Source: Stygiolobus caldivivus
GTDB lineage: Archaea; Thermoproteota; Thermoprotei_A; Sulfolobales; Sulfolobaceae
Length of the DNA stretch: 64,000 nucleotides
Reading direction: 5' to 3'
Assembly: GCF_019704315.1 (NCBI RefSeq)
Contig: NZ_AP024597.1
Coordinates: 1,364,001-1,428,000, forward strand
Shown: positions 1 to 64,000 of the stretch, in pieces
Position numbering within the stretch: the stretch's first letter is position 1
Layout of the letters: each line of letters begins with the position of its first letter
Position numbers and translations under genes: made by a program
The notes under the pieces: generated by a model
Seen by the model: only the letters and a program-made list of their open reading frames with translations
Told to the model about the DNA's origin: nothing
Database searches by the model: none

Positions 1-444
1 ACACGCGTTTCAACGGGTTAGAGGAGCCCTCCTTGATCTACCGGCCAGTTAACCCCGTGAAGCTTAGCCTTCACTTTGCAGTGTCCGTTCCCTTTTGGCA
101 CCAGAATTTTAAGCTGACCTGAAGTAAAGCCTAAAGACCTTATAAGTGTTATCAGTCAGTTCGTATTGTTAAGGAAAACAGGGTAACTACCATTTCCTCG
201 AAATTAAGAGTATTAATTTTGCAAGGGTCGTAAGACCCATCTTACGGAACCACATAAAACCTCGTAACCCCTTCTAGTAAACGTTACTAAAGTATGTTTG
301 TCCCTCCTTCTAAACCTCTCCCAAGATAGTATTAGATAGAATAGCCCTTAAGAATAATCTTGTTTTTTAGTACTAATTCTTTGTAGAATCTAATCGGCAT
401 TTGAGAACACTCCCAACCGAAGTTACCTTTTTTCCTATATTTGA
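1..444. other. Non-coding flank beyond the distal end of the left CRISPR array
   Basis: I find no open frame of convincing length or composition on either strand in this stretch. It lies at the leader-distal (old) end of the left CRISPR array. Short stretches look like decayed sequence, but no gene family is recognisable. It contains no further CRISPR-like repeat beyond the degenerate one at 445-474. Confidence 0.5.
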
Positions 445-474
445 GTTCTAAGTCCCTAAGGCAGTGCTATAAAC
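445..474 (-). repeat. Degenerate terminal CRISPR repeat
   Basis: This 30-bp segment matches the array repeat at 24 of 30 positions and sits exactly one repeat-spacer unit (66 bp) before the first good repeat at 511. The interval 475-510 would be its 36-bp spacer. Degenerate final repeats at the leader-distal end are usual in CRISPR arrays and agree with the leader being on the right. Confidence 0.85.
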
Positions 475-3400
475 CTCCCTAGAACTTCTTTGCCCCGCTA
501 CTGTCTCCCAGTTTCAAGTCCCCAAGGGAATGCTACAAACACGAATTTTTGGTATTTTTTATAAGCTCTAATATTATTGTTTCAAGTCCCCAAGGGATTG
601 CTACAAACAATCGTACTAGAATTATTATCGCTGATATCCCATCGTTTCAAGTCCCCAAGGGAATGCTACAAACAATGTATTATGACCCTATCACAGAACG
701 ATATATACGTTTCAAGTCCCCAAGGGAATGCTACAAACAGAAAAGCATTAAGAGGGAATTAGGATGGCAAGAGGTTTCAAGTCCCCAAGGGAATGCTACA
801 AACGACTAGGAGTAGGAGGTATCTTAGCAGCGTTCAAAAGTTTCAAGTCCCCAAGGGAATGCTACAAACGAGAAGGTGTTTTAGGGCTAAGGTAAATGGA
901 GTGTGTTTCAAGTCCCCAAGGGAATGCTACAAACAGAAGGACTTAGAGGACTTCATAAAAAGAAAGGACGAAAGTTTCAAGTCCCCAAGGGAATGCTACA
1001 AACGTCCTCGTTTTCAGCCCACACATATATGAACTGTATGTCGTTTCAAGTCCCCAAGGGAATGCTACAAACAAAGCGATATATCCCCGATGGCGGAGGA
1101 GTGCACTAGTTTCAAGTCCCCAAGGGAATGCTACAAACTAGCTTGGGATCCAACACTTGCGCTTTTACTGCTTACTGTTTCAAGTCCCCAAGGGAATGCT
1201 ACAAACTCTAGAATAATCAAGGGTTAAGTTGATGAGGAGTTCGGTTTCAAGTCCCCAAGGGAATGCTACAAACATAGTACACCGTTTTCTTTTTTAAATA
1301 CTGTCTTATCGTTTCAAGTCCCCAAGGGAATGCTACAAACATCGAGAGGGCAAAAATTGAGGGGTGTGATGTATTGCGTTTCAAGTCCCCAAGGGAATGC
1401 TACAAACTTCCGATCTAAATTCGGGATTTGTTTCACAAGCTGCAAGTTTCAAGTCCCCAAGGGAATGCTACAAACTAGGAACTGCGGTTACACTCTGTAC
1501 AAATTTGAAAAAGGTTTCAAGTCCCCAAGGGAATGCTACAAACATTATACTTCACCAGATATTATCACGTATGACCATAGTTTCAAGTCCCCAAGGGAAT
1601 GCTACAAACTCGATGCTCGGTGCGGCAGAGACTGAGTATAGTATCCTGTTTCAAGTCCCCAAGGGAATGCTACAAACCGGTAGGTAGCGGAGGTGCTATA
1701 GCGTATCAGCTGAGTTTCAAGTCCCCAAGGGAGTGCTACAAACATTCTATAACACTACCTTCATCAGTTTCCCTGACTCTGTTTCAAGTCCCCAAGGGAG
1801 TGCTACAAACGAATATCTACGGTGAGCCGGAAGTAGTGCTATCATAGTTTCAAGTCCCCAAGGGAGTGCTACAAACCAAAACGCGAAGGTGATGTGAAAT
1901 GACTATAGATTAGTTTCAAGTCCCCAAGGGAGTGCTACAAACTGAAGAAAATCAAAGATATGCACTTATAAAAATTAGGTTTCAAGTCCCCAAGGGAGTG
2001 CTACAAACCTTGGTGTGCGGAAAGGGCGGTGAACTCCTCGTCACCGTTTCAAGTCCCCAAGGGAGTGCTACAAACGACTGGAAACGGGTTTGAACCGTGG
2101 GTTCTTCTTGAGTTTCAAGTCCCCAAGGGAGTGCTACAAACTCTCAAATTATAATATTTGCAATTTTATATTTATACAATAGTTTCAAGTCCCCAAGGGA
2201 GTGCTACAAACAAACATCATACCCAAACTCACACTTCACCGGCACCTGTTTCAAGTCCCCAAGGGAGTGCTACAAACGGATCATAGTACATGACTAAATC
2301 GTATAGCTCACCGTGTTTCAAGTCCCCAAGGGAGTGCTACAAACTGATGGTATCAATTTCAGAAGAAGAGTTCAAAAGAAGTTTCAAGTCCCCAAGGGAG
2401 TGCTACAAACCCCATGTAGCCAAGGTACATGACGTCTTACATAAAGTTTCAAGTCCCCAAGGGAGTGCTACAAACGGGAGGGCTTCCTCGTCGACCCGGC
2501 CACGGGTGAGGGTTTCAAGTCCCCAAGGGAGTGCTACAAACGGGAGGGCTTCCTCGTCGACCCGGCCACGGGTGAGGGTTTCAAGTCCCCAAGGGAGTGC
2601 TACAAACGGGCATCAAGGTCTGGAAAGAGCAATACGTTAGAAGGTTTCAAGTCCCCAAGGGAGTGCTACAAACACATTCGGCTCACTGATCGAAATAGTA
2701 ATTTATTTGAGTTTCAAGTCCCCAAGGGAGTGCTACAAACAAAATATTGAGAATTCCTACCAGCCTCAAAAGCTTTGTTTCAAGTCCCCAAGGGAGTGCT
2801 ACAAACATACGTCATAAAATCGGAAAAATAAATGTTAGTTATAGTTTCAAGTCCCCAAGGGAGTGCTACAAACCTTGTAACCCCCCTCTTCTGCTACTTC
2901 CCTCAGGATCCGTTTCAAGTCCCCAAGGGAGTGCTACAAACTTTTCATCAAGATAACTAGCAACCGCCGTATAATTTGGTTTCAAGTCCCCAAGGGAGTG
3001 CTACAAACCATAGTAGGAGCTACGGGCTCTGGGAAGAGTACTACGTTTCAAGTCCCCAAGGGAGTGCTACAAACCCTGGAGAACACCTAATGAATGCATT
3101 CAAGAAGAAAAATGTTTCAAGTCCCCAAGGGAGTGCTACAAACCTAGTCAGCATAACGAACATGGGGTTTACCATTTCTAGTTTCAAGTCCCCAAGGGAG
3201 TGCTACAAACTGTTTCTACTTGACCATGCTGAGATGGAAAGGGTGAAGTTTCAAGTCCCCAAGGGAGTGCTACAAACGCCATATGCCTTGCGATATTAGG
3301 ACCGTCCGCTTCTGGTTTCAAGTCCCCAAGGGAGTGCTACAAACGCCATATGCCTTGCGATATTAGGACCGTCCGCTTCTGGTTTCAAGTCCCCAAGGGA

Positions 3401-5850
3401 GTGCTACAAACATTATCTATCATTATCAACTATTTTTCTCATGGTTAGTTTCAAGTCCCCAAGGGAGTGCTACAAACTCCTTTTAGTTAAACGATTAGAT
3501 ATTTACACATTTGTTTCAAGTCCCCAAGGGAGTGCTACAAACTTAGATTCTTCGTCAAAAACAAGATACGGTTTCTTTAGTTTCAAGTCCCCAAGGGAGT
3601 GCTACAAACTAAATGGTGGCAAATCAAACTTCAAGAATTCATCTGTTTCAAGTCCCCAAGGGAGTGCTACAAACTACTTTCTAGATTCTAAAAAAATGAT
3701 AGAAATCTTGGTTTCAAGTCCCCAAGGGAGTGCTACAAACATAATTTTACAGTGGTGAGAAAAATTGTCCATACCCCCGTTTCAAGTCCCCAAGGGAGTG
3801 CTACAAACTGGAGATGTATATTTTCTTCTAGGAGCATCACAATTTTGTTTCAAGTCCCCAAGGGAGTGCTACAAACCGAATTTTTCGGCTGAACTGATGT
3901 TCTCATCTTCAATGTTTCAAGTCCCCAAGGGAGTGCTACAAACACTATTACTTTAAATGATTATTCTACAATTGAAAACCGTTTCAAGTCCCCAAGGGAG
4001 TGCTACAAACGTCAATTAGGAATTGAAAATAGAAAAGAAAACCCGGTAGTTTCAAGTCCCCAAGGGAGTGCTACAAACACAATATTAAGGTTAATAATCA
4101 ATGGTAATTCTTGACGTTTCAAGTCCCCAAGGGAGTGCTACAAACGCGATGATGAAGGATTGACAGGCTGAAAATGACGAGCGTTTCAAGTCCCCAAGGG
4201 AGTGCTACAAACTTTGAAGAGAGAAAGACTTATATATTTTAGTATGATAGGGGTTTCAAGTCCCCAAGGGAGTGCTACAAACCTCAGCCTGGAGCAAGCT
4301 ATCGACATTTGCCTTACGGCGTTTCAAGTCCCCAAGGGAGTGCTACAAACCAAGGCGAACCAAGTAGACCATGACATTACTGAGTTCATGTTTCAAGTCC
4401 CCAAGGGAGTGCTACAAACCCAATATATCAGAGTTAGAAACGCTCCGCCTAACGGTGGTTTCAAGTCCCCAAGGGAGTGCTACAAACGGACGAAGGGCTT
4501 TGTGAAAAATATAAAGCATATTAGTTTCAAGCCCCCAAGGGAGTGCTACAAACCAAATTACCTTAATACATATCATAAAACTTCTACAAGTTTCAAGCCC
4601 CCAAGGGAGTGCTACAAACATGTTCTCAAAGTCACATTTTCTGGTTTACAGTCAAGTTTCAAGCCCCCAAGGGAGTGCTACAAACCCTTATACGCTCTTT
4701 TATTTCTCACTGTAGAGGATGTTTCAAGCCCCCAAGGGAGTGCTACAAACCATAGGACGGGTTCGGAGGAAAACAAATAGGTTCAATGGTTTCAAGCCCC
4801 CAAGGGAGTGCTACAAACTTGCCCCGCTAAAGGCTAACTCCTCAGAAGTGTTAGTTTGTAGGTTTCAAGCCCCCAAGGGAGTGCTACAAACTAGGGGTTT
4901 TTAAAAACCCCAATAGTGGAGGTGAAAGTTTCAAGCCCCCAAGGGAGTGCTACAAACAAAGAAACGTCATGGTGTTGAGGATAGACATAATAAAGTTTCA
5001 AGCCCCCAAGGGAGTGCTACAAACGAAGTTTGAGATTGTACTTTATCTTTTGAAATGGAGGTTTCAAGCCCCCAAGGGAGTGCTACAAACTTTGTAAGAT
5101 TCTATTATTCTAAGCGTGAAATTATGGAGTTTCAAGCCCCCAAGGGAGTGCTACAAACCATGGACACAATCTGGAAAGACTTACTTTATAGAACGTTTCA
5201 AGCCCCCAAGGGAGTGCTACAAACTCCTCTTGTATTTGTTTATCAGTTGAGACGATTAACAGATTTATATATGTTTCAAGCCCCCAAGGGAGTGCTACAA
5301 ACAATTATCTTGAGAATTATACTTAGCAAATTCACGACAGTTTCAAGCCCCCAAGGGAGTGCTACAAACAAAAGTCCTAAAAATATATAAAATCTGTCTG
5401 AGTGGAAAGTTTCAAGCCCCCAAGGGAGTGCTACAAACAAAAAAACAAATCAAGAGAGAAAACAAAAGAGAAGAGTTTCAAGCCCCCAAGGGAGTGCTAC
5501 AAACGCTGAATATAGCCCGCGAAACCTTTTGGAATCCTCATGAGTTTGTGTTTCAAGCCCCCAAGGGAGTGCTACAAACTCAAATATTAAAATAGGTACA
5601 GGGGGTGGTGAAAACTAGTTTCAAGCCCCCAAGGGAGTGCTACAAACAAATGTGTGAAAAAATACGACAAACCGGAAATGAATGGTTTCAAGCCCCCAAG
5701 GGAGTGCTACAAACTATTTTTAACGCCTCACTTATGTCAGCCTTTTCCCCAGTTTCAAGCCCCCAAGGGAGTGCTACAAACTCCCCACAAGTGCAACTGG
5801 AAAACAACCCCTACCAGATAGTTTCAAGCCCCCAAGGGAGTGCTACAAAC
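445..5850 (-). CRISPR. Left CRISPR array, about 81 repeats, 30-bp repeat, transcribed on the minus strand
   Basis: A 30-bp repeat, read on the plus strand as GTTTCAAGTCCC...GCTACAAAC, recurs about every 67 bp; I count 80 good copies from 511 to 5850 plus a degenerate one at 445-474. Spacers are mostly 35-40 bp. The leader lies at the right end, so the array reads leftward and the newest spacers are at about 5.8 kb. Three repeat versions occur in blocks: GGGAATG with GTCCCC (to about 1.68 kb), GGGAGTG with GTCCCC (1.71-4.49 kb), GGGAGTG with GCCCCC (4.52-5.85 kb). The second full copy (579-608) has a private GGGATTG variant. Two spacers are tandemly duplicated (2475-2577 and 3278-3380). The repeat matches the right array, so both probably feed the same type III-B complex. 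Long open frames across the array are artefacts of the repeat. Confidence 0.98.
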
Positions 5851-6090
5851 TCCTCTTGTATTATATGTTTTCTAGGTTGATAAAAGTTTTGCTGTTTTCC
5901 GGCAGCGTTACCGCTCCTTAAAGCTACCTTTCACTGCCGAGGGAGTTTTACGTAAAAATAAATATGTTTTAGTTGTAATATTTTTGTTTTACCTTTCACT
6001 GCCGATCTCACTCCCTGCCATATAAAATGAATAAATATATATAGAATTAGAATAAATATGCGGGTCGGACGTAATGGGATTTCACGGCTC
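5851..6090 (-). promoter_or_regulatory. CRISPR leader of the left array
   Basis: The sequence right of the last repeat is nearly identical, as a reverse complement, to the sequence before the first repeat of the right array (56843-57079). The match runs for about 200 bp with few differences and becomes looser in the 30 bp next to the repeat. It contains two copies of a 16-bp motif (plus strand TACCTTTCACTGCCGA, 5925-5940 and 5990-6005) exactly 65 bp apart, AT-rich promoter-like stretches, and a short inverted repeat (AGCG-GTAA-CGCT type). It should carry the promoter for pre-crRNA transcription and the spacer-integration signals. Confidence 0.92.
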
Positions 6091-6345
6091 CTTTGCGAAT
6101 TGTAATAGTCCTAATGTACAAATAACCTAAATGAGTACTAACTGATCTTCCGTTGAATTGGTATAATTTAGTATATAAATAATACAGTATACTTAAGGTC
6201 ATTCTAAATAAACTAAATTATAAACTCGTCACTTCACGTTTTTACACGTACTATGTATTAATATTGTTTAAGTGTATATTTAATGGCAATAATCTCATTA
6301 TCGTTAGGCAAATAGAAACCGCATAGGACCGTGAAAGACCCCTAG
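6076..6345. repeat. Imperfect non-coding repeat, copy 1
   Basis: It begins with TTTCACGGCTCC near the outer end of the leader and ends around a GACCGTGAAAGACCCC segment. The same order of blocks recurs at 6905-7145 and, more diverged, at 15480-15710: AATACAGTATAC, ACTAAATTATAAAC, CGTATTAATATTGTT-like, and a final GTGAAA-loop segment. No open frame is conserved, so it may be a non-autonomous element or an RNA-coding or regulatory repeat. The family is not one I recognise. Confidence 0.65.
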
Positions 6346-6386
6346 TTTTCCTTATAATTTTTCAAAACTCAACGAGAATAATTACC

Positions 6387-6554
6387 ATGTCCTTTTTTAA
6401 TGTCCTCAACAAACATATAATTATGAAGAGCGGAAAAGACGAGGGATATTATTACGTTGAATTAGACAGAGAGGAGATAATTAAGCTTAAGGAAATTGTT
6501 GAGAAAAAGGCTAAGGACCGTAAACCTTCTTATGAGACCCCATCTCCCAAATAA
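6387..6554 (+). CDS. Small hypothetical protein (55 aa)
   Basis: An ATG-started frame encodes a 55-residue charged protein beginning MSFFNVLNKHIIMKSGK, with a central YYYVELDREEIIKLKEIVEKK stretch typical of a short helix and a Pro/Ser-rich tail. Composition suggests real or once-real coding, and a VapB/RelB-type antitoxin is possible given the RelE-like remnant on the opposite strand whose end overlaps it. No family can be assigned. The overlap of about 44 bases with that remnant means one of the two calls may be fortuitous. Confidence 0.4.
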   Translation: MSFFNVLNKHIIMKSGKDEGYYYVELDREEIIKLKEIVEKKAKDRKPSYETPSPK

Positions 6555-6787
6555 ATACAATACAGTTTTTTGAGCCCACACTGTAAAGTATCCTTATATC
6601 TCCCGTAACCTCTATTGAGAACATAGGGTTCCCGTACTTATCCTTTCCCGGCTCTCTCTGGCATATTTGAAAGGGCTATTGAGTATGAGTAATACCTTTT
6701 CCAGAATAAGCATAACCAATCACTTTCAAACTCATCCATCAAATATTCCGCTAATTCTTCTAAACTGTTTATTTTCTTATTGAACAT
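6511..6787 (-). pseudogene. RelE/ParE-family toxin, frameshifted
   Basis: The minus strand encodes MFNKKINSLEELAEYLMDEF and continues to NMPERAGK. After a one-base frameshift it resumes as KDKYGNPMFSIEVTGDIRIL and ends CIVFIWEMGSHKKVYGP. The pattern of a strand with GDIRILYSV, a hydrophobic IVFIWEMG strand and a terminal H-K-x-VY is typical of RelE/ParE mRNA-interferase toxins, which are about 90 aa, as here (277 bp). The frameshift lies at a GG in GGGAAAGGATAAG, so it is either a true inactivating indel or an assembly error. Weak similarity leaves other small toxins possible. Confidence 0.55.
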
Positions 6788-6904
6788 AAACCTTGCTTTC
6801 CACTTCTCTCAAGCCACGATAAAAGATGTAAAAGAAAAATCGAAAATCTTTCTATTTTTGTATATTATCTCATTAGAAATAATAATAAGTAAAATTCAAT
6901 GAGA
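6788..6904. other. AT-rich spacer, nothing recognised
   Basis: This short AT-rich interval lies upstream of the RelE-like remnant and before repeat copy 2. A decayed 5' extension of the toxin frame may lie here, interrupted by a TGA; no other feature is visible. Confidence 0.4.
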
Positions 6905-7145
6905 GAGACATTAAGCCGGGGAGTTTCACGGCTCCATTGTGAATTGTAATATTCTCTGTTAAAGTTAAATTAATATAATACAGTATACAAAGATCATTCT
7001 GCATAGACTAAATTATAAACTTGTCACCTTACGGTTTTACACGGTATCACGTATTAATATTGTTCAATGTATATTTGATGTTATAACCTCACAGTACTTT
7101 AGACAAATAGAAATCGTAAAGGGGCCGTGAAAGGCCCTTGGTGTA
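6905..7145. repeat. Imperfect non-coding repeat, copy 2
   Basis: It aligns along its whole length with copy 1 (6076-6345) in the same orientation and more loosely with copy 3 (15480-15710). Near its right end a GGGCC-GTGAAA-GGCCC sequence can form a perfect five-base-pair hairpin. Copy 3 has a comparable GGGC...GCCC. Copies 2 and 3 flank the cmr operon as direct repeats. Confidence 0.65.
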
Positions 7146-7827
7146 ACCTGTTCACTTTTTTTACGACTATAATACTCTAATGTCACTGTTATTACCATTA
7201 CTGATGAGTGCTCATTAGGATTATTTGTACGCTGATTATATTAATTTGACAGGTAGCATTTCGATTTGCAACGGGGACGTGAGCGACTTGGGGGGTGGAG
7301 GTGGGGAGTATTATAGCTCCGGTTAATTTAGGTTTTAGCGGACATTTGGGTTATTTATAAGAAGGCGTATACTAATCCGATAGCGGTGTTTCACGTCATG
7401 GAGGCCCTTACATATGCCCTTCCCAAAAAAGTAATCCATAAAAAAAGGACGTCGTATGACATATAGAGTTCACAGCTATTACCTCTCAAATTACATAAAG
7501 GGTTCACGGAAAAAAGGAAAGGGAAAGGAAAAAAACTCACATGGTTTTCTATTTCACGTCCACCTACCGAGAAGCCCTCACGACGTCGATGCCAAGCGTC
7601 GTTAATTAGGGAAAGCTCGGGGAGGGTGGGTAGTGGGGAGTAGGAGGGCTGACCCCGCGGTGACTTCCACGTGTGCATTGTAGACTTGTATAGGGCAAGA
7701 CTAGCGAAGCCGACTTGCAGCGGAGGGCTAGACCGGGTGGGCGGGTGAGGTCGCTGTAGTAAACTTGTAGCAGAGAGCGAAACCTCCTTACCGTGAACGG
7801 TAAACATGTTAACACTTTTTCCGTGTG
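7146..7827. other. Intergenic region downstream of cmr3
   Basis: I see no convincing gene here; frames on the minus strand have low-complexity, non-protein-like composition. Between 7712 and 7853 a 22-bp degenerate motif (of the type ACTTGYAGCRGAGRGC-AAACC) occurs at 7712-7733, 7762-7784 and 7831-7853; the last copy encodes the extreme C-terminus of Cmr3. This suggests local duplication of the 3' end of cmr3. Confidence 0.45.
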
Positions 7828-8745
7828 CTAACCCTGCGGTGGAGAGCTAAACCTCAGTAGTGACCCCCAGCCCAGCTCTTTGAACAGCCCTACTTTCTCC
7901 CTGTCCGTCCGGTTCAACACCGAGCCGGGTAATAGGGCAGGGTATAACGGCCTCCTCGAGTTATAGGACAAGCTGTACCCCCTACCGACTACCCCTATTT
8001 TCCCATACTCTAACACGTTAGCCAGTGCAACGCCCTCCACTCTCATCTCCATCAAGTCGTCCACGGTGACTATGCTACGCTTATCGCTGTCCAGTAAGAC
8101 AGGTGAGGCCACTACGGACTTCTCCCCCTTATTAGGCAAGTCGAGGTCTAATTCCTTGACCGCTGCCGTCCTCCCGCGTCCGCCCAGCCTCACTACCCCC
8201 CTATACTTGGCGTCTGTCTTTACGTATATCCCCCACTCCTTCACGTCTTCAAAGTTCTTGAGGACAGTAGACCCCAAGTCCACTAGCTTGACGCTGTAAA
8301 GCAGGTGTTCCTTAGCGTTCCTCTTAGCTAAGTCCCTACCTATACCCGTCCTGTTCACCTGCTCAGGGACTATGTAGTCCTTTTCTTTTTCCCTATACAC
8401 TGTCACTAACGTGTCACCGTCGAGCCTCAACACGCCCAACCTGCCTGGGTAGTCGTGGAACAGTACGAACTTCCCAGCAGCGCTACGGCACCCCCTCCTC
8501 TTACCCTCCACAAAGACCACCGGGCCCCAGACGTCCCCGAGGACTGCCTTAAACTCTTCCGCGAGCTTCTCTTCGTCCCTGACATAACTACCGCCCTTTA
8601 AAGACCTATAGAGTGCCCCCGTGATAGTACTTATCAGCGGTAAAGGCTCCGAGACCCCTTTGTTCATGGGCCCACTGAGGCTGGGCGAGTACTCCCCGTG
8701 CCACCTGAAGAGTACGGGTTCCAGAGGTTTGACTAACAGTCCCAT
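7828..8745 (-). CDS. cmr3: Cmr3, type III-B CRISPR RAMP protein
   Basis: Cmr3 is a Cas5-like RAMP subunit that, with Cas10/Cmr2, forms the foot of the Cmr effector complex and holds the 5' tag of the crRNA. The 305-residue protein starts MGLLVKPLEPVLFRWHGEYS, the family's N-terminal pattern of a beta strand followed by the P-L-x-P-V-x-F motif, and then the helix LPLISTITGALYRS. Length is normal for Cmr3. It is the last gene of the minus-strand operon, three bases downstream of cas10. The final residues RFSSPPQG lie in a sequence repeated in degenerate form just downstream. Assignment rests on motif and context; confidence is high. Confidence 0.92.
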   Translation of the reverse strand: MGLLVKPLEPVLFRWHGEYSPSLSGPMNKGVSEPLPLISTITGALYRSLKGGSYVRDEEKLAEEFKAVLGDVWGPVVFVEGKRRGCRSAAGKFVLFHDYPGRLGVLRLDGDTLVTVYREKEKDYIVPEQVNRTGIGRDLAKRNAKEHLLYSVKLVDLGSTVLKNFEDVKEWGIYVKTDAKYRGVVRLGGRGRTAAVKELDLDLPNKGEKSVVASPVLLDSDKRSIVTVDDLMEMRVEGVALANVLEYGKIGVVGRGYSLSYNSRRPLYPALLPGSVLNRTDREKVGLFKELGWGSLLRFSSPPQG

Positions 8746-8748
8746 GTC

Positions 8749-11511
8749 TCACACCCCCAAGTGGTCGTATGCCTTTATCAGTTCGGTCCTCTCGTCCCTT
8801 AGGTCTCCCTCTTCAGCCCCTTCATCACTTTGCTCGTCGTGTACTCCACCCTCCACCTTAATGACGACGTCAAGCCCCACCAGTTTGCGGTAGAGGTCTT
8901 CGAGCTTGGTGCCCTTCCACTTCTGTGAGTTCCTGCTGAAAAGGTAGGCTATAGCTTCCCTTGGGAACTCCCTCAATACCTCCCTGTCCGTCCCCAACCA
9001 GTCCTTAATGAACCCGGAAGACAGCCCGCCTTTTACCCCTACGTTGGCCTTTAACGCCTCGTACACCTCAAACGTCTCCAAAGTTAGCGTGTAGCCGTCT
9101 ATACGGGGCTTGTTGTATAGGACAGCGACGTCTTTCACACCGTATTGTCCCCTAGTCTTGAGTACGGACGTCACGTCCTTTACCTTCTCCCCCTCTAGGG
9201 CTACGCGGTCTTTGAGCTCCTCCAGCTCCCTCGCTATCTCCCACAGGTTGAACACCGCGTCCCTGTAATGGGCGACCAGTACCCCGTAGCTCCTCCCGTA
9301 AAGGGCGAGCGAGTCGAACACGGCACCGTTTATGACGTGGAACCCCACCGGGAACCCCCAGTAATTAGACCTCGTCTCCTTCACCAGCTCCATAGCCTTT
9401 TCCACAGACGTCAGGAACATCACGTCGTCCCCTCCGGCGAAGACTAACACGCCCTTGTCCCTGACCGACTCAGCGTCCTTTATCGCGGTCACGGCTAAAG
9501 CCCTTGATACCGCGATCAGGTAGACCGGGGTGACCGGGACTACGTTCTCGTCCCCGTCGGAAAGGCCTAGTTCCTTTAAGAGGTCTAGCATTTTGCTTAC
9601 TCTGTCTCCGTTTTTCGCTCTGTCTTCATTTTTCGCGGGCCCCTCTTCCGCGGCTGCGTTCCTCGCCCTGCTCAAGTACTCCTTCAAGTCCACTTTTATT
9701 TTACCCTTCAACACCTTACTCCCTACCATGTCACCGTCCCCCCTCACTATCGCGTAATACGTCTTTACCTTTTTGTGCAGGTTTGACAGGAAGCGTTCGT
9801 CCTTTATGTACTCTTTCAGCTTGTCTACCACTTCCTCACGTTTTTCAGGGTCTAACAGCTTCATCAGGGGCCTCTCGTCCCGCGTTATGTTAAATAAGCC
9901 CCCTACGTCCTCGTGGCCCTTCAGCGGTGCGGGTAATACCCCCTTCTTCTCCGCCCCGTACTGTTTGGCCTTATCCAATACCTCCTTCCACAGCTCCATG
10001 TTGGCTATGTCGATAGTAGAGGGGAGGAGTTCGAAGTCCTTTTCGGTATAGAAGCCTAAAGCCTCTAACAGTTCCCTCACGCTACCCCTATCCCCTATGG
10101 CCCTCTTTGTGTAACAGTAACCGCATAAGTTTTCGCCCTCGTCTAACCCGGGGTACGTCGTGTCCCCCTCTCCTTTTTTACCGCCCGACACTACCGCGGG
10201 TAAGACCCCGCACATGGTGCACATGGAGTAACCCCTCTTTTCCCTGAACGTGCTCGTGGTGGAACTGTTCGCCTCGGCGTAATAGGTGACCCCGAAGAAC
10301 ACTTTCACCTTATCCGGCTCCCCCACCTTCCTGAACATATAGTCCAAGAACAGGGACTTTGCCACTTCAATTAGCTCCGGGTCACCGTGTCCCTTTATTT
10401 TACCCGTGAACTCCTTGTAGACTTCGTTGACGTCCAGTACCCTGACCCTCAGGGGCATTACCGGGTAGTCCCTTATGGCTTTTAGCTGGGGGGTGTCGAT
10501 GTTGTCTACCAGTTCGCCCCACGCCTCCAAGTAGTTCTTAGATATGAGTTGCTTCACGTCCCCTACCTTGTTGGGCAGGGCTAAGTATACCGTGGCGGGC
10601 ATCACGGGCTGGTAAGGGGTGAGCAGGTCTTCGGGGAACAGGGCCTTGTACTGCTCCACTACCTCTTTGTCCACCTTACCTTCCCTGACTCCTTCCTGCA
10701 GTCCCTTAATTAAGGAAGATATGAGGAACGGGTTGAGCCCCATAAAAGGTGATATGACCACGTCGGCACCGTATTCCCTGATCAGCGGTTCCGTCACCTT
10801 ATAAGCTAAAAAGGACACTACCCAGCTACCCGCCCACAAGTCTTTTGCCTTCCTCGCCTTGCTGATCACGCTCTGTATACCGGGTATGTCGACCTTGACG
10901 AACTTACCTGAAGGTCCCGTGCCGTCCAGGAACCAGTTGGAGAGCGAAGCCACAGCGTATAAGTGGTCGAAGACCGAGTGCGTGAGCACCCTGGTATCGG
11001 CTACGGGTAGGGACTTAGGGTTGTACTTATACCACATTAACTCCAGTGACGTGTACACCACGTTATACCTCAGCTTCTCGTCCTTGACCTTAGAGTAGAG
11101 GGAGATGGAGCCCCTCACGAACTCCTCCACGCCGCCTTTAGGAGGCTCCTTTATTTCGTAACAGAGGTAAGGGTTAAGTATGTTGACTTTATACCCCGGT
11201 ACCCCCACTACGTTTTTGGTCCTAGGTGTCAAAAACCTGTCCGCACTCGCCGCGAACACGTCCGCACTGTGGACGGCCCTCCTCACCCCCTCGGGGACCT
11301 CCCTCAGACCCATTATGGCTTTAGCCATAGACACGGACTCCCTCTCGTGGGCTTCCCCGGACTGTTCGTAATAGCCTCCCATACCTAGGGCCTCTAGTAC
11401 GCCCTTCACCACGGGGCCGACCTTATTCGTTATAGCCCACGGCTTCCACGCCGGGTCGTGGAACATTGAAAGGGTCTTAACTGTAGTTATGTCTTCCATA
11501 CCCGTCACCAC
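8749..11511 (-). CDS. cas10: Cas10 (Cmr2), type III-B signature subunit
   Basis: Large subunit of the Cmr complex. On target-RNA binding, Cas10 proteins make cyclic oligoadenylates with the Palm domain and may cut ssDNA with the HD domain. The 920-aa product has an N-terminal HD-type motif (FHDPAWKPW, H18-D19), the DTRVLTHSVFDHL segment near 172-184 typical of Cmr2, a zinc finger with CTMC (431-434) and CGYC (463-466), a Palm-like GDGD (591-594) and an intact GGDD (693-696). Synthase activity is therefore expected. The charged insert at about 622-640 (AEEGPAKNED repeats) looks like a linker. The gene overlaps cmr6 by 7 bp. No CARF effector gene that would sense the signal is visible in the window. 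Confidence 0.95.
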   Translation of the reverse strand: MVTGMEDITTVKTLSMFHDPAWKPWAITNKVGPVVKGVLEALGMGGYYEQSGEAHERESVSMAKAIMGLREVPEGVRRAVHSADVFAASADRFLTPRTKNVVGVPGYKVNILNPYLCYEIKEPPKGGVEEFVRGSISLYSKVKDEKLRYNVVYTSLELMWYKYNPKSLPVADTRVLTHSVFDHLYAVASLSNWFLDGTGPSGKFVKVDIPGIQSVISKARKAKDLWAGSWVVSFLAYKVTEPLIREYGADVVISPFMGLNPFLISSLIKGLQEGVREGKVDKEVVEQYKALFPEDLLTPYQPVMPATVYLALPNKVGDVKQLISKNYLEAWGELVDNIDTPQLKAIRDYPVMPLRVRVLDVNEVYKEFTGKIKGHGDPELIEVAKSLFLDYMFRKVGEPDKVKVFFGVTYYAEANSSTTSTFREKRGYSMCTMCGVLPAVVSGGKKGEGDTTYPGLDEGENLCGYCYTKRAIGDRGSVRELLEALGFYTEKDFELLPSTIDIANMELWKEVLDKAKQYGAEKKGVLPAPLKGHEDVGGLFNITRDERPLMKLLDPEKREEVVDKLKEYIKDERFLSNLHKKVKTYYAIVRGDGDMVGSKVLKGKIKVDLKEYLSRARNAAAEEGPAKNEDRAKNGDRVSKMLDLLKELGLSDGDENVVPVTPVYLIAVSRALAVTAIKDAESVRDKGVLVFAGGDDVMFLTSVEKAMELVKETRSNYWGFPVGFHVINGAVFDSLALYGRSYGVLVAHYRDAVFNLWEIARELEELKDRVALEGEKVKDVTSVLKTRGQYGVKDVAVLYNKPRIDGYTLTLETFEVYEALKANVGVKGGLSSGFIKDWLGTDREVLREFPREAIAYLFSRNSQKWKGTKLEDLYRKLVGLDVVIKVEGGVHDEQSDEGAEEGDLRDERTELIKAYDHLGV

Positions 11512-12458
11512 AAGTTTATACTACTTACAGGCACGTCCATGACACCGTAACCCCTACTTGTCCTAGCCCCCAACCCCATGGACAGCGAGTAAGTGAGCAA
11601 TAGGAAAATGAACTCCGAAGGTTTGTCCAATTCGTAACCGAATAGCGACTTAGCGACCTCTTTAAGCCCCTTCACCTCCTTCACCCCTATGACGAACCTG
11701 AACTTCACCCCCTTCCGTATTGCGAGGCTGCTTATAGGGACGGGCTCCACGTCGTACTCGTCCGTCACGGGCCTACCGTCCTTGAAGTAGTGCGGGTTGA
11801 CTATGTCCCCGGTAAATAGCATGTTGTCGCTGAGCTCGACCGGGTAAGCGTTAGTGACTATTACCTCACCGGCTTTAGCCTCCGTGTTGAGCCCGCCTAG
11901 ACCTTCCCCTGAGCCGAAGACGTCGAGCACTACCTTAATGCATTCCTCCACGCCTTGTCCCTTGCCCATACAGAGGTCCAACGCGTTGCTCCTCATCACG
12001 CCCTTAATCGAAGACCCCGGGATGAAGGGTAAGTCCATCACCGGGTCCCAGTGCATACCGACTTCGTAGATCAGTTTCAGGAACCCCGCGGCGGAACCTG
12101 AGAGTAACTTAGTAGAGACCTCGCCCCTGACGTCTACACCGCTGAGCCCCATAGACTTCAACGCGGTCACCACTTCGTCCATGTAAGCGTTAGCCAGTCT
12201 CACCTTACTTGTGAAATCGTATTCTAACGCGGTTTTCATTACCTCCTTCTTCACGGCCTCCGTGATGTCCTCATCGCGTTCAGCCTCGTGTTTTTCGTCT
12301 CTCTTTTTCGCCTTGTACTCTTCGTCTCTCTTTTTCATTACCGTCGACATGTACTCTTCCTTTACCTTTTTCATTACCGTTAACATAAAGTTCTTACCAT
12401 CTCCGGTGTTCTTACTTCCTACCATAATTACGTACACCCCCGACTTGGTTCTTGACAA
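11505..12458 (-). CDS. cmr6: Cmr6, type III-B CRISPR RAMP protein
   Basis: Cmr6 is a Cas7-like RAMP subunit at the head of the Cmr complex. Recognisable features are LKLIYEVGMHWDP, the FIPGSSIKGVMRS segment (RAMP strand-helix) and the glycine-rich loop GLGARTSRGYGVMDV near the C-terminus. The 317-residue frame has an N-terminal 80 residues rich in Lys, Asp and Glu that probably form a charged extension. The first possible start lies inside cmr1, overlapping it by 47 bp; the internal Met at residue 12 (position 12425) reduces the overlap to 14 bp and is at least as likely. It is co-transcribed with cmr1 and cas10. Confidence 0.92.
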   Translation of the reverse strand: MSRTKSGVYVIMVGSKNTGDGKNFMLTVMKKVKEEYMSTVMKKRDEEYKAKKRDEKHEAERDEDITEAVKKEVMKTALEYDFTSKVRLANAYMDEVVTALKSMGLSGVDVRGEVSTKLLSGSAAGFLKLIYEVGMHWDPVMDLPFIPGSSIKGVMRSNALDLCMGKGQGVEECIKVVLDVFGSGEGLGGLNTEAKAGEVIVTNAYPVELSDNMLFTGDIVNPHYFKDGRPVTDEYDVEPVPISSLAIRKGVKFRFVIGVKEVKGLKEVAKSLFGYELDKPSEFIFLLLTYSLSMGLGARTSRGYGVMDVPVSSINLW

Positions 12459-13920
12459 CTGCCCCCTGACATATATACTTGGACACGTTGTCCAGTGCAG
12501 TGTCGATCAGGGAGACCAGCTTATCTAAGGTCAGCCCGTCGGTGACCGTTACCATGTCTAGCTTTTTATTCCCTCCTCCCCCATGACTCTTTTCATATTG
12601 ACTGCCCCGTTTTTCGGTAGTTTGGCTCACGAGACAGCCCTTTACTCCCTCTAACTTATCTGGTATGAACTTTAGTGCGTAGAAGGTATACGTTTTGTCC
12701 TCCCCCACGTCTGCACCGAGCACTACATACGACTGCCTCCTGCTCACCTCCCTGACCTCAGGTATGTACTTTATGAAGTGGTAACCCGTGTCAGACACGG
12801 CCAAGCCGTTACAATTCACCTTGGGCTGTTCATCTGAGGCTTTTGACTTAACATCTGGCTTTTCAGACTGTTTATCAGAGCTTTTCGATTGTTCATCTGA
12901 GGCTTTTCTCGGTAACCCCAGCACCCACGTGTGTAAGTCCTTCCCTGGGCTCATCGGCTTCCTCCCGTTAACAATTTTCCAGCTGGCTTTCAGTGTGGAC
13001 TCCCCCAATAACCTGAGCGCCCCCTCGACGCTGAGGCCGCCCTTCTTACACAGTCCCTTAAACCCCTTATATGACGGGAAAGTGTCCCCCCTGCTATAGG
13101 TGGTAAACGGCTTTGCTAAGCTGACCTCACCTAAGTCTAGCCCCGTCTTATACCCCTTTAACTTAAACCTGCCGAACCCGCGGTTAGCCCCGCTACCTAT
13201 ACCGAGGTAACGCAGGGTGAAGACTAACGCCTGTACGAAGTCCTTCACCGTCCCGCCTTCATCCTTAGCCCTCACTTCTACCTCAAAGGACACGGAATTA
13301 GGTCTCACCGGTAAGAGCGATATCAGTTCTTTAAGCGGTTCATCCTTGCCCCCCTGAGCGGTGTTAGGCTCGCCTTTACCCCCACCTCCCAACACCAAGC
13401 GGTTCCACTTCTTCCTAACCCTCAACAGGACGCGCGGGGTACAAAGTATGTCGACTAACGGGTCGCCTTTCGCCCCCCTGCACAGTTGTGGGAGTTTCCC
13501 CAGCCTCTGGTTAAAGTTATCCATATAGAGGTAAAGCACTTGGTCGTTAGACCCTTCAGCCTTACCAGTCTTTAAGTCCACCTTTACTGTCCTCGCCTTT
13601 ACTACCACTTCTACCTTCGACTTCACCTTGTCTTCACTACCCGTTATACCGAAGTCGGCTAACACGCCGTCACCCCTCACAGTCCTTAAAAACCAGAGCG
13701 TCTTCCCCGTTATCCCCTTAGCGTCCGGTGCCGTCACGTACGCCTTGTCCCCGTGTATTACCTCCAGTGCTTTGCCCTCGTAGTTTCCTCCCCACCAAGG
13801 GGTAGAGTTTACGAACTCCCCCCTGAAGACTACGTATTTATCGGACAGCTCCTTTGCCTTTGACAAGAGCTCCTTGACACGCTCTTGGTTCAGTCCTCCA
13901 GCACTACTCATTGTTGTCAC
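12412..13920 (-). CDS. cmr1: Cmr1, type III-B CRISPR RAMP protein
   Basis: Cmr1 caps the Cmr complex near the 3' end of the crRNA. The N-terminal RGEFVNSTPWWGGNYEGKA matches the Cmr1 signature (TPxxGG), and GIGSGANRGFGRFKL is the glycine-rich RAMP loop. The product is 502 aa, within the range of two-RAMP Cmr1 proteins. Around residues 345-380 there is a low-complexity linker of repeated KASDEQ/KSSDKQ/KPDVKS units, probably a disordered hinge between RAMP domains or an expansion particular to this lineage. The start overlaps the end of cmr5 by 17 bp, consistent with translational coupling. Confidence 0.9.
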   Translation of the reverse strand: MTTMSSAGGLNQERVKELLSKAKELSDKYVVFRGEFVNSTPWWGGNYEGKALEVIHGDKAYVTAPDAKGITGKTLWFLRTVRGDGVLADFGITGSEDKVKSKVEVVVKARTVKVDLKTGKAEGSNDQVLYLYMDNFNQRLGKLPQLCRGAKGDPLVDILCTPRVLLRVRKKWNRLVLGGGGKGEPNTAQGGKDEPLKELISLLPVRPNSVSFEVEVRAKDEGGTVKDFVQALVFTLRYLGIGSGANRGFGRFKLKGYKTGLDLGEVSLAKPFTTYSRGDTFPSYKGFKGLCKKGGLSVEGALRLLGESTLKASWKIVNGRKPMSPGKDLHTWVLGLPRKASDEQSKSSDKQSEKPDVKSKASDEQPKVNCNGLAVSDTGYHFIKYIPEVREVSRRQSYVVLGADVGEDKTYTFYALKFIPDKLEGVKGCLVSQTTEKRGSQYEKSHGGGGNKKLDMVTVTDGLTLDKLVSLIDTALDNVSKYICQGAVVKNQVGGVRNYGRK

Positions 13921-14434
13921 CCGGTGCTATCATCTCGCTCAGCCCCTTTATCTTTACTAACGTAGGGGTGAGCCTCTTCTCTACCCTTATCTCGTCTTTA
14001 CTCACCTTGTCCAAACAAGACACGACCGCGTCCGTGACTTTACCCCTCTCTAGGTCGCACTCGGGTATGTCCTTAGAGAGTATGTAAAGTACCGTCGCGG
14101 TAAAAGACGAGTAACCGGACTTACTCCCTTTCCCCACTTCCCTGCACATGTCCTCTTTTCTCCCCGCTCCCCCCGTTTTCCAGTACTTGAAGAAGGTTAG
14201 TAAGTCGTCTTCATTACTCTTTGATAGGTAGAATATGAGAGCCATTTCCAGTCCCCCTTGGAGCATCAGGGAAGGGAAGTCCACTGCCCTCCTCTTATAG
14301 CCGTCTACGCCCCCGTCACACAACCCCTTTAGCTCGTTGAGCTTCCTTATGACCTCTATCTCCATATGACGCGCGTCCTGACCCGTTACTTGTCCCCCAC
14401 TTTGGTCAGTGACCTTTTTTTCCATGCAGTGCAC
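13904..14434 (-). CDS. cmr5: Cmr5, small subunit of the type III-B complex
   Basis: Cmr5 is the small helical subunit that forms the minor filament of the Cmr complex. The 176-aa protein is almost all helical and contains RRAVDFPSLMLQGGLEMALI, the family's conserved F-P-S-L-x-x-x-G-L pattern. It begins 5 bp after cmr4 and overlaps cmr1. The first 25 residues are polar and poorly conserved, so an internal start such as the Met at residue 24 (MEIEVIRKL) cannot be excluded. Confidence 0.9.
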   Translation of the reverse strand: MHCMEKKVTDQSGGQVTGQDARHMEIEVIRKLNELKGLCDGGVDGYKRRAVDFPSLMLQGGLEMALIFYLSKSNEDDLLTFFKYWKTGGAGRKEDMCREVGKGSKSGYSSFTATVLYILSKDIPECDLERGKVTDAVVSCLDKVSKDEIRVEKRLTPTLVKIKGLSEMIAPGDNNE

Positions 14435-14438
14435 CTCC

Positions 14439-15344
14439 CTAAAAGAACGCGACTTTTACGATACCCTTCCCTATGGTCTCCTTCCCGCCCAAGTTGATGT
14501 AAAACCAGTTATTGCCCTTCCCGACCTTCCCTCTATACTCCTTTAACTTCTCGTTAAAGCATCCTCCCTCGCAGGTCTTCTCGCCACAATACTTGTTCTC
14601 CTTAGGTACGGAGGGTATTATCATGGAGAACATCACCGTGCCCTGCGGGAGGTACTCCTCAGTCCACAGTGCCCGGTCCTCTACTACCTTCTTACTTATG
14701 TCGATCTTGTTCCTCGTTACCCTGATATACGAACGTTCTAACACCTCACTGCCCTCAGCGTCGTCAAGTATTACTATACCTTCGTTGAGCTTTTCCGTCA
14801 ACTTGCCCAACCCGGCCACTGCCCCCAAGGCTTTTTTCGCGGTGTCAGACTTCGGCCCCATTAACGGCTTTGTCATACCCGCCACGTCGACTTTCCCCCC
14901 TTCTACACCCGCCATACCAGTGAGCAGGGCAGTGAGGTCGTCTTTATCGCTCAGCCCCAACACGTCTAACGCCCTGTTAATCAGGTACTTGGACGTCACG
15001 TATATATACCCGTGGGTTATACTGGGGACGGGCACGAAAAGCGGTATTAGGTCGGTAACGGTGACCACGCCGCTCCCGGTGTCGTCCCCGCTCTCGGGGC
15101 CGAAAAGGCAGCAGCACAGGGGGGCTTTGTTACAGTTTATCCTCCCGTCATTTATAGCTTGGTCGTAGAGGGAACTGCAGTGGGACTTCAGCGCGCCTTT
15201 AAATGACGAAGAGTATACTATAGGGTAGTTGAAGGGGTCCCTTTGTATAGGCAAGTCTACAACACCGCTAGACCTCCCCGTTCCTACGTGTAAAGGAGAT
15301 ATTACATAGACCAGAAGAGGTATCGGCTTAATACCGTTTGACAT
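14439..15344 (-). CDS. cmr4: Cmr4, Cas7-type backbone RNase subunit of the type III-B complex
   Basis: Cmr4 forms the crRNA-binding backbone and cleaves target RNA every six nucleotides. The 301-aa protein has the family N-terminus SPLHVGTGRSSGVVDLPIQR; D30 corresponds to the catalytic Asp of characterised Cmr4 proteins. It is followed by PIVYSSSFKGALKSH and the CCLFGPESGDD segment. Everything needed for target RNA cleavage appears intact. It is the first gene of the operon; a TATA-like sequence lies 21-31 bp upstream, so the transcript is probably nearly leaderless. Confidence 0.94.
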   Translation of the reverse strand: MSNGIKPIPLLVYVISPLHVGTGRSSGVVDLPIQRDPFNYPIVYSSSFKGALKSHCSSLYDQAINDGRINCNKAPLCCCLFGPESGDDTGSGVVTVTDLIPLFVPVPSITHGYIYVTSKYLINRALDVLGLSDKDDLTALLTGMAGVEGGKVDVAGMTKPLMGPKSDTAKKALGAVAGLGKLTEKLNEGIVILDDAEGSEVLERSYIRVTRNKIDISKKVVEDRALWTEEYLPQGTVMFSMIIPSVPKENKYCGEKTCEGGCFNEKLKEYRGKVGKGNNWFYINLGGKETIGKGIVKVAFF

Positions 15345-15385
15345 AAAGGTATTTCACAGAACAACATTAATAAGTATTGTGGCGG
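15345..15385 (-). promoter_or_regulatory. Promoter of the cmr operon
   Basis: On the minus strand a TATA-like ACTTATTAATG (15365-15375) is 21-31 bp upstream of the cmr4 ATG, the right distance for a leaderless or near-leaderless archaeal transcript. No other TATA-like sequence is better placed. The six cmr genes overlap or are separated by no more than 5 bp, so this should be the only operon promoter. Confidence 0.6.
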
Positions 15386-15479
15386 TGGGGTAAGGTAGCT
15401 AAACTGTGTATACGCGACCTCGGCAGTGCCGGGTGTTTCTGTGAGGTAGGGTGGTCAAAGATGTGGTCTGGCGAAATTT

Positions 15480-15710
15480 GAGGGATTTTCACAGCCGTGT
15501 CAGCGAGGTAAGGTAACTGATGTCCCGTCGTGGGTTAAGACCCTAGAAAGGTACGCTGGTCATATCCCCCTTGAAATACGCTTTTTACAAGGTGTCACGG
15601 ACTGGTATCGGTCAGTCTATGTCTAAAATAATATTAGATGTTTAATGTGATAGCCTCATTCTATCCGGACAAATGTGGACGGTAAAGGGCCCGTTAAAAG
15701 CCCACAGTTT
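15480..15710. repeat. Imperfect non-coding repeat, copy 3
   Basis: This is a diverged relative of the 6.1- and 6.9-kb elements in the same orientation. Recognisable blocks are TTTTCACAGCCGTGT, AATATTAGATGTTTAATG, GATAGCCTCATTCTATC, GGACAAATG and AAGGGCCCGTTAAAAGCCC, which again has complementary GGGC/GCCC. It lies upstream of cmr4, so the cmr operon is bracketed by copies 2 and 3. Confidence 0.5.
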
Positions 15711-16100
15711 TACAGCCCGAAAGGGAGACTGCAGGGGACACCCATTGTGATAACAGGTGAGTTATAAGACAAATCGCTCTAAACTTTTAGGTAAGCAGTA
15801 CTTAAAGGCCCTCAACCGACCCGGTACGGTGCCTTGTCAAAATGACCTAATAGAGTTCCTTGATTGCCGACGGAATTATTTCACAACAGCTTTAGTCACT
15901 CGTCCTTACACATACCCTCGTCTGAACAACCGCCTTTATCTTTAAGTCGTATAACCCCACGGATATCCCCGCTTCATCACCAGACCCTATGTGCTTTAAT
16001 GCGTTACCGAGTTTATCGTCCCTTATAGGTATGTTTCAGCTTAACCGGGGCTTCTCCCACCGCTTCCCTCGTACTAAAGCCAAACCAATAGTTATTCTAC
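15711..16100. other. Intergenic DNA, no gene supported
   Basis: A 62-codon frame on the plus strand near 15757 has no protein-like features and no start signals. The DNA seems to be decayed sequence leading into the remnant at 16101. Confidence 0.4.
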
Positions 16101-16484
16101 TTTCCCTTGGTAACACCAAGCACCGGCAATACTGATAAAGTTTTTAACTTCACGCCCAATTTCTTGAAAAAATATGAAGCCGGAAAAGGGGTATGTACTG
16201 TTAAGGGCGATACATGACTCGTGGGGCTCGCCGACCTGACGGGCAAGGGGGAGGACTCCCCAGCTTTGCTGTAAATCGTTCAGGAGGTGCACAAGTTTTG
16301 TTGAAAACCTTTAAGGTGAGTCAAAGTAGAAGGACTGCTGGTTTAAGAAACTCGCCGAGCACCCTGACGTAAAAAAGGGTTTACCCCTCATACGGCTCGG
16401 GGGTCAGTAAGAGGTAATAGGCCTAAAAGACGTCTTATTTGTGGATGGGGACAAAAGGCTAAGGCATGTGGTACCGGTGGACTA
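16101..16484 (+). pseudogene. Decayed gene remnant, family shared with 19160 and 36489
   Basis: Reading TTTCCCTTGGTAACACC onward gives FPLVTPSTGNTDKVFNFTPN and then FLKKYEAGKG before stop codons. Further on, in another frame, come FKKLAEHPDVKKGLPLIRLG and, after a TAA, GLKDVLFVDGDKRLRHVVPV before the final stop. These pieces look like real protein, but the frame is broken by several stops and shifts. DNA and protein closely match the remnant at 36489-36750 (FPLVIRNSDNADKVLTVVPN) and the one at 19160. The parent may be a mobile-element gene, but the family is not recognised. Confidence 0.5.
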
Positions 16485-16562
16485 AATAGCAACACGGGGA
16501 ACAGCCAAGTCACGGCGAGTAAAGTTTTAAGACCCTGAGGAGAAAGTTATTCGGAGAGGCAA

Positions 16563-16832
16563 ATGATCTCGTACAATCAAGAATTTTACGATAACGGCTC
16601 GTTACCCCCTAACACTTCAATTAACACCCCGGTTCAGAGCTATTCAATCAATTCTAACTGTCCGAGAATTGAAGTCGAGGAGTTCGATGACGGCGTTTTT
16701 ATAAGGTTCGGCGGGGCCCCGCGTGACGTAGAAGACCACGACGCTACAGTTCAGGTCTGGAGGGACGAGAGAGGGAGGATAGTCGCCATAGACATAGTTT
16801 ACCTGGATGGCGGAGATGAGGCTCCTAAGTGA
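16563..16832 (+). CDS. DUF2283-like small protein
   Basis: The 89-aa protein has a C-terminal half with EVEEFDDGVFIRFG followed by VQVWRDERGRIVAIDIVYL. This is the pattern of DUF2283: an acidic strand ending in hydrophobic-R-F, then a strand with D-E-x-G-x-I-V-x-I-x-I. DUF2283 proteins in archaea and bacteria are frequently encoded next to DUF4258 proteins and are thought to be antitoxin-like. A DUF4258-like gene lies at 17213, supporting that idea. The N-terminal 35 residues are Asn/Pro-rich and may be unstructured. The overlapping downstream frame begins 26 bp before the stop. Confidence 0.6.
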   Translation: MISYNQEFYDNGSLPPNTSINTPVQSYSINSNCPRIEVEEFDDGVFIRFGGAPRDVEDHDATVQVWRDERGRIVAIDIVYLDGGDEAPK

Positions 16833-17216
16833 GTACGAGGTAGTATCGGTCTCTCCCGGTGTTATAAAGTCTAAAGTTAATGGAGAAAGCCTGAGTATAA
16901 GGGTATTCTTGGTCCCGTTGCACGTCTTTGAGAGTGACGGGAAGTTCAGCGTCCAAGTGACCGCGGTAACGGCAGTCGATACGGACAAGCCCAGGTTCGG
17001 GGAGGTCTGCTCCCCTCAAAAGACGACGGGCCATAACGGCGTCCCCCGGAGTCAGTCGAAGTCGTGAGGAAACCAAAGCTGGAAATCAGGGTGGGCGACA
17101 GAGTGATTGGGGCTACCTTGGAGGTGACTAACATAACCGTTTTTCCCGACTTGAGGGACCAAAGCGGTAGCCCGTGTGTGATAGCCTCTTGGGTAGTGTT
17201 CCAGACTGTGAGGTGA
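16807..17216 (+). pseudogene. Frameshifted small conserved-looking protein between DUF2283- and DUF4258-like genes
   Basis: The frame starts MAEMRLLSEYEVVSVSPGVI and remains protein-like through VSVQVTAV-type strands up to the run of five C at 17043-17047. If one C is added (or two removed), the sequence continues as GVPESVEVVRKPKLEIRVGD and RVIGATLEVTNITVFPDLRD to a TGA at 17214-17216, overlapping the start of the next gene. A single homopolymer indel therefore breaks a protein of about 135 aa. It is mostly beta-strand with no recognised domain. Either the gene is inactivated or the base call is wrong. Confidence 0.5.
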
Positions 17217-17386
17217 CTACTCACGCTTCAAGGAGGTTAGGGGAGCACGCTGAGGTCCTAGAGTCTAAGGGGTTAAGCCCACGAGCACTTTCAGACGCTA
17301 TAGAGAGAGTGAAGGCCCCGATAATTACGATAGAAGTGAAGGGGAGACAAGGTCTTCTTGTTTTTGTCCCGGTGAATTTTATATAG
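17213..17386 (+). CDS. DUF4258-like small protein (putative toxin-like partner)
   Basis: From the GTG at 17213 the frame encodes about 57 residues starting THASRRLGEHAEVLESKGLS, followed by DAIERVKAPIITIEVKGRQG and a hydrophobic strand LLVFVPVNFI. H-A-x-x-R-L followed by a G-(L/I)-S helix and two to three strands is the DUF4258 pattern, a small BECR/RelE-like family often paired with DUF2283. It could also be read from an upstream frame start, but the GTG overlapping the preceding TGA is more natural for an operon. Function is inferred only. Confidence 0.5.
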   Translation: MTTHASRRLGEHAEVLESKGLSPRALSDAIERVKAPIITIEVKGRQGLLVFVPVNFI

Positions 17387-17602
17387 ATATCGTATATAAT
17401 AAAGTCAAAAATTACGAGGTATTTCGTATTACCAAGTAGGATAACCGCTACCTAACCGAATAGGGCGCTTAACGCGCGTTTAGTCATTGTAGAAAGTTAT
17501 ACCGACCCGGTCAAGGGTGTTTCGGCCCCCAACCGAGGAGTGGGTACACTTATACTGGTAATATGTGAGTAAGTTTTTATTTCTTGAGTAGAAGGTTTCC
17601 GT
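17387..17602. promoter_or_regulatory. Promoter region of the Panacea-like gene, with an element-end fragment
   Basis: A TATA-like GTTTTTAT lies about 25-32 bp upstream of the ATG at 17603. On the minus strand around 17424-17442 there is TTGGTAATACGAAATACC, matching the beginning of the remnant family found at 16101, 19160 and 36489; only this short piece remains. Nothing else is visible. Confidence 0.4.
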
Positions 17603-18058
17603 ATGGTAAGTGAAAAAGCTAAGGAGTTAGCCATCCTGGTAATAGGTCTAGCTGGCGGTAACCTCACATCTGAGACGAGGTTCCAGAAGACGGCGTTTGT
17701 AGTCAACGAGTTGACCAAATTCGGCGTCAAGTTCGAACCGATGGACTTCGGCCCCTTTTCAAAGGAGTTAGCCGACGCGGTCAAAGAACTCAATAAAGAG
17801 AAATTGTTGAGGTATGAAGTAGACGATGACGGTGTCGTACACTATGTCCTGACCCAGAAAGGGAAAGAAAAACTCGAAAAATTAAAGGAAGGGATAAGTA
17901 AAGACGACCTAGAGAAAATAAGGGCTGTCGTAAACAAGTTCAAGGATGCGCCTTTAACTTACATCCTCGCTTATGTCTACTCTAAGTACCCGCAATATAC
18001 CGTAAAGAGTAAAATCATTGATAAGGTTGAGGAATGGAGGAGGTATTACGGGATTTAG
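17603..18058 (+). CDS. Panacea/SocA-like (DUF4065 or YwgA type) regulator or antitoxin
   Basis: The 151-aa protein begins with a helix (KAKELAILVIGLAGG) and then ETRFQKTAFVVNELTKFGV, followed by FEPMDFGPFSKELADAVKEL. This T-R-x-Q-K...Y/F-x-P-x-D-x-G-P-F-S-x-E-L pattern is shared by Panacea-domain (SocA/GepA, DUF4065) and YwgA-type proteins, which act as antitoxins or accessory regulators. A winged-helix-like middle (LRYEVDDDGVVHYVLTQKG) precedes a helical C-terminus. Its 3' end overlaps by 44 bp the convergent membrane-protein gene, which could be its toxin partner, but that is speculative. Confidence 0.65.
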   Translation: MVSEKAKELAILVIGLAGGNLTSETRFQKTAFVVNELTKFGVKFEPMDFGPFSKELADAVKELNKEKLLRYEVDDDGVVHYVLTQKGKEKLEKLKEGISKDDLEKIRAVVNKFKDAPLTYILAYVYSKYPQYTVKSKIIDKVEEWRRYYGI

Positions 18059-18872
18059 GACAGCTTTTTGCCCTAGAGACCGACTCGTAAGGGACGTTAA
18101 CCGTAGTCCCGTCACCCTGCTTTATAGAAACCCCGTACGAGATGCCCTCTAAGTTACCACAGTACTCGTTCCCCGAGTTATCTATTACGCAAACACAGTA
18201 AGCCGGGTCTTTAATTAACTCAAATAGCTTCTCCTCTATCTCCGTATCAGTATCGAAAATACTTATCTCAGTTTCAGGGTAGACGAAAAACCTGTGTAGT
18301 AACATAATTATAGTTAGGGACCCTAGAAGGGACGACAGGAGTATCAGACCAATTTGGTCAAAACCACTGTCAATTACCATTACGATTGTAGTAGACACCA
18401 GAGTTATCGCTAATATTACTACGAAATACTTTATCGACAGGCCTAAGACACCCCGGAACACTTTCTTCCACCTTATGTACAGGCTATCTACGTCCGGGAT
18501 CACGTATTGTGACTCTTTCACTAACTTTTCCATTACAGTCTTCCTTTTACCGTCTAAGTTAACATAAAAAATTAGTAAAATAGCAAAAGCAAAATAGGAA
18601 CCTAAGGGGACCGCCGCGTTAACTTTAACCCCTAAAGGCTTGTATAAAATAAGCAGCGTGCCAAACGTTATTGACGCTTGCATCGACATATAGGCCAGTA
18701 GCAAATAGAATTTTATGTTTATAAAATAGTACAAAGGCCTGTATACATAACCCACCAACCGCATAATATTGTTTCTTTTACTCCTCTGCTGGGCCCAGCC
18801 GGTCAGCAAATAGACTAAGACGGAGGCCGGGATCGTACCTAAAACCGCTAAGACCTCATTAAACACTGACAC
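18015..18872 (-). CDS. Integral membrane protein with a C-terminal cytosolic domain
   Basis: The 285-aa protein has about five hydrophobic segments: roughly residues 7-25, 50-75, 85-105, 145-168 and 176-196. These are followed by a soluble C-terminal domain of about 85 residues with strands CVCVIDNSGNEYCGNLEGIS. No family is recognised. Possible start codons are in-frame GTGs near 18872. It converges on and overlaps the Panacea-like gene. In defence neighbourhoods, membrane proteins next to Panacea proteins can be toxins, but no toxin motif is visible here. Confidence 0.6.
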   Translation of the reverse strand: MSVFNEVLAVLGTIPASVLVYLLTGWAQQRSKRNNIMRLVGYVYRPLYYFINIKFYLLLAYMSMQASITFGTLLILYKPLGVKVNAAVPLGSYFAFAILLIFYVNLDGKRKTVMEKLVKESQYVIPDVDSLYIRWKKVFRGVLGLSIKYFVVILAITLVSTTIVMVIDSGFDQIGLILLSSLLGSLTIIMLLHRFFVYPETEISIFDTDTEIEEKLFELIKDPAYCVCVIDNSGNEYCGNLEGISYGVSIKQGDGTTVNVPYESVSRAKSCPKSRNTSSIPQPYQ

Positions 18873-19159
18873 TTAAGAAATCCGGACTTTAGATAATTAA
18901 ACTCTTTCTAAGCGTCCTTGAAATCTGTCGCTTAGGGGCACCTAGCCTGTTAGCCGGGTATCGTACAGTGCGGCTCAGCACAGCGTCGCCACCAAGGTAT
19001 TTACATTTCTCTACCCGCTTCACGGCGTATGTAACGCGATTTACCATGAACTGAAGAACCTTGTGAGTGTCGATTTTTCTACCCGCTTCAGGGTGTGTGG
19101 GGCTCCCCTTACCCTTAGGGGGTTCACTAATTAGTAGACGACAGTCCCCCCCCCCCCCA
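18873..19159. other. Non-coding decayed DNA with a 13-C run
   Basis: No gene is supported. A TCTACCCGCTTCA block occurs twice (near 19014 and 19079). A run of 13 C lies at 19146-19158, immediately before the gene remnant. Confidence 0.4.
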
Positions 19160-19597
19160 CTTTTGCTTGGTAATACCGAACCCCGGTATTAGTAATAAAG
19201 CCTTCAGCCCCGTGCCTGGTTTAACGGAAAACGTGAAGACAGAATAGGGGCTGGGACAGCTCACGGCCGAGGAGCACGAAGGGCGTGCTTGAGGGCTCCC
19301 CCGCTTATCGAAAGCCGCCTGAGAAACGCGCCCGTTATGACGAAGGCCTTTAAGAGGCGTTAAAGTTAATTGGAAAAGGCGTTACAGTTGGGCGCTACCC
19401 AGAAGCCTGTCACATTTACACATGTTGGTTCTTTCGAAACGCCGGTCACGGGTGTGTCCCCACACGCCTTAGCCGGTAAAAACAGACAAACGTGGGGGGG
19501 GGGGGGCAGATCACGCGAGGTGCTAAGACAGGTTTACCCGACTTTACCCGACGCATTACTTTCACTTACCCCCGTCATTTAACCCGCTGATCATAAC
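19160..19597 (+). pseudogene. Second decayed member of the 16101 remnant family
   Basis: From about 19166 the plus strand reads LVIPNPGISNKAFSPVPGLT, aligning with FPLVTPSTGNTDKVFNFTPN of the 16101 remnant and with the 36489 one. It then meets in-frame stops. A short open stretch near 19370 is probably part of the same debris and contains a run of 13 G (19494-19506). The remnant is too broken to assign a function. Confidence 0.4.
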
Positions 19598-19717
19598 GTG
19601 ATCGTGAAGAGGGTAAACGGGTTGATAGTGGCCTTCCCTGACGAGAAGACCATGGAAAAAATACTAAGGGACTTAAAGGACGCGGAGGTCAAAGACGTAA
19701 GCTCGGACGAGAGTTAA
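19598..19717 (+). CDS. Very small or truncated ORF (39 aa)
   Basis: From the GTG at 19598 the frame gives IVKRVNGLIVAFPDEKTMEK followed by a KILRDLKDAEVKDVSS helix and a stop at 19717. It looks like a complete small alpha/beta unit or the C-terminus of a decayed longer gene. No family is recognised; it ends exactly where the convergent 75-aa gene ends. Confidence 0.35.
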   Translation: MIVKRVNGLIVAFPDEKTMEKILRDLKDAEVKDVSSDES

Positions 19718-19945
19718 TCAACCGACTACACCTTTTTTCTTCTTTTGGTACCCCTCTACAATGTTGTCAAACGCCCTGACTACTTCTTGGTTCAGTGTAC
19801 CTAGCGTACTTTTAAGGGCGTCAATAAACGTGTTTATGTCCCTTTCCTCGAGCGAGGAGTAGAGCTTTAACGCTGTCCTCAAACTCGCGGGCGAGATGTT
19901 GAACTTAACGGCCTTATTCCTACTAAACTCTTGTCTGAGTTCCAT
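19718..19945 (-). CDS. Small helical hypothetical protein (75 aa)
   Basis: The frame begins MELRQEFSRNKAVKFNISPA, continues with an amphipathic helix LRTALKLYSSLEERDINTFI and ends with a Lys-rich tail EGYQKKKKGVVG. Composition is normal for a soluble protein of this organism. No domain is recognised. It is transcribed toward the small ORF at 19598 and away from the ATPase operon; its own promoter would lie in 19946-19990 (AT-rich GGTAAATTAAAGG). Confidence 0.5.
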   Translation of the reverse strand: MELRQEFSRNKAVKFNISPASLRTALKLYSSLEERDINTFIDALKSTLGTLNQEVVRAFDNIVEGYQKKKKGVVG

Positions 19946-20171
19946 TGCTAACCCTTTAATTTACCCAGGAATCTTGCGTATTTTCGAGGAAAAGTTTACC
20001 TTTAAAACCCTAGAAAGTATAGCATCTTATTCCACAATATTTTTAGTAAATAATTATAAAATTGCTCTAAGAACTACATATACACGTTTGGCCTTAAATA
20101 TTTCTCTATCCTATCTACCCAAGAAATTCTCGATATAAAAATAAGGATTGCCTTATCTCGATTAAGAAATA
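19946..20171. other. Intergenic AT-rich region
   Basis: Nothing coding is seen. It separates the start of the 75-aa gene from the stop of the helical protein gene. Confidence 0.5.
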
Positions 20172-21257
20172 TTAGTAAGCGAGTCCGTATTGCCTTGTCG
20201 TATACTCATATATGTCAATCTCTCCGATCTTTTCTTTATATGCTTTTTTAACTTCATCATCTTCTTCATAGAGTTCTAATGAGACTAAAGCTGCTATAAT
20301 TATATCATTTATTAAATTCCATAGTAACGAAATCTTATTCATATCGGTGATGTTATGCTCATTAGCTTTAGTTACAAGATAAGAGTAAAGAGAGCCTTCT
20401 TTCAGAACTGATTTGAACTCTTTACTTGATAAAGTCTCATGTATAACCTTAAAGTATTGAGACAATTCTTCAGCCAGAGATACTAAAGTGGAGTTACTAT
20501 ATCCGTAAATCATCCTAAAGGAGTAAGCGCCCAGTAAGTCCATAAGCACGGTGGAGGTGTATGATAATTGATTTTGCTTAGAGATTTTTTTATAATACCT
20601 GACTAAGTTAGAACCGCTCAATGTATACGAGAAGACTAAAGGTGCAAAGAGTGTATTATACATAGTATATGCCCTTCTCTGCTGCCCCTTATTTTTCTTT
20701 ACCTCTTCCGAAGTCGAGTAATCTATAAGTCTTTTAATTTCTGCATAAATATCTGGTAATATTTCTCTGTTTTTAGGGGACTCTAATAATTTCTGAAGTA
20801 ACTTTACCATTTCATTACCGTTACTTGCGAATTTTGAAATTACTACGAATTTATATAAAATTAGTAGTGTGTAAGGAGATATATCCAGCTTTCCTTTTAT
20901 TATATTAACTCTCTTGTTAAACACCACTTTTTCTACTACGACTTTTCTCCATGTTTCTAGGATCGCAAGCTGCAGTGTAATAGCAACGTTATAGGACGGG
21001 GGTAGATTTGTTTGGACATTTAATTCATTTAGTATTTCGTTAGCTTTGTTTCTAAGTTCGTTGTATGCACTAGAAAAATTCTTTATAAATTTTATTTTTT
21101 CAGCCGAGAACAATGGTATATACGAATCTTCTCTAATCATCCTTAGGAGCTCTTTTTTATTAGATTCTAATATTGTTTTATTTGGGTCAGGTATGGTTTC
21201 AACAAGGTCTGTGGAAGTAAGAAAATACTCAAATAATAGGTCACTAGGGCTTGTCAT
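20172..21257 (-). CDS. Helical protein of unknown function, coupled to the P-loop ATPase
   Basis: The 361-aa protein is almost entirely alpha-helical, rich in Leu, Lys, Asn and Ile, with no signal peptide or membrane segment and no catalytic motif that I recognise. It begins MTSPSDLLFEYFLTSTDLVE. Its start codon overlaps the stop of the upstream 589-aa ATPase by 4 bp, so the two are translationally coupled and probably form a complex. Low GC compared with the cmr genes matches the other members of the 20-31 kb cluster. It could be a structural or DNA-binding partner of the ATPase. Confidence 0.75.
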   Translation of the reverse strand: MTSPSDLLFEYFLTSTDLVETIPDPNKTILESNKKELLRMIREDSYIPLFSAEKIKFIKNFSSAYNELRNKANEILNELNVQTNLPPSYNVAITLQLAILETWRKVVVEKVVFNKRVNIIKGKLDISPYTLLILYKFVVISKFASNGNEMVKLLQKLLESPKNREILPDIYAEIKRLIDYSTSEEVKKNKGQQRRAYTMYNTLFAPLVFSYTLSGSNLVRYYKKISKQNQLSYTSTVLMDLLGAYSFRMIYGYSNSTLVSLAEELSQYFKVIHETLSSKEFKSVLKEGSLYSYLVTKANEHNITDMNKISLLWNLINDIIIAALVSLELYEEDDEVKKAYKEKIGEIDIYEYTTRQYGLAY

Positions 21258-23023
21258 TTCTGAGCCACCACTTCTTTTTCGATCTGCCTTTTTATCCTTT
21301 CTATCACCTCTTTAAATCGTTGTTCATAGTAATTAATATCACCTGATATTAGTGAGAATTGATCGGTACTATCCGATGACGCTGATTTTATATACAAAGA
21401 AGCGAATTCGTCTCTATCTAACGGTACATCAATTACTTTTTTGGATATACGTATATTGCTTATCTGCTGTAGTTCGTATATAATTTTAAACATTCCTATT
21501 ATGTTTGCTTCCTCAGGGTGTACAATAAGTATTTTGCAGTCGTTATCCTTCTTACCTTTAGCGAAACCGCAGTTATTAGCCAATATGTCTCCGTAATGTT
21601 TAATAAACCCTTGTCTATACTTAGTCTCTCCCAGCTTAACACTTCTACCCTTATACAAAATTATGGTCGCACCCTTATCTGTCCCTGGATATAATACGAC
21701 TATACCTTCATACCCGTTAGCCTTGACTTCGGAAATAAACTTCTCCTCCGAGGTATTTTTGTCCAATTCCTCAGCCAATTTCCTTAACATAGAGAAAATC
21801 TTATCCTTATTTATTCCAGAAATTTCCTTTGATATATATAACCCGTAGATACCAGATTCAGCTATTTTGGACCGTATATCTTCGAAAAAGTTTTCTAGCC
21901 TGTCGCATATTTTTCCATCTGTGGTTTCACCCATAGTTTTCAGTATTTGGTCTTTTTGTGTAGTTACTATATCAGTGATAACTGCCCTAAGCCTTTCAAA
22001 GAATAAACGGGCGGGCATCTTTAATAAATTACTTAGATAATAGCTGAGGCACTTACTTATGTTCTCCAGCTTGAGTTTCTCGTCGTCCGTGATGAACCCC
22101 TTATATGCTAAGAGTTCCAGTGCTTTTTCATAATATTCCTTAATACTGTCGGACGTATAGGGTGAAAACTTTATTGGTATTGAAAGGTCGTCGGCTGAAG
22201 AAATTATCTTTCCGATAATAGGTGCCGCCGACCTCCTGAACTCCCTCATGGCTTCGCTTGGATAAGCTAACTCTTGTATAGTAAGGACTAATGTAAACGT
22301 ATTAGGGTACCTTTCTAACACTCCACCTTTACTAGACCTTAAACTAGTAAGGAGACTTATTAGTAAATTATTAACTATCTGAAGTTGGTTTAACTGTGTG
22401 GGCACCAGTTGCTCGAACTCGTCTAATATTAGTATGAGCTTTGGACTTATATGGCTCTTTAATATTAATTTTTCAACTAAAACTTCAAATAACCTAGATA
22501 GTTTTTCACTATCTTCTATCTGCATAATTTCTGATTTAATCTCGCTAATAATTTGAGGATCTAAATGACTTATATCAGTAGTTAGTAAAACATCACCTAC
22601 TTCAAAAATATCTTTATAACGGGAGTCTATCGCTAATAATATCGTATAAAGTAGTTCTAAGTCTAACCTAATTGTAGAACTTCTTTTTATCAACGATAGT
22701 ATATCTTCATGAATCTTAGACCCAGAATTTACTTCCCTCGAAACTATATTATGCATCCGCCTTACATTGATGTATATTGCACTACATTCTTTTGTCCTCT
22801 CGCAATAATGTACTGTATAGTAACCTATCCCATAGGTTTTACCTCTACCGTATATTGCCTTGAAAATAGATACACCCGGTGAGAATAATATAGTAGACTC
22901 AAAATTTAACGGCTTCACTAACAATAAGTACTTTTCTTCATCAGGCGAGTTAATTTTTTTAGGCAAATCTTCTGTATATTCTCTCAATAACTGACTAATA
23001 TCAGGTTCTCTTACGGCTTGCAT
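21254..23023 (-). CDS. P-loop ATPase of the sulfur-modification-like cluster
   Basis: The 589-aa protein has a Walker A IYGRGKTYGIG (GRGKT at 59-63) and a Walker B LILILDEFEQL (LDEFE at 200-204), followed by an arginine-containing helical lid. It looks like an AAA/STAND-type or archaeal defence ATPase. The C-terminal region (about 410-540) is a separate alpha/beta domain (GYEGIVVLYPGTDKGATI, KILIVHPEEANIIGMFKI). The KTYGIGYY motif is repeated exactly in the 474-aa ATPase at 29633, so the two are related. A TATA-like CTTATATAGG about 26-35 bp upstream suggests a leaderless message. Probable role: energy-dependent DNA recognition or translocation in a defence complex; this is inference. Confidence 0.85.
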   Translation of the reverse strand: MQAVREPDISQLLREYTEDLPKKINSPDEEKYLLLVKPLNFESTILFSPGVSIFKAIYGRGKTYGIGYYTVHYCERTKECSAIYINVRRMHNIVSREVNSGSKIHEDILSLIKRSSTIRLDLELLYTILLAIDSRYKDIFEVGDVLLTTDISHLDPQIISEIKSEIMQIEDSEKLSRLFEVLVEKLILKSHISPKLILILDEFEQLVPTQLNQLQIVNNLLISLLTSLRSSKGGVLERYPNTFTLVLTIQELAYPSEAMREFRRSAAPIIGKIISSADDLSIPIKFSPYTSDSIKEYYEKALELLAYKGFITDDEKLKLENISKCLSYYLSNLLKMPARLFFERLRAVITDIVTTQKDQILKTMGETTDGKICDRLENFFEDIRSKIAESGIYGLYISKEISGINKDKIFSMLRKLAEELDKNTSEEKFISEVKANGYEGIVVLYPGTDKGATIILYKGRSVKLGETKYRQGFIKHYGDILANNCGFAKGKKDNDCKILIVHPEEANIIGMFKIIYELQQISNIRISKKVIDVPLDRDEFASLYIKSASSDSTDQFSLISGDINYYEQRFKEVIERIKRQIEKEVVAQK

Positions 23024-23476
23024 ATTTTATTGTATGAAGAAATACCTATATAAGCATTGCTGTCCATAGATATTCGTAGACTGATGTTAGCTCATTCAAA
23101 TAATTTTTGTATTAATAGACATATTGTTAAAAGGTAAAATTTAACTTAGTGTATATATATTAAGAATATCTGTAATAAATGTACGCCTAGCTTACCCTTT
23201 AGCTTTCAATATTTTTCTTAGATCGAGTACGTAGAAACCATATATAGTCATTTGTATAATAAATTTATTAAATGGCCTTATCTCTATCGAGAAGTGTAAA
23301 TATAAATTAACCTTTTCGTACAAGCTAAAAATTTTTAGAAATATAAACAGCTAAATGGTAGTGCCACGTCCCCACTCATAAACCTAAGGGCTTTTCAAAT
23401 GAAGTAAATATTACCTTCACTGCTAAAATCTTTAATTACTATAATAATATAATATAATATAAAAAAAGCGAAAAAA
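23024..23476. promoter_or_regulatory. AT-rich intergenic region with the ATPase operon promoter
   Basis: The right part of this stretch is extremely AT-rich (runs of ATAATAT near 23447). The TATA-like element for the 21254-23023 gene lies near 23049-23058. No ORF is supported in between. Confidence 0.5.
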
Positions 23477-24283
23477 TTATAGTAAGGTCCTGCACAGAGG
23501 GCACTTATACGTCCTCTCATATTTCCTCAGATATTCTTCGGGGTTCTTCTGTATATCACGTAGGTATACCCTTTGGTGGTTGTAGAACAACCCCGAACCG
23601 CCCTTCCTGAGTTTTGCTTCTGCCTCCACGAACTTTTGGAAGAACTCCGGGCTTTTCAGTGCTAACACTGCGAAGTCCGCGGGACTCTTATATGCAGAAC
23701 ACCAGCAGTCGTAAGCCTTTCCGTATACCTCGTATAATGGGTTTTTCCTCAGCCCGTGTACCTTTATGTACTCTTCAATATCAGCGTTTGTAAAGTCGAA
23801 GATTATCGCATAACTTAAAGCCCCTATCCTCTCGTTATAGTACAGTTTTGAAGCCTTACTCTTCATCCACGATTCGTCCTTCCTTACACCGGTGACCAGG
23901 ACTATGTCCTTCCTGTCCTTTACGAAGTCCTTTAGTGGCTCAAGCTTTAAGTAGAGTTTACACCACCTCCTCGTGAGACCCGGGAAGCCCTTTTGTTCCA
24001 CAAGGCGGAAGTATTCGTATTTAGGGCCTATGACAGTTAACGGGACCCCCATTTCCTTGGTCACGTCATTCACGTATTCCAGCAAGCCCGGTGTCGCGAT
24101 ACCCGTGTTAATGAATAAGGCCTTGGTCTTTTCGGGGTAAATAGAGTGCGTTAAGTGCAGTGCTACTAGGGAATCCCTACCACCGCTGAACATTACGTAG
24201 ACCTCCTTAAAGCCGGAAAGTATCTTTTCCGCTTCCTCCTTAACTGCAAGCAGCTCCATATCAGTTATCCCATCTACATTCAA
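23477..24283 (-). CDS. PAPS-reductase-family PP-loop protein (DndC/SspD-like)
   Basis: Adenylating PP-loop enzyme: SGGRDS at residues 33-38, followed by RRWCKLYLKLEPLKDF and the VLVTGVRKDES motif of PAPS-reductase/DndC-type proteins. Cysteines RRWC, YDCWCSAY and the terminal KCPLC could bind an Fe-S cluster. The length, 268 aa, is shorter than DndC and lacks its C-terminal extension. Relatives activate sulfate or sulfur chemistry in DNA phosphorothioation (DndC, SspD) or in tRNA/cofactor metabolism; the neighbours point to a DNA-directed role. A TATA-like TATATATAAAT at about 24287-24298 is too close to the first ATG, so the internal Met at residue 9 (MELLAVKEEA, 24259) is the more likely leaderless start. 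Confidence 0.85.
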   Translation of the reverse strand: MNVDGITDMELLAVKEEAEKILSGFKEVYVMFSGGRDSLVALHLTHSIYPEKTKALFINTGIATPGLLEYVNDVTKEMGVPLTVIGPKYEYFRLVEQKGFPGLTRRWCKLYLKLEPLKDFVKDRKDIVLVTGVRKDESWMKSKASKLYYNERIGALSYAIIFDFTNADIEEYIKVHGLRKNPLYEVYGKAYDCWCSAYKSPADFAVLALKSPEFFQKFVEAEAKLRKGGSGLFYNHQRVYLRDIQKNPEEYLRKYERTYKCPLCRTLL

Positions 24284-24351
24284 ATATTTATATATACCGG
24301 AGAGGCTAACATATTTGATAACAGTAGATTATTTTAAATAATAAATGAGAA
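24284..24351. promoter_or_regulatory. Divergent promoters of the PP-loop and nuclease-helicase genes
   Basis: Only 68 bp separate the two divergent genes. A TATA-like TATATATAAAT (24287-24298) faces left. ATTTTAAATAAT (about 24330-24342), 10-20 bp before the TTG at 24352, faces right. Such an arrangement lets both genes be controlled together. Confidence 0.55.
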
Positions 24352-26433
24352 TTGATAATAACTGAATATAGCATCGAGAATCGTGATATCACTGGGCATA
24401 GCTACGTTTTTCGAGGGAAAGAGAAAAGATATATATACCAGAGTTATCTGAAAGTATTATTAGGGGACAAAAAGTTGAACAATGACGAAAAAGTGGATTA
24501 TAGTGAAGTTCAAAGGTATGAAGATTTTCTGACACAGTTACAGCTTCCTTACGCTAAAGAATGTGGAAATTTACTCAAGAATTTAGACTCAAAAGTTTCA
24601 CATTTGCCTAGAGTTACCTCGATAGCCTCCGGCGTCGGGCATTGTATATATGAAGCTAAGTTAAAGGAGTTGTTGGGAGTTAAAGGAGTTATATCCTCCT
24701 CTTTTCCCGGTAAAGGGACAACTGTTCATAAGCTCTTAGCTCTAGCCTCATTACATGTATTTGGGAAAAACGAATTCCCCGGTGACATGGTAAAATTCTT
24801 TAGGGAGTTAGCACGAGAACTTGAAGACGCTAGTATAGAGGATGAAAAAATTTTGACCGCAGTAGACATTTTTTCCTCGTTGCTTTCTGTAAAGGATGAG
24901 CTATTTACAATAATAGGTGTAAAACAAGACAATGTTAGACCAATAGTAGAGCAACAGCTTTACGATTATGACCTACATATGTTGGGTGTACCAGACCTTA
25001 TCTTAGAGGATATAGAGAATAAAAAAGCCGTTGTAGTTGAATGGAAAACTTATAACGTACCTCCGGACAAAGTGAAGAGAAACAGTGTCAGCTCTTACGA
25101 GAAGGCGCAAGTCACAGCATACGCAATGTTAGAAGCCAGAAGATTAGGATATGAAATAACTCCCGATAACTATGATGAACCTTCACTATATGATGCCATA
25201 TCCGGTAGGCTGACCGATGGGAGGATTGAGGACGTTCGAGTCCTCCCAGTAGTTATAAGACCGTGTTTAAAGGAAAACAAGAGATTAACTTTACCCCCTC
25301 ACCCGGTGCTTTCAGATAGAGGAGATATAAGAGATAGATATAAAAAATTCAGAGAAACACTAGGAGAAATATTTGTAACAGCGCGTTATTTAACATACCT
25401 TGTAACCAACTTTGCTCTGTATGGTTATGATAAAAAGACGGACTTTGAAGACTGTTTTAAGCAAGTAGGTAATCAGAATAGAATAGTGTTCCTATCCCCT
25501 CCGCCGTATCCGATACCGAGAGGCAAACCTTCAAGTCAAGAGAAGTCAGGACTTTGTAGATTTTGTCAGGTAACGGATGAATGTAAGTTCTATATAGGAT
25601 CACGCCACATAAACTATTTTCAAAAAATGATGTGGGCCCTGAGATACGCGTCTTTAACTGAAAAAGAGAAAATTATGTGGCCTTTTAGGGCAGTATATCA
25701 ACTGTCCAAGTCTTATAGGAGAGAGAAAGTCATGGAAAGGGTAAAGAAAGGTTCTAACATAATATGGGAAGGGAACGATATAATATTTAAGAACGAGAGT
25801 TCTAAGAACCGTTTCCATATTTTTATGAATAGGAGAGAACGTACATCGTTTAAAATAGATATATTAGACTCTATGTATTATGATAGAGAGACTGATACCT
25901 TTGTAGGAGTGAGGGATATAAGAAATTTTGAAATAAACAAAGGGAAAATACGTAGGCCACACGTCTTAGAGGAGAGTACACCGATTATCTTATATGTAAA
26001 CGATAGAGCGTCGATGATCCCTTTATCCGTAAATATGACGGGTTCTATAGTTGAGGTTAATCCTGATAAAAATAAGGAGGGAAAGGAAACGGTTAAATAC
26101 GTAATTGATGTGCCTTCTTTGGCTCTGTCTTTCCAAAAAATAATCCTGAAAAAATACCTGGAAATCTATCCCGAAATGTTTAAGGATGTGATAATGGTGC
26201 AAGTTGGGGTCGACCTCACTCATATCGACCTTATAGCCCTAGACGCGTTACAGAGGGTCATCGGGGAAAAGATAGAGAAAATACAAGGACTTAAGAAAAA
26301 GGAGAAACTGAAAGGGCTGTTATCGAGCTTAGAAAAAGAGAAAGAAAGGTTAGACTTCGAGTCTGAACTCGGACCGGAAATAATGTCCGAGGACGTGTTA
26401 CGTTATTTCTATAGCCAAGAAAAGGAGGGATGA
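24352..26433 (+). CDS. Cas4/Dna2-like PD-(D/E)XK nuclease with Fe-S cysteines
   Basis: RecB/Cas4-type nuclease of 693 aa. The active-site set is visible in order: H126 (GTTVHKLL), D215 (LGVPDLILED), E230-W-K232 (VVVEWKT) and Q253-x-x-x-Y257 (AQVTAYAML). Four cysteines, C97 upstream and C402, C405 and C411 (LCRFCQVTDECKF) downstream, match the Fe-S cluster arrangement of Cas4, AddB and Dna2. About 280 C-terminal residues follow, with strands and a basic coiled helix (KIQGLKKKEKLKGLLSSLEK), of unknown role. The start is a TTG; the nearby ATG is out of frame. It is followed within 3 bp by an SF1 helicase, so the pair resembles a split Dna2 nuclease-helicase. Confidence 0.85.
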   Translation: MIITEYSIENRDITGHSYVFRGKEKRYIYQSYLKVLLGDKKLNNDEKVDYSEVQRYEDFLTQLQLPYAKECGNLLKNLDSKVSHLPRVTSIASGVGHCIYEAKLKELLGVKGVISSSFPGKGTTVHKLLALASLHVFGKNEFPGDMVKFFRELARELEDASIEDEKILTAVDIFSSLLSVKDELFTIIGVKQDNVRPIVEQQLYDYDLHMLGVPDLILEDIENKKAVVVEWKTYNVPPDKVKRNSVSSYEKAQVTAYAMLEARRLGYEITPDNYDEPSLYDAISGRLTDGRIEDVRVLPVVIRPCLKENKRLTLPPHPVLSDRGDIRDRYKKFRETLGEIFVTARYLTYLVTNFALYGYDKKTDFEDCFKQVGNQNRIVFLSPPPYPIPRGKPSSQEKSGLCRFCQVTDECKFYIGSRHINYFQKMMWALRYASLTEKEKIMWPFRAVYQLSKSYRREKVMERVKKGSNIIWEGNDIIFKNESSKNRFHIFMNRRERTSFKIDILDSMYYDRETDTFVGVRDIRNFEINKGKIRRPHVLEESTPIILYVNDRASMIPLSVNMTGSIVEVNPDKNKEGKETVKYVIDVPSLALSFQKIILKKYLEIYPEMFKDVIMVQVGVDLTHIDLIALDALQRVIGEKIEKIQGLKKKEKLKGLLSSLEKEKERLDFESELGPEIMSEDVLRYFYSQEKEG

Positions 26434-26436
26434 AAG

Positions 26437-28068
26437 GTGTATTTCGTTAAAGACATTATCTTAGAGAACTTACAGAAACCCCCTGTAAAATATAGCCTTA
26501 ATCCCAGCCAAGTACGTGCTGTGGACATAATAAAACGCGGATATGATAACAGAGGAGCTGGACTAGTCCAAGGTCCGCCTGGTACAGGTAAGACCAGTGT
26601 GATAGTGGCAAGCATGACGGATATCTTACATAAATTAGACAAAAACGAAATATTGGTTTACGTCGCACCTACGAATAAGCTAGTCTATGACGTAATGAGG
26701 CATGTAGTCCCTATGCTATCTGAGTTGTATGGCAAAAATTTTGATGATATTACCAAGGCAATTAGGGTCTTCGGATCCGATTTTAACTATAAAGGCGCCT
26801 CTAGAGTTAGGTCGCCCGTTGACAGTGAAGTAAAAGTAATAGTCACTACTGATTACCAAAAATTCTATGTAAACTATAAGTATGCCGTTAATAAGGGCTT
26901 CTCATTCACGTTTTTAGTAGACGAAGCAAGTAAGTCGCCTATATATAGGTTCTTAACTCCGATAGCCTTGGAACTCATAAGGGCTAATAAGCTAAATAAT
27001 GACATCGCGATTGACTCCTTATCGGTCGTAGGAGACCCCATGCAAGCGATTTCTAAAAAATCTATCTATAGAACGCACAGGGAGTACATGCTAATGGTAA
27101 CATTATTAATTAACATGGTCGCTGATAATGATAAAGACTTGGCAGAAGAACTGAAGAGGAACACAGCGAATATGTATATTAGTCTCCTAAACCACAGCCA
27201 CGTTTTATCAAAAATTGATAACTTTACGATGTTAGACACCACGTATAGGTTGCCAGGCCCCTCTCACATGATAATATCGAAAGGATTTTACAATGACCTT
27301 CTCAAGGCCCACAATAACGTTAAAGACAGGTTAACTTATGATGATGAGCTTATAAGGTATTTTAGTGAATGCCTTGACCATGGTGAACTTAAACCTGTCT
27401 CTCAGAAGATACTAGACGCGGTCAGTAACGAGATAGGAATAATATACTTCCGCGTTAGCGGTACAGCATATCAAGACGGTCATGGAGAAAATATTGATGT
27501 TAAAAGGGCTTACACAGCGCTAATAGCCGCGATTGCGGCTTCCGTAGTGACCGGTAAAAGTACTACAATAGTACCGGTATATAAAGACATGAAAAACTAT
27601 ATAAAGTTTATTATGAACATGGATGAAAATATTTCGCCATGTATTGATAAGCTCAAAAAGAAAAATATTAAAATATCGGTAGATACGGCACACGCATTGT
27701 TAGGTGCGGAGGACGAGAACACCGTCCTCATATTAGGCAAAGAATACCTACCTCAAAGCCCAAACATCTTCGACACCGCTACTATGTACTTCATAGAACC
27801 AGAAATATTCAACGTGCAATTCAGCAGACATAAAACTTTATCAATAATAATAGGCGATGTAGAGAGGCTTGTGAGAAATACCAGACGAGTTATCAAGAAC
27901 TACCACTCTAAAAAGGCGAAAGGGCTATATGACGAAATATTATATAGTAACTCCCTGTTGCTGAAGGATTCGGCAGAGGAAATCCTCGATCTGTGTGGTA
28001 TAGAAGTGAAAGGGAATAAAACCATGACGAGGAGCTCTGATATGTGTGAAATCGTCCAAGGTGAGTAA
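26437..28068 (+). CDS. SF1 (UPF1/Dna2-like) helicase
   Basis: Superfamily 1 helicase of 543 aa. Visible motifs: Q-motif-like PSQVRAVD, Walker A QGPPGTGKT (45-53), motif Ia APTNKL, motif II VDEAS (161-165), motif III VVGDPMQ (197-203), and motif VI FNVQFSRHKTLSIIIGD near the C-terminus. The start is a GTG preceded by a strong ribosome-binding sequence (AGGAGGGATG) in the end of the nuclease gene, showing coupled translation. Together with the upstream Cas4-like protein it would make a Dna2-type machine that unwinds and degrades DNA, presumably the restriction arm of the cluster. Confidence 0.9.
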   Translation: MYFVKDIILENLQKPPVKYSLNPSQVRAVDIIKRGYDNRGAGLVQGPPGTGKTSVIVASMTDILHKLDKNEILVYVAPTNKLVYDVMRHVVPMLSELYGKNFDDITKAIRVFGSDFNYKGASRVRSPVDSEVKVIVTTDYQKFYVNYKYAVNKGFSFTFLVDEASKSPIYRFLTPIALELIRANKLNNDIAIDSLSVVGDPMQAISKKSIYRTHREYMLMVTLLINMVADNDKDLAEELKRNTANMYISLLNHSHVLSKIDNFTMLDTTYRLPGPSHMIISKGFYNDLLKAHNNVKDRLTYDDELIRYFSECLDHGELKPVSQKILDAVSNEIGIIYFRVSGTAYQDGHGENIDVKRAYTALIAAIAASVVTGKSTTIVPVYKDMKNYIKFIMNMDENISPCIDKLKKKNIKISVDTAHALLGAEDENTVLILGKEYLPQSPNIFDTATMYFIEPEIFNVQFSRHKTLSIIIGDVERLVRNTRRVIKNYHSKKAKGLYDEILYSNSLLLKDSAEEILDLCGIEVKGNKTMTRSSDMCEIVQGE

Positions 28069-28353
28069 GACTTCAGTAAATTAGCGGTTTACCCATTTAA
28101 AGTAATTAAAAACCTCTCACTCAAAACTAACGAACCACTTGACGAATTTAACCGAACCGGGAACAGCCCCTCTCCTCCATCTGAGGTAAGGGGGCTAGTC
28201 AAAGCTATGGCCACGTCAATCACCACTAAAAAGACCAGTTGACCTCGGAAACCCCTTGTACTGGACTAAAAACTTTATTTGTTGTACATGGAAATTTCAT
28301 ACAGCCTAGAAGGGAGTAAGATAACTGCTAATAGACCAAAGATACATAGGCCT
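28069..28353. other. Convergent intergenic region
   Basis: The region lies between the stops of the helicase and the DndC-like gene. No gene, repeat or clear terminator hairpin is seen apart from short T-rich stretches. Confidence 0.5.
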
Positions 28354-29550
28354 CTAGTTTATCCGGTCTAAAATCTCATAAAAATATTTCTCACCCCTTA
28401 TACTCAAGAAAGCGTAAGCTACGTTGTTTTTTGCCGTATCGGTTATTTTGTCTTTAACATCCTTAGGGACTGTGGCCTCTCTGATCTTTTCTATTGGGAT
28501 CAACCTGTTTTTTCTATCTCTAAGCCCTTTTGCGCTTTTCTCTATCAACAAGTTAGATTTTGCCGGTTCCAGTTCATAGAATACTTCTCTCAACGTGTAA
28601 CTACCCAAGTACTCCTCGTCTAGCCCGTATAGTCTCTTCCCGCTTAATTCCTCCACCACGGGGAACAGTTTGAGCATCACGGCACGGCCTAAAACATTCA
28701 GGGGGCCGAGCTTAGTCCTCCCCCAGTCTTTTCTTAACCTCATCTCTTCAATGTCAGAAACAACCCGGTAAATTATCCTGGCACCCTCTAGGTATAAATA
28801 AGGAGGGGGGAGGTTGTAAATGTTCTTCTGTATCTTTACTAACGTGCAGTGCCAACACCCGTAACGTGCCCGTTTATTCCCGCCATACAGCTCAAATAAA
28901 GGGTTAAGGCCAAACTCTTCTCTAACGTCGTCCAGGAACTCCCATACCTCGTCTAGCCCCCAGTTCCTTATGGGCATAGCTTTTGTCACGTTTTTTACAT
29001 CGACTTTTAAGAAAAATGACGAGTTACAGCTCATCTCACCCGCTCCGCACACGGAATTACTCTTTATAATCCTGGCCCTGCTCGCGGACTCGTCTTCCCT
29101 ATGCCCCGTTAAAAGTACGATTTTTCCGTATCTCTCGACCAAGTCATTCAGAGCGTTTTTATTTGGTAGTACTTTCAGGTGGTTTACACACCACCTGAAG
29201 ATGAAATTCGGAGCAGGATACCCGGCTACTATTACCCTCCAATAAAAGTTGTGCTCTGGCACGGTAAATATCACCTCGCAGTCATTCCCTGTTTCCTTAA
29301 TAAGGCCGCATATTTTGTTCAAAAAAGACCTCGCGTACTCTTCGAGGATATCTAACTCAGAGGAAGTGTCATTGTGTACGAATATAATTTTCTTACCTTT
29401 GACCCCCCTCTCCCTTAACCACTTGTACAATAAGATGGATAATAGGGTTGAGTCCTTACCACCAGAAAACGCGACCGCAAAATTTTTCTCTAATTTCAAA
29501 AGGTCTAGGAGCCTATAAGTCTCAGATATCTTATATTTAAGGGTCTCCAT
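28354..29550 (-). CDS. DndC-like PP-loop sulfurtransferase
   Basis: The 398-aa protein matches DndC features: FSGGKDSTLL (29-34 core), the PAPNFIFRWCVNHLKVLP motif, VLLTGHREDESASRARI, and the paired-cysteine motif RYGCWHCTLV. A long C-terminal region follows (AGEMSC and further cysteines upstream could add Fe-S ligands). DndC hydrolyses ATP and takes part in putting sulfur into the DNA backbone with DndA/IscS, DndD and DndE. None of these partners is seen here, so the reaction in this system is uncertain. It could be phosphorothioation with host IscS or another thio-modification. It lies between the helicase and a second KTYGIGYY ATPase and appears to have its own promoter. Confidence 0.85.
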   Translation of the reverse strand: METLKYKISETYRLLDLLKLEKNFAVAFSGGKDSTLLSILLYKWLRERGVKGKKIIFVHNDTSSELDILEEYARSFLNKICGLIKETGNDCEVIFTVPEHNFYWRVIVAGYPAPNFIFRWCVNHLKVLPNKNALNDLVERYGKIVLLTGHREDESASRARIIKSNSVCGAGEMSCNSSFFLKVDVKNVTKAMPIRNWGLDEVWEFLDDVREEFGLNPLFELYGGNKRARYGCWHCTLVKIQKNIYNLPPPYLYLEGARIIYRVVSDIEEMRLRKDWGRTKLGPLNVLGRAVMLKLFPVVEELSGKRLYGLDEEYLGSYTLREVFYELEPAKSNLLIEKSAKGLRDRKNRLIPIEKIREATVPKDVKDKITDTAKNNVAYAFLSIRGEKYFYEILDRIN

Positions 29551-29632
29551 TCAGTCAGACCTTTATTAATTCCCCTTTCCTAATATTTAATTCTTAGCAC
29601 GTCAAAACTTGGTAGTACTGGATACACATCCG

Positions 29633-31057
29633 TCAAGAGTAATGGACTAGGCCCTTAGTAAGGAATAGAAGATCTTTTCTAGCTAGGGGTAGAAGCTCTA
29701 TTTCGAGGCCTTTAGATTGTTTAGCAGTATCCTCAACCGCAGCCTTTAACCACTTTGTTCTCCTAGGAAACATCGTGATCAGCTTAAAAGTAACACTTTC
29801 CCTGAACATCTCTTCGTTTTCCAAGTCCCTAATGAACTGGCGGACCTTATTGACCGCGTAGAGCAATTCCTTTCTATTTTGTATATACACCAGTGAGTAG
29901 ACAGTGTCTTTAATCATCACAAAGTCAAGAGGTACTCTCGGGTTCTGGTCGACGGCAACGACGGCTTGACCTTTACTCCCTCCGTTTATTGGGTATTTCC
30001 TTAAAAACAATTTCACTAACCTTTTGGACAAGAGGTAGCGGATATCCCTTTTAACATTAGGAGGTATATAAGCATAATTTGATATTAATGTATACGGGTA
30101 GTCATTTATTAGGTGCCTAAACATGTCCAATATTTCAATATAACCCGAACTACTAAAGGAAAGTATTAGGTCCCTTACCCTCTCTATCACCAGTGCAGGT
30201 GATATACGTGATAATATCTCTAATGAAGTTAAAATTCCAGAATTAGGCCTACTCATGAGGGAGTAAAAATTACTGTAATTTTCACCTGAATTGTGTGTTA
30301 ATTTATCTAGTAAGTCCATCATAAAGTTTAGGTAAGAAAACCCATCATAGCTCATTTTACACACGAAACACGTATATTTATCTCCCTGAAAAATTTTGCA
30401 CATAGAGGAGTAGGTTTTTAAATAACGCGAGTCGGCCCAAATGGAATAGGGACCGTTAAACCCTACGTCCTTCAGAAGCCTCGTTAAACGTCCCCTCCTT
30501 ATCCGTGTTAAAATGTATACTTTTAATGTTGGGTATTTCTTGAAAAATCTTACCTTCTCTTTATAGGCTGACACAATTTCGTTTATATCATTCTCTTCAT
30601 TTACATTGTCTATTACCACGTGTACGTTTAACGGTATGCTATATTCCCCTTTCAAAGAAGTCAAGTACTCGAATAACCCTTTTGCGTCGTAGAAAGTGTC
30701 ATGTATTAAACTAATACTGGACAGTTTTACCTTTACTCCTACACGGTTCGCGTTAGTATTACCTCTAGACAACGTCGAGTATATTACGGCTGTATTCTTA
30801 TTGAACCCTCTACTAAAATGCTTATAATACAGATAGTACCCGATACCATAAGTTTTCCCAGACCCTCCTTCCCCGCTGATAATTGCCAACCCGACGCCCT
30901 TGTTGTCCATAACGTTATTTACAATTAGATCATGTGGTTTCATAATAGCATAATCACTTATAGGTATTTTAGAGCATACGTCTAGTGAAGGGGAATTAGG
31001 ACAGATATCCGATATGAGTCTAAGGAATAGAACTTTGTTACTGACAGATAAATCCAT
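29633..31057 (-). CDS. P-loop ATPase related to the one at 21254
   Basis: The 474-aa protein contains Walker A SGEGGSGKTYGIGYY (62-69 core) and a weak Walker B VHVVIDNVNEE, with no clear second acidic residue in the usual place. KTYGIGYY is shared exactly with the 589-aa ATPase, showing common ancestry, but this protein lacks the C-terminal alpha/beta domain and has a CxxC (FVCKM) region instead. It starts after AT-rich promoter sequence (ACTTATTAATATATTTG upstream). Probable role: second ATPase subunit or sensor in the same system, possibly with reduced hydrolysis. Confidence 0.8.
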   Translation of the reverse strand: MDLSVSNKVLFLRLISDICPNSPSLDVCSKIPISDYAIMKPHDLIVNNVMDNKGVGLAIISGEGGSGKTYGIGYYLYYKHFSRGFNKNTAVIYSTLSRGNTNANRVGVKVKLSSISLIHDTFYDAKGLFEYLTSLKGEYSIPLNVHVVIDNVNEENDINEIVSAYKEKVRFFKKYPTLKVYILTRIRRGRLTRLLKDVGFNGPYSIWADSRYLKTYSSMCKIFQGDKYTCFVCKMSYDGFSYLNFMMDLLDKLTHNSGENYSNFYSLMSRPNSGILTSLEILSRISPALVIERVRDLILSFSSSGYIEILDMFRHLINDYPYTLISNYAYIPPNVKRDIRYLLSKRLVKLFLRKYPINGGSKGQAVVAVDQNPRVPLDFVMIKDTVYSLVYIQNRKELLYAVNKVRQFIRDLENEEMFRESVTFKLITMFPRRTKWLKAAVEDTAKQSKGLEIELLPLARKDLLFLTKGLVHYS

Positions 31058-31510
31058 ATATAAACTTTAAAAACAAATATATTAATAAGTATTACGACTA
31101 AGTTTATAATTATCCTTTCAGTTCTTAAGGATCTATACCTCAATCTGATCATACTAAGCTGTATCTAATTAAGTTAAGAGAGATAAAGTACTTCAGAAAC
31201 GTATATTAATTCAAAGTTTCATCTTTTCTTCTCTATGTTTTATTTACTTAAAAATCATGCTAATAAAAAGGACAAATACGGTTATAATGTCGTTCGATAA
31301 GGATAAATTCGGCTGCATAGTGTCGTCATTGAGCTATAAAGTCTCTTTATACTGCTTAAGGCGTGTTAAGTCCTTGTCCCGCATCGCAGTTCCAAGATAA
31401 GATCCATTTCATGCATAGTTTATAGCTTAATAACAACACTATCTCCACACTCCTTGAAGTCCATCACCAATGACTAATTTTAAAAACTTCTATACATATA
31501 AAATACTAAG
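31058..31510. other. Intergenic region containing the left direct repeat
   Basis: No gene is supported. The segment 31316-31440 is repeated at 33300-33426. A TTTAAAAACT sequence about 22-31 bp before 31511 should be the TATA box of the HEAT-like gene. Confidence 0.55.
31316..31440. repeat. Direct repeat left of the HEAT/metalloprotease cassette
   Basis: The first 63 bp match 33300-33362 at about 85 percent in the same orientation; shared blocks are GAGCTATAAAGTCTCT, GCTTAAGG and TTAAGTCCTTGTC. The similarity resumes 60 bp later as AACAACACTAT versus GACGACACTAT. No frame is conserved. Confidence 0.75.
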
Positions 31511-32401
31511 ATGAGTGACAGAGACAAAGAAGATAAAGCTACTACTTCACAAGCAGATTCTGGAAAGGAACCTTTAGCTTTAGAAACAGAGTCTAATGGA
31601 GTTTACCTAAAGGAAAAATTGAAAGAGCTTGAGAAATTATGCCATGGGCAAGAGTACGATGAGGATTTTATTCGAGAATTAAAGAAAATTTCCATAGAAC
31701 TTTTAGTATTTTATCGAAATAAAAGGGATATTATTAATGAATTTAAGAGAAGTTGTTTCGAAAAATTAAAAAGAGAGTATGATGCTTGGAAATCTCTTGC
31801 ATCTATTCTCAGGTATCAGAAAGAATATATTGACACTTTTCCTTTTGAAGAGGAAGATTTGAAAATAATATCTAATAATTATCTTCCGCATTTTATTAAC
31901 ATTTTAAATGAAATATATAACAAGAGTTCGAATGAAGGGCTTTTTTATGCCGTTTTAGATTATTATAAGAGGTTAGAGGCGGCCTCGTTCTTACCTGTTC
32001 TCATAGAGATATTAAACGCTGACAAATTACTTCCTATTTATTTCAATTTCTTAACTGAGAGAGATTACAAAATAAGAAGAAATGCATGGGAAGCGGTTAA
32101 AGAACTTGTTAACAATAATATTATTAGTAAGGATAAGATAACTAGATATTTAAATTATCTACTTGAATTAATATTAAATGAAAAAAATGAGAATTTAATT
32201 GAAATATTGAATACAATATTTGTCAAAGAAGAAGGAGACGTAGACTGGTTGGTTACTTATATCGATAATACTATATCTCCTAAAATACTATTTAGTCTTT
32301 TATACAATGCTAATGACGCGGTAAGACTTAGAGCTTGGTACTGGATATCTGAATTTATAAAAAGAGGCTTAATACCAGTTGAAGATTTATTACATTATTA
32401 G
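31511..32401 (+). CDS. HEAT-repeat-like helical protein
   Basis: The 296-aa protein starts with a polar N-terminus (MSDRDKEDKATTSQADSGKE), then is wholly helical with paired helices resembling HEAT/ARM repeats: ERDYKIRRNAWEAVKELVNN and NANDAVRLRAWYWISEFIKR both show the D-x-x-x-R-x-x-A-W pattern. Such proteins are protein-binding scaffolds. The coding DNA is markedly AT-rich compared with the neighbouring DUF1156 genes, pointing to separate origin. It converges, 9 bp apart, with a metalloprotease gene; the two form a cassette bounded by direct repeats. Function unknown. Confidence 0.75.
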   Translation: MSDRDKEDKATTSQADSGKEPLALETESNGVYLKEKLKELEKLCHGQEYDEDFIRELKKISIELLVFYRNKRDIINEFKRSCFEKLKREYDAWKSLASILRYQKEYIDTFPFEEEDLKIISNNYLPHFINILNEIYNKSSNEGLFYAVLDYYKRLEAASFLPVLIEILNADKLLPIYFNFLTERDYKIRRNAWEAVKELVNNNIISKDKITRYLNYLLELILNEKNENLIEILNTIFVKEEGDVDWLVTYIDNTISPKILFSLLYNANDAVRLRAWYWISEFIKRGLIPVEDLLHY

Positions 32402-32410
32402 TAGTTATTT

Positions 32411-33226
32411 TTACTTATAGATAGTAAATATTCTATCGTATATAGACTCAAGGTTCCTATAGTCCCATAACTCTTCTAGGCCTACATTTAAATTAGACGA
32501 TAAAAACCACTTGTACTCATGGGGGCGTTTAACCCATGAGGGAACTACTGGCCTATACACTTTGTCTTTGTCTCGTGACAAATAATAGTAAATAATAGTT
32601 AAGAATTTTTTAATGTTATTTCTAGAGTTAATACTAATTGGAAAATTCTTTAAAAACAATGAAAAGTACTCTTTTGAATAACCAGGAACTGGGTACCCTA
32701 TCATTAATGAATTACTAGGCAAATTAGACAATAGTGTTATCGGATTTAATTGAGTTTGTGAAATATTTTGTTTTGAAAGTAATGCTTGTGTGAGAGTAAA
32801 TGCTGTATATTCCGCTAAGGACTCCTCGCTTAGACTATAATTATAAATCCCGGTGGACGTTCTCCAGTCTTCTATGACATGATGTGATAATTCGTGTAAG
32901 AAGATCTCCATAAGATAAATAGGTCCTATTCCAGGGTATATAGGATTTAAAATTGCAATATCACTCATTACTTCTCTTTCATATATATATATTCCCCAAT
33001 TTTTTCTATCTACCGAATATGGAATATATTTTGCTAATAACCTTCTTTCTCCGTTAGGTTTTTTCTTGTATTCAAATATTTCCCCATTTTCATATACACT
33101 TTCCCAAGACCATTCTGCCCTTATAATCCTCGGCTTCGCCTTTGAACCAGATTCCAACTCTAAATCTTGTAATATTTGCGAGTCTGGTTTCCACTCAGAA
33201 CCTGGCGAAAAATTAAGCTCTAACAT
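32411..33226 (-). CDS. Putative zinc metalloprotease (HExxH)
   Basis: The 271-aa protein has a clear HELSHH motif in LMEIFLHELSHHVIEDW, the zinc-binding HExxH of gluzincin/ImmA-type metalloproteases; SEESLAEYTAFTL about 25 residues later supplies the likely third ligand (E in EESLAEY). There is no signal peptide or membrane segment, so it acts in the cytosol. Proteases of this kind often work as regulators or effectors in defence systems by cutting a partner protein. A functional link with the adjacent HEAT-like protein is possible but unproven. AT-rich composition matches that neighbour. Confidence 0.75.
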   Translation of the reverse strand: MLELNFSPGSEWKPDSQILQDLELESGSKAKPRIIRAEWSWESVYENGEIFEYKKKPNGERRLLAKYIPYSVDRKNWGIYIYEREVMSDIAILNPIYPGIGPIYLMEIFLHELSHHVIEDWRTSTGIYNYSLSEESLAEYTAFTLTQALLSKQNISQTQLNPITLLSNLPSNSLMIGYPVPGYSKEYFSLFLKNFPISINSRNNIKKFLTIIYYYLSRDKDKVYRPVVPSWVKRPHEYKWFLSSNLNVGLEELWDYRNLESIYDRIFTIYK

Positions 33227-33486
33227 TTCAATTATAAAGAAAACTAATTTTAAGTTTTTATTTTTTATCAGTCTGTTTAATTAGGTCTTACGAGTGTAGA
33301 CATAGTGACGTCATCGAGCTATAAAGTCTCTCTATATCGCTTAAGGTATATTAAGTCCTTGTCATCCACCCTAGACCGGGGGTAAGGTCCCCCCTTGCGC
33401 GCCGATTTATATGTTAACGACGACACTATGAAATTTTTCAGCTATTCTAGAAGTAAGGATAAGTCAGGATATGGACAAACACTGAC
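33227..33486. other. Intergenic region containing the right direct repeat
   Basis: No gene is supported between the metalloprotease start and the stop of the first DUF1156 gene; it contains the right direct repeat and AT-rich promoter sequence. Confidence 0.5.
33300..33426. repeat. Direct repeat right of the HEAT/metalloprotease cassette
   Basis: It is the partner of 31316-31440, same orientation, about 85 percent identical over its first 63 bp. Together the copies bracket a 1.7-kb two-gene unit, the arrangement expected of a cassette that could be lost or gained by homologous recombination. Confidence 0.75.
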
Positions 33487-36222
33487 CTAATACCCTAAGT
33501 ATTGAATTATTCTCTTTGAAGTCTCTTTTTCGATGTCATTATTGCCAAGCACAGTAGATAATACTTTCGCTAATGTTAATGCGTCTTTGACTAAAGTAGA
33601 CCTTTCTCTCAAACTGTCAGCTACGGCTTTTAGCCTATCTGGTGATTTTAGTGCAATATATTCTAGATAGTGAAAAAGCTGAACGGCGTTCTTGAATTCA
33701 TATTTGCCCAACTTGGCTTCTTTTATATATTCCAGTTTTTCGAAGGCCCTGATCATGTTATCTAAGCCATCAACATTCTCAGGTTCATTGAGCGTTATCC
33801 TTTTTTTATTCCTTTCTATAGTAATTATCTCATTTTTCTCTAAGTCACCTTCGTCTAAACTCCCGGTGAAATTAAGCAAAGCTAAGCTCTCCCTGTCTAT
33901 TTTTCTTGCGCTGTTTTTAACAGGAGGGACTAGGACTTTTGTCAGGATATAGAAACTGGAGTAAGGGTCGCTTATCCTGATCCCTGCAATCTTCCCGAGC
34001 CCCTCTATTATAGCTTGAGTGGTCGTAGGGTACAAGTGGTATCTTACCAAGTTTTCTACTGCCTTGTCTTCCTTACCTTCAAGGCCAATAAGTTTCTCGT
34101 ACTTAGTAAATATTGATAATACCCTGCCTAAGACTTCTACATATGTATCAGCTGAAAGGGGCGCTACCCTTATGAAGTTTGAAAACCATGAGGAGACCTC
34201 AGATATTGCCTCGTTTTTAACGTCTTGTAGCAATTTACTCCCTTCAGCCCTTTTCTTCCACGTTATGACCAAGGACTTGTCCAGCGCAATAGTGTTTAAT
34301 ATCGTCGCCATCCTGGTCTTAGCTTTAGTGGTAATCGCGTGTGCTGATATTACCCTGAACTTCGCCCTATACCAACCCGCATATAGGAGGGACACCCAGC
34401 TATCTGTTGTAGAGTGGACATAAAAGGTGACTAGTGTACCGTCATCTTTTAAAAGCTCATAAAACTTGAGGAAGTCATCAGCCATTTTTTCCCTGAAGTA
34501 CTTTAAAGTCCCTATTACACTCTTATAGCGTTTAGTCGTGTTCTTAGGTGCAAACTCTTCCCACTGTGTGTTATAAGGGAAGGGTAGTACTCTCTTTAAC
34601 CAGACGTAAAAGTAGTCGCTTAAGTAAGGCCTGTCATCGGCAAAAGGGACACTCGTAGCCATTAGGTCGACCTTTTCGGTGTTCAAGTCCCTTATATCTA
34701 CCCTGTTAAGGGGGACTACTTTAACTTCAGAAGTAGTGTTGGTCCCTATCAGGTATTCCAGTCCTTTTTTCAAGTGTTCAAACAATTTGTACAATGAACC
34801 GGTAACGTTACTCAGGGGTGAAATTTCTACCCAGTTCCAAGACATCGTATTCCCCCTTACTGAAACTCCCGAAGCAATAAAGCTCCTAGTCGGTTGGACT
34901 AGGGTTAGGAAACTGTTATACCTGATGTGTTCTAGCAGTACCATGGTAAAATACGTGACCACCGCTTCCTTATACTCCTCTTCTCCCTCTATGCGGTTTC
35001 TCAACTCGTTTATCTCGTGGAGGAGCTTGGTGTGGACTATTAACTGCCTTGCGTTAAATAACTTATAAAACTTATCTACTCCCCACGAGTATACTCCGAA
35101 AATACTGACCGGGGGTAGAGGCTCGGTAGGCAACTCAGTCAGGCTTATGTATTTAAGTTTTTGGAATGCCCTCCAAAAGTTTTCCTCGTCTTCATGAGTT
35201 ATCTCCTCAAATTCTAAGTCTTTTCCTTTCCCCTTGAACTTGACCAGTAAGACTGGCCTTCCCTTAGAACCCCTTAGGTCTTCTAGGGATATCTCCCCTT
35301 CTAAGAACTTCTCGTAATTTCTATTCCACTCCCTTATTGCGTCCCTGACGTACCATTCGTCTTTCTCCCCAGACATAACAAAACCACAGTATAGGCACCT
35401 AGCGTACCTGTTGTTAACTTTCACGTTGCCTTCATCCACCTCATAGGTCTTGTACGGGTCGTGGACTATTACCTTATTTTTAGTTACCCTAGCCTTTACC
35501 TTGTCTTTTCCTAGTTCTCTATTTATATCGACTACTTTAATACGTATTCTGTCTTTCTCCTTCACGGGGTGCATAAAGGCCAGTCTGGTGTATGTCCCAG
35601 ACCCCATCCCTGAGCCTTCAGTACCACCCCCCGACCTTAACGCTAATAGCCACCAACTATATACGAGCGGAGTGTAATTACCGCATACTGGGCACTTCAC
35701 CTCCCACGTACCTACAAAACCCGCGTTACCCTGGTAAAGGTCTTTAACTTCTTCCCTAATGCTTTCAACTAACTCTTTACCGTATTTTTGTACATCATTT
35801 AAGAGTTTCTCCCCGTATTTCGGGTAGTCTACGATCGCCTTTAAGAACGTGAACGCTGTCGGTATGGGCTCTGTAGTTATTACCTTTTTAAGTCCTAGAC
35901 GCTTCGCCTCCAACGGGATCGTCCCGAAACTCCCGAAGGGGTCTAGAAAAGTATAATTCCTGAACGGTGCTGTATCCGGGTTATATCTATGCGGTACCTC
36001 TTTGTCGAGTCTTATGATTTTCCTGAACTCCTCTAATTTAAAATCTTCCGGTAACAACGAAGCTGCGAGGAATGCCCTAGCAGATATTAACGGGTCTCTC
36101 CCCCACCAATAAACCATCTCCCAGTAGGAGGGTCTGGCAGGGCCCTTCTCCTTGGCAGCCTTCCTATCGATTTCTGGGAGGAGTAACGAGAAGCTGTCAC
36201 TCTGTATGAACAGCCTATCCAC
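33487..36222 (-). CDS. DUF1156 methyltransferase-family protein with degenerate catalytic motif
   Basis: COG1743-type DNA methylase homolog of 911 aa, paralogous to the genes at 37199 and 40260. The N-terminal signature (RKAAKEKGPARPSYWEMVYW) and zinc ribbon (CPVC at 177-180, CLYC at 276-279) are preserved. However, the SAM-binding motif I is changed from DPFAGFGS to DPFGSFGT (94-101), and the catalytic DPPY/F motif is replaced by SVPF (524-527). The protein is therefore likely unable to methylate adenine and may act as a specificity or assembly subunit. Start is a GTG. It stands alone on the minus strand with its own TATA-like promoter (CTAATTAATTTC about 30 bp upstream). Confidence 0.88.
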   Translation of the reverse strand: MDRLFIQSDSFSLLLPEIDRKAAKEKGPARPSYWEMVYWWGRDPLISARAFLAASLLPEDFKLEEFRKIIRLDKEVPHRYNPDTAPFRNYTFLDPFGSFGTIPLEAKRLGLKKVITTEPIPTAFTFLKAIVDYPKYGEKLLNDVQKYGKELVESIREEVKDLYQGNAGFVGTWEVKCPVCGNYTPLVYSWWLLALRSGGGTEGSGMGSGTYTRLAFMHPVKEKDRIRIKVVDINRELGKDKVKARVTKNKVIVHDPYKTYEVDEGNVKVNNRYARCLYCGFVMSGEKDEWYVRDAIREWNRNYEKFLEGEISLEDLRGSKGRPVLLVKFKGKGKDLEFEEITHEDEENFWRAFQKLKYISLTELPTEPLPPVSIFGVYSWGVDKFYKLFNARQLIVHTKLLHEINELRNRIEGEEEYKEAVVTYFTMVLLEHIRYNSFLTLVQPTRSFIASGVSVRGNTMSWNWVEISPLSNVTGSLYKLFEHLKKGLEYLIGTNTTSEVKVVPLNRVDIRDLNTEKVDLMATSVPFADDRPYLSDYFYVWLKRVLPFPYNTQWEEFAPKNTTKRYKSVIGTLKYFREKMADDFLKFYELLKDDGTLVTFYVHSTTDSWVSLLYAGWYRAKFRVISAHAITTKAKTRMATILNTIALDKSLVITWKKRAEGSKLLQDVKNEAISEVSSWFSNFIRVAPLSADTYVEVLGRVLSIFTKYEKLIGLEGKEDKAVENLVRYHLYPTTTQAIIEGLGKIAGIRISDPYSSFYILTKVLVPPVKNSARKIDRESLALLNFTGSLDEGDLEKNEIITIERNKKRITLNEPENVDGLDNMIRAFEKLEYIKEAKLGKYEFKNAVQLFHYLEYIALKSPDRLKAVADSLRERSTLVKDALTLAKVLSTVLGNNDIEKETSKRIIQYLGY

Positions 36223-37198
36223 ATAGGACTACCAATTGAAGAAATTAATTAGCTTTTCTGTACTCCATGCGAATTCAATGGGCATAATCCCCTCCGTAGA
36301 CATCTAAGCGTTTTACCTCGACTAGCTCTAACGAGTAAACGACGTCCAGTAATAACTCTTTCTATTGAACGTCAAATATGGTGCCAGCTAATATTGTCGC
36401 CTGAGTTAAAAGGACTCGCGTGAAAGTTTAGGGGAGGATCACTTAGATGCCGAACCGGAATTAAAAGAGAGCAGTATTTTGTTCTACCCTAACGTAACTT
36501 AAAGGTCTTCATCAGAGTTCGTGCACCTGCTAAATGGTTTTCATCTAACCATAAAAACTCCTGCTCGTCCATGGTGAGGGTTCGGGTTAAGTAGTTGTAT
36601 GATTTAATGGTCTCGCCTTTTGCTGTGTTTAGTTGGCTTTCGTTATTTGTACTCCTGCGTTTCACGTCTTTCAATAAGTTAGGCACGACCGTAAGAACTT
36701 TATCAGCATTGTCAGAGTTTCGTATTACCAAGGGAAAGTATGACTACTGCTGTTCAAGCGACTTCTGGTATTTATCAAGGACAGTGCCAAAGAAAGGATA
36801 ATATCGTGATTTGGGTATTACCTTGCACTGATATAAGTGGTACACCGTTATACATTTGAATAAGACTACTCATGTGGTCTCGTCCTAGTGAAAGTCGCTG
36901 TCTTTCACGCCCTTAATCCTTATACAATGATGTGAAAACAGCAGATCACACCTTTCAGCTATGAAGGAAAAGAGGGCGTGACACGTCGATATTAAAGGTA
37001 AGGTGTAATGCATTTTATCTAAATAGTATTCCCTAATCTAGCCTAATCTAGGAATATAGTTTCACACCTACGTTTCGTCTGGGCTTTACCCTAGTGGGGC
37101 GTTCACGTGCATTTTTTTGCAAGTTCTCTGCTCCGCCTTTTGTAATTCCCTCTTTTTATTCACACATAAACGGAGGTATAGCTCAATAGTCCACCTCG
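36223..37198. other. Intergenic region between two DUF1156 genes
   Basis: About 1 kb with no intact gene. It holds the promoter of the upstream-facing 33487-36222 gene next to 36223 and a decayed remnant at 36489-36750 of the family also seen at 16101 and 19160. Confidence 0.5.
36489..36750 (-). pseudogene. Third member of the 16101 remnant family
   Basis: On the minus strand, CTTTCCCTTGGTAATACG begins FPLVIRNSDNADKVLTVVPN and continues LLKDVKRRSTNNESQLNTAK and LWLDENHLAGARTLMKTFKL to a stop. The first 60 bp closely match the remnant at 16101 at DNA level. This copy keeps an open frame of about 85 codons and is the best preserved. The parent gene is not recognised; a mobile-element gene is possible. 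It is probably a fragment rather than a functional gene. Confidence 0.5.
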
Positions 37199-39943
37199 TT
37201 ACAATAACCTTTCGACTCCTGAGATTTTTCTCGAGGGGGTTTTTTCAACGTCGTTTTCCGGTAGGACCTCAGAGAACACCCTAGCTATTGCTAACGCTTC
37301 GTTCACATACCTACTGGTCTCCCTCAATTTGTCGACCTCCTCTTTTAACTTGTCCGGGAACTTTAACGCTACGTACTCCAAATAGTGGAGTACTTGGACG
37401 GGGTTGTCAAGGTCATAGTCGCCGGCTTTAGCCCCTTTAACGTGTCCGAGTTTTTCGAAAGAACGTATGACGTCACCTATGTCGGTAGCGTTTTCAGGTT
37501 CAGCTAAAAGTATGACTTTCTTTTTCCTGTCGACCTGGATAACCCCGTTCTTTTCTAAGTCCTTCTCCGCTATGTCCCCGGTCACGTTTAACAACACCAA
37601 ACTGTTCTTGTCTATTTTCCTGACACCTCTTGCCGGGGGTGATAACACCTTCACCAAGACGTAAAAGCTGGAATATGGGTCGTCAATCCTGACACCCACG
37701 GATTCCGATAACCCTTTAATTATAGCTTGAGTAGTAGCCGGGTAAACGTGGTTTTTTATTAGGTTTTCTACAAGGCTTACCCCGCTCCCGCTGACCCCTA
37801 TGACCCTCTCGTACTTGGTAAATATCGATAATACCTTACCCAACGCCACCATATAAGTGTCTATTGATAACTTACCCGTTTTTATATAGGACGAGAACCA
37901 CTTAGACACGCTAGATATGGCCTCACTCCTCACTTCTTGGACTGACCTACTGCCCTCAGCCCTCTTCCTCCACGCGACCACGATAGACTTGTCCAAGGTC
38001 ACTGTACTCACGTTCGCCGACATCCTAGTCCTGTCCTTTGTGGTGACTGCGTGAGTGGCTACGACCCTGAACTTGGAGACCGACCAGCCCGCGTAAAGCA
38101 ACGACACCCACGCTTCCGGTGAAGCGTTACTGAAAAACGTAACTAACGTACCGTCGTCCTTTAAAAGGTCGTAAAACCTGAGAAAGGCCCTAGCTAGCTC
38201 ATCCCTGAAATACCCTAACGTACCCACTATACCTTTGTAGGGCTTGTTGACGTCCTTTGGCACAAACTCTTCCCATTGTGTGTCATAGGGAAACGGGAAG
38301 ACCCTTTTTAACCAGACGTAGAAGTAGTCGCTGACATAAGGCTTGTCGTTTTCGAAAGGGGGGTCAGTCACTATCAAGTCGACCGGCTCAGTCTGTAAGT
38401 CACCTCGGTAAAAGGGGACTTGGACTTGGGGACTGCCGCCCGCGTTTACCAGGTATTCCAAGCCTTTCTTGACGTGTCCCAATAACTTAGTTAGGGAACC
38501 GGAGATATCACCTAAAGGGGAAATTTCCACCCAAGTCCATGAGAACGCGAAACCCCTAAATGCAGTGACGGGGACGTTAAAAGACCTCGTACTCTCTATC
38601 GACGTTATCATGCTGTTATACCTTACGTGGTTCAGAAAGGCCATTGTAAGGTATGTTAATACAGCGTCTTTATAGTCCTCGTCGCCGTTGACCTTGTCCC
38701 TCAATTCGTTTATTTTATCGACGATTTTGGTCAGGACTACTAACTGCCTCGCGTTGAATAGTTTATAAAACCTGTCCATACCCCACCTCGTAAAAGCGAG
38801 GAGCCCGTAAGGGAAGGCCTTTTCAGTAGGTATTTTCATAATACTGGTTTCCTTTAACTTGTCGAACGCCTCCCAGAACACTTCCTTATCTTCGTCCGTA
38901 ATCTCTTGGAAATCTAGGTTTTTACCCCCACCTCTGAACTTGACCAGTAATGTAGGCCTCGCCCTTGAGCCCCGTAACTCCTCCAGCGTTATCTCGCCGT
39001 TCAAAAACTTCTCGTAATTTTCGTTCCACTCCCTGATGGCCTCCCTAACGTACCACGAACCGCCCTTACCCTGGATGACAGAACCGCAATATAGACACCT
39101 TGCGTAATTGTTTTCCACTTTTACGTTGCCCTGCGGGACCTCATAAGACTTATCGGAACCCTTGATGACTATACGGCTTTTAGAGACTTTCGCGATGACG
39201 TCCTTACTCCCCACCTCTTTGTTGAGGTCGACCACTTCGATGCGGAGCTTTTTGTCTTCTACCACAGGCCTCATGTAAACTAACCTCTTATAAGCCCCGG
39301 CCCTTACCTTTTCCCCTCCCTCCTCTCCCTCTTCGCCTTCGCTCCCGACCCTCCTCAGTTCCAATAACCTCCAAGTAAAGGATAACGGGGTGTAATTACC
39401 GCACACCGGGCATTTGACCTCCCACGACCCGACGTAACCAGTGTTATAACCGTAAAGTTTTCTGACGTCCTCCTCCAAGCTTTCTACCAAGTACTCTCCG
39501 TACTTTTCCACGTCGGTTATCAGTTTTTTCCCGTATTTTGGGTAGAGGAGCACCCCTTTAAGAAACGTATATGCAGTGGGAATCGGGTCAGACGCGATAA
39601 CTTTACCCAACCCAAGCCTCTTCGCCTCTAACGCAAAGGAGCCGAACCCGGCGAAAGGGTCTAAGAAGGTAAAGTCCCTGAACCTCTCGTTTACTTCCGG
39701 GTTGAATTTATGGGGTAAGTCCTCGTCCAGCCTTATAACCCTCTTGTACTCTTCAGGGTCAAAGTCCTCTGGGAGTAACGACGCTGTTATGAACGCCCTA
39801 GCTGAGAGTAGGGGCTCCCTACCCCACCAGAACACTATTTCCCAAAACGGGGGTCTACCCGGGCCCTTTTCTTTCGCCGCCTTCCTGTCAATTTCTGGTA
39901 CTATAACCGAAAAGTTATCACTCTCGATAAATAACTTCTTCAT
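37199..39943 (-). CDS. DUF1156 (COG1743) DNA adenine methyltransferase, motifs intact
   Basis: Putative N6-adenine DNA methyltransferase of 914 aa. It carries motif I DPFAGFGS (95-102), the catalytic DPPF (527-530, in VDLIVTDPPFENDKPYVSDY), and a zinc ribbon with CPVC (179-182) and CLYC (283-286). An acidic, glycine-rich insert (GSEGEEGEEGGEK) sits just after the first zinc knuckle. It should use S-adenosylmethionine to mark host DNA in the system encoded at 40260-50682. It has its own promoter (ACTTATAGTTTA about 20-30 bp upstream) and is divergent from the main operon, so the modification activity can be made independently. Confidence 0.92.
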   Translation of the reverse strand: MKKLFIESDNFSVIVPEIDRKAAKEKGPGRPPFWEIVFWWGREPLLSARAFITASLLPEDFDPEEYKRVIRLDEDLPHKFNPEVNERFRDFTFLDPFAGFGSFALEAKRLGLGKVIASDPIPTAYTFLKGVLLYPKYGKKLITDVEKYGEYLVESLEEDVRKLYGYNTGYVGSWEVKCPVCGNYTPLSFTWRLLELRRVGSEGEEGEEGGEKVRAGAYKRLVYMRPVVEDKKLRIEVVDLNKEVGSKDVIAKVSKSRIVIKGSDKSYEVPQGNVKVENNYARCLYCGSVIQGKGGSWYVREAIREWNENYEKFLNGEITLEELRGSRARPTLLVKFRGGGKNLDFQEITDEDKEVFWEAFDKLKETSIMKIPTEKAFPYGLLAFTRWGMDRFYKLFNARQLVVLTKIVDKINELRDKVNGDEDYKDAVLTYLTMAFLNHVRYNSMITSIESTRSFNVPVTAFRGFAFSWTWVEISPLGDISGSLTKLLGHVKKGLEYLVNAGGSPQVQVPFYRGDLQTEPVDLIVTDPPFENDKPYVSDYFYVWLKRVFPFPYDTQWEEFVPKDVNKPYKGIVGTLGYFRDELARAFLRFYDLLKDDGTLVTFFSNASPEAWVSLLYAGWSVSKFRVVATHAVTTKDRTRMSANVSTVTLDKSIVVAWRKRAEGSRSVQEVRSEAISSVSKWFSSYIKTGKLSIDTYMVALGKVLSIFTKYERVIGVSGSGVSLVENLIKNHVYPATTQAIIKGLSESVGVRIDDPYSSFYVLVKVLSPPARGVRKIDKNSLVLLNVTGDIAEKDLEKNGVIQVDRKKKVILLAEPENATDIGDVIRSFEKLGHVKGAKAGDYDLDNPVQVLHYLEYVALKFPDKLKEEVDKLRETSRYVNEALAIARVFSEVLPENDVEKTPSRKISGVERLL

Positions 39944-40259
39944 ACCAGAACCTTAGAACGGGTAAACTATAAGTCTTTGTCTTTTTTAAGACAACTTGTA
40001 TTATAGATTTATTTTGACTGGGTCAAAATGACGATGAGTTTAGGTACAAAATACAAGCCTCCAAAACCCTTTACCACGTATACGTACTCAGTGCTTGAAA
40101 TGTAAGGCGGTGTCCACGAATGCTATCTATAAGCCTATTGTTCTCTTCTTATTATCAGTATAAATCTAGAGTTTAAGCCCATGACCGTTTATTTAACTTT
40201 CGCTCAACACTCTTACTTAAAAAGGAAAAGTTAATAAAATCCTCTTCTTTCTTACTATC
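39944..40259. promoter_or_regulatory. Divergent promoter region of the DUF1156 system
   Basis: A TATA-like ACTTATAGTTTA (about 39963-39974) faces the leftward methyltransferase gene. TTAATAAAATCC (about 40229-40240), 20-31 bp before the ATG at 40260, faces the rightward operon. Both messages are expected to be leaderless. No gene is seen in between. Confidence 0.55.
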
Positions 40260-43028
40260 ATGCAAAAACGATTAATTGAGAGCGACAAGTTCTCCTCACT
40301 TATCCCTGAAATTGACGAGAAGGCTGTAAAGGAGAAAGGTTCAGGTAGGCCTACCTATTGGGGGATGGTATTCTGGCGGACTAGGAAACCGTTAGTCTCA
40401 GCTAGGGCGTTTATAGCGGCGTCGTTACTACCGGAGGGCTTTAACATAACAGAGTACAAGAGGATTATAAGGCTAAACGAAGACATCCCCCATAAGTACC
40501 AACCCATTACGAACAACGTGTTTAAAGACTACGTGTTGTTAGACCCCTTTGCGGGCTTCGGTTCTATCCCATTAGAGGCAAAAAGGCTCGGGTTGGGTAA
40601 AGTTATAGCTTCAGAACTTCTGCCTACAGCCTACATGTTTTTAAAAGCAGTCCTAGACTACCCGAAATACGGGGAGAAACTCTTAAAAGACATCGAAAGA
40701 TACGGTAACGAGCTGATTAAGAGTTTAGAAGAAGACGTAAAAGAACTTTACGGTGATACGACGGGTTTCGTGGGTTCATGGGAAGTAAAATGCCCTCACT
40801 GTGGGAATTATACCCCTTTAGTAAACCAATGGTGGTTATTAGCGTTAAAAGAAGGGAGTAGTAACGACGAAGAAGAGGAAGGAGAAGAGAGTGAAGTTAA
40901 GTCAGGTGCTTTTAGGAGATTAGTCTACATGGAACCGGTAAAAGAAGGTAATCAGATCCGTGTTAAAGTAATTGACCTTAATAAGGAGTTAAATGTAAAA
41001 AGTGTAAGGGCTAAGAAGACTAAGGACAAGATAATAGTAAACGGAAAAGAATACCGAGTGTCTCAGGGTAATGTCAACGCTAAGAAGAGTTTTGCTAGGT
41101 GTTTGCATTGTAATAATGTATTTCCTAAAGATAGTAAGAAATGGTACGTTAAGGAGGCTATTAATGAATGGAATGAAAATTACGAGAAGTTTATGAACGG
41201 CGAGATAACTCTAGAAGAGTTGAGAAATTCAAGGGCAAGACCCACACTCCTGGTTAAGTTCAAAGGTAAAGCTAAGGATTTAACCTTTGAGGAAATTACC
41301 GTAAAAGATGAAGAAGCGTTTTGGGACTCATTTGATAAATTACGAGGATTAGATATAACTAAAATACCTACGGAAAAAGCGTCACCTTACGGGACATTAC
41401 GTTTTGTAACATGGGGGATAGACAGATTTTATAAATTATTTAATGCTAGACAACTAATAATACTTACTAAGATCGTTGAGAAGATTAGCTACTTAAGAGA
41501 TATAATAGAAGGAGATGATGAATATAAGAAGGCGGTAATAACTTACTTAGTTTTGGCTTTTCTAAACCATATACGGTATAATTGTATGTTAACTTCTGTT
41601 CACCCTACTAGAACATTTGTCAGAGAAGCTACTGCACTTACAAGATTCAGCTTTATGTGGAACTGGATTGAAATTTCTCCCTTAGCTAACATAATAGGTT
41701 CGTTTTCCAAAAGCTTAGAACATGTGAATGAAGGACTCGAATACTTAATACAAACTGATAGCGACTCACAAGTTGAAGTCCTCCAGACTGATGTATGTGA
41801 CTTAAGGTTGGATCCAGTTGATGTTATAATTACCGACCCTCCATATGCTGATGACGTGCCATACCCTGAAGTAGGAGACTTCTATTACGTCTGGTTAAAA
41901 AAGGTATTTCCATTCCCATATAACACACAATGGGAGGAATTAGTACCTAAGGATATAGGGGTTGATGAAGCGAGGAATAAGGTATTTGGCAACGGTGTGG
42001 GGACTTATGATTATTTCAGAGAGAGGTTAGCACAAGCTTTTGCTAATCTTAGTAAATTACTGAAAGGTGAGGGAGTCTTAGTAACTTTTTATAACCACAC
42101 CTCGCCAAAAGCATGGACATCACTACTTTATGCCGGTTGGTACTACTCAAAATTTAGAATTTCAACAACTTATGCGATAACTACTGAAGATGAGACGAGG
42201 ATAAATGCTAGAGGTACAGTCTCGCTAGATAAGTCAATAGTAATCGTCTGGAGGAAAAGGGCCGAAGGGACGAAACATATACAAGAAGTTAAGAAAAATG
42301 TTATTTCAGCAATCTCAGACTGGATATCTACGAATATCAAGTCATTATCTTTGGACACGTACATTGAAGTCCTAGGAAAAGTTTTATCGGAGTTCACTAA
42401 ATACGAAAAATTGTTGGGACTAAAAGGAGAAGGTATGAAAGCTGTAGAGGATTTAGTCTCCAACCACGTCTTTCCCACTGTTGTTCAATCCTTGATTGAA
42501 GGGTTGGCTAAGGGAACCGGAGCTAGGGTTGAAAACCCGTACTCGGTATTTTATGTCTTAGTCAAGGCACTACTCCCTCCCTCTAAGACGGTGAGAAAAT
42601 TAGATAAGAATACCTTAATATTCTTGAACGTATCGGGTAATATTACTAAAAAGGATCTCCTTCAGAATAAGATAATAAAAGCGGGAAAGGACACTATTTA
42701 CCTAATGGAGCCGGAAAACGCAAACGACATAAACGATAAAATACGGTCATTTGAAATGCTGAATCACGTTAAATCCGCAATCGCAGGTGATTATAATTTC
42801 TCTAACCCTGTCCAAGTCCTCCACTATCTGGAGTATATAGCGTTGAAATACCCTGATAAATTGAAAGAAGAGGTCGACAAACTTAGAGAAAAGACACGTT
42901 TTGTAGACGAGGCGTTATCAGTTGCAAAAATATTTACTAAGGTGCTTAACGAAAAAGACGTCGAATATGGACCTTCGTGTAAAATGGTGGGGGGCTGTGA
43001 AAAAGGGATTGAAAAGTGGGTGAGCTAA
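40260..43028 (+). CDS. DUF1156 (COG1743) DNA adenine methyltransferase, motifs intact
   Basis: This 922-aa paralog has motif I DPFAGFGS (95-102), catalytic DPPY (526-529, VDVIITDPPYADD), and zinc-binding CPHC (179-182) and CLHC (281-284). Of the three full-length paralogs, this one has the canonical DPPY and sits at the head of the operon, directly abutting the DUF499 ATPase (its stop codon is followed at once by the next ATG). It is probably the principal modification enzyme of the system. Its codon use is more AT-rich than the 37199 copy, so the paralogs may not be a recent duplication. Confidence 0.93.
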   Translation: MQKRLIESDKFSSLIPEIDEKAVKEKGSGRPTYWGMVFWRTRKPLVSARAFIAASLLPEGFNITEYKRIIRLNEDIPHKYQPITNNVFKDYVLLDPFAGFGSIPLEAKRLGLGKVIASELLPTAYMFLKAVLDYPKYGEKLLKDIERYGNELIKSLEEDVKELYGDTTGFVGSWEVKCPHCGNYTPLVNQWWLLALKEGSSNDEEEEGEESEVKSGAFRRLVYMEPVKEGNQIRVKVIDLNKELNVKSVRAKKTKDKIIVNGKEYRVSQGNVNAKKSFARCLHCNNVFPKDSKKWYVKEAINEWNENYEKFMNGEITLEELRNSRARPTLLVKFKGKAKDLTFEEITVKDEEAFWDSFDKLRGLDITKIPTEKASPYGTLRFVTWGIDRFYKLFNARQLIILTKIVEKISYLRDIIEGDDEYKKAVITYLVLAFLNHIRYNCMLTSVHPTRTFVREATALTRFSFMWNWIEISPLANIIGSFSKSLEHVNEGLEYLIQTDSDSQVEVLQTDVCDLRLDPVDVIITDPPYADDVPYPEVGDFYYVWLKKVFPFPYNTQWEELVPKDIGVDEARNKVFGNGVGTYDYFRERLAQAFANLSKLLKGEGVLVTFYNHTSPKAWTSLLYAGWYYSKFRISTTYAITTEDETRINARGTVSLDKSIVIVWRKRAEGTKHIQEVKKNVISAISDWISTNIKSLSLDTYIEVLGKVLSEFTKYEKLLGLKGEGMKAVEDLVSNHVFPTVVQSLIEGLAKGTGARVENPYSVFYVLVKALLPPSKTVRKLDKNTLIFLNVSGNITKKDLLQNKIIKAGKDTIYLMEPENANDINDKIRSFEMLNHVKSAIAGDYNFSNPVQVLHYLEYIALKYPDKLKEEVDKLREKTRFVDEALSVAKIFTKVLNEKDVEYGPSCKMVGGCEKGIEKWVS

Positions 43029-46000
43029 ATGGCTGACCTCTCTTTGTACCAGAACGTAATTCCGAGGGAAGACGTGTTTAACCCTAAATTCGACGACGAG
43101 GTAGCACCGGAACTAAGTGACGTACATAAAGGCACGGCACCTAGCATTTACACGAACCCTGAAGAATTTTTCGCTATAACGTATTTTACGGATTCAATGA
43201 GAAACTTGGTAAGAGATATATCCGAGTCTTTCAGAGTAGGAAAAGGAATGACTATACCACTGTACTCTTTCTTCGGTGGAGGAAAGACTCACTCCTTAAT
43301 TATGCTCTATCACGCTTTCAAAAACCCGGATATCGCGAAGAAGTATAATTTAGACGTAGAGAGCGGAGTTAAAGTGATAGTAGTTGGAGGAAAAGACTCA
43401 GCAACTGCACCTTCTCCAGACACACCCTCAGACGTTAAGACCCTTTGGGGATACATAGCTAAACAACTGGGTAAATACGATATAATTGCAAAAGCCGATA
43501 ACGACTTGATGGCACCTCAGAAGGACGTCCTAGAAAAAGTGTTTGAAGGGGAGAAGGTTTTAATTTTGTTTGATGAAATAGTATGGTATTTATCTAGGGT
43601 TAAGGACACAATCTATAACAGATACTACACTCAATGTCTATTGTTTTTTGAGAACTTAGCGTCAGTGACTGCTAACCTGCCAGTAGTAATAGTTGTGACA
43701 ATCCCGGGCAAATACTATGAGAAAACCGGTGTAGTTCAAGCTGAGAAAAGTTATGAAAACGTAGTAGAGGAGCTATCAAGGAAAATCGAGAGAATAGGTA
43801 GAGTATATAGGGCACCAATAGAAACCCCTGTTGACTTAGGAAAAGTATTGAAAAAGAGGTTATTTAAGAGTATTAATGAGGAAATAATTCCTCTTGTTAA
43901 AAGTAAATATTCCAAGTACCTAGAGGATTTCAAGGATTATGTAGACCAAGAGAGTATCGAGAACTTTGATGACGCTTACCCGTTCCATCCGTATTATTTA
44001 GAGTTATTAAAACTACTTCTTGAAGAAACCGGACTTCAAGGTACTAGGGATGGGATAAGGCTTAGCAGGATGGTCGTAAGGTTGCTTTGGAATGATAAGC
44101 CTAAAAGGAGTTTAATTTTACCGTCAGATATTGATATTAGGAATGAACAGTTTAAAGTACTTTTACTTAAAAATTATACAGATTTCGACAAGGTAGTAGA
44201 TTCAATTAAGAATGTGACTAAAGGTCTTTCAATTTACTTTAGTATGGCTAATTACATCTTTTTATCAACTTATATGTTCAAACTGGGCTTAGATCCGGGA
44301 CAACTAAGGAATGCTTTGCCTGACAGCAAAAAAGTAGTGACATCGGTTTTAGACCCATTATATCTGGAAGACATTTCCTTAACTCCGGCTGAGGTTAAGA
44401 CTAAACTCGCCGATATGACGAGCGGAGGGAAAAACGTCGATAAGATAGTCCCATATTTAATTTATTCAGAGGACAAGTACTGGTTTACCTCTTTCTTAGA
44501 CCCGATCACTATATGCAAGAGGGGAAAGAGTAAGGTGCTCGATGCGGATGCGGTAACCGTAATTAAGGATATGATAGGGAACCTAGCGGAAACACCGATA
44601 GATGCCATAGAAAAGAGGTCTAAGAAAGAAGTCTACAAGGGGATTATCAAAAAGTTCCACATAGTAGACAGTATTGAACATTTAGTTGACGTTGATGAAG
44701 AAACATATAATTTGGTAATATTGTGGAAGCCTTTATGTGATGGCTGTAGTTCCCAGGACGTAAAAGAAAGCGATTACTACGACGAAATAAAAAGGTTTAT
44801 TTACAACGTACCGTCGGGCAAGTCATCAATTTCCCCTAGGAAGAACGCTAACTCTTTAGCTTTAATGTTCTCTTTAACGGGCAACGGCAAGGAGAAGTTG
44901 ATAGAGCAAACTAAAGAGTATATATCGTGTAGAGACACTGATGTGTCTAAATATTATTCTGACGAAGTGAGTAAAAATATAGCTAAGAAGATGCTCACTG
45001 ATTTCCTATCGAGAGTGCAGAACAGTATTTATAACCAGATATTCAACTATTATGACAGGGTAGCATACCCCGACAAGATGAATGACGTCCAAATAGTCAC
45101 TTTATCTACTACTGGAAAGACGCTACTTGAAAACGCTGAGGAAACTATGAGGAACGAAAATAAAATTATTAGGGAAAACGACATGGACTTTGACACTTTA
45201 GCTTACTACTTGGAACAAACTAACATAAACATAAGGGACACCACGATCTCTTATCCACAACTACGTCAGATGTTTTATACTAACCCCATGTTACCATGGG
45301 CAAGTGATGAAGCATTAAAGTCCGCAATAGTTTCCGGCCTTAAGTCCTATTCCATAGGGGTCCTCTCCGGGAGCAAGATTTACTTTAAAGCTGAAGAAGG
45401 GAGTACGGTGGAATACAGTAATTCTTTAATAGATAATTCTACTACGGTCTTACCTGCAAGAGTAGCTGCTGATAAGCAAATCGACAGCTTACTTGAGCAA
45501 GAGAAAGAGTTTGAAGAAGACGGTAAGATACACAAGACATATTATGTAGTTGCCACTGACGAAGAGGAGATACCGCTTAAAGAACTGAGGGACAGGGAAA
45601 ACTGGTTCGACATATTTATTAACGGTAAACTGAGGAAGAAAGAAGAAGTAATCGAAAGCGGTGTGGACATCGAGCTAGAGCCAAGGGTAATTAAGGCTAA
45701 GGCAGGAGACACGGTGTCCGTTAAAATTAGGGTAAGTAAGGTAGGTAAGTTCGATAAAGAAGTTTATCTTGAGGCGAGTAAGGGGAGCCTATCTCAGACC
45801 AGCGGGGCCCCTCCATTTGACGCTATCCTAACAGCGAGTGTAGAGGACGGTCAACCGATAGTGGTCACTGCTAAATACGATAATAAGACCGTAAAAGCCC
45901 AGATACCAGTAGAACTAGTTCAGGTCGTGGAACAGTGCGAGAAGGTTTTAGACCCTAGAGACTCTACTAGCCCGGTAATATTCAAAGTAGACATAACCGA

Positions 46001-46310
46001 TATGAAAAACATTTTGAGCATATTAGACCAGTTAAGGGTAGTCCCGGGGGTTAAATTCGTAGAAGGGGAAGTAACTGTCGAAGACCCTAGTAGGGTATCG
46101 GTGTTGATTAGGCCCAAAGACATGAAATTAAATGAGTTCATAGAATTCCTAAACCGACAGACAGTCCTTATAGGTCTGACCAAGTACACAATTTCTGGCA
46201 AGGTAACAGTAAAAGTTAACGACCCCAAGCCTCTAGACGAAAAAGACAAGAAAAAAATTATAGACTTAATTTCTAAAAACGCGATTATAGCTTGGACCAA
46301 GGTGTGCTAG
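43029..46310 (+). CDS. DUF499 (COG1483) P-loop ATPase
   Basis: Large AAA+-type ATPase of 1093 aa, related to the DUF499/BrxC-PglY-like proteins of modification-based defence systems. Walker A is FFGGGKTHSL (GGGKT at 83-87) and Walker B is VLILFDEIVWYL (FDE at 181-183). DTPSDVKTLWGYIAKQLGKY is typical of the family. Near residues 880-975 a beta-rich, Ig-like segment (LEPRVIKAKAGDTVSVKIRV) is seen, not a constant part of the family as I know it. In COG1743/COG1483 gene pairs the ATPase is thought to couple DNA sensing to restriction. It lies second in the operon; its stop overlaps the next start. Confidence 0.92.
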   Translation: MADLSLYQNVIPREDVFNPKFDDEVAPELSDVHKGTAPSIYTNPEEFFAITYFTDSMRNLVRDISESFRVGKGMTIPLYSFFGGGKTHSLIMLYHAFKNPDIAKKYNLDVESGVKVIVVGGKDSATAPSPDTPSDVKTLWGYIAKQLGKYDIIAKADNDLMAPQKDVLEKVFEGEKVLILFDEIVWYLSRVKDTIYNRYYTQCLLFFENLASVTANLPVVIVVTIPGKYYEKTGVVQAEKSYENVVEELSRKIERIGRVYRAPIETPVDLGKVLKKRLFKSINEEIIPLVKSKYSKYLEDFKDYVDQESIENFDDAYPFHPYYLELLKLLLEETGLQGTRDGIRLSRMVVRLLWNDKPKRSLILPSDIDIRNEQFKVLLLKNYTDFDKVVDSIKNVTKGLSIYFSMANYIFLSTYMFKLGLDPGQLRNALPDSKKVVTSVLDPLYLEDISLTPAEVKTKLADMTSGGKNVDKIVPYLIYSEDKYWFTSFLDPITICKRGKSKVLDADAVTVIKDMIGNLAETPIDAIEKRSKKEVYKGIIKKFHIVDSIEHLVDVDEETYNLVILWKPLCDGCSSQDVKESDYYDEIKRFIYNVPSGKSSISPRKNANSLALMFSLTGNGKEKLIEQTKEYISCRDTDVSKYYSDEVSKNIAKKMLTDFLSRVQNSIYNQIFNYYDRVAYPDKMNDVQIVTLSTTGKTLLENAEETMRNENKIIRENDMDFDTLAYYLEQTNINIRDTTISYPQLRQMFYTNPMLPWASDEALKSAIVSGLKSYSIGVLSGSKIYFKAEEGSTVEYSNSLIDNSTTVLPARVAADKQIDSLLEQEKEFEEDGKIHKTYYVVATDEEEIPLKELRDRENWFDIFINGKLRKKEEVIESGVDIELEPRVIKAKAGDTVSVKIRVSKVGKFDKEVYLEASKGSLSQTSGAPPFDAILTASVEDGQPIVVTAKYDNKTVKAQIPVELVQVVEQCEKVLDPRDSTSPVIFKVDITDMKNILSILDQLRVVPGVKFVEGEVTVEDPSRVSVLIRPKDMKLNEFIEFLNRQTVLIGLTKYTISGKVTVKVNDPKPLDEKDKKKIIDLISKNAIIAWTKVC

Positions 46311-46720
46311 GCTTGTACGTAATTAGGGAAAGTTCGAGTGAAGGGAAACCGAGGTCACATTACTATCGACTCACGCAAAATAAAGAAAGCTTTAAGGTAT
46401 TTAGAGCATCACTGAGCATTTCGGAGTTAGACGAGGTACTGCTGTCCAGGACGGATATTAAATTCAACAAAACTAGGAAAACTATCAGCACGGATAGCGA
46501 GAGGCTGTTTAAGATGGCTATAATATACGGAGGGGTCAGGCAAACTATAAGGGTAGCTAACCGCTCGAGGTTGGTCTCCATTGCAAAAGTATTGTTATCC
46601 TTAGAGGAGTTCAGCTTGCAGTTCTGGTATACTGAGTTTGTCTCGAGGTATTCCACCAGAAATAATATAGTAGACACGTATAAAGTAGGAAGGTCTTTCA
46701 GGGACCTCTATGAGTTATGA
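46292..46720 (+). CDS. Small conserved-looking protein of the DUF1156-DUF499 operon
   Basis: The frame of up to 142 aa can start at the TTG at 46292 or, more naturally, the GTG at 46304 that overlaps the DUF499 stop. The protein is alpha/beta with HYYRLTQNKESFKVFRASLS, a central RLFKMAIIYGGVRQTI strand and a Tyr/Arg-rich C-terminus. No known family is recognised. Overlap with genes on both sides (DUF499 upstream, helicase downstream by 11 bp) shows it belongs to the system. It could be an adaptor between the ATPase and the helicase. Confidence 0.75.
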   Translation: MDQGVLGLYVIRESSSEGKPRSHYYRLTQNKESFKVFRASLSISELDEVLLSRTDIKFNKTRKTISTDSERLFKMAIIYGGVRQTIRVANRSRLVSIAKVLLSLEEFSLQFWYTEFVSRYSTRNNIVDTYKVGRSFRDLYEL

Positions 46721-49418
46721 CCTAAAATTCGTTAAATTCGTATTTGACGAGTTGGAGAAAAACCACCCTTTCTTCAGGTACCCTTTATTGACTTCCGGGG
46801 ACTACGAACCTTACCTCCACCAAGCGGAAGTGTTTTATAGGCTTTTGCCCAGGGAGCCGGTACGTTTCTTAATAGCCGACGACGTAGGGTTGGGTAAGAC
46901 CATTGAAGGGATAATGGTAATTGACCAGTTAATTAAGAAGAAGAACGCGAGGAAAATCCTGTTGGTACTCCCCAAGATTTTAATTAAGCAGTGGGTTTAC
47001 GAGCTCAACAGGTTTAGGAGGGAGTGGGACCTCCCAGTTTATGAGTATAGCGGGAAAGACGATGTAAAAGCTGATGGGATTTATGTGGTCAGTGTCGACA
47101 CGGTTAAGAAGGAGAACCATAAGAAGAAGTTCCTCGAAGTCAAGTGGGACTTGGTAGTGGCTGACGAAATACATAAGGTAGGAGTCGTGGGGTCTAAGGA
47201 GAACTTAAGGTATAAGGCAATGGCAGAAATTAGCGGTAAAAACCAGGATGCGAACTTTCTAGGTTTATCCGCGACTCCCCATAGGGGTAATGACAACGAC
47301 TATTTGAAGAGGTTAAACTTAATCGACCCTTATTTAAGGGAAGCCGACGATAACTTGCTTAGGACGAGCGTCAGGGCGATAGTCCAGAAGAGGAATAAGG
47401 ACAATGTAAACAAGGTTTATGAGAAGGAAAAGATATTCCCCGACGCTATTTTTATCCAATATTTGGTCGAGCCTACAACAGACGAGTTGAAATACTACGA
47501 GAAAATCAGGGACTTAACTCTTACTATATTGAGAGAATACTACAATAAAATAGGGAAAAGCCCCAAAGGGTTGCCGCTCTTGTCCTTTATGATAGGGCGG
47601 AGGTCTCTTTCCAGCCCTTACGCGGGTCTGCTGACCTTTAAGAGGATGCTGGAAAAAAGGGCGGCTTACTTGTATGAAGAGGACGTATTAGACCAAGCCG
47701 AGGAGTACGCTGAAGAAGAGGAAGTCGAGGAAGACAGCGAACCGGACGAATTAGCCAACAAGTTAGCCCAATTGAGTAGCGAATACTTAGAGAAATTAGG
47801 GCATGAGTTCCTGCAAAAGTTTGAGGGTAACATTCATGACTTAATAAAGTTGGCTGAGAGTGTGATGAGTAGTGACAGCAGGGTAAAAGCAGTAGCAGAG
47901 TTAACTAAGTCCCACTTAGACAGAGGGGACAAGGTGATCGTGTTCACGGAATATAAGGACACTGCAGAGTACATTTATAATAAGTTTAAAGAGGAACTCC
48001 GCGTACCTGAAGGTTCGATTAAAGTCGTCACAAGTGATACGTTAGCTAAGGAAGGGATAGAGAGGGTGAAGGGTTGGCTCGAAAAAGGCGGGGCGAAGGT
48101 AATGGTAGCTACCGACGTGGCTTCTGAAGGGCTGAACTTGCAGTCAGCGAACGTCCTTATCCACTACGAGCTCCCGTTGAGCATAGTGAGGTTTGAACAG
48201 AGGAACGGTAGGGTATGGAGGCTGAAACAAAACAAGCCGGTCTATATTTATTACCTAGCACTAAATACGGAAATTGAACAAAGCATCTTGAACAATTACT
48301 ATAACAAACTCTTAGAAATTACAAAGGGGACTGGTGCTGAAGTAAACGTGGCTGACGCCGTAGTATACAAGACAGGGAAGGTAAACAAAGTGTTCAATTT
48401 GACCCAAGACAAGGAACCCATACCGGTTTATTTAGCTTATAACGACCCCCAAAAGAAAGAGGAGCAAATAACTTCTATCAAAATATGGGAATCCGTACTC
48501 CAAGGTAACGTTAACGGTGTCGTCGAGACCATGCTCAAGAGGATAAGGATATTAAAAGAGACGATGAAAAAGTTCGCGCTTTACGACTCGTTACAAGGGG
48601 CTGCTGTAGTAGAAATCGATACCGTGAGGAAAATAGCGGGGTTTACCAACAGGTCGGAGTTAAGGTCGGTATTACAGACGTTTTTAGGAGAGCTTTTAAA
48701 GAAGGTAAACGGGAGGGTAGAAAACGGTAAAATCTTTTACAGCGGGGGAGTAATAGACGGTTACGACCCTTCAAGGATAGGTAAAATGATCGATACTATA
48801 GAGCAAATAATCTCTCACGTTACAAAAGAAGGTGAATCTTTCGTTATTTGTGACGCCTTGGACTACAACGTATATGTAGCTAACGCTAAAGTCCTCATAA
48901 ACGGGAAGGAAACTGTGGACGTCCCTTACATAATTGATTCGAGTTCTCGAGAAGTCCCAATGAGCAAGTTTTTCGCCGAAATCTTGCCCCTGACTATGAA
49001 CTGTAGAAAAGTTTACCCTGACGAAGTCTACATAACAAGAGAAATTAATAACCATTTAGTAATAAGGAATATAAAGTCTAGAATATTTAAATTATTAGAA
49101 AATTATACGAAGTACAGGCAATTGAGGGGGAGGGACAAGTGGTTACCTAACAATATAGACGAGATAGACGTAAAGGTCGATATAAGGGGAGGGGTTATAG
49201 GGGTTAACAATAACGAAACCGATTACTTGAATAAATCTCTCGATGGGCTTAAGAAAAAAGGCACGGTCACCGAAACACAAGGAGTTTACAGACTAGAAGG
49301 GAAAGGAGAAGTCAGGTACATCAGGATCGTAAGCCCTAAGGAAGTTTTCAACAGGGATAAACAGTATTGGGTCTATACTTATTCAAACGGTGCGTTAGTG
49401 GGCGTTAGAAATGGTTGA
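46710..49418 (+). CDS. SNF2-type SF2 helicase
   Basis: Superfamily 2 DNA translocase of 902 aa. Motif I is DDVGLGKTIEG (GLGKT at 60-64), motif II ADEIH (151-155), motif III LSATPHRG (187-194). The C-terminal RecA lobe shows VIVFTEYKDTAEYI, MVATDVASEGLNLQ and motif VI RFEQRNGRVWRLKQ. The SNF2/RapA-like layout matches the DrmD-type helicases of DISARM and helicases in COG1743/COG1483 systems. An acidic insert (EEYAEEEEVEEDSEPDE) lies at about 330-350. It presumably moves along unmodified DNA. It overlaps its neighbours on both sides, so it is co-translated. Confidence 0.92.
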   Translation: MSYDLKFVKFVFDELEKNHPFFRYPLLTSGDYEPYLHQAEVFYRLLPREPVRFLIADDVGLGKTIEGIMVIDQLIKKKNARKILLVLPKILIKQWVYELNRFRREWDLPVYEYSGKDDVKADGIYVVSVDTVKKENHKKKFLEVKWDLVVADEIHKVGVVGSKENLRYKAMAEISGKNQDANFLGLSATPHRGNDNDYLKRLNLIDPYLREADDNLLRTSVRAIVQKRNKDNVNKVYEKEKIFPDAIFIQYLVEPTTDELKYYEKIRDLTLTILREYYNKIGKSPKGLPLLSFMIGRRSLSSPYAGLLTFKRMLEKRAAYLYEEDVLDQAEEYAEEEEVEEDSEPDELANKLAQLSSEYLEKLGHEFLQKFEGNIHDLIKLAESVMSSDSRVKAVAELTKSHLDRGDKVIVFTEYKDTAEYIYNKFKEELRVPEGSIKVVTSDTLAKEGIERVKGWLEKGGAKVMVATDVASEGLNLQSANVLIHYELPLSIVRFEQRNGRVWRLKQNKPVYIYYLALNTEIEQSILNNYYNKLLEITKGTGAEVNVADAVVYKTGKVNKVFNLTQDKEPIPVYLAYNDPQKKEEQITSIKIWESVLQGNVNGVVETMLKRIRILKETMKKFALYDSLQGAAVVEIDTVRKIAGFTNRSELRSVLQTFLGELLKKVNGRVENGKIFYSGGVIDGYDPSRIGKMIDTIEQIISHVTKEGESFVICDALDYNVYVANAKVLINGKETVDVPYIIDSSSREVPMSKFFAEILPLTMNCRKVYPDEVYITREINNHLVIRNIKSRIFKLLENYTKYRQLRGRDKWLPNNIDEIDVKVDIRGGVIGVNNNETDYLNKSLDGLKKKGTVTETQGVYRLEGKGEVRYIRIVSPKEVFNRDKQYWVYTYSNGALVGVRNG

Positions 49419-50682
49419 GTTCGTGTATAACAACCTGAAAATAAAAGTCCTGCAAGGGTATGGTGAGATCGGGGGGAACTGCATAGTAATGGAAGACAAG
49501 GACAGGAGGGCCGTTTTTGACCAAGGGGTCAGGTTTTCCAAGTTTAAAAAATTTTATAACCACAATATTTCCCCTGCTGGTTACTCCGAAATGGTCAAGT
49601 TAGGTATAATACCTAGACTGGACGACCCAATTGACTTGTTTATATCCCACTTCCACTTGGACCACCTCGGGTTACTACACCCTTTACCCATGGGCTCTAC
49701 AGTCTACGTGCCCGATGAGGAAATATTCAACTCTTTCATAACCCCTTATAAGACCGCTAATAACTGGACTACTTACGTTTCTCCGCCTATCGGGGTCGAA
49801 ATATCTAGTGCTATTAAAAATAACGATAACGTATTACCCCTACACGTGGAGCACAGTGCTTACCCCGCGACGTCATATTACTACGATAACGGGGACGTAA
49901 GGGCCCTTTATACGGGGGACTTCAGGCTCTCTTCCCCGCTGATTAACCTAAACCGGGAAACTCATAGAAAATTGCACGAGAAAACTCTGTTAGAAGAATA
50001 CGAAGAAAAGGGGTTGTCCACAGACGTCTTAATAATAGAGGGGACGAACTTTTCCTCCCATAACATGCCGGTCACTTCTGATTATTTTATTGAACAACTC
50101 CTCAACATTTTTAAAATCCACTCAAACTCGTTGATACTCGTGTCAGTGGACTCTTTAGACGCTGAAGCGATCCTAAGCATGTTAGAAATTTCAAAACTGT
50201 ATAACAGGACCCCCGTAGTTGAAGGGAGGAGGCTGACGAATATGGCCAAAGTCTGGGTAGAGCTGGCGGGAATAAACACTGATATTTATCAGCTCGGGAC
50301 CGAGGAACTAAACTTCAACGTAATTTTGGAGGACGAGATAAAGAAGGGCCCTTCACAATACATAATTTTATCGAGTAAAGGTGATATACTGGACTTCGCT
50401 AGGAGGGCTAACTTAGGTAAAGGGTCGGTAGTCATATCTCTATCCGCTGAAGCCCCTTCTGAAAGTGAAGAGAACGAGAGTGTTGAGGACAACTGGTTAA
50501 AGATGTTAGGTTTCATTATATACCGGCTCAGGATGTCGGGGCATTATTACCCCTATGAATTGAAAGAAATCCTTGACACCATAAGGCCAAAGAAAGTAAT
50601 CCCTATACACACCGAAGCCCCTTCACTGATGTGCGAATATATAGGACAGCTAGGTTATGAGTGCTTAAGCAGGTCTAGCTGA
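49411..50682 (+). CDS. RNase J-like metallo-beta-lactamase/beta-CASP protein
   Basis: The 423-aa protein has the metallo-beta-lactamase motif SHFHLDH (H80, H82, D84, H85), H148 in HVEHSA and D170 in YTGDFRLS. The C-terminal MSGHYYPYELKEILDTIRPK-KVIPIHTEAP closely follows the RNase J pattern (SGH... VIPxHxE). A complete di-zinc nuclease site is therefore present, with a beta-CASP-like cap between. RNase J-type enzymes process or degrade RNA, and some family members cut DNA. As the last gene of the operon, overlapping the helicase by 8 bp, it is the best candidate for the nuclease effector of the system. That is inference, and a housekeeping RNA role is not excluded. Confidence 0.85.
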   Translation: MVEFVYNNLKIKVLQGYGEIGGNCIVMEDKDRRAVFDQGVRFSKFKKFYNHNISPAGYSEMVKLGIIPRLDDPIDLFISHFHLDHLGLLHPLPMGSTVYVPDEEIFNSFITPYKTANNWTTYVSPPIGVEISSAIKNNDNVLPLHVEHSAYPATSYYYDNGDVRALYTGDFRLSSPLINLNRETHRKLHEKTLLEEYEEKGLSTDVLIIEGTNFSSHNMPVTSDYFIEQLLNIFKIHSNSLILVSVDSLDAEAILSMLEISKLYNRTPVVEGRRLTNMAKVWVELAGINTDIYQLGTEELNFNVILEDEIKKGPSQYIILSSKGDILDFARRANLGKGSVVISLSAEAPSESEENESVEDNWLKMLGFIIYRLRMSGHYYPYELKEILDTIRPKKVIPIHTEAPSLMCEYIGQLGYECLSRSS

Positions 50683-52072
50683 CCACTTTAGTGTGTTTTT
50701 CCCCGCTCACCAACTCTGACGACATTTTTAACGCGTAGCCCAGTAACGTAGTGGCGTCATTGCTTACCCCCAGGACTTTCTCGTAGCTGGTCAATTCCCT
50801 CAAAGCCATGCTGAGCACGTCGAGGTAGGTACCGCGGTTTCCTTTCTTGACTTTCGTATAAATTTCCCACAAAGGCTTTACACCTTTTCTCCCTTTTACC
50901 AACTCTACTTTAAAAAGGCCCTCCTCAACCCCTATTACAGAGATGTGGAAGTCCCTTAAGGAGACCAGGTAAACGAGGGAACCGGGGTCGAGCCTATCCA
51001 AATAAAATATTGCTCTGTCAAACCCCCCTATATGGCTTGAAAATTCGAACTCTTTCTCATAAAAGCTTTCACACCCCTCATCTATGCAAGAGAATATGTA
51101 GTCCTTAAACAACCTGGGGGTTAAGGTATAGCCGTTCGAGTTACTGAGGGGCCTCTTGACCCACTCGTAAAAGAAAAATTCGATGTTATAGAGGGCGTCC
51201 ATGTCCAGCGTGAACGGGTGGGAGGCTATGACTCCAGGGCTTTCGTCCCTTTTTTCCCCTATACGTCCTAACACTTTCTCTAAGGACATGCAGAAATGGC
51301 TTTGTGACAGTTCTACCCATTCCTCCGTTACGGGTGTTTTTTGGGAAAACAGCGGGAATACCTTACCTTTTTTAAACCTGGAAAACATGGAATTATACGT
51401 CACAAAATCGAGTAAAGCTAGGGCGTAGACCGGGATTTCTCCTTTTTCCCTTTCCCTAATTTGCTCAATTATGTCCTTTATTACTAGGAGTTGGTTAGGT
51501 GAGAACAACTTATAAATTGAGTCAAAGCCGTTTTTGAAGTCGACCTTAGCCTTAGGTATGTCAGGGTCTAAAAATACGTCCCTCAGCTTTTCATAGTTTT
51601 CCGCAGTCGGGGTCACAGGTGAGTCGAAAAGCTCGTTAGTCGATATCTCCCCGTACAAGAACTTTTCGAGGTTGCTGTTCCACGTCTTGAAACCCACGTT
51701 GCCTACTACGTTGTTGCACTTAGGGCACCTCAGTACTTTCTTTCTCTTGTACGGAAATTCTTCGCCACAATAAGGGCATTTCACTTTCCAAAAGTTGACC
51801 TTTATTCTACCCTCATTTGTCCCGCTATTACACCCTATTGAAAGGTCTTCCTCTCCCTCTCCTTTTTCTCTTCCCCATTCTTTTCTCCCCTTTATTCCTT
51901 TATTCTTATATATTTCCCTAAGCAAAGCCCGGAAAAGGGGGTTAGGGTCTGTAAAGTCTCCGTTTAAGTGCAACTCGCTTGACAAAGCGAACGGGTCTAA
52001 GACGTTAGATAACCGGGGGCTACTTTTCCTCCTCCAGAACTGGAACGAATTGTCGTAGAAGTCGAGTCCCAT
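50675..52072 (-). CDS. Short, catalytically degenerate DUF1156-like protein
   Basis: This 465-aa protein is about half the length of the other DUF1156 paralogs but keeps their order of segments: DPFALSSEL (26-34) where motif I should be (no glycine-rich loop), a zinc ribbon CPYC (99-102) and CPKC (116-119), the DSIYKLFSPNQLLVIKDII helix pair, and SHPF (284-287) where DPPY should be, followed by FFFYEWVKRP. Neither SAM binding nor methylation is expected. It converges on the metallo-beta-lactamase gene, overlapping by 8 bp. It may be a regulatory or DNA-recognition relative that has been shortened; decay is less likely because the frame is long and intact. Confidence 0.8.
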   Translation of the reverse strand: MGLDFYDNSFQFWRRKSSPRLSNVLDPFALSSELHLNGDFTDPNPLFRALLREIYKNKGIKGRKEWGREKGEGEEDLSIGCNSGTNEGRIKVNFWKVKCPYCGEEFPYKRKKVLRCPKCNNVVGNVGFKTWNSNLEKFLYGEISTNELFDSPVTPTAENYEKLRDVFLDPDIPKAKVDFKNGFDSIYKLFSPNQLLVIKDIIEQIREREKGEIPVYALALLDFVTYNSMFSRFKKGKVFPLFSQKTPVTEEWVELSQSHFCMSLEKVLGRIGEKRDESPGVIASHPFTLDMDALYNIEFFFYEWVKRPLSNSNGYTLTPRLFKDYIFSCIDEGCESFYEKEFEFSSHIGGFDRAIFYLDRLDPGSLVYLVSLRDFHISVIGVEEGLFKVELVKGRKGVKPLWEIYTKVKKGNRGTYLDVLSMALRELTSYEKVLGVSNDATTLLGYALKMSSELVSGEKHTKVVS

Positions 52073-52251
52073 AACTGCAGGAGACCTAAATTAATAAGGG
52101 AGGGTAAAGCGTTTTTTCTAAAAGGGGTGAGCAAGGGAGAGTACTTCGGTATTTTGTCCGCCCTAAGAGGAGAGCAAAAGCTTTAACGCCTCTCTACCAA
52201 CACGCCCCTCTTAAGCCCTACATTTCCTGAAAGCTTGTCCCACTCCTTGAC
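52073..52251. other. Short intergenic region
   Basis: This stretch holds the 5' flank of the short DUF1156 gene and the point where the N-terminal part of the ATPase gene at 52252 would be expected. No Walker A-coding sequence is seen in any plus frame. Confidence 0.45.
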
Positions 52252-53016
52252 GTGTCCTTTAACTTAAGGACGAAGGGCTTGTACCTCGAAAGGAGCGAGG
52301 ACAAGGTAGTAATTAACGACGAGGGATATAAGGGACTAAATGAAGGGTATAGTGTTTTAAACCTCGTTAACCTAGCTAAACTACCCAGAGATAAAGTAAC
52401 GGTGTTAAACTCAGTATATGACTTTTTGACTGGTATAATGGTTTTACGTGTAGACCCCTATGAGGCAATTTCACCGGTCCACGCTTCTGAGGTCACGGCG
52501 ATAAACATTAATGGGAGGGGTATGGTAAAGGTCCTACACAACCTATACTCTGGAGGCGGTCTCCCGGGCTATATCGATGTTAAAGAAGAGGGGTACTCGA
52601 TTTCATTTAAACTGTCTGACGAGGGGAACGTTATACTATATGTTAACGACCACGGTGTATTAGTACCTCCCCCGTCAGTCCCCAGCGGGCTTATAAAAAT
52701 GCTCACTATAATGACCGCGTTAGCACTCAGACCTAAAGTCCTAGCCATAGACGAAGTCGAGGACTCACTTCACCTGAAGTACATCGAAAGGCTCCTCGAT
52801 GTTTTCGGTTATTTCTCTGACGGCACACAAATAATACTTTCGACACACTCACCAGCAGTCATCGACTTAGTCAACCCTTCAGACCTAGTGTTAGTATCGA
52901 GAGTAGGTCTGTCTACTAAAGTCAGGAAGGTCAATAAAAAAGACGGGGAGTTAAAGGAATTCCTGGTCAAGAACGGGATTACCTTAAGTGACGCATATTT
53001 CTACGGTGCGATTTAG
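52252..53016 (+). CDS. ABC/OLD-type ATPase half lacking Walker A
   Basis: The 254-aa frame carries a Walker B LAIDEVEDSLH (about residue 163) and an H-loop ILSTHSPAVIDL, the C-terminal hallmarks of AAA_21/OLD-type ABC ATPases. The N-terminal Walker A and Q-loop are missing. The start is a GTG, with an in-frame stop a few codons upstream. Either the gene has lost its 5' part or it is a specialised non-ATP-binding relative. The gene directly abuts a TOPRIM-like gene, as in OLD or Gabija-like ATPase/TOPRIM pairs. Since that partner is frameshifted, decay of a two-gene nuclease system is the simplest view. Confidence 0.65.
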   Translation: MSFNLRTKGLYLERSEDKVVINDEGYKGLNEGYSVLNLVNLAKLPRDKVTVLNSVYDFLTGIMVLRVDPYEAISPVHASEVTAININGRGMVKVLHNLYSGGGLPGYIDVKEEGYSISFKLSDEGNVILYVNDHGVLVPPPSVPSGLIKMLTIMTALALRPKVLAIDEVEDSLHLKYIERLLDVFGYFSDGTQIILSTHSPAVIDLVNPSDLVLVSRVGLSTKVRKVNKKDGELKEFLVKNGITLSDAYFYGAI

Positions 53017-53528
53017 GTGAAGGTGTGTATCGTCTCTGAGGACACTTACGGTTATGTTTTTTTGAGGAAAATAATATACAGGCTGAAACACTACTGTAGA
53101 GCGTCTGACTACTGTAGAGCGTCTGACCTCGAAGTGTATAATACGGTGCTCCTTATACTACATATAGGGGAAGCCATTATGATAAACTCGTCAAGATAGT
53201 CAGGGTATTATGTACTTTATGTGATATAATAACAAAGGACGCTGATGGAAGGGACGTATACGAGGAGGAGAACAAGCTCAGGAACCTAATAAATAATTGT
53301 GAGAAAGTAAAATTCCTTATTTTTGACTATCAGATAGAGGACTGGATAGTATATAGTTTGACAAGGCACCTCGACCCTAATCCAGCAGGATATTTAAAGG
53401 TACACTATCAGTATGAAAAGTATATGCTGGACGAGTATGCTGACAAACTTAAATTTGACATTTTAAAGAACCTAGATAGCTTCTACAAATTCATACAGTA
53501 TATCAAGCTTGAAAATTGCTTTAGCTGA
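53017..53528 (+). pseudogene. TOPRIM-like protein, frameshifted
   Basis: The frame begins with a GTG as VKVCIVSEDTYGYVFLRKII. An exact in-frame tandem duplication of 18 bp (TACTGTAGAGCGTCTGAC) lies near 53090-53128. At the GGGG run near 53167-53170 the frame is lost; adding one G restores GGSHYDKLVKIVRVLCTLCD followed by IITKDADGRDVYEEENKL. An acidic residue after the first strand and a D-A-D-G-R-D motif fit a small TOPRIM (DUF3226/DUF4276-like) nuclease partner of the ATPase. The tail (DWIVYSLTRHLDP...) is helical and ends at 53528. It is broken in this sequence unless the base call is wrong. Confidence 0.55.
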
Positions 53529-53811
53529 CTTTTTTCTAACTCTAGATGTAAACCGCCGATCACCGCTGACATTAAGGCAAAGACTTCACTGTTTTTGAAG
53601 AATATTCTCTAAAACTTCTAATGACAGCCCTAGACCCCCAAGCCCGTCAACCTGGACCTTACTCCCGGGAGGAGAATTCTCAGTAGAGCCCCAGTCCATT
53701 AAGTTTGCGGGGGGAGGGCGTTATTTGACCTTTTTAAAGGCATACTGGAAAACCCTCCAATAATGTTACCCTCAGGTTGTAAAGGGCAGAGGTGACAGGG
53801 GAATAGGAGGA
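53529..53811. other. Non-coding, nothing recognised
   Basis: This stretch lies between the TOPRIM-like remnant and the small ORF at 53812. No gene or clear repeat is seen. Confidence 0.4.
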
Positions 53812-53967
53812 GTGAATTTTAGGTTATTTGCCATTATTACTAACCCTAATATAACCGGGGGCTTAATGGGGAAAAAGGGAGTCCACTCCGCTTTAGGAGA
53901 ATTTTTCGACAATTATAGCCCTGAATTGGTAACCGAAACCTGTAGCCAACGGAAAGGCGTTAGGTAA
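53812..53967 (+). CDS. Small ORF or gene fragment (51 aa) with a ribosome-binding site
   Basis: From the GTG at 53812 the frame encodes NFRLFAIITNPNITGGLMGK and then GVHSALGEFFDNYSPELVTE to a TAA at 53967. The residue pattern is protein-like and AATAGGAGGA just upstream is a good ribosome-binding site. It could be the N-terminus of a longer decayed gene, since the following DNA in another frame also looks partly coding. No family is recognised. Confidence 0.35.
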   Translation: MNFRLFAIITNPNITGGLMGKKGVHSALGEFFDNYSPELVTETCSQRKGVR

Positions 53968-54076
53968 GACGAAAATGGGCTCAGAAAAAGGCATTTACCC
54001 GAGAAAATACTCAAGGCTTCACCTCCCGAGGACTCACTGCTGAGCTTATCACCTATAGTATGTATACATGATATAT

Positions 54077-54317
54077 ATGAAAACCCTAATGATCAGGGAC
54101 GACGTATATGAGAAATTACTCGAGGTCAAAGGTGATAAAAGCTTTTAGTGAAGTAATTGAAGAATTAATAGAGGAGTCATTAAGTGTGAGGAGGAAAAAG
54201 GCTGAAAAGTACTTTGGATCCCTTAATGAGGGAGAAGCGAGGGAGTTAGCTGAGGAAATTGAGGAAATGAGGAAGAGGACTGATGAAAGTATTGCTAGAA
54301 AGCTCGGCAATTATTGA
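54077..54317 (+). pseudogene. vapB: vapB-type antitoxin (DUF217-like), frameshifted
   Basis: Starting at the ATG at 54077, the frame reads MKTLMIRDDVYEKLLEVKGD followed by K-S-F. At the TTTT run (54143-54146) one extra T gives an immediate TAG. Skipping one T restores SFSEVIEELIEESLSVRRKK and continues to the stop at 54317. I-x-D-D-V-Y-x-x-L...K-x-x-x-S-F-S-E-V-I is the pattern of DUF217/RHH VapB antitoxins of crenarchaea. The gene overlaps the start of a PIN-domain toxin. Either a true inactivation or a base-calling error is possible. Confidence 0.7.
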
Positions 54318-54649
54318 GTACTTAAAGGGGGACAAAGAAGTAAAGGAAATCGTGGACAAGGCTGAGGACTTTTACGTCAGCTCGTTAAGCGCATACGAAG
54401 TATTATTAGGTAAAACTGATGAAAATACAATACCAAGTTTTTTTGTCCGCGTTTAAAATTTTAAACGTCACCCTAAAGGACTCCCTGACGGCCTCAAGGG
54501 CCTATAAAAGGTTGAGGGACAAAGGGGTACTAGTAGGGTCTTTTGACATCCTGATAGCTTCTCAAGCTATTAATAGGGACTTGACCCTCGTAACTAGAGA
54601 CAAGGACTTCCTAAGGATAAAAGGGGGTATGGAGACCTCGAGCTGTTAA
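54283..54649 (+). pseudogene. vapC: vapC-type PIN toxin, frameshifted
   Basis: The ATG at 54283, overlapping vapB, gives MKVLLESSAIIEYLKGDKEV and SSLSAYEVLLGKTDENTIPS, then runs into a stop after seven T (54438-54444). A one-base shift restores FLSAFKILNVTLKDSLTASR, GSFDILIASQAINRDLTLVT and RDKDFLRI. The conserved acidic residues of PIN nucleases are represented (E in ESSAIIEYL, E in AYEVLLG, D in SFDILIA, D in TRDKDF). Whole length, about 122 aa, is right for VapC. It would be a tRNA/rRNA-cutting toxin if intact. Confidence 0.7.
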
Positions 54650-55514
54650 CGCTTTCATAATTAGACTAAGCTAAAGGATTAAAGGTGAGCCCTTTACCCC
54701 CACCAGTGACCGCACCGTTTTGCCCTTACCCCCCTACTGAGTCAGTTATTTCGGTGTGTATACAGACGAGGGGAAACCGGCGAACTCTACCTCCCCGACA
54801 TCCGCGTGTCCTCTGCAAGCTCTAAGCCCCTACTACTTTCCTATACCGGAGGCTGTGTCCCCCCCCCCCCGCCCCTCCGATAACCCCGTTAACGGGCTCC
54901 GGTTGACCACGACTCAGCTTGGGGAAAAGGGCGTTAAGTCCTTTTTAAAGTCGGACTTATGTCCCTTAACAGGTTGACCCTAAGCCCCCGTATAGGAAGA
55001 CGTGTTTAAGGACAGTTCACCTCTCTCGTTTACAAAACGTATAAAGGTGTAGAGAATATTGGTAGTCCTACGTACTCATCCCCGGTAAACCGCACAAGGT
55101 GACCGCCTGATAAAGTCCTCTAAGACCCGCCCCTCAGTTACTCTCTACTTCCTCCCCACCTCCACCCCAAAGTGTACACTCTAAGTAAACGACAGTAAGG
55201 TCACCCTTTATTACTCAACCGGGTCGACAGCAGGAAATAAAGACACTTGTGAAACACATGCAAACCCGTAAAAGTACCTAATTATTACACCCGGGAAAAG
55301 CACCGTATAAAGACACCTGCAAACAACTCACAGCTTAAACCCCATTACCCATGTCCACTGGACGGTGTGTACAAAGGCGGACACAAACGTCTTACAGACC
55401 CCTAGTATTAAAACCATCTACTTCTATGGTAGGGCCAAGTAATACGTAGGACTTTCTCCGTACACAGCGTTTAAAATTGTTATATGAGTTTACCGTATTT
55501 TTATTCGGCACTAT
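54650..55514. other. Non-coding region before cas2, with a 12-C run
   Basis: No gene is supported over 865 bp; frames are short and of Pro/Ser-rich low-complexity composition. A run of 12 C lies at 54859-54870. Near 55238 and 55308, AAAGACACTTGTGAAACACA and AAAGACACCTGCAAACAA-type blocks begin a set of degenerate repeats continued after cas2. The cas2 TATA-like TTTTTATTC lies about 20 bp before its ATG. Confidence 0.45.
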
Positions 55515-55772
55515 ATGTATGTGATCCTCGTGTATGACGTTAACGAGAAGCGCGTGAACAAAGTCCTCAACATATGCAGGAAATACTTGACGTGGATCCA
55601 GAGGTCAGTTTTCGAGGGGGAGATAACTGAAGGTAAACTCTACCTCCTGAAAAACGAGCTCAAAAAAGTCATAAAAGACGACGACATGGTGATAATATTC
55701 AAGCTCGACGGGAAGTTCCTCGTGGAGAAGGAAGTCATGGGTAAGGGCTCGGCAGACACCAACGTGTTATAA
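55515..55772 (+). CDS. cas2: Cas2, CRISPR adaptation protein
   Basis: Cas2 is the small ferredoxin-fold partner that bridges two Cas1 dimers during spacer integration. The 85-aa protein starts MYVILVYDVNEKRVNKVLNI with the conserved N-terminal Asp (VYD), then YLTWIQRSVFEGEITEGKL, and a third strand MVIIFKLDGK: all typical of Cas2. It is intact and of normal size. It is not accompanied by cas1, cas4 (of the CRISPR type) or csa genes in this window, and lies 1.3 kb before the leader of the right array. It must work with a cas1 located elsewhere, or be left over from a former adaptation operon. Confidence 0.95.
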   Translation: MYVILVYDVNEKRVNKVLNICRKYLTWIQRSVFEGEITEGKLYLLKNELKKVIKDDDMVIIFKLDGKFLVEKEVMGKGSADTNVL

Positions 55773-56842
55773 AAACCGCGAACGTGCACTTGCCCTAAAA
55801 CTAAGAGGGCTAAAGGGAGTGACGCTGACTACTTGTGGCTAACCACTGTTCAGTAAATTCCGTTATTATAACACTGAAGTAGATTAATACCGATTACCAG
55901 TAGCAGACCACTTGTGACAATCTACCAAAAGTTTACTGATAGCGCTACCTTAGCCCCCTTGTGACAAACCTTCTGTGAAAAATACCCTCATGTTCTCCTC
56001 TATGTCCACCTCGCATATAGCGTCTTGTGATAAGACATTCGTGACAGACCGCTGACTTTTCAACGATCATCTCCCTTTACCGTCTGGCTAACTTGTGACA
56101 AACCACTTATGACAAACCACGTTTTCGTCTGTTACCCTGTTTAATAATTCATCTGTACTTGTGGCAAACCACTTGTGACGAACTACTCCCCCCCCCCCCA
56201 TCTCTTGACACTGTTTTTTAATGTGTAGACACTTCTTTGTTTGCGCTTGTTAAACCCTCAGATAAAGCCGTCGAGTTAAATTTACAGCCTGTAGTTTAAC
56301 AGTAAGCTTAAAGCAGTAAAACACTGGGGACAGGTAACGTCACATGTAACAGTGTAGACACTTACGGTAAGCCTAAAACAGCCCCATCGCCCTGAGCCGA
56401 TTAGTGTAGGGACAAAGCCCCTACACTCTGTCACCATTGAAATGGAGATGACTGACAAGAGCCCTATGTGTCCTTTGTACAGAAAACGGATTTACCATAT
56501 GATATAGCTTTTCCTCGGGAGCTTAAAACAACGCCTGAGCGCAGAAAATTAATTCACCTAAGGACCTCGATCAAGCCCACACCACGTACTGTTATCCCGT
56601 TTCGTGAATTAGTACAGTTGGCAGGGCAAACAATACGCTAAACACGAGGTATGCATCACACTAAGCCATTAACTGTCCTTAGACTTCTTCACAGAAAACG
56701 GAATATACGTCACGAGGTAGGAATTAGACCAAGCCATTAACCCTCACCTTATGCTTTTACCCTGGGTCACGTAATAACATCGTCGTGCGTTAATTTAACT
56801 ATGACGACCTTACCTCATCTAGACAAATACAAGCACGAGGAG
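55773..56842. repeat. Non-coding region with degenerate CTTGTGACAAACCA repeats
   Basis: From about 55835 to 56180, variants of the 14-bp word CTTGTGACAAACCA appear at least ten times (for example near 55910, 55963, 56091, 56103, 56160 and 56172), partly in tandem. A run of 12 C follows at 56188-56199. Further right, an ACGAGGTA...AAGCCATTAAC block occurs twice (about 56644-56672 and 56712-56743), each near an ACAGAAAACGGA-type word. There is no open frame of note. The role is unknown; it separates cas2 from the CRISPR leader. Confidence 0.5.
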
Positions 56843-57079
56843 CAGTGAAATCCCATTACGTCCGGCCCGCATATTTATTCTAATTCTATATATATTTATT
56901 CATTTTATATGGCAGGGAGTGAGATCGGCAGTGAAAGGTAAAACAAAAATATTACTACTAAAACATATTTATTTTTACGTAAAACTCCCTCGGCAGTGAA
57001 AGGTAGCTTTAAGGAGCGGTAACGCTGCCGAAAAACAGCAAAACTTTTATCACTGTAGACAGCATATACCACTAGAGGA
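56843..57079 (+). promoter_or_regulatory. CRISPR leader of the right array
   Basis: It is nearly identical in reverse complement to the leader of the left array (5851-6090). It contains two copies of TCGGCAGTGAAAGGTA at 56925-56940 and 56990-57005, 65 bp apart, one repeat-spacer unit. An AGCG-GTAA-CGCT palindrome and a GCTG...CAGC hairpin lie between the second copy and the first repeat. AT-rich stretches could hold the promoter for the pre-crRNA. The last 30 bp are less conserved between arrays but both end in AGAGGA immediately before the first repeat. Confidence 0.93.
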
Positions 57080-60000
57080 GTTTGTAGCATTCCCTTGGGG
57101 ACTTGAAACAAATCGCAATATGGCCCGACTATACACCGTTGAATGTTTGTAGCATTCCCTTGGGGACTTGAAACCCTCAGCATCAAGCCAAATACTTTCT
57201 CTAATAGAGCCGTGTTTGTAGCATTCCCTTGGGGACTTGAAACTTTTCGAGATTTATCTTTACTTCTACCTCGTCATTATGTGTTTGTAGCATTCCCTTG
57301 GGGACTTGAAACCCCTTTTCCTTAAGGCAATAGAGTCTGTGTTATATCAAAGTTTGTAGCATTCCCTTGGGGACTTGAAACCCTCTTCAATCTTCTTTTT
57401 CTCTTGCTCTTCTTTCTGGTTTGTAGCATTCCCTTGGGGACTTGAAACATAGAAAACAATTTTAGATTTTCGAAACGGCAATATAGTTTGTAGCATTCCC
57501 TTGGGGACTTGAAACGGAAATTACAATTAATCTGTCATTTTGCGAAATTTTGGTTTGTAGCATTCCCTTGGGGACTTGAAACCAAGATTTCTATTATCTT
57601 TTTAGAATCTAGAAAGTGTTTGTAGCATTCCCTTGGGGACTTGAAACCATGGACACAGAAAGGTAAAACATACTTTATAGAAGTTTGTAGCATTCCCTTG
57701 GGGACTTGAAACATCTGTCATTTTGCGAAATTTTCGCAAAAAATGAGGTTTGTAGCATTCCCTTGGGGACTTGAAACTATATAGCATCTACCTGTTTTTT
57801 AGTGGCTCTTAATTGTTTGTAGCATTCCCTTGGGGACTTGAAACTTAGGTAATATCATTGGAAAAATAAAAGATTCAAAGGTTTGTAGCATTCCCTTGGG
57901 GACTTGAAACGACCCCACGGGGACGGGGAGTTTTTCCGGAAACCCCGGTTTGTAGCATTCCCTTGGGGACTTGAAACATAATAGAAATGTCATAGCTGTC
58001 TTTCTATCTTCATCGTTTGTAGCATTCCCTTGGGGACTTGAAACTACCCCATAAGTTCTAAAGTGTCTTGGTTCGGTTTGAGTTTGTAGCATTCCCTTGG
58101 GGACTTGAAACCTTTAGCAGGGGAAAATAATGCCAGGGCAATTAATGCGTTTGTAGCATTCCCTTGGGGACTTGAAACTAAAAGTTAGTATAGTCTAAGC
58201 GATAACTCAGTTCATCGTTTGTAGCATTCCCTTGGGGACTTGAAACCAAATATTGTCCACGGCTTCCTCCACGTTTTCACTGGACGTTTGTAGCATTCCC
58301 TTGGGGACTTGAAACAGCTTGCAAGCATTCCTAAAAGAACCTGATGAAGTGAGTTTGTAGCATTCCCTTGGGGACTTGAAACGCGTTAGCGTGTGTTAGT
58401 GTTTGTGTGTGCAAAAAGCCGGGTTTGTAGCATTCCCTTGGGGACTTGAAACCTCAGTCCTCAGCACCTCCATCTCTTTCTCTGTTAGCGGTTTGTAGCA
58501 TTCCCTTGGGGACTTGAAACTAAAGAAATGGTCTACAAGGTCAAGTTAAATAATCTAGGTTTGTAGCATTCCCTTGGGGACTTGAAACTTGATACTGAAA
58601 AAGTGAAAAGTGCAGAAGTGGTGCAGTTTGTAGCATTCCCTTGGGGACTTGAAACTATTTTCAACTAGAAGATAAAAATGCCAATATGTCACGACGTTTG
58701 TAGCATTCCCTTGGGGACTTGAAACGCGTTACGCTAGCAGAGCTACTCCCACCATTCGCCACGTTTGTAGCATTCCCTTGGGGACTTGAAACTTTTTCCC
58801 GGCGGTAACAAATCGACATCTAAAGTTTTGTTTGTAGCATTCCCTTGGGGACTTGAAACTGCAAAATAATTTGTTTCAACAAACCAAAAGCCAATGTTTG
58901 TAGCATTCCCTTGGGGACTTGAAACGCTCTTCACCCGTCAGCTGACCAATATAGATTTCTTTCGTTTGTAGCATTCCCTTGGGGACTTGAAACAGGTAAA
59001 CGTATACATAAACCAGGAGATACTTAACAGTTTGTAGCATTCCCTTGGGGACTTGAAACATAAAGTTCGGAATTTCATACATAGTTTCGGTGGACGGTTT
59101 GTAGCATTCCCTTGGGGACTTGAAACATGGTGGCGGTACCATGTCCACTAAGAGCCTTTTTATGTTTGTAGCATTCCCTTGGGGACTTGAAACGCAAGTG
59201 ATGATAGAGAAGTTTTTATTGATTTATCTAGGTTTGTAGCATTCCCTTGGGGACTTGAAACACTTTAGGGGTTTGAGGTTTGGACGCCATATTCGAACGT
59301 TTGTAGCATTCCCTTGGGGACTTGAAACGATATTCAAAGATAGAACAACTATAACAATATTTCGTTTGTAGCATTCCCTTGGGGACTTGAAACTTTAAGT
59401 GGATACGGTAAACTACTCATATGTAAAAAGTTTGTAGCATTCCCTTGGGGACTTGAAACTCCTATCGACGAATTCCGAGTGCTCGCCGAAGCCGCGTTTG
59501 TAGCATTCCCTTGGGGACTTGAAACTTTCTGTCAGCTTGCTGAAATAAAATAAGATTGTTAGGTTTGTAGCATTCCCTTGGGGACTTGAAACCGAAAACA
59601 TAAAATATACTTGGGGCGTCAAAAGTCCAGAGTTTGTAGCATTCCCTTGGGGACTTGAAACTAGAATAAGTATCGGCTCACTTCGCTCGTAACTTAAAGT
59701 TTGTAGCATTCCCTTGGGGACTTGAAACTCAAACATGATAGAAAGAAAGAAAGAAAAGAAAAATGTTTGTAGCATTCCCTTGGGGACTTGAAACGGTACT
59801 CTGTTGTTCTGTCCACCGAACCACACAGCCGGGGTTTGTAGCATTCCCTTGGGGACTTGAAACCTCTATCCAGTATTAAAATTTTAACAAACTCGGCTTG
59901 TTTGTAGCATTCCCTTGGGGACTTGAAACACTAATAGTCAGCTCACATGTCCCATACCCTTTGTGGTGTGTTTGTAGCATTCCCTTGGGGACTTGAAACC

Positions 60001-63000
60001 CTTTCCTCTGGTCTCTATCTCTATGTGACTCTTGAAATGTTTGTAGCATTCCCTTGGGGACTTGAAACTCTTCAGTAATGCCCGATCTTAAAGAGGTAAG
60101 GTATTTGTTTGTAGCATTCCCTTGGGGACTTGAAACCTAACAAAGCCAAAATCTCCCAATCTTCTTCTGTTTGTTTGTAGCATTCCCTTGGGGACTTGAA
60201 ACGATTTAAGTGCTAAAGTACAGTCCATGACAATTCTCGTTTGTAGCATTCCCTTGGGGACTTGAAACTAGTGAGAAACCATTATACTATAATTGCCTTT
60301 AAATTGTTTGTAGCATTCCCTTGGGGACTTGAAACTTGAAGGCTTTTTTCCAATACAATCTATAAATATACCTCGTTTGTAGCATTCCCTTGGGGACTTG
60401 AAACCAATTCTTCATAAAGTTGTCAGAATAGGGGACGAAAGTTTGTAGCATTCCCTTGGGGACTTGAAACCTGGAAAAGTTCTACACATGAAGAAGGTGA
60501 TCCTAAGTTTGTAGCATTCCCTTGGGGACTTGAAACCAAAAGAAATCGTCTGACTTTTCACGATCGTAAACTGTTTGTAGCATTCCCTTGGGGACTTGAA
60601 ACTCATAGCAAATTTAGGATTTGTAGTCTGGATAGTGACGTTTGTAGCATTCCCTTGGGGACTTGAAACGTTCAGCTCTTTTTTATGCCCTTATTGAGAC
60701 TGAACGTTTGTAGCATTCCCTTGGGGACTTGAAACACTCATCATTCTTTGACACTCTCGGGAAATAGTAGTAGTTTGTAGCATTCCCTTGGGGACTTGAA
60801 ACGAAACAAGAGTTCAATAGAGTATGTGACCAAAGTGAGTTTGTAGCATTCCCTTGGGGACTTGAAACAACCTCTCACTTTGCACAAAAAGTGCTAACTC
60901 ATCATGTTTGTAGCATTCCCTTGGGGACTTGAAACTGCTAAAGCAAAGAAAGAAGGCAAATCCTGAACAATGGGAGTTTGTAGCATTCCCTTGGGGACTT
61001 GAAACCCGATAATTTATGCCGGAAACCCAATGAGTTACACTCGTTTGTAGCATTCCCTTGGGGACTTGAAACTACCTGTTGATGGTGAAACGTATACCTC
61101 CTCTTGAGTTTGTAGCATTCCCTTGGGGACTTGAAACAAAGTAATTGTTTTATTTCGTCCGGCAACTTGAAAAGTTTGTAGCATTCCCTTGGGGACTTGA
61201 AACCACTCTTTCTCAGCATTTCCGAAAGGTATGAATTCGGTTTGTAGCATTCCCTTGGGGACTTGAAACAAAACGTCTACATAATATATATCAACAGAAA
61301 CAATAATGTTTGTAGCATTCCCTTGGGGACTTGAAACGCTTTCTCCAGAAGTTCTTTTGTCTCCTGATCAAGTGAGTTTGTAGCATTCCCTTGGGGACTT
61401 GAAACTTTTTTTGAGCTGAAAACTTGTTTTTCACCTAAACGTTTGTAGCATTCCCTTGGGGACTTGAAACCAAACTCTCTGAAAGTAGTCACAAGTTCTT
61501 CATTTACGTCTTGTTTGTAGCATTCCCTTGGGGACTTGAAACTTCTTCATCAAGATGCCAAAGTGTTTAGTGATGATAGGGTTTGTAGCATTCCCTTGGG
61601 GACTTGAAACCGTAGACATAAACGTGAGTTACAGCCCTTTTTGATAAGTTTGTAGCATTCCCTTGGGGACTTGAAACCTAAAGTATTTGGATGCAATAGA
61701 AAGCCCACCAGACAGCGTTTGTAGCATTCCCTTGGGGACTTGAAACGCTTTCTTGTACATACCTCACGCCTTCTTTGATAAGTTTGTAGCATTCCCTTGG
61801 GGACTTGAAACTTTGGGTTTTGTTGCTGTGGATATTGAAAGTATGGGTGTTTGTAGCATTCCCTTGGGGACTTGAAACTCGAATATAACCCTTGTCGGAA
61901 ACTCGTTTATCATGTTGTTTGTAGCATTCCCTTGGGGACTTGAAACCCCCCATTTTCGTAAGGTAATATCCATTATTTTTTAGTTTGTAGCATTCCCTTG
62001 GGGACTTGAAACTTCAAGTTCAAAAACTACAAGTTTTTTATGAGGCTGGTTTGTAGCATTCCCTTGGGGACTTGAAACTAGTTATTAAAATAAAATTGTC
62101 TAGTAATAATAAAGACGTTTGTAGCATTCCCTTGGGGACTTGAAACCGTTGTGTACTAATATGTACCGTTCTGTGATATAGTCGGTTTGTAGCATTCCCT
62201 TGGGGACTTGAAACTAGTTATTAAAATAAAATTGTCTAGTAATAATAAAGACGTTTGTAGCATTCCCTTGGGGACTTGAAACCGTTGTGTACTAATATGT
62301 ACCGTTCTGTGATATAGTCGGTTTGTAGCATTCCCTTGGGGACTTGAAACTAGTTATTAAAATAAAATTGTCTAGTAATAATAAAGACGTTTGTAGCATT
62401 CCCTTGGGGACTTGAAACCGTTGTGTACTAATATGTACCGTTCTGTGATATAGTCGGTTTGTAGCATTCCCTTGGGGACTTGAAACCGTTGTGTACTAAT
62501 ATGTACCGTTCTGTGATATAGTCGGTTTGTAGCATTCCCTTGGGGACTTGAAACCGTTGTGTACTAATATGTACCGTTCTGTGATATAGTCGGTTTGTAG
62601 CATTCCCTTGGGGACTTGAAACGCAATTTCTATAAATAACCCGTCTCTAAGTAATTTCGGTGTTTGTAGCATTCCCTTGGGGACTTGAAACAATTTGCAT
62701 AAATTTCGTAATATTTAAATAAATTGAAGTTTGTAGCATTCCCTTGGGGACTTGAAACTCTAAACAGGGGAGGTCAGCAAAGCCCAACAATTCCAGTTTG
62801 TAGCATTCCCTTGGGGACTTGAAACCCAAGAGGTGATTGAGTAATGTCCACTAATAGCGTTAGTGTTTGTAGCATTCCCTTGGGGACTTGAAACGCTTTC
62901 AAATCAGCAAGAGAAATATTAAATCGAAAACGTTTGTAGCATTCCCTTGGGGACTTGAAACCTCGCCATCTTCGTCACCCGCGTAGTCTGCTACTAAGTT

Positions 63001-64000
63001 TGTAGCATTCCCTTGGGGACTTGAAACAGTTTTCTCCTAGTATCGTAGACGGCGTCCTCTCTTGTTTGTAGCATTCCCTTGGGGACTTGAAACTAAAGTG
63101 GAGTGTGATAGGTAATAATTGGGGATAAGGTTTGTAGCATTCCCTTGGGGACTTGAAACGGCTGACCCTATACTTGTCAAATAGTGGATATGCAAGGTTT
63201 GTAGCATTCCCTTGGGGACTTGAAACGAGAACAGGGGCGATGTGGATAAGATTTATGAGAAGGTTTGTAGCATTCCCTTGGGGACTTGAAACCTAAGGCG
63301 GAAGAGCTAAGCAAAGTAGACAGCGCTGCGTTTGTAGCATTCCCTTGGGGACTTGAAACCCCCACTTAGTAAATAAAAATTCAAACTGAAACAAATTGTT
63401 TGTAGCATTCCCTTGGGGACTTGAAACTTCTGCAGCTTTGTTATAGTGTCAATAGCTTTAGCAGTTTGTAGCATTCCCTTGGGGACTTGAAACCCGGTGT
63501 AATAATAAAGGCTACGAAGGATCCAGAGTTCCGTGTTTGTAGCATTCCCTTGGGGACTTGAAACACCAGCAAAAGGCACTCATATCAAAATTCTTTGAGA
63601 GTTTGTAGCATTCCCTTGGGGACTTGAAACCCTGGTGTTGCCGCTAATGTTATTATCCTTGTTATGAGTTTGTAGCATTCCCTTGGGGACTTGAAACCAA
63701 TTCCGTATTCGTCTTGCTCAACTAAGATTATTCTGACGTTTGTAGCATTCCCTTGGGGACTTGAAACGTAAACTCCCCAGTTTCTCTCCTTAACCTATCC
63801 AAAAGTTTGTAGCATTCCCTTGGGGACTTGAAACTCTGAAAGTTAAGAAAAATTATTGATAATGTTAGACAGTGTTTGTAGCATTCCCTTGGGGACTTGA
63901 AACACGGGGGCAAAAACCAAGACCTTCTTTTTTTAATTGTTTGTAGCATTCCCTTGGGGACTTGAAACACGCGAGGACTGTTAATACTTCTTGTTGAAAC
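57080..64000 (+). CRISPR. Right CRISPR array, 103 repeats in the window, runs off the end
   Basis: The 30-bp repeat GTTTGTAGCATT...GGGGACTTGAAAC occurs 103 times from 57080 to 63967, about every 67 bp; spacers are 34-39 bp. The leader is on the left, so new spacers are near 57.1 kb. The repeats seem uniform and equal the oldest version in the left array. A pair of spacers is amplified at 62080-62592 (order A-B-A-B-A-B-B-B). Two leader-proximal spacers (57516-57551 and 57712-57747) share 22 bp and so come from overlapping protospacers. The sequence after the last visible repeat could be a further spacer; the window ends there. Confidence 0.98.

Follow-up and report, generated by a model that had tools for sequence, protein, structure and literature searches.

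A candidate sulfur-based restriction-modification system in thermophilic archaea, pairing a DndC relative with a split Dna2

Three adjoining genes, encoding a DndC-like PP-loop protein (F), a Dna2-like nuclease (D) and a superfamily-1 helicase (E), recur as a set across Thermoproteota and probably (at a chance that we put at roughly 60%) form a restriction-modification-like defence system in which F sets a sulfur mark on host DNA and unmarked DNA is destroyed by D-E. A broader proposal, held more tentatively and at a little under even odds, is that thermophilic archaea possess a hitherto undescribed sulfur-based restriction-modification system of three genes at minimum, in which a DndC relative marks self DNA without DndD or DndE and a split Dna2 unwinds and shreds unmarked DNA, the split Dna2 being a plug-in effector at the service of methylation-based systems too.

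The window, by which we mean the whole 64,000-nucleotide stretch analysed, comes from an archaeal genome of 2.96 Mb in a single contig, where it occupies bases 1364001-1428000. Its seven ORFs A to G are all open, with the coordinates and strands of Table 1 confirmed by an ORF check; A and B overlap by 4 bp, in line with the claimed coupling of a helical partner to its ATPase, and D and E are spaced 3 bp apart on the same strand. GC content is 30-44% across 19.5-33 kb of the window against 46-48% leftward, and this stretch is flanked by a type III-B Cmr module on one side and by a DUF499/DUF1156/SNF2-helicase system, followed by a CRISPR array, on the other, so that the F-D-E region lies within a defence island. 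A sequence-only reading of this DNA had proposed a candidate sulfur-based defence system of seven proteins in a symmetrical arrangement. That proposal is partly supported: D, E and F recur in nine further loci, which makes the arrangement more than chance, and B recurs in three, while C, G and H are absent there. The symmetry, resting in part on genes that do not recur, is the weak point, and a seven-gene system was rejected given their non-recurrence and the presence of A-B in at most three other loci.

Table 1 Coordinates of the features discussed (positions in the window unless a locus is named)
Feature	Position	Strand	Remark
Type III-B Cmr module	7828-15344		Cmr2/Cas10, Cmr3, Cmr5, RAMPs
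A, helical partner of B, 361 aa	20172..21257	-	Optional module; start overlaps B end
B, P-loop ATPase, 589 aa	21254..23023	-	Optional module; homologues at three other F-type loci
C, CysH/SspD-like PP-loop protein, 268 aa	23477..24283	-	Neighbour rather than demonstrated part
D, predicted Dna2-like PD-(D/E)XK nuclease with Fe-S "iron staple", beta-barrel and stalk, 693 aa	24352..26433	+	Putative core effector subunit
D Fe-S cysteine C98	24643-24645	+
D active site, D215	24994-24996	+
D active site, E230-W-K232	25039-25047	+
D active site, Q253-x3-Y257	25108-25122	+
D Fe-S cysteines, C402-C411	25555-25584	+
E, UPF1/Sen1-like superfamily-1 helicase, 543 aa	26437..28068	+
E Walker A, GPPGTGKT	26572-26595	+
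F, DndC-like PP-loop sulfurtransferase candidate, 398 aa	28354..29550	-	Adjoins D-E in ten loci including the window
F GCWHC	28846-28860	-
F DndC-type specificity loop, GYPAPNFIFRWC	29188-29223	-
F SGGKDS	29449-29466	-
G, second ATPase, KTYGIGYY P-loop, 474 aa	29633..31057	-	Divergently related to B
271-aa protein	32411-33226
DUF499/DUF1156/SNF2-helicase system	33.5-49.4 kb		Three DUF1156 methylases
J, K, L, DUF1156 methylase paralogues	33487-43028
O, SNF2-type helicase of the DUF499-DUF1156 cluster	46710-49418
Metallo-beta-lactamase/RMMBL-type protein	49411-50682
CRISPR array	57080-63964		Repeat contains GTTTGTAGCATTCCCTTGGGGACTTGAAA
Integrase gene	L007:3457-4716
Distant F-clade member and neighbours	L096:2-5450
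~375-aa methylase-like protein	L033:6125-7252, L034:2042-3166, L036:5822-6946, L037:12639-13769, L054:13040-14158, L058:11332-12489
C relatives and neighbours	L121:565-5444, L122:886-2814
DndC-like gene with DEAD-box helicase	L101:877-8469, L104:1376-8957

D was searched in whole genomes, in a phylum-wide sample (n = 398) and then in genomes of the class (n = 229), and its homologues proved patchy, occurring in 11 of the former and 13 of the latter. Loci were fetched for every substantial D match, a weak match of 82 residues in genome G357 being left out. In all, 18 further D-E pairs were recovered from Thermoproteota, and in each of the 19 loci counted with the window E directly adjoins D. 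Ten loci are of the F type (the window, L007, L029, L030, L031, L032, L038, L057, L123 and the Bathyarchaeota contig L010), with a gap of -4 to 1,895 bp between D-E and F. At the other nine (L033-L037, L054, L055, L056 and L058) a DUF1156 methylase and a DUF499 ATPase replace F, the gap between D-E and DUF1156 being 35 to 1,347 bp. None of the 19 loci holds a D-E pair without an F or a DUF1156 neighbour. L123 was located via B, its D having diverged too far for the profile used in the search; this D retains the PD-(D/E)XK family match (PDDEXK_1, 53.9 bits). Our main argument is drawn from this alternation: because F and a DNA methylase take turns beside one effector, F is likely to modify DNA and D-E to be the restriction side, and the pairing of the nuclease-helicase with a DNA methylase elsewhere is as expected for a modification-restriction system. 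Such a swap of modification modules around one effector also provides a naturally occurring test of how marks are read by effectors.

Four of the F-type loci (L029, L030, L057 and L007) contain F, D and E alone of the window's genes, and the core therefore consists of D, E and F. The conservation of gene neighbourhood that had been proposed as a check is seen for this core, whose linkage is kept across families, orders and classes of Thermoproteota. In the D tree, F-type and DUF1156-type proteins fall on opposite sides of one branch in 94% of bootstrap trees; shuffling the partner labels gave a mean of 6.3 changes, with none of 500 shuffles as low as observed, and partner type needs two changes on the E tree. 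The trees of the three core proteins are largely concordant in their subclades (L030 with L057; the window with L007, and L029 near; L031 and L032 with L010). By these trees the three genes have for the most part moved as a unit, and the switch of partner is old. Starting from F instead, its four best relatives in the 229 class genomes, each above 450 bits, are all neighbours of D-E. F-clade or F-like genes without D-E nearby were seen in L009 (318 bits, genome G022), L096 (206 bits) and L011 (Vulcanisaeta, broken frame). At L096 the distant F-clade member adjoins a 443-aa protein and a HerA-like ATPase, which may be another swap of effector. Many of the loci combining DUF1156 with D-E also carry a second methylase-like protein of ~375 aa.

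The description of D as a Cas4-like nuclease with a full active site and four Fe-S cysteines was borne out. D matches PDDEXK_1 at 30.2 bits (Pfam), its RecB/Cas4-type PD-(D/E)XK site is complete (H126, D215, W231-K232 and Q253xxxY257 invariant in 17 homologues, with E230 nearly so) and all four cysteines (C98, C402, C405 and C411) are invariant in these homologues. The best solved-structure match of its AlphaFold2 model (pLDDT 77.7, pTM 0.84) was Dna2 (5eax; Foldseek E 5.2e-7). Comparison of the model with Dna2 structures gave Z 12.0-12.3 over 420-433 residues (for mouse Dna2, Z 12.3 and rmsd 5.9 over 420 residues by VIA-align); Cas4 followed as the next non-Dna2 row (Z 10.6 over 191 residues), AddB reached Z 8.9 over 252 residues, and residues 500-619 taken alone resemble the Sen1 barrel (Z 8.7 over 95 residues). 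A profile search with D against PDB sequences returned no match to Dna2 or any other protein, the Dna2 likeness being one of predicted fold, and D scored 17.6 bits as a Cas4 family member, below the TIGR00372 cut-off of 65 bits. As modelled, D is the counterpart of a Dna2 portion made up of nuclease, Fe-S staple, beta-barrel and stalk. E matches AAA_11 at 42.7 bits (Pfam) and its profile reaches NAM7/UPF1 and SEN1 chains at 1e-12 to 1e-11, so that E is, to judge from its sequence, the helicase motor half of a split Dna2. With D supplying the nuclease-barrel-stalk half and E, a superfamily-1 helicase of UPF1/Sen1 type, the other, the two together would make up a split Dna2; the earlier label of a split Dna2/Cas4-type nuclease-helicase was right, with Dna2 the nearer of the two by predicted fold. 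D and E are separate ORFs in all loci and in this depart from one-chain Dna2.

Two PP-loop proteins had been called in the window, C with SGGRDS and F with SGGKDS, and both exceed the PAPS_reduct cut-off of 22.5 bits (Pfam), at 80.4 and 54.5 bits respectively. F has the FRWC and GCWHC motifs claimed for it, and among PADLOC models it scores far higher to DndC (118 bits) than to BrxP (37 bits) or SspD (36 bits). The SGGKDS PP-loop and GYPAPxxxFRWC are shared by the ten F-clade rows, L038 (GYPVP) and L010 (GYPAS) each showing a single change; in DndC, the GYPAPxxxFRW loop is predicted to read the phosphorothioate motif (PMC12193691). C121, C232 and C235 of F align with the Fe-S ligands C146, C280 and C283 of DndC (DndC sites per PMC12193691), and the fourth DndC ligand, C273, has no positional match in F. 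The C262/C273 pair found in DndC of Rhizobium, Aureimonas and Salmonella is missing from F, and nine of the ten F-clade rows have a cysteine pair of their own near positions 168/175. F scores 106.4 bits against the DndC equivalog model, below its cut-off of 290.4 bits (TIGR03183), and the tree places it outside DndC, in a separate clade that L096 joins. The label "DndC-like" therefore stands for the specificity loop, the PP-loop and three Fe-S cysteines, and fails on the equivalog cut-off and the DndC-only cysteine pair: judged by sequence, F resembles DndC by its parts, yet is not DndC by the family's own tests. No DndD above cut-off was found in the genome, and neither DndD/DndE nor SspB/SspC was matched by PADLOC among the window neighbours or ten neighbours of the minimal loci; a DndE search gave no matches, and its controls were equally silent. 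The genome encodes five Aminotran_5 family genes, a candidate pool for a cysteine desulfurase.

Set against known systems, the F-D-E set resembles Dnd in F's PP-loop, GYPAPxxxFRWC loop and Fe-S cysteines and in being partnered by helicase/nuclease restriction genes; it differs in F's position outside the DndC clade, in the recognition of no DndD, DndE, DndFGH or Pbe proteins, and in an effector that is a split Dna2. PbeABCD likewise pairs with either Dnd or methylases (PMC6459918). With BREX type 4 and SSP (BrxP/SspD), the set shares the principle that a PAPS-reductase-like enzyme replaces the methylase (for BREX type 4, PMC12839542), but no PglZ, BrxC, BrxL, DUF4007 or SspB/C was recognised among the proteins scanned, and F lies nearer DndC. 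Nine D-E loci carry the DUF1156 N6-methylase and DUF499 ATPase of HMA/BR, the DUF499-centred BREX-related systems; known BR systems, however, use SNF2-type helicase-nucleases where D-E combines an SF1 helicase with a Dna2-like nuclease, and the F-type loci other than the window are without an adjacent DUF499 or DUF1156. No relative of the window's SNF2 helicase O was found at D-E loci. D-E is like Dna2 and its bacterial relative Bad in joining a nuclease with a four-cysteine Fe-S staple, beta-barrel and stalk to an SF1 helicase, and unlike them in being two proteins split after the stalk and linked to a sulfurtransferase. Bad, a 5'-3' helicase and ssDNA endonuclease, adjoins a methylase, as D-E does in DUF1156-type loci, and given that neighbour its authors proposed in 2020 that it is part of a new restriction enzyme class (PMC7430649). 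The present finding bears on the question left by that proposal; if true, the split-Dna2 plug-in would establish enzymes of the Dna2 type as restriction effectors of a general class. The open-access full-text literature held no earlier description of the F-D-E set, although a mention elsewhere is possible, and the text of the detailed BR/BREX survey contains neither Dna2 nor UPF1, with SF1 in a reference title only. What is new here is the modification clade and the effector within modification-based restriction.

We infer that F acts on DNA, that it sets a phosphorothioate there and that DNA so marked escapes D-E. In such a scheme, F would use ATP and a [4Fe-4S] cluster to place sulfur, probably as phosphorothioate, on host DNA at a short motif, with a housekeeping cysteine desulfurase as the presumed sulfur donor. 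D-E would assemble as a split Dna2, load on mark-free DNA, unwind it and cut single strands; the mark would spare host DNA, as N6-methylation would in the DUF1156-linked form. D's nuclease might also nick DNA, giving F a route to the phosphate without DndD, DndE or an SspB-like nickase/ATPase. Where present, A-B could act as an optional ATP-driven sensing or loading module that replaces DUF499. Phosphorothioation has been shown in haloarchaea carrying DndCDEA, and a minimal DndC-like system in Thermoproteota would tell which parts of Dnd are dispensable.

The reverse logic, in which the mark set by F is what D-E (alone or together with A-B) needs in a cell in order to work, as for SspE or PbeABCD, in contrast to classical restriction of anything unmarked, is unlikely. 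It draws on the dependence of PbeABCD on host phosphorothioate, without which it is non-toxic (PMC6459918), on that of SspE on phosphorothioate in host DNA (PMC9646914), and on the near-constant company of F and D-E, as would be expected of obligate partners. Against this, members of the D-E family have a methylase as neighbour in nine loci, as would suit an effector that responds to a missing mark, and enzymes of the Dna2/Bad type shred ssDNA in general and have no mark reader that is known. Slightly less probable again is that F thiolates a nucleobase, a tRNA or a cofactor, with D-E a recombination or repair helicase-nuclease that travels along by chance. PP-loop enzymes do include TtcA, TilS, LarE and CysH, to which F scores weakly, and repair is the work of Dna2 and AddAB; a pair of small SAM methylases (PF08241), lacking in the window, adjoins F in L010, L011, L031, L032 and L123 and could point to thio-methyl base chemistry. 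F, however, scores best with DndC by the wide margin given above and retains the DNA-reading loop of DndC, D-E stands beside a DNA methylase where F is absent, and the system is patchy (13/229 genomes), unlike repair or tRNA genes.

There is very little to recommend the view that the window's D-E serves the DUF1156 methylases nearby (33-43 kb) as effector, F being incidental: D-E does pair with DUF1156 in nine loci and the window's three DUF1156 genes lie 5.4-12 kb off, but the window's D groups with F-type D proteins, E and F are 285 bp apart, the DUF499-DUF1156 cluster owns its SNF2-type helicase O, and J, K and L are closest to one another (52-59%) and at most ~35% identical to D-E-linked DUF1156 proteins. 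A cassette of mobile elements, for plasmid maintenance or inter-element competition rather than host defence, is just as improbable: L007 lies within an integrated mobile element (integrase gene ~8 kb from F on the same stretch), so that a role for the element is possible, and the window's GC shift is in keeping, but L030 and L057 have surroundings that look like ordinary chromosome, none of 80 viral DndC-like genes has D, E, A or B nearby, and the idea is compatible with sulfur-marking restriction by F-D-E, as restriction systems often ride on mobile elements. For these viral genes identity tops out at 33%, and none scores above 185 bits with the F profile; no D homologue was found in the viral contigs, phages or plasmids searched.

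Among the remaining genes, A-B is an optional add-on confined to F-type loci. Homologues of B occur in three other genomes of the 398, at F-type loci only (L031, L032 and, weakly, L123), and those of A adjoin B in L031 and F in L032, with a weak candidate by the B-like gene in L123. A relationship of B to DUF499 was considered and dropped, profile comparison giving nothing usable (E 0.039, probability 1%). The structure search that had been suggested as a check found the Dna2 fold for D; the AlphaFold2 model of B is too poor for such a search (pLDDT 51). B and G had been called twin ATPases: both have KTYGIGYY and G matches the B family by profile comparison (E 2.5e-6), a likeness limited to 37 columns over the P-loop. 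The B-like protein of L123 matches G at 6e-5; G has no other homologue in the loci and genomes searched, and H none elsewhere. Whether G belongs to the system is uncertain, and C is unsupported as a part of it, as perhaps are G and H.

On the grouping of the PP-loop proteins, which had been named as a point of refutation, F scores best with DndC models, and C joins two stand-alone proteins adjoining TGT-like genes in the tree (support 100/96). C has no counterpart at any other F-D-E locus, and was rejected as a system part for now on this absence and on the TGT-like neighbours of its relatives in L121 and L122. The genes beside these relatives are of queuine-transferase/DpdA type, L121 also has a HerA-like ATPase, and the two loci may be 7-deazaguanine- or sulfur-related modification clusters. 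L101 and L104 hold a DndC-like gene from outside the F clade with a DEAD-box helicase of ~1,010 aa, a protein of ~800 aa with a weak PLD/DrmC match and one of ~300 aa, a set common to both genomes, possibly a further undescribed sulfur-linked defence system.

Elsewhere in the window, J, K and L are consecutive and one alone adjoins DUF499; this triplication of DUF1156 is unusual, and the paralogues perhaps have different target motifs. The metallo-beta-lactamase/RMMBL-type protein, RNA-nuclease-like, closes the DUF499/DUF1156 gene run, and the 271-aa protein has a metallopeptidase-like HELSHH (HExxH) motif with no family match. The CRISPR array comprises at least 103 repeat copies at a spacing of 65-69 bases and extends almost to the window's end.
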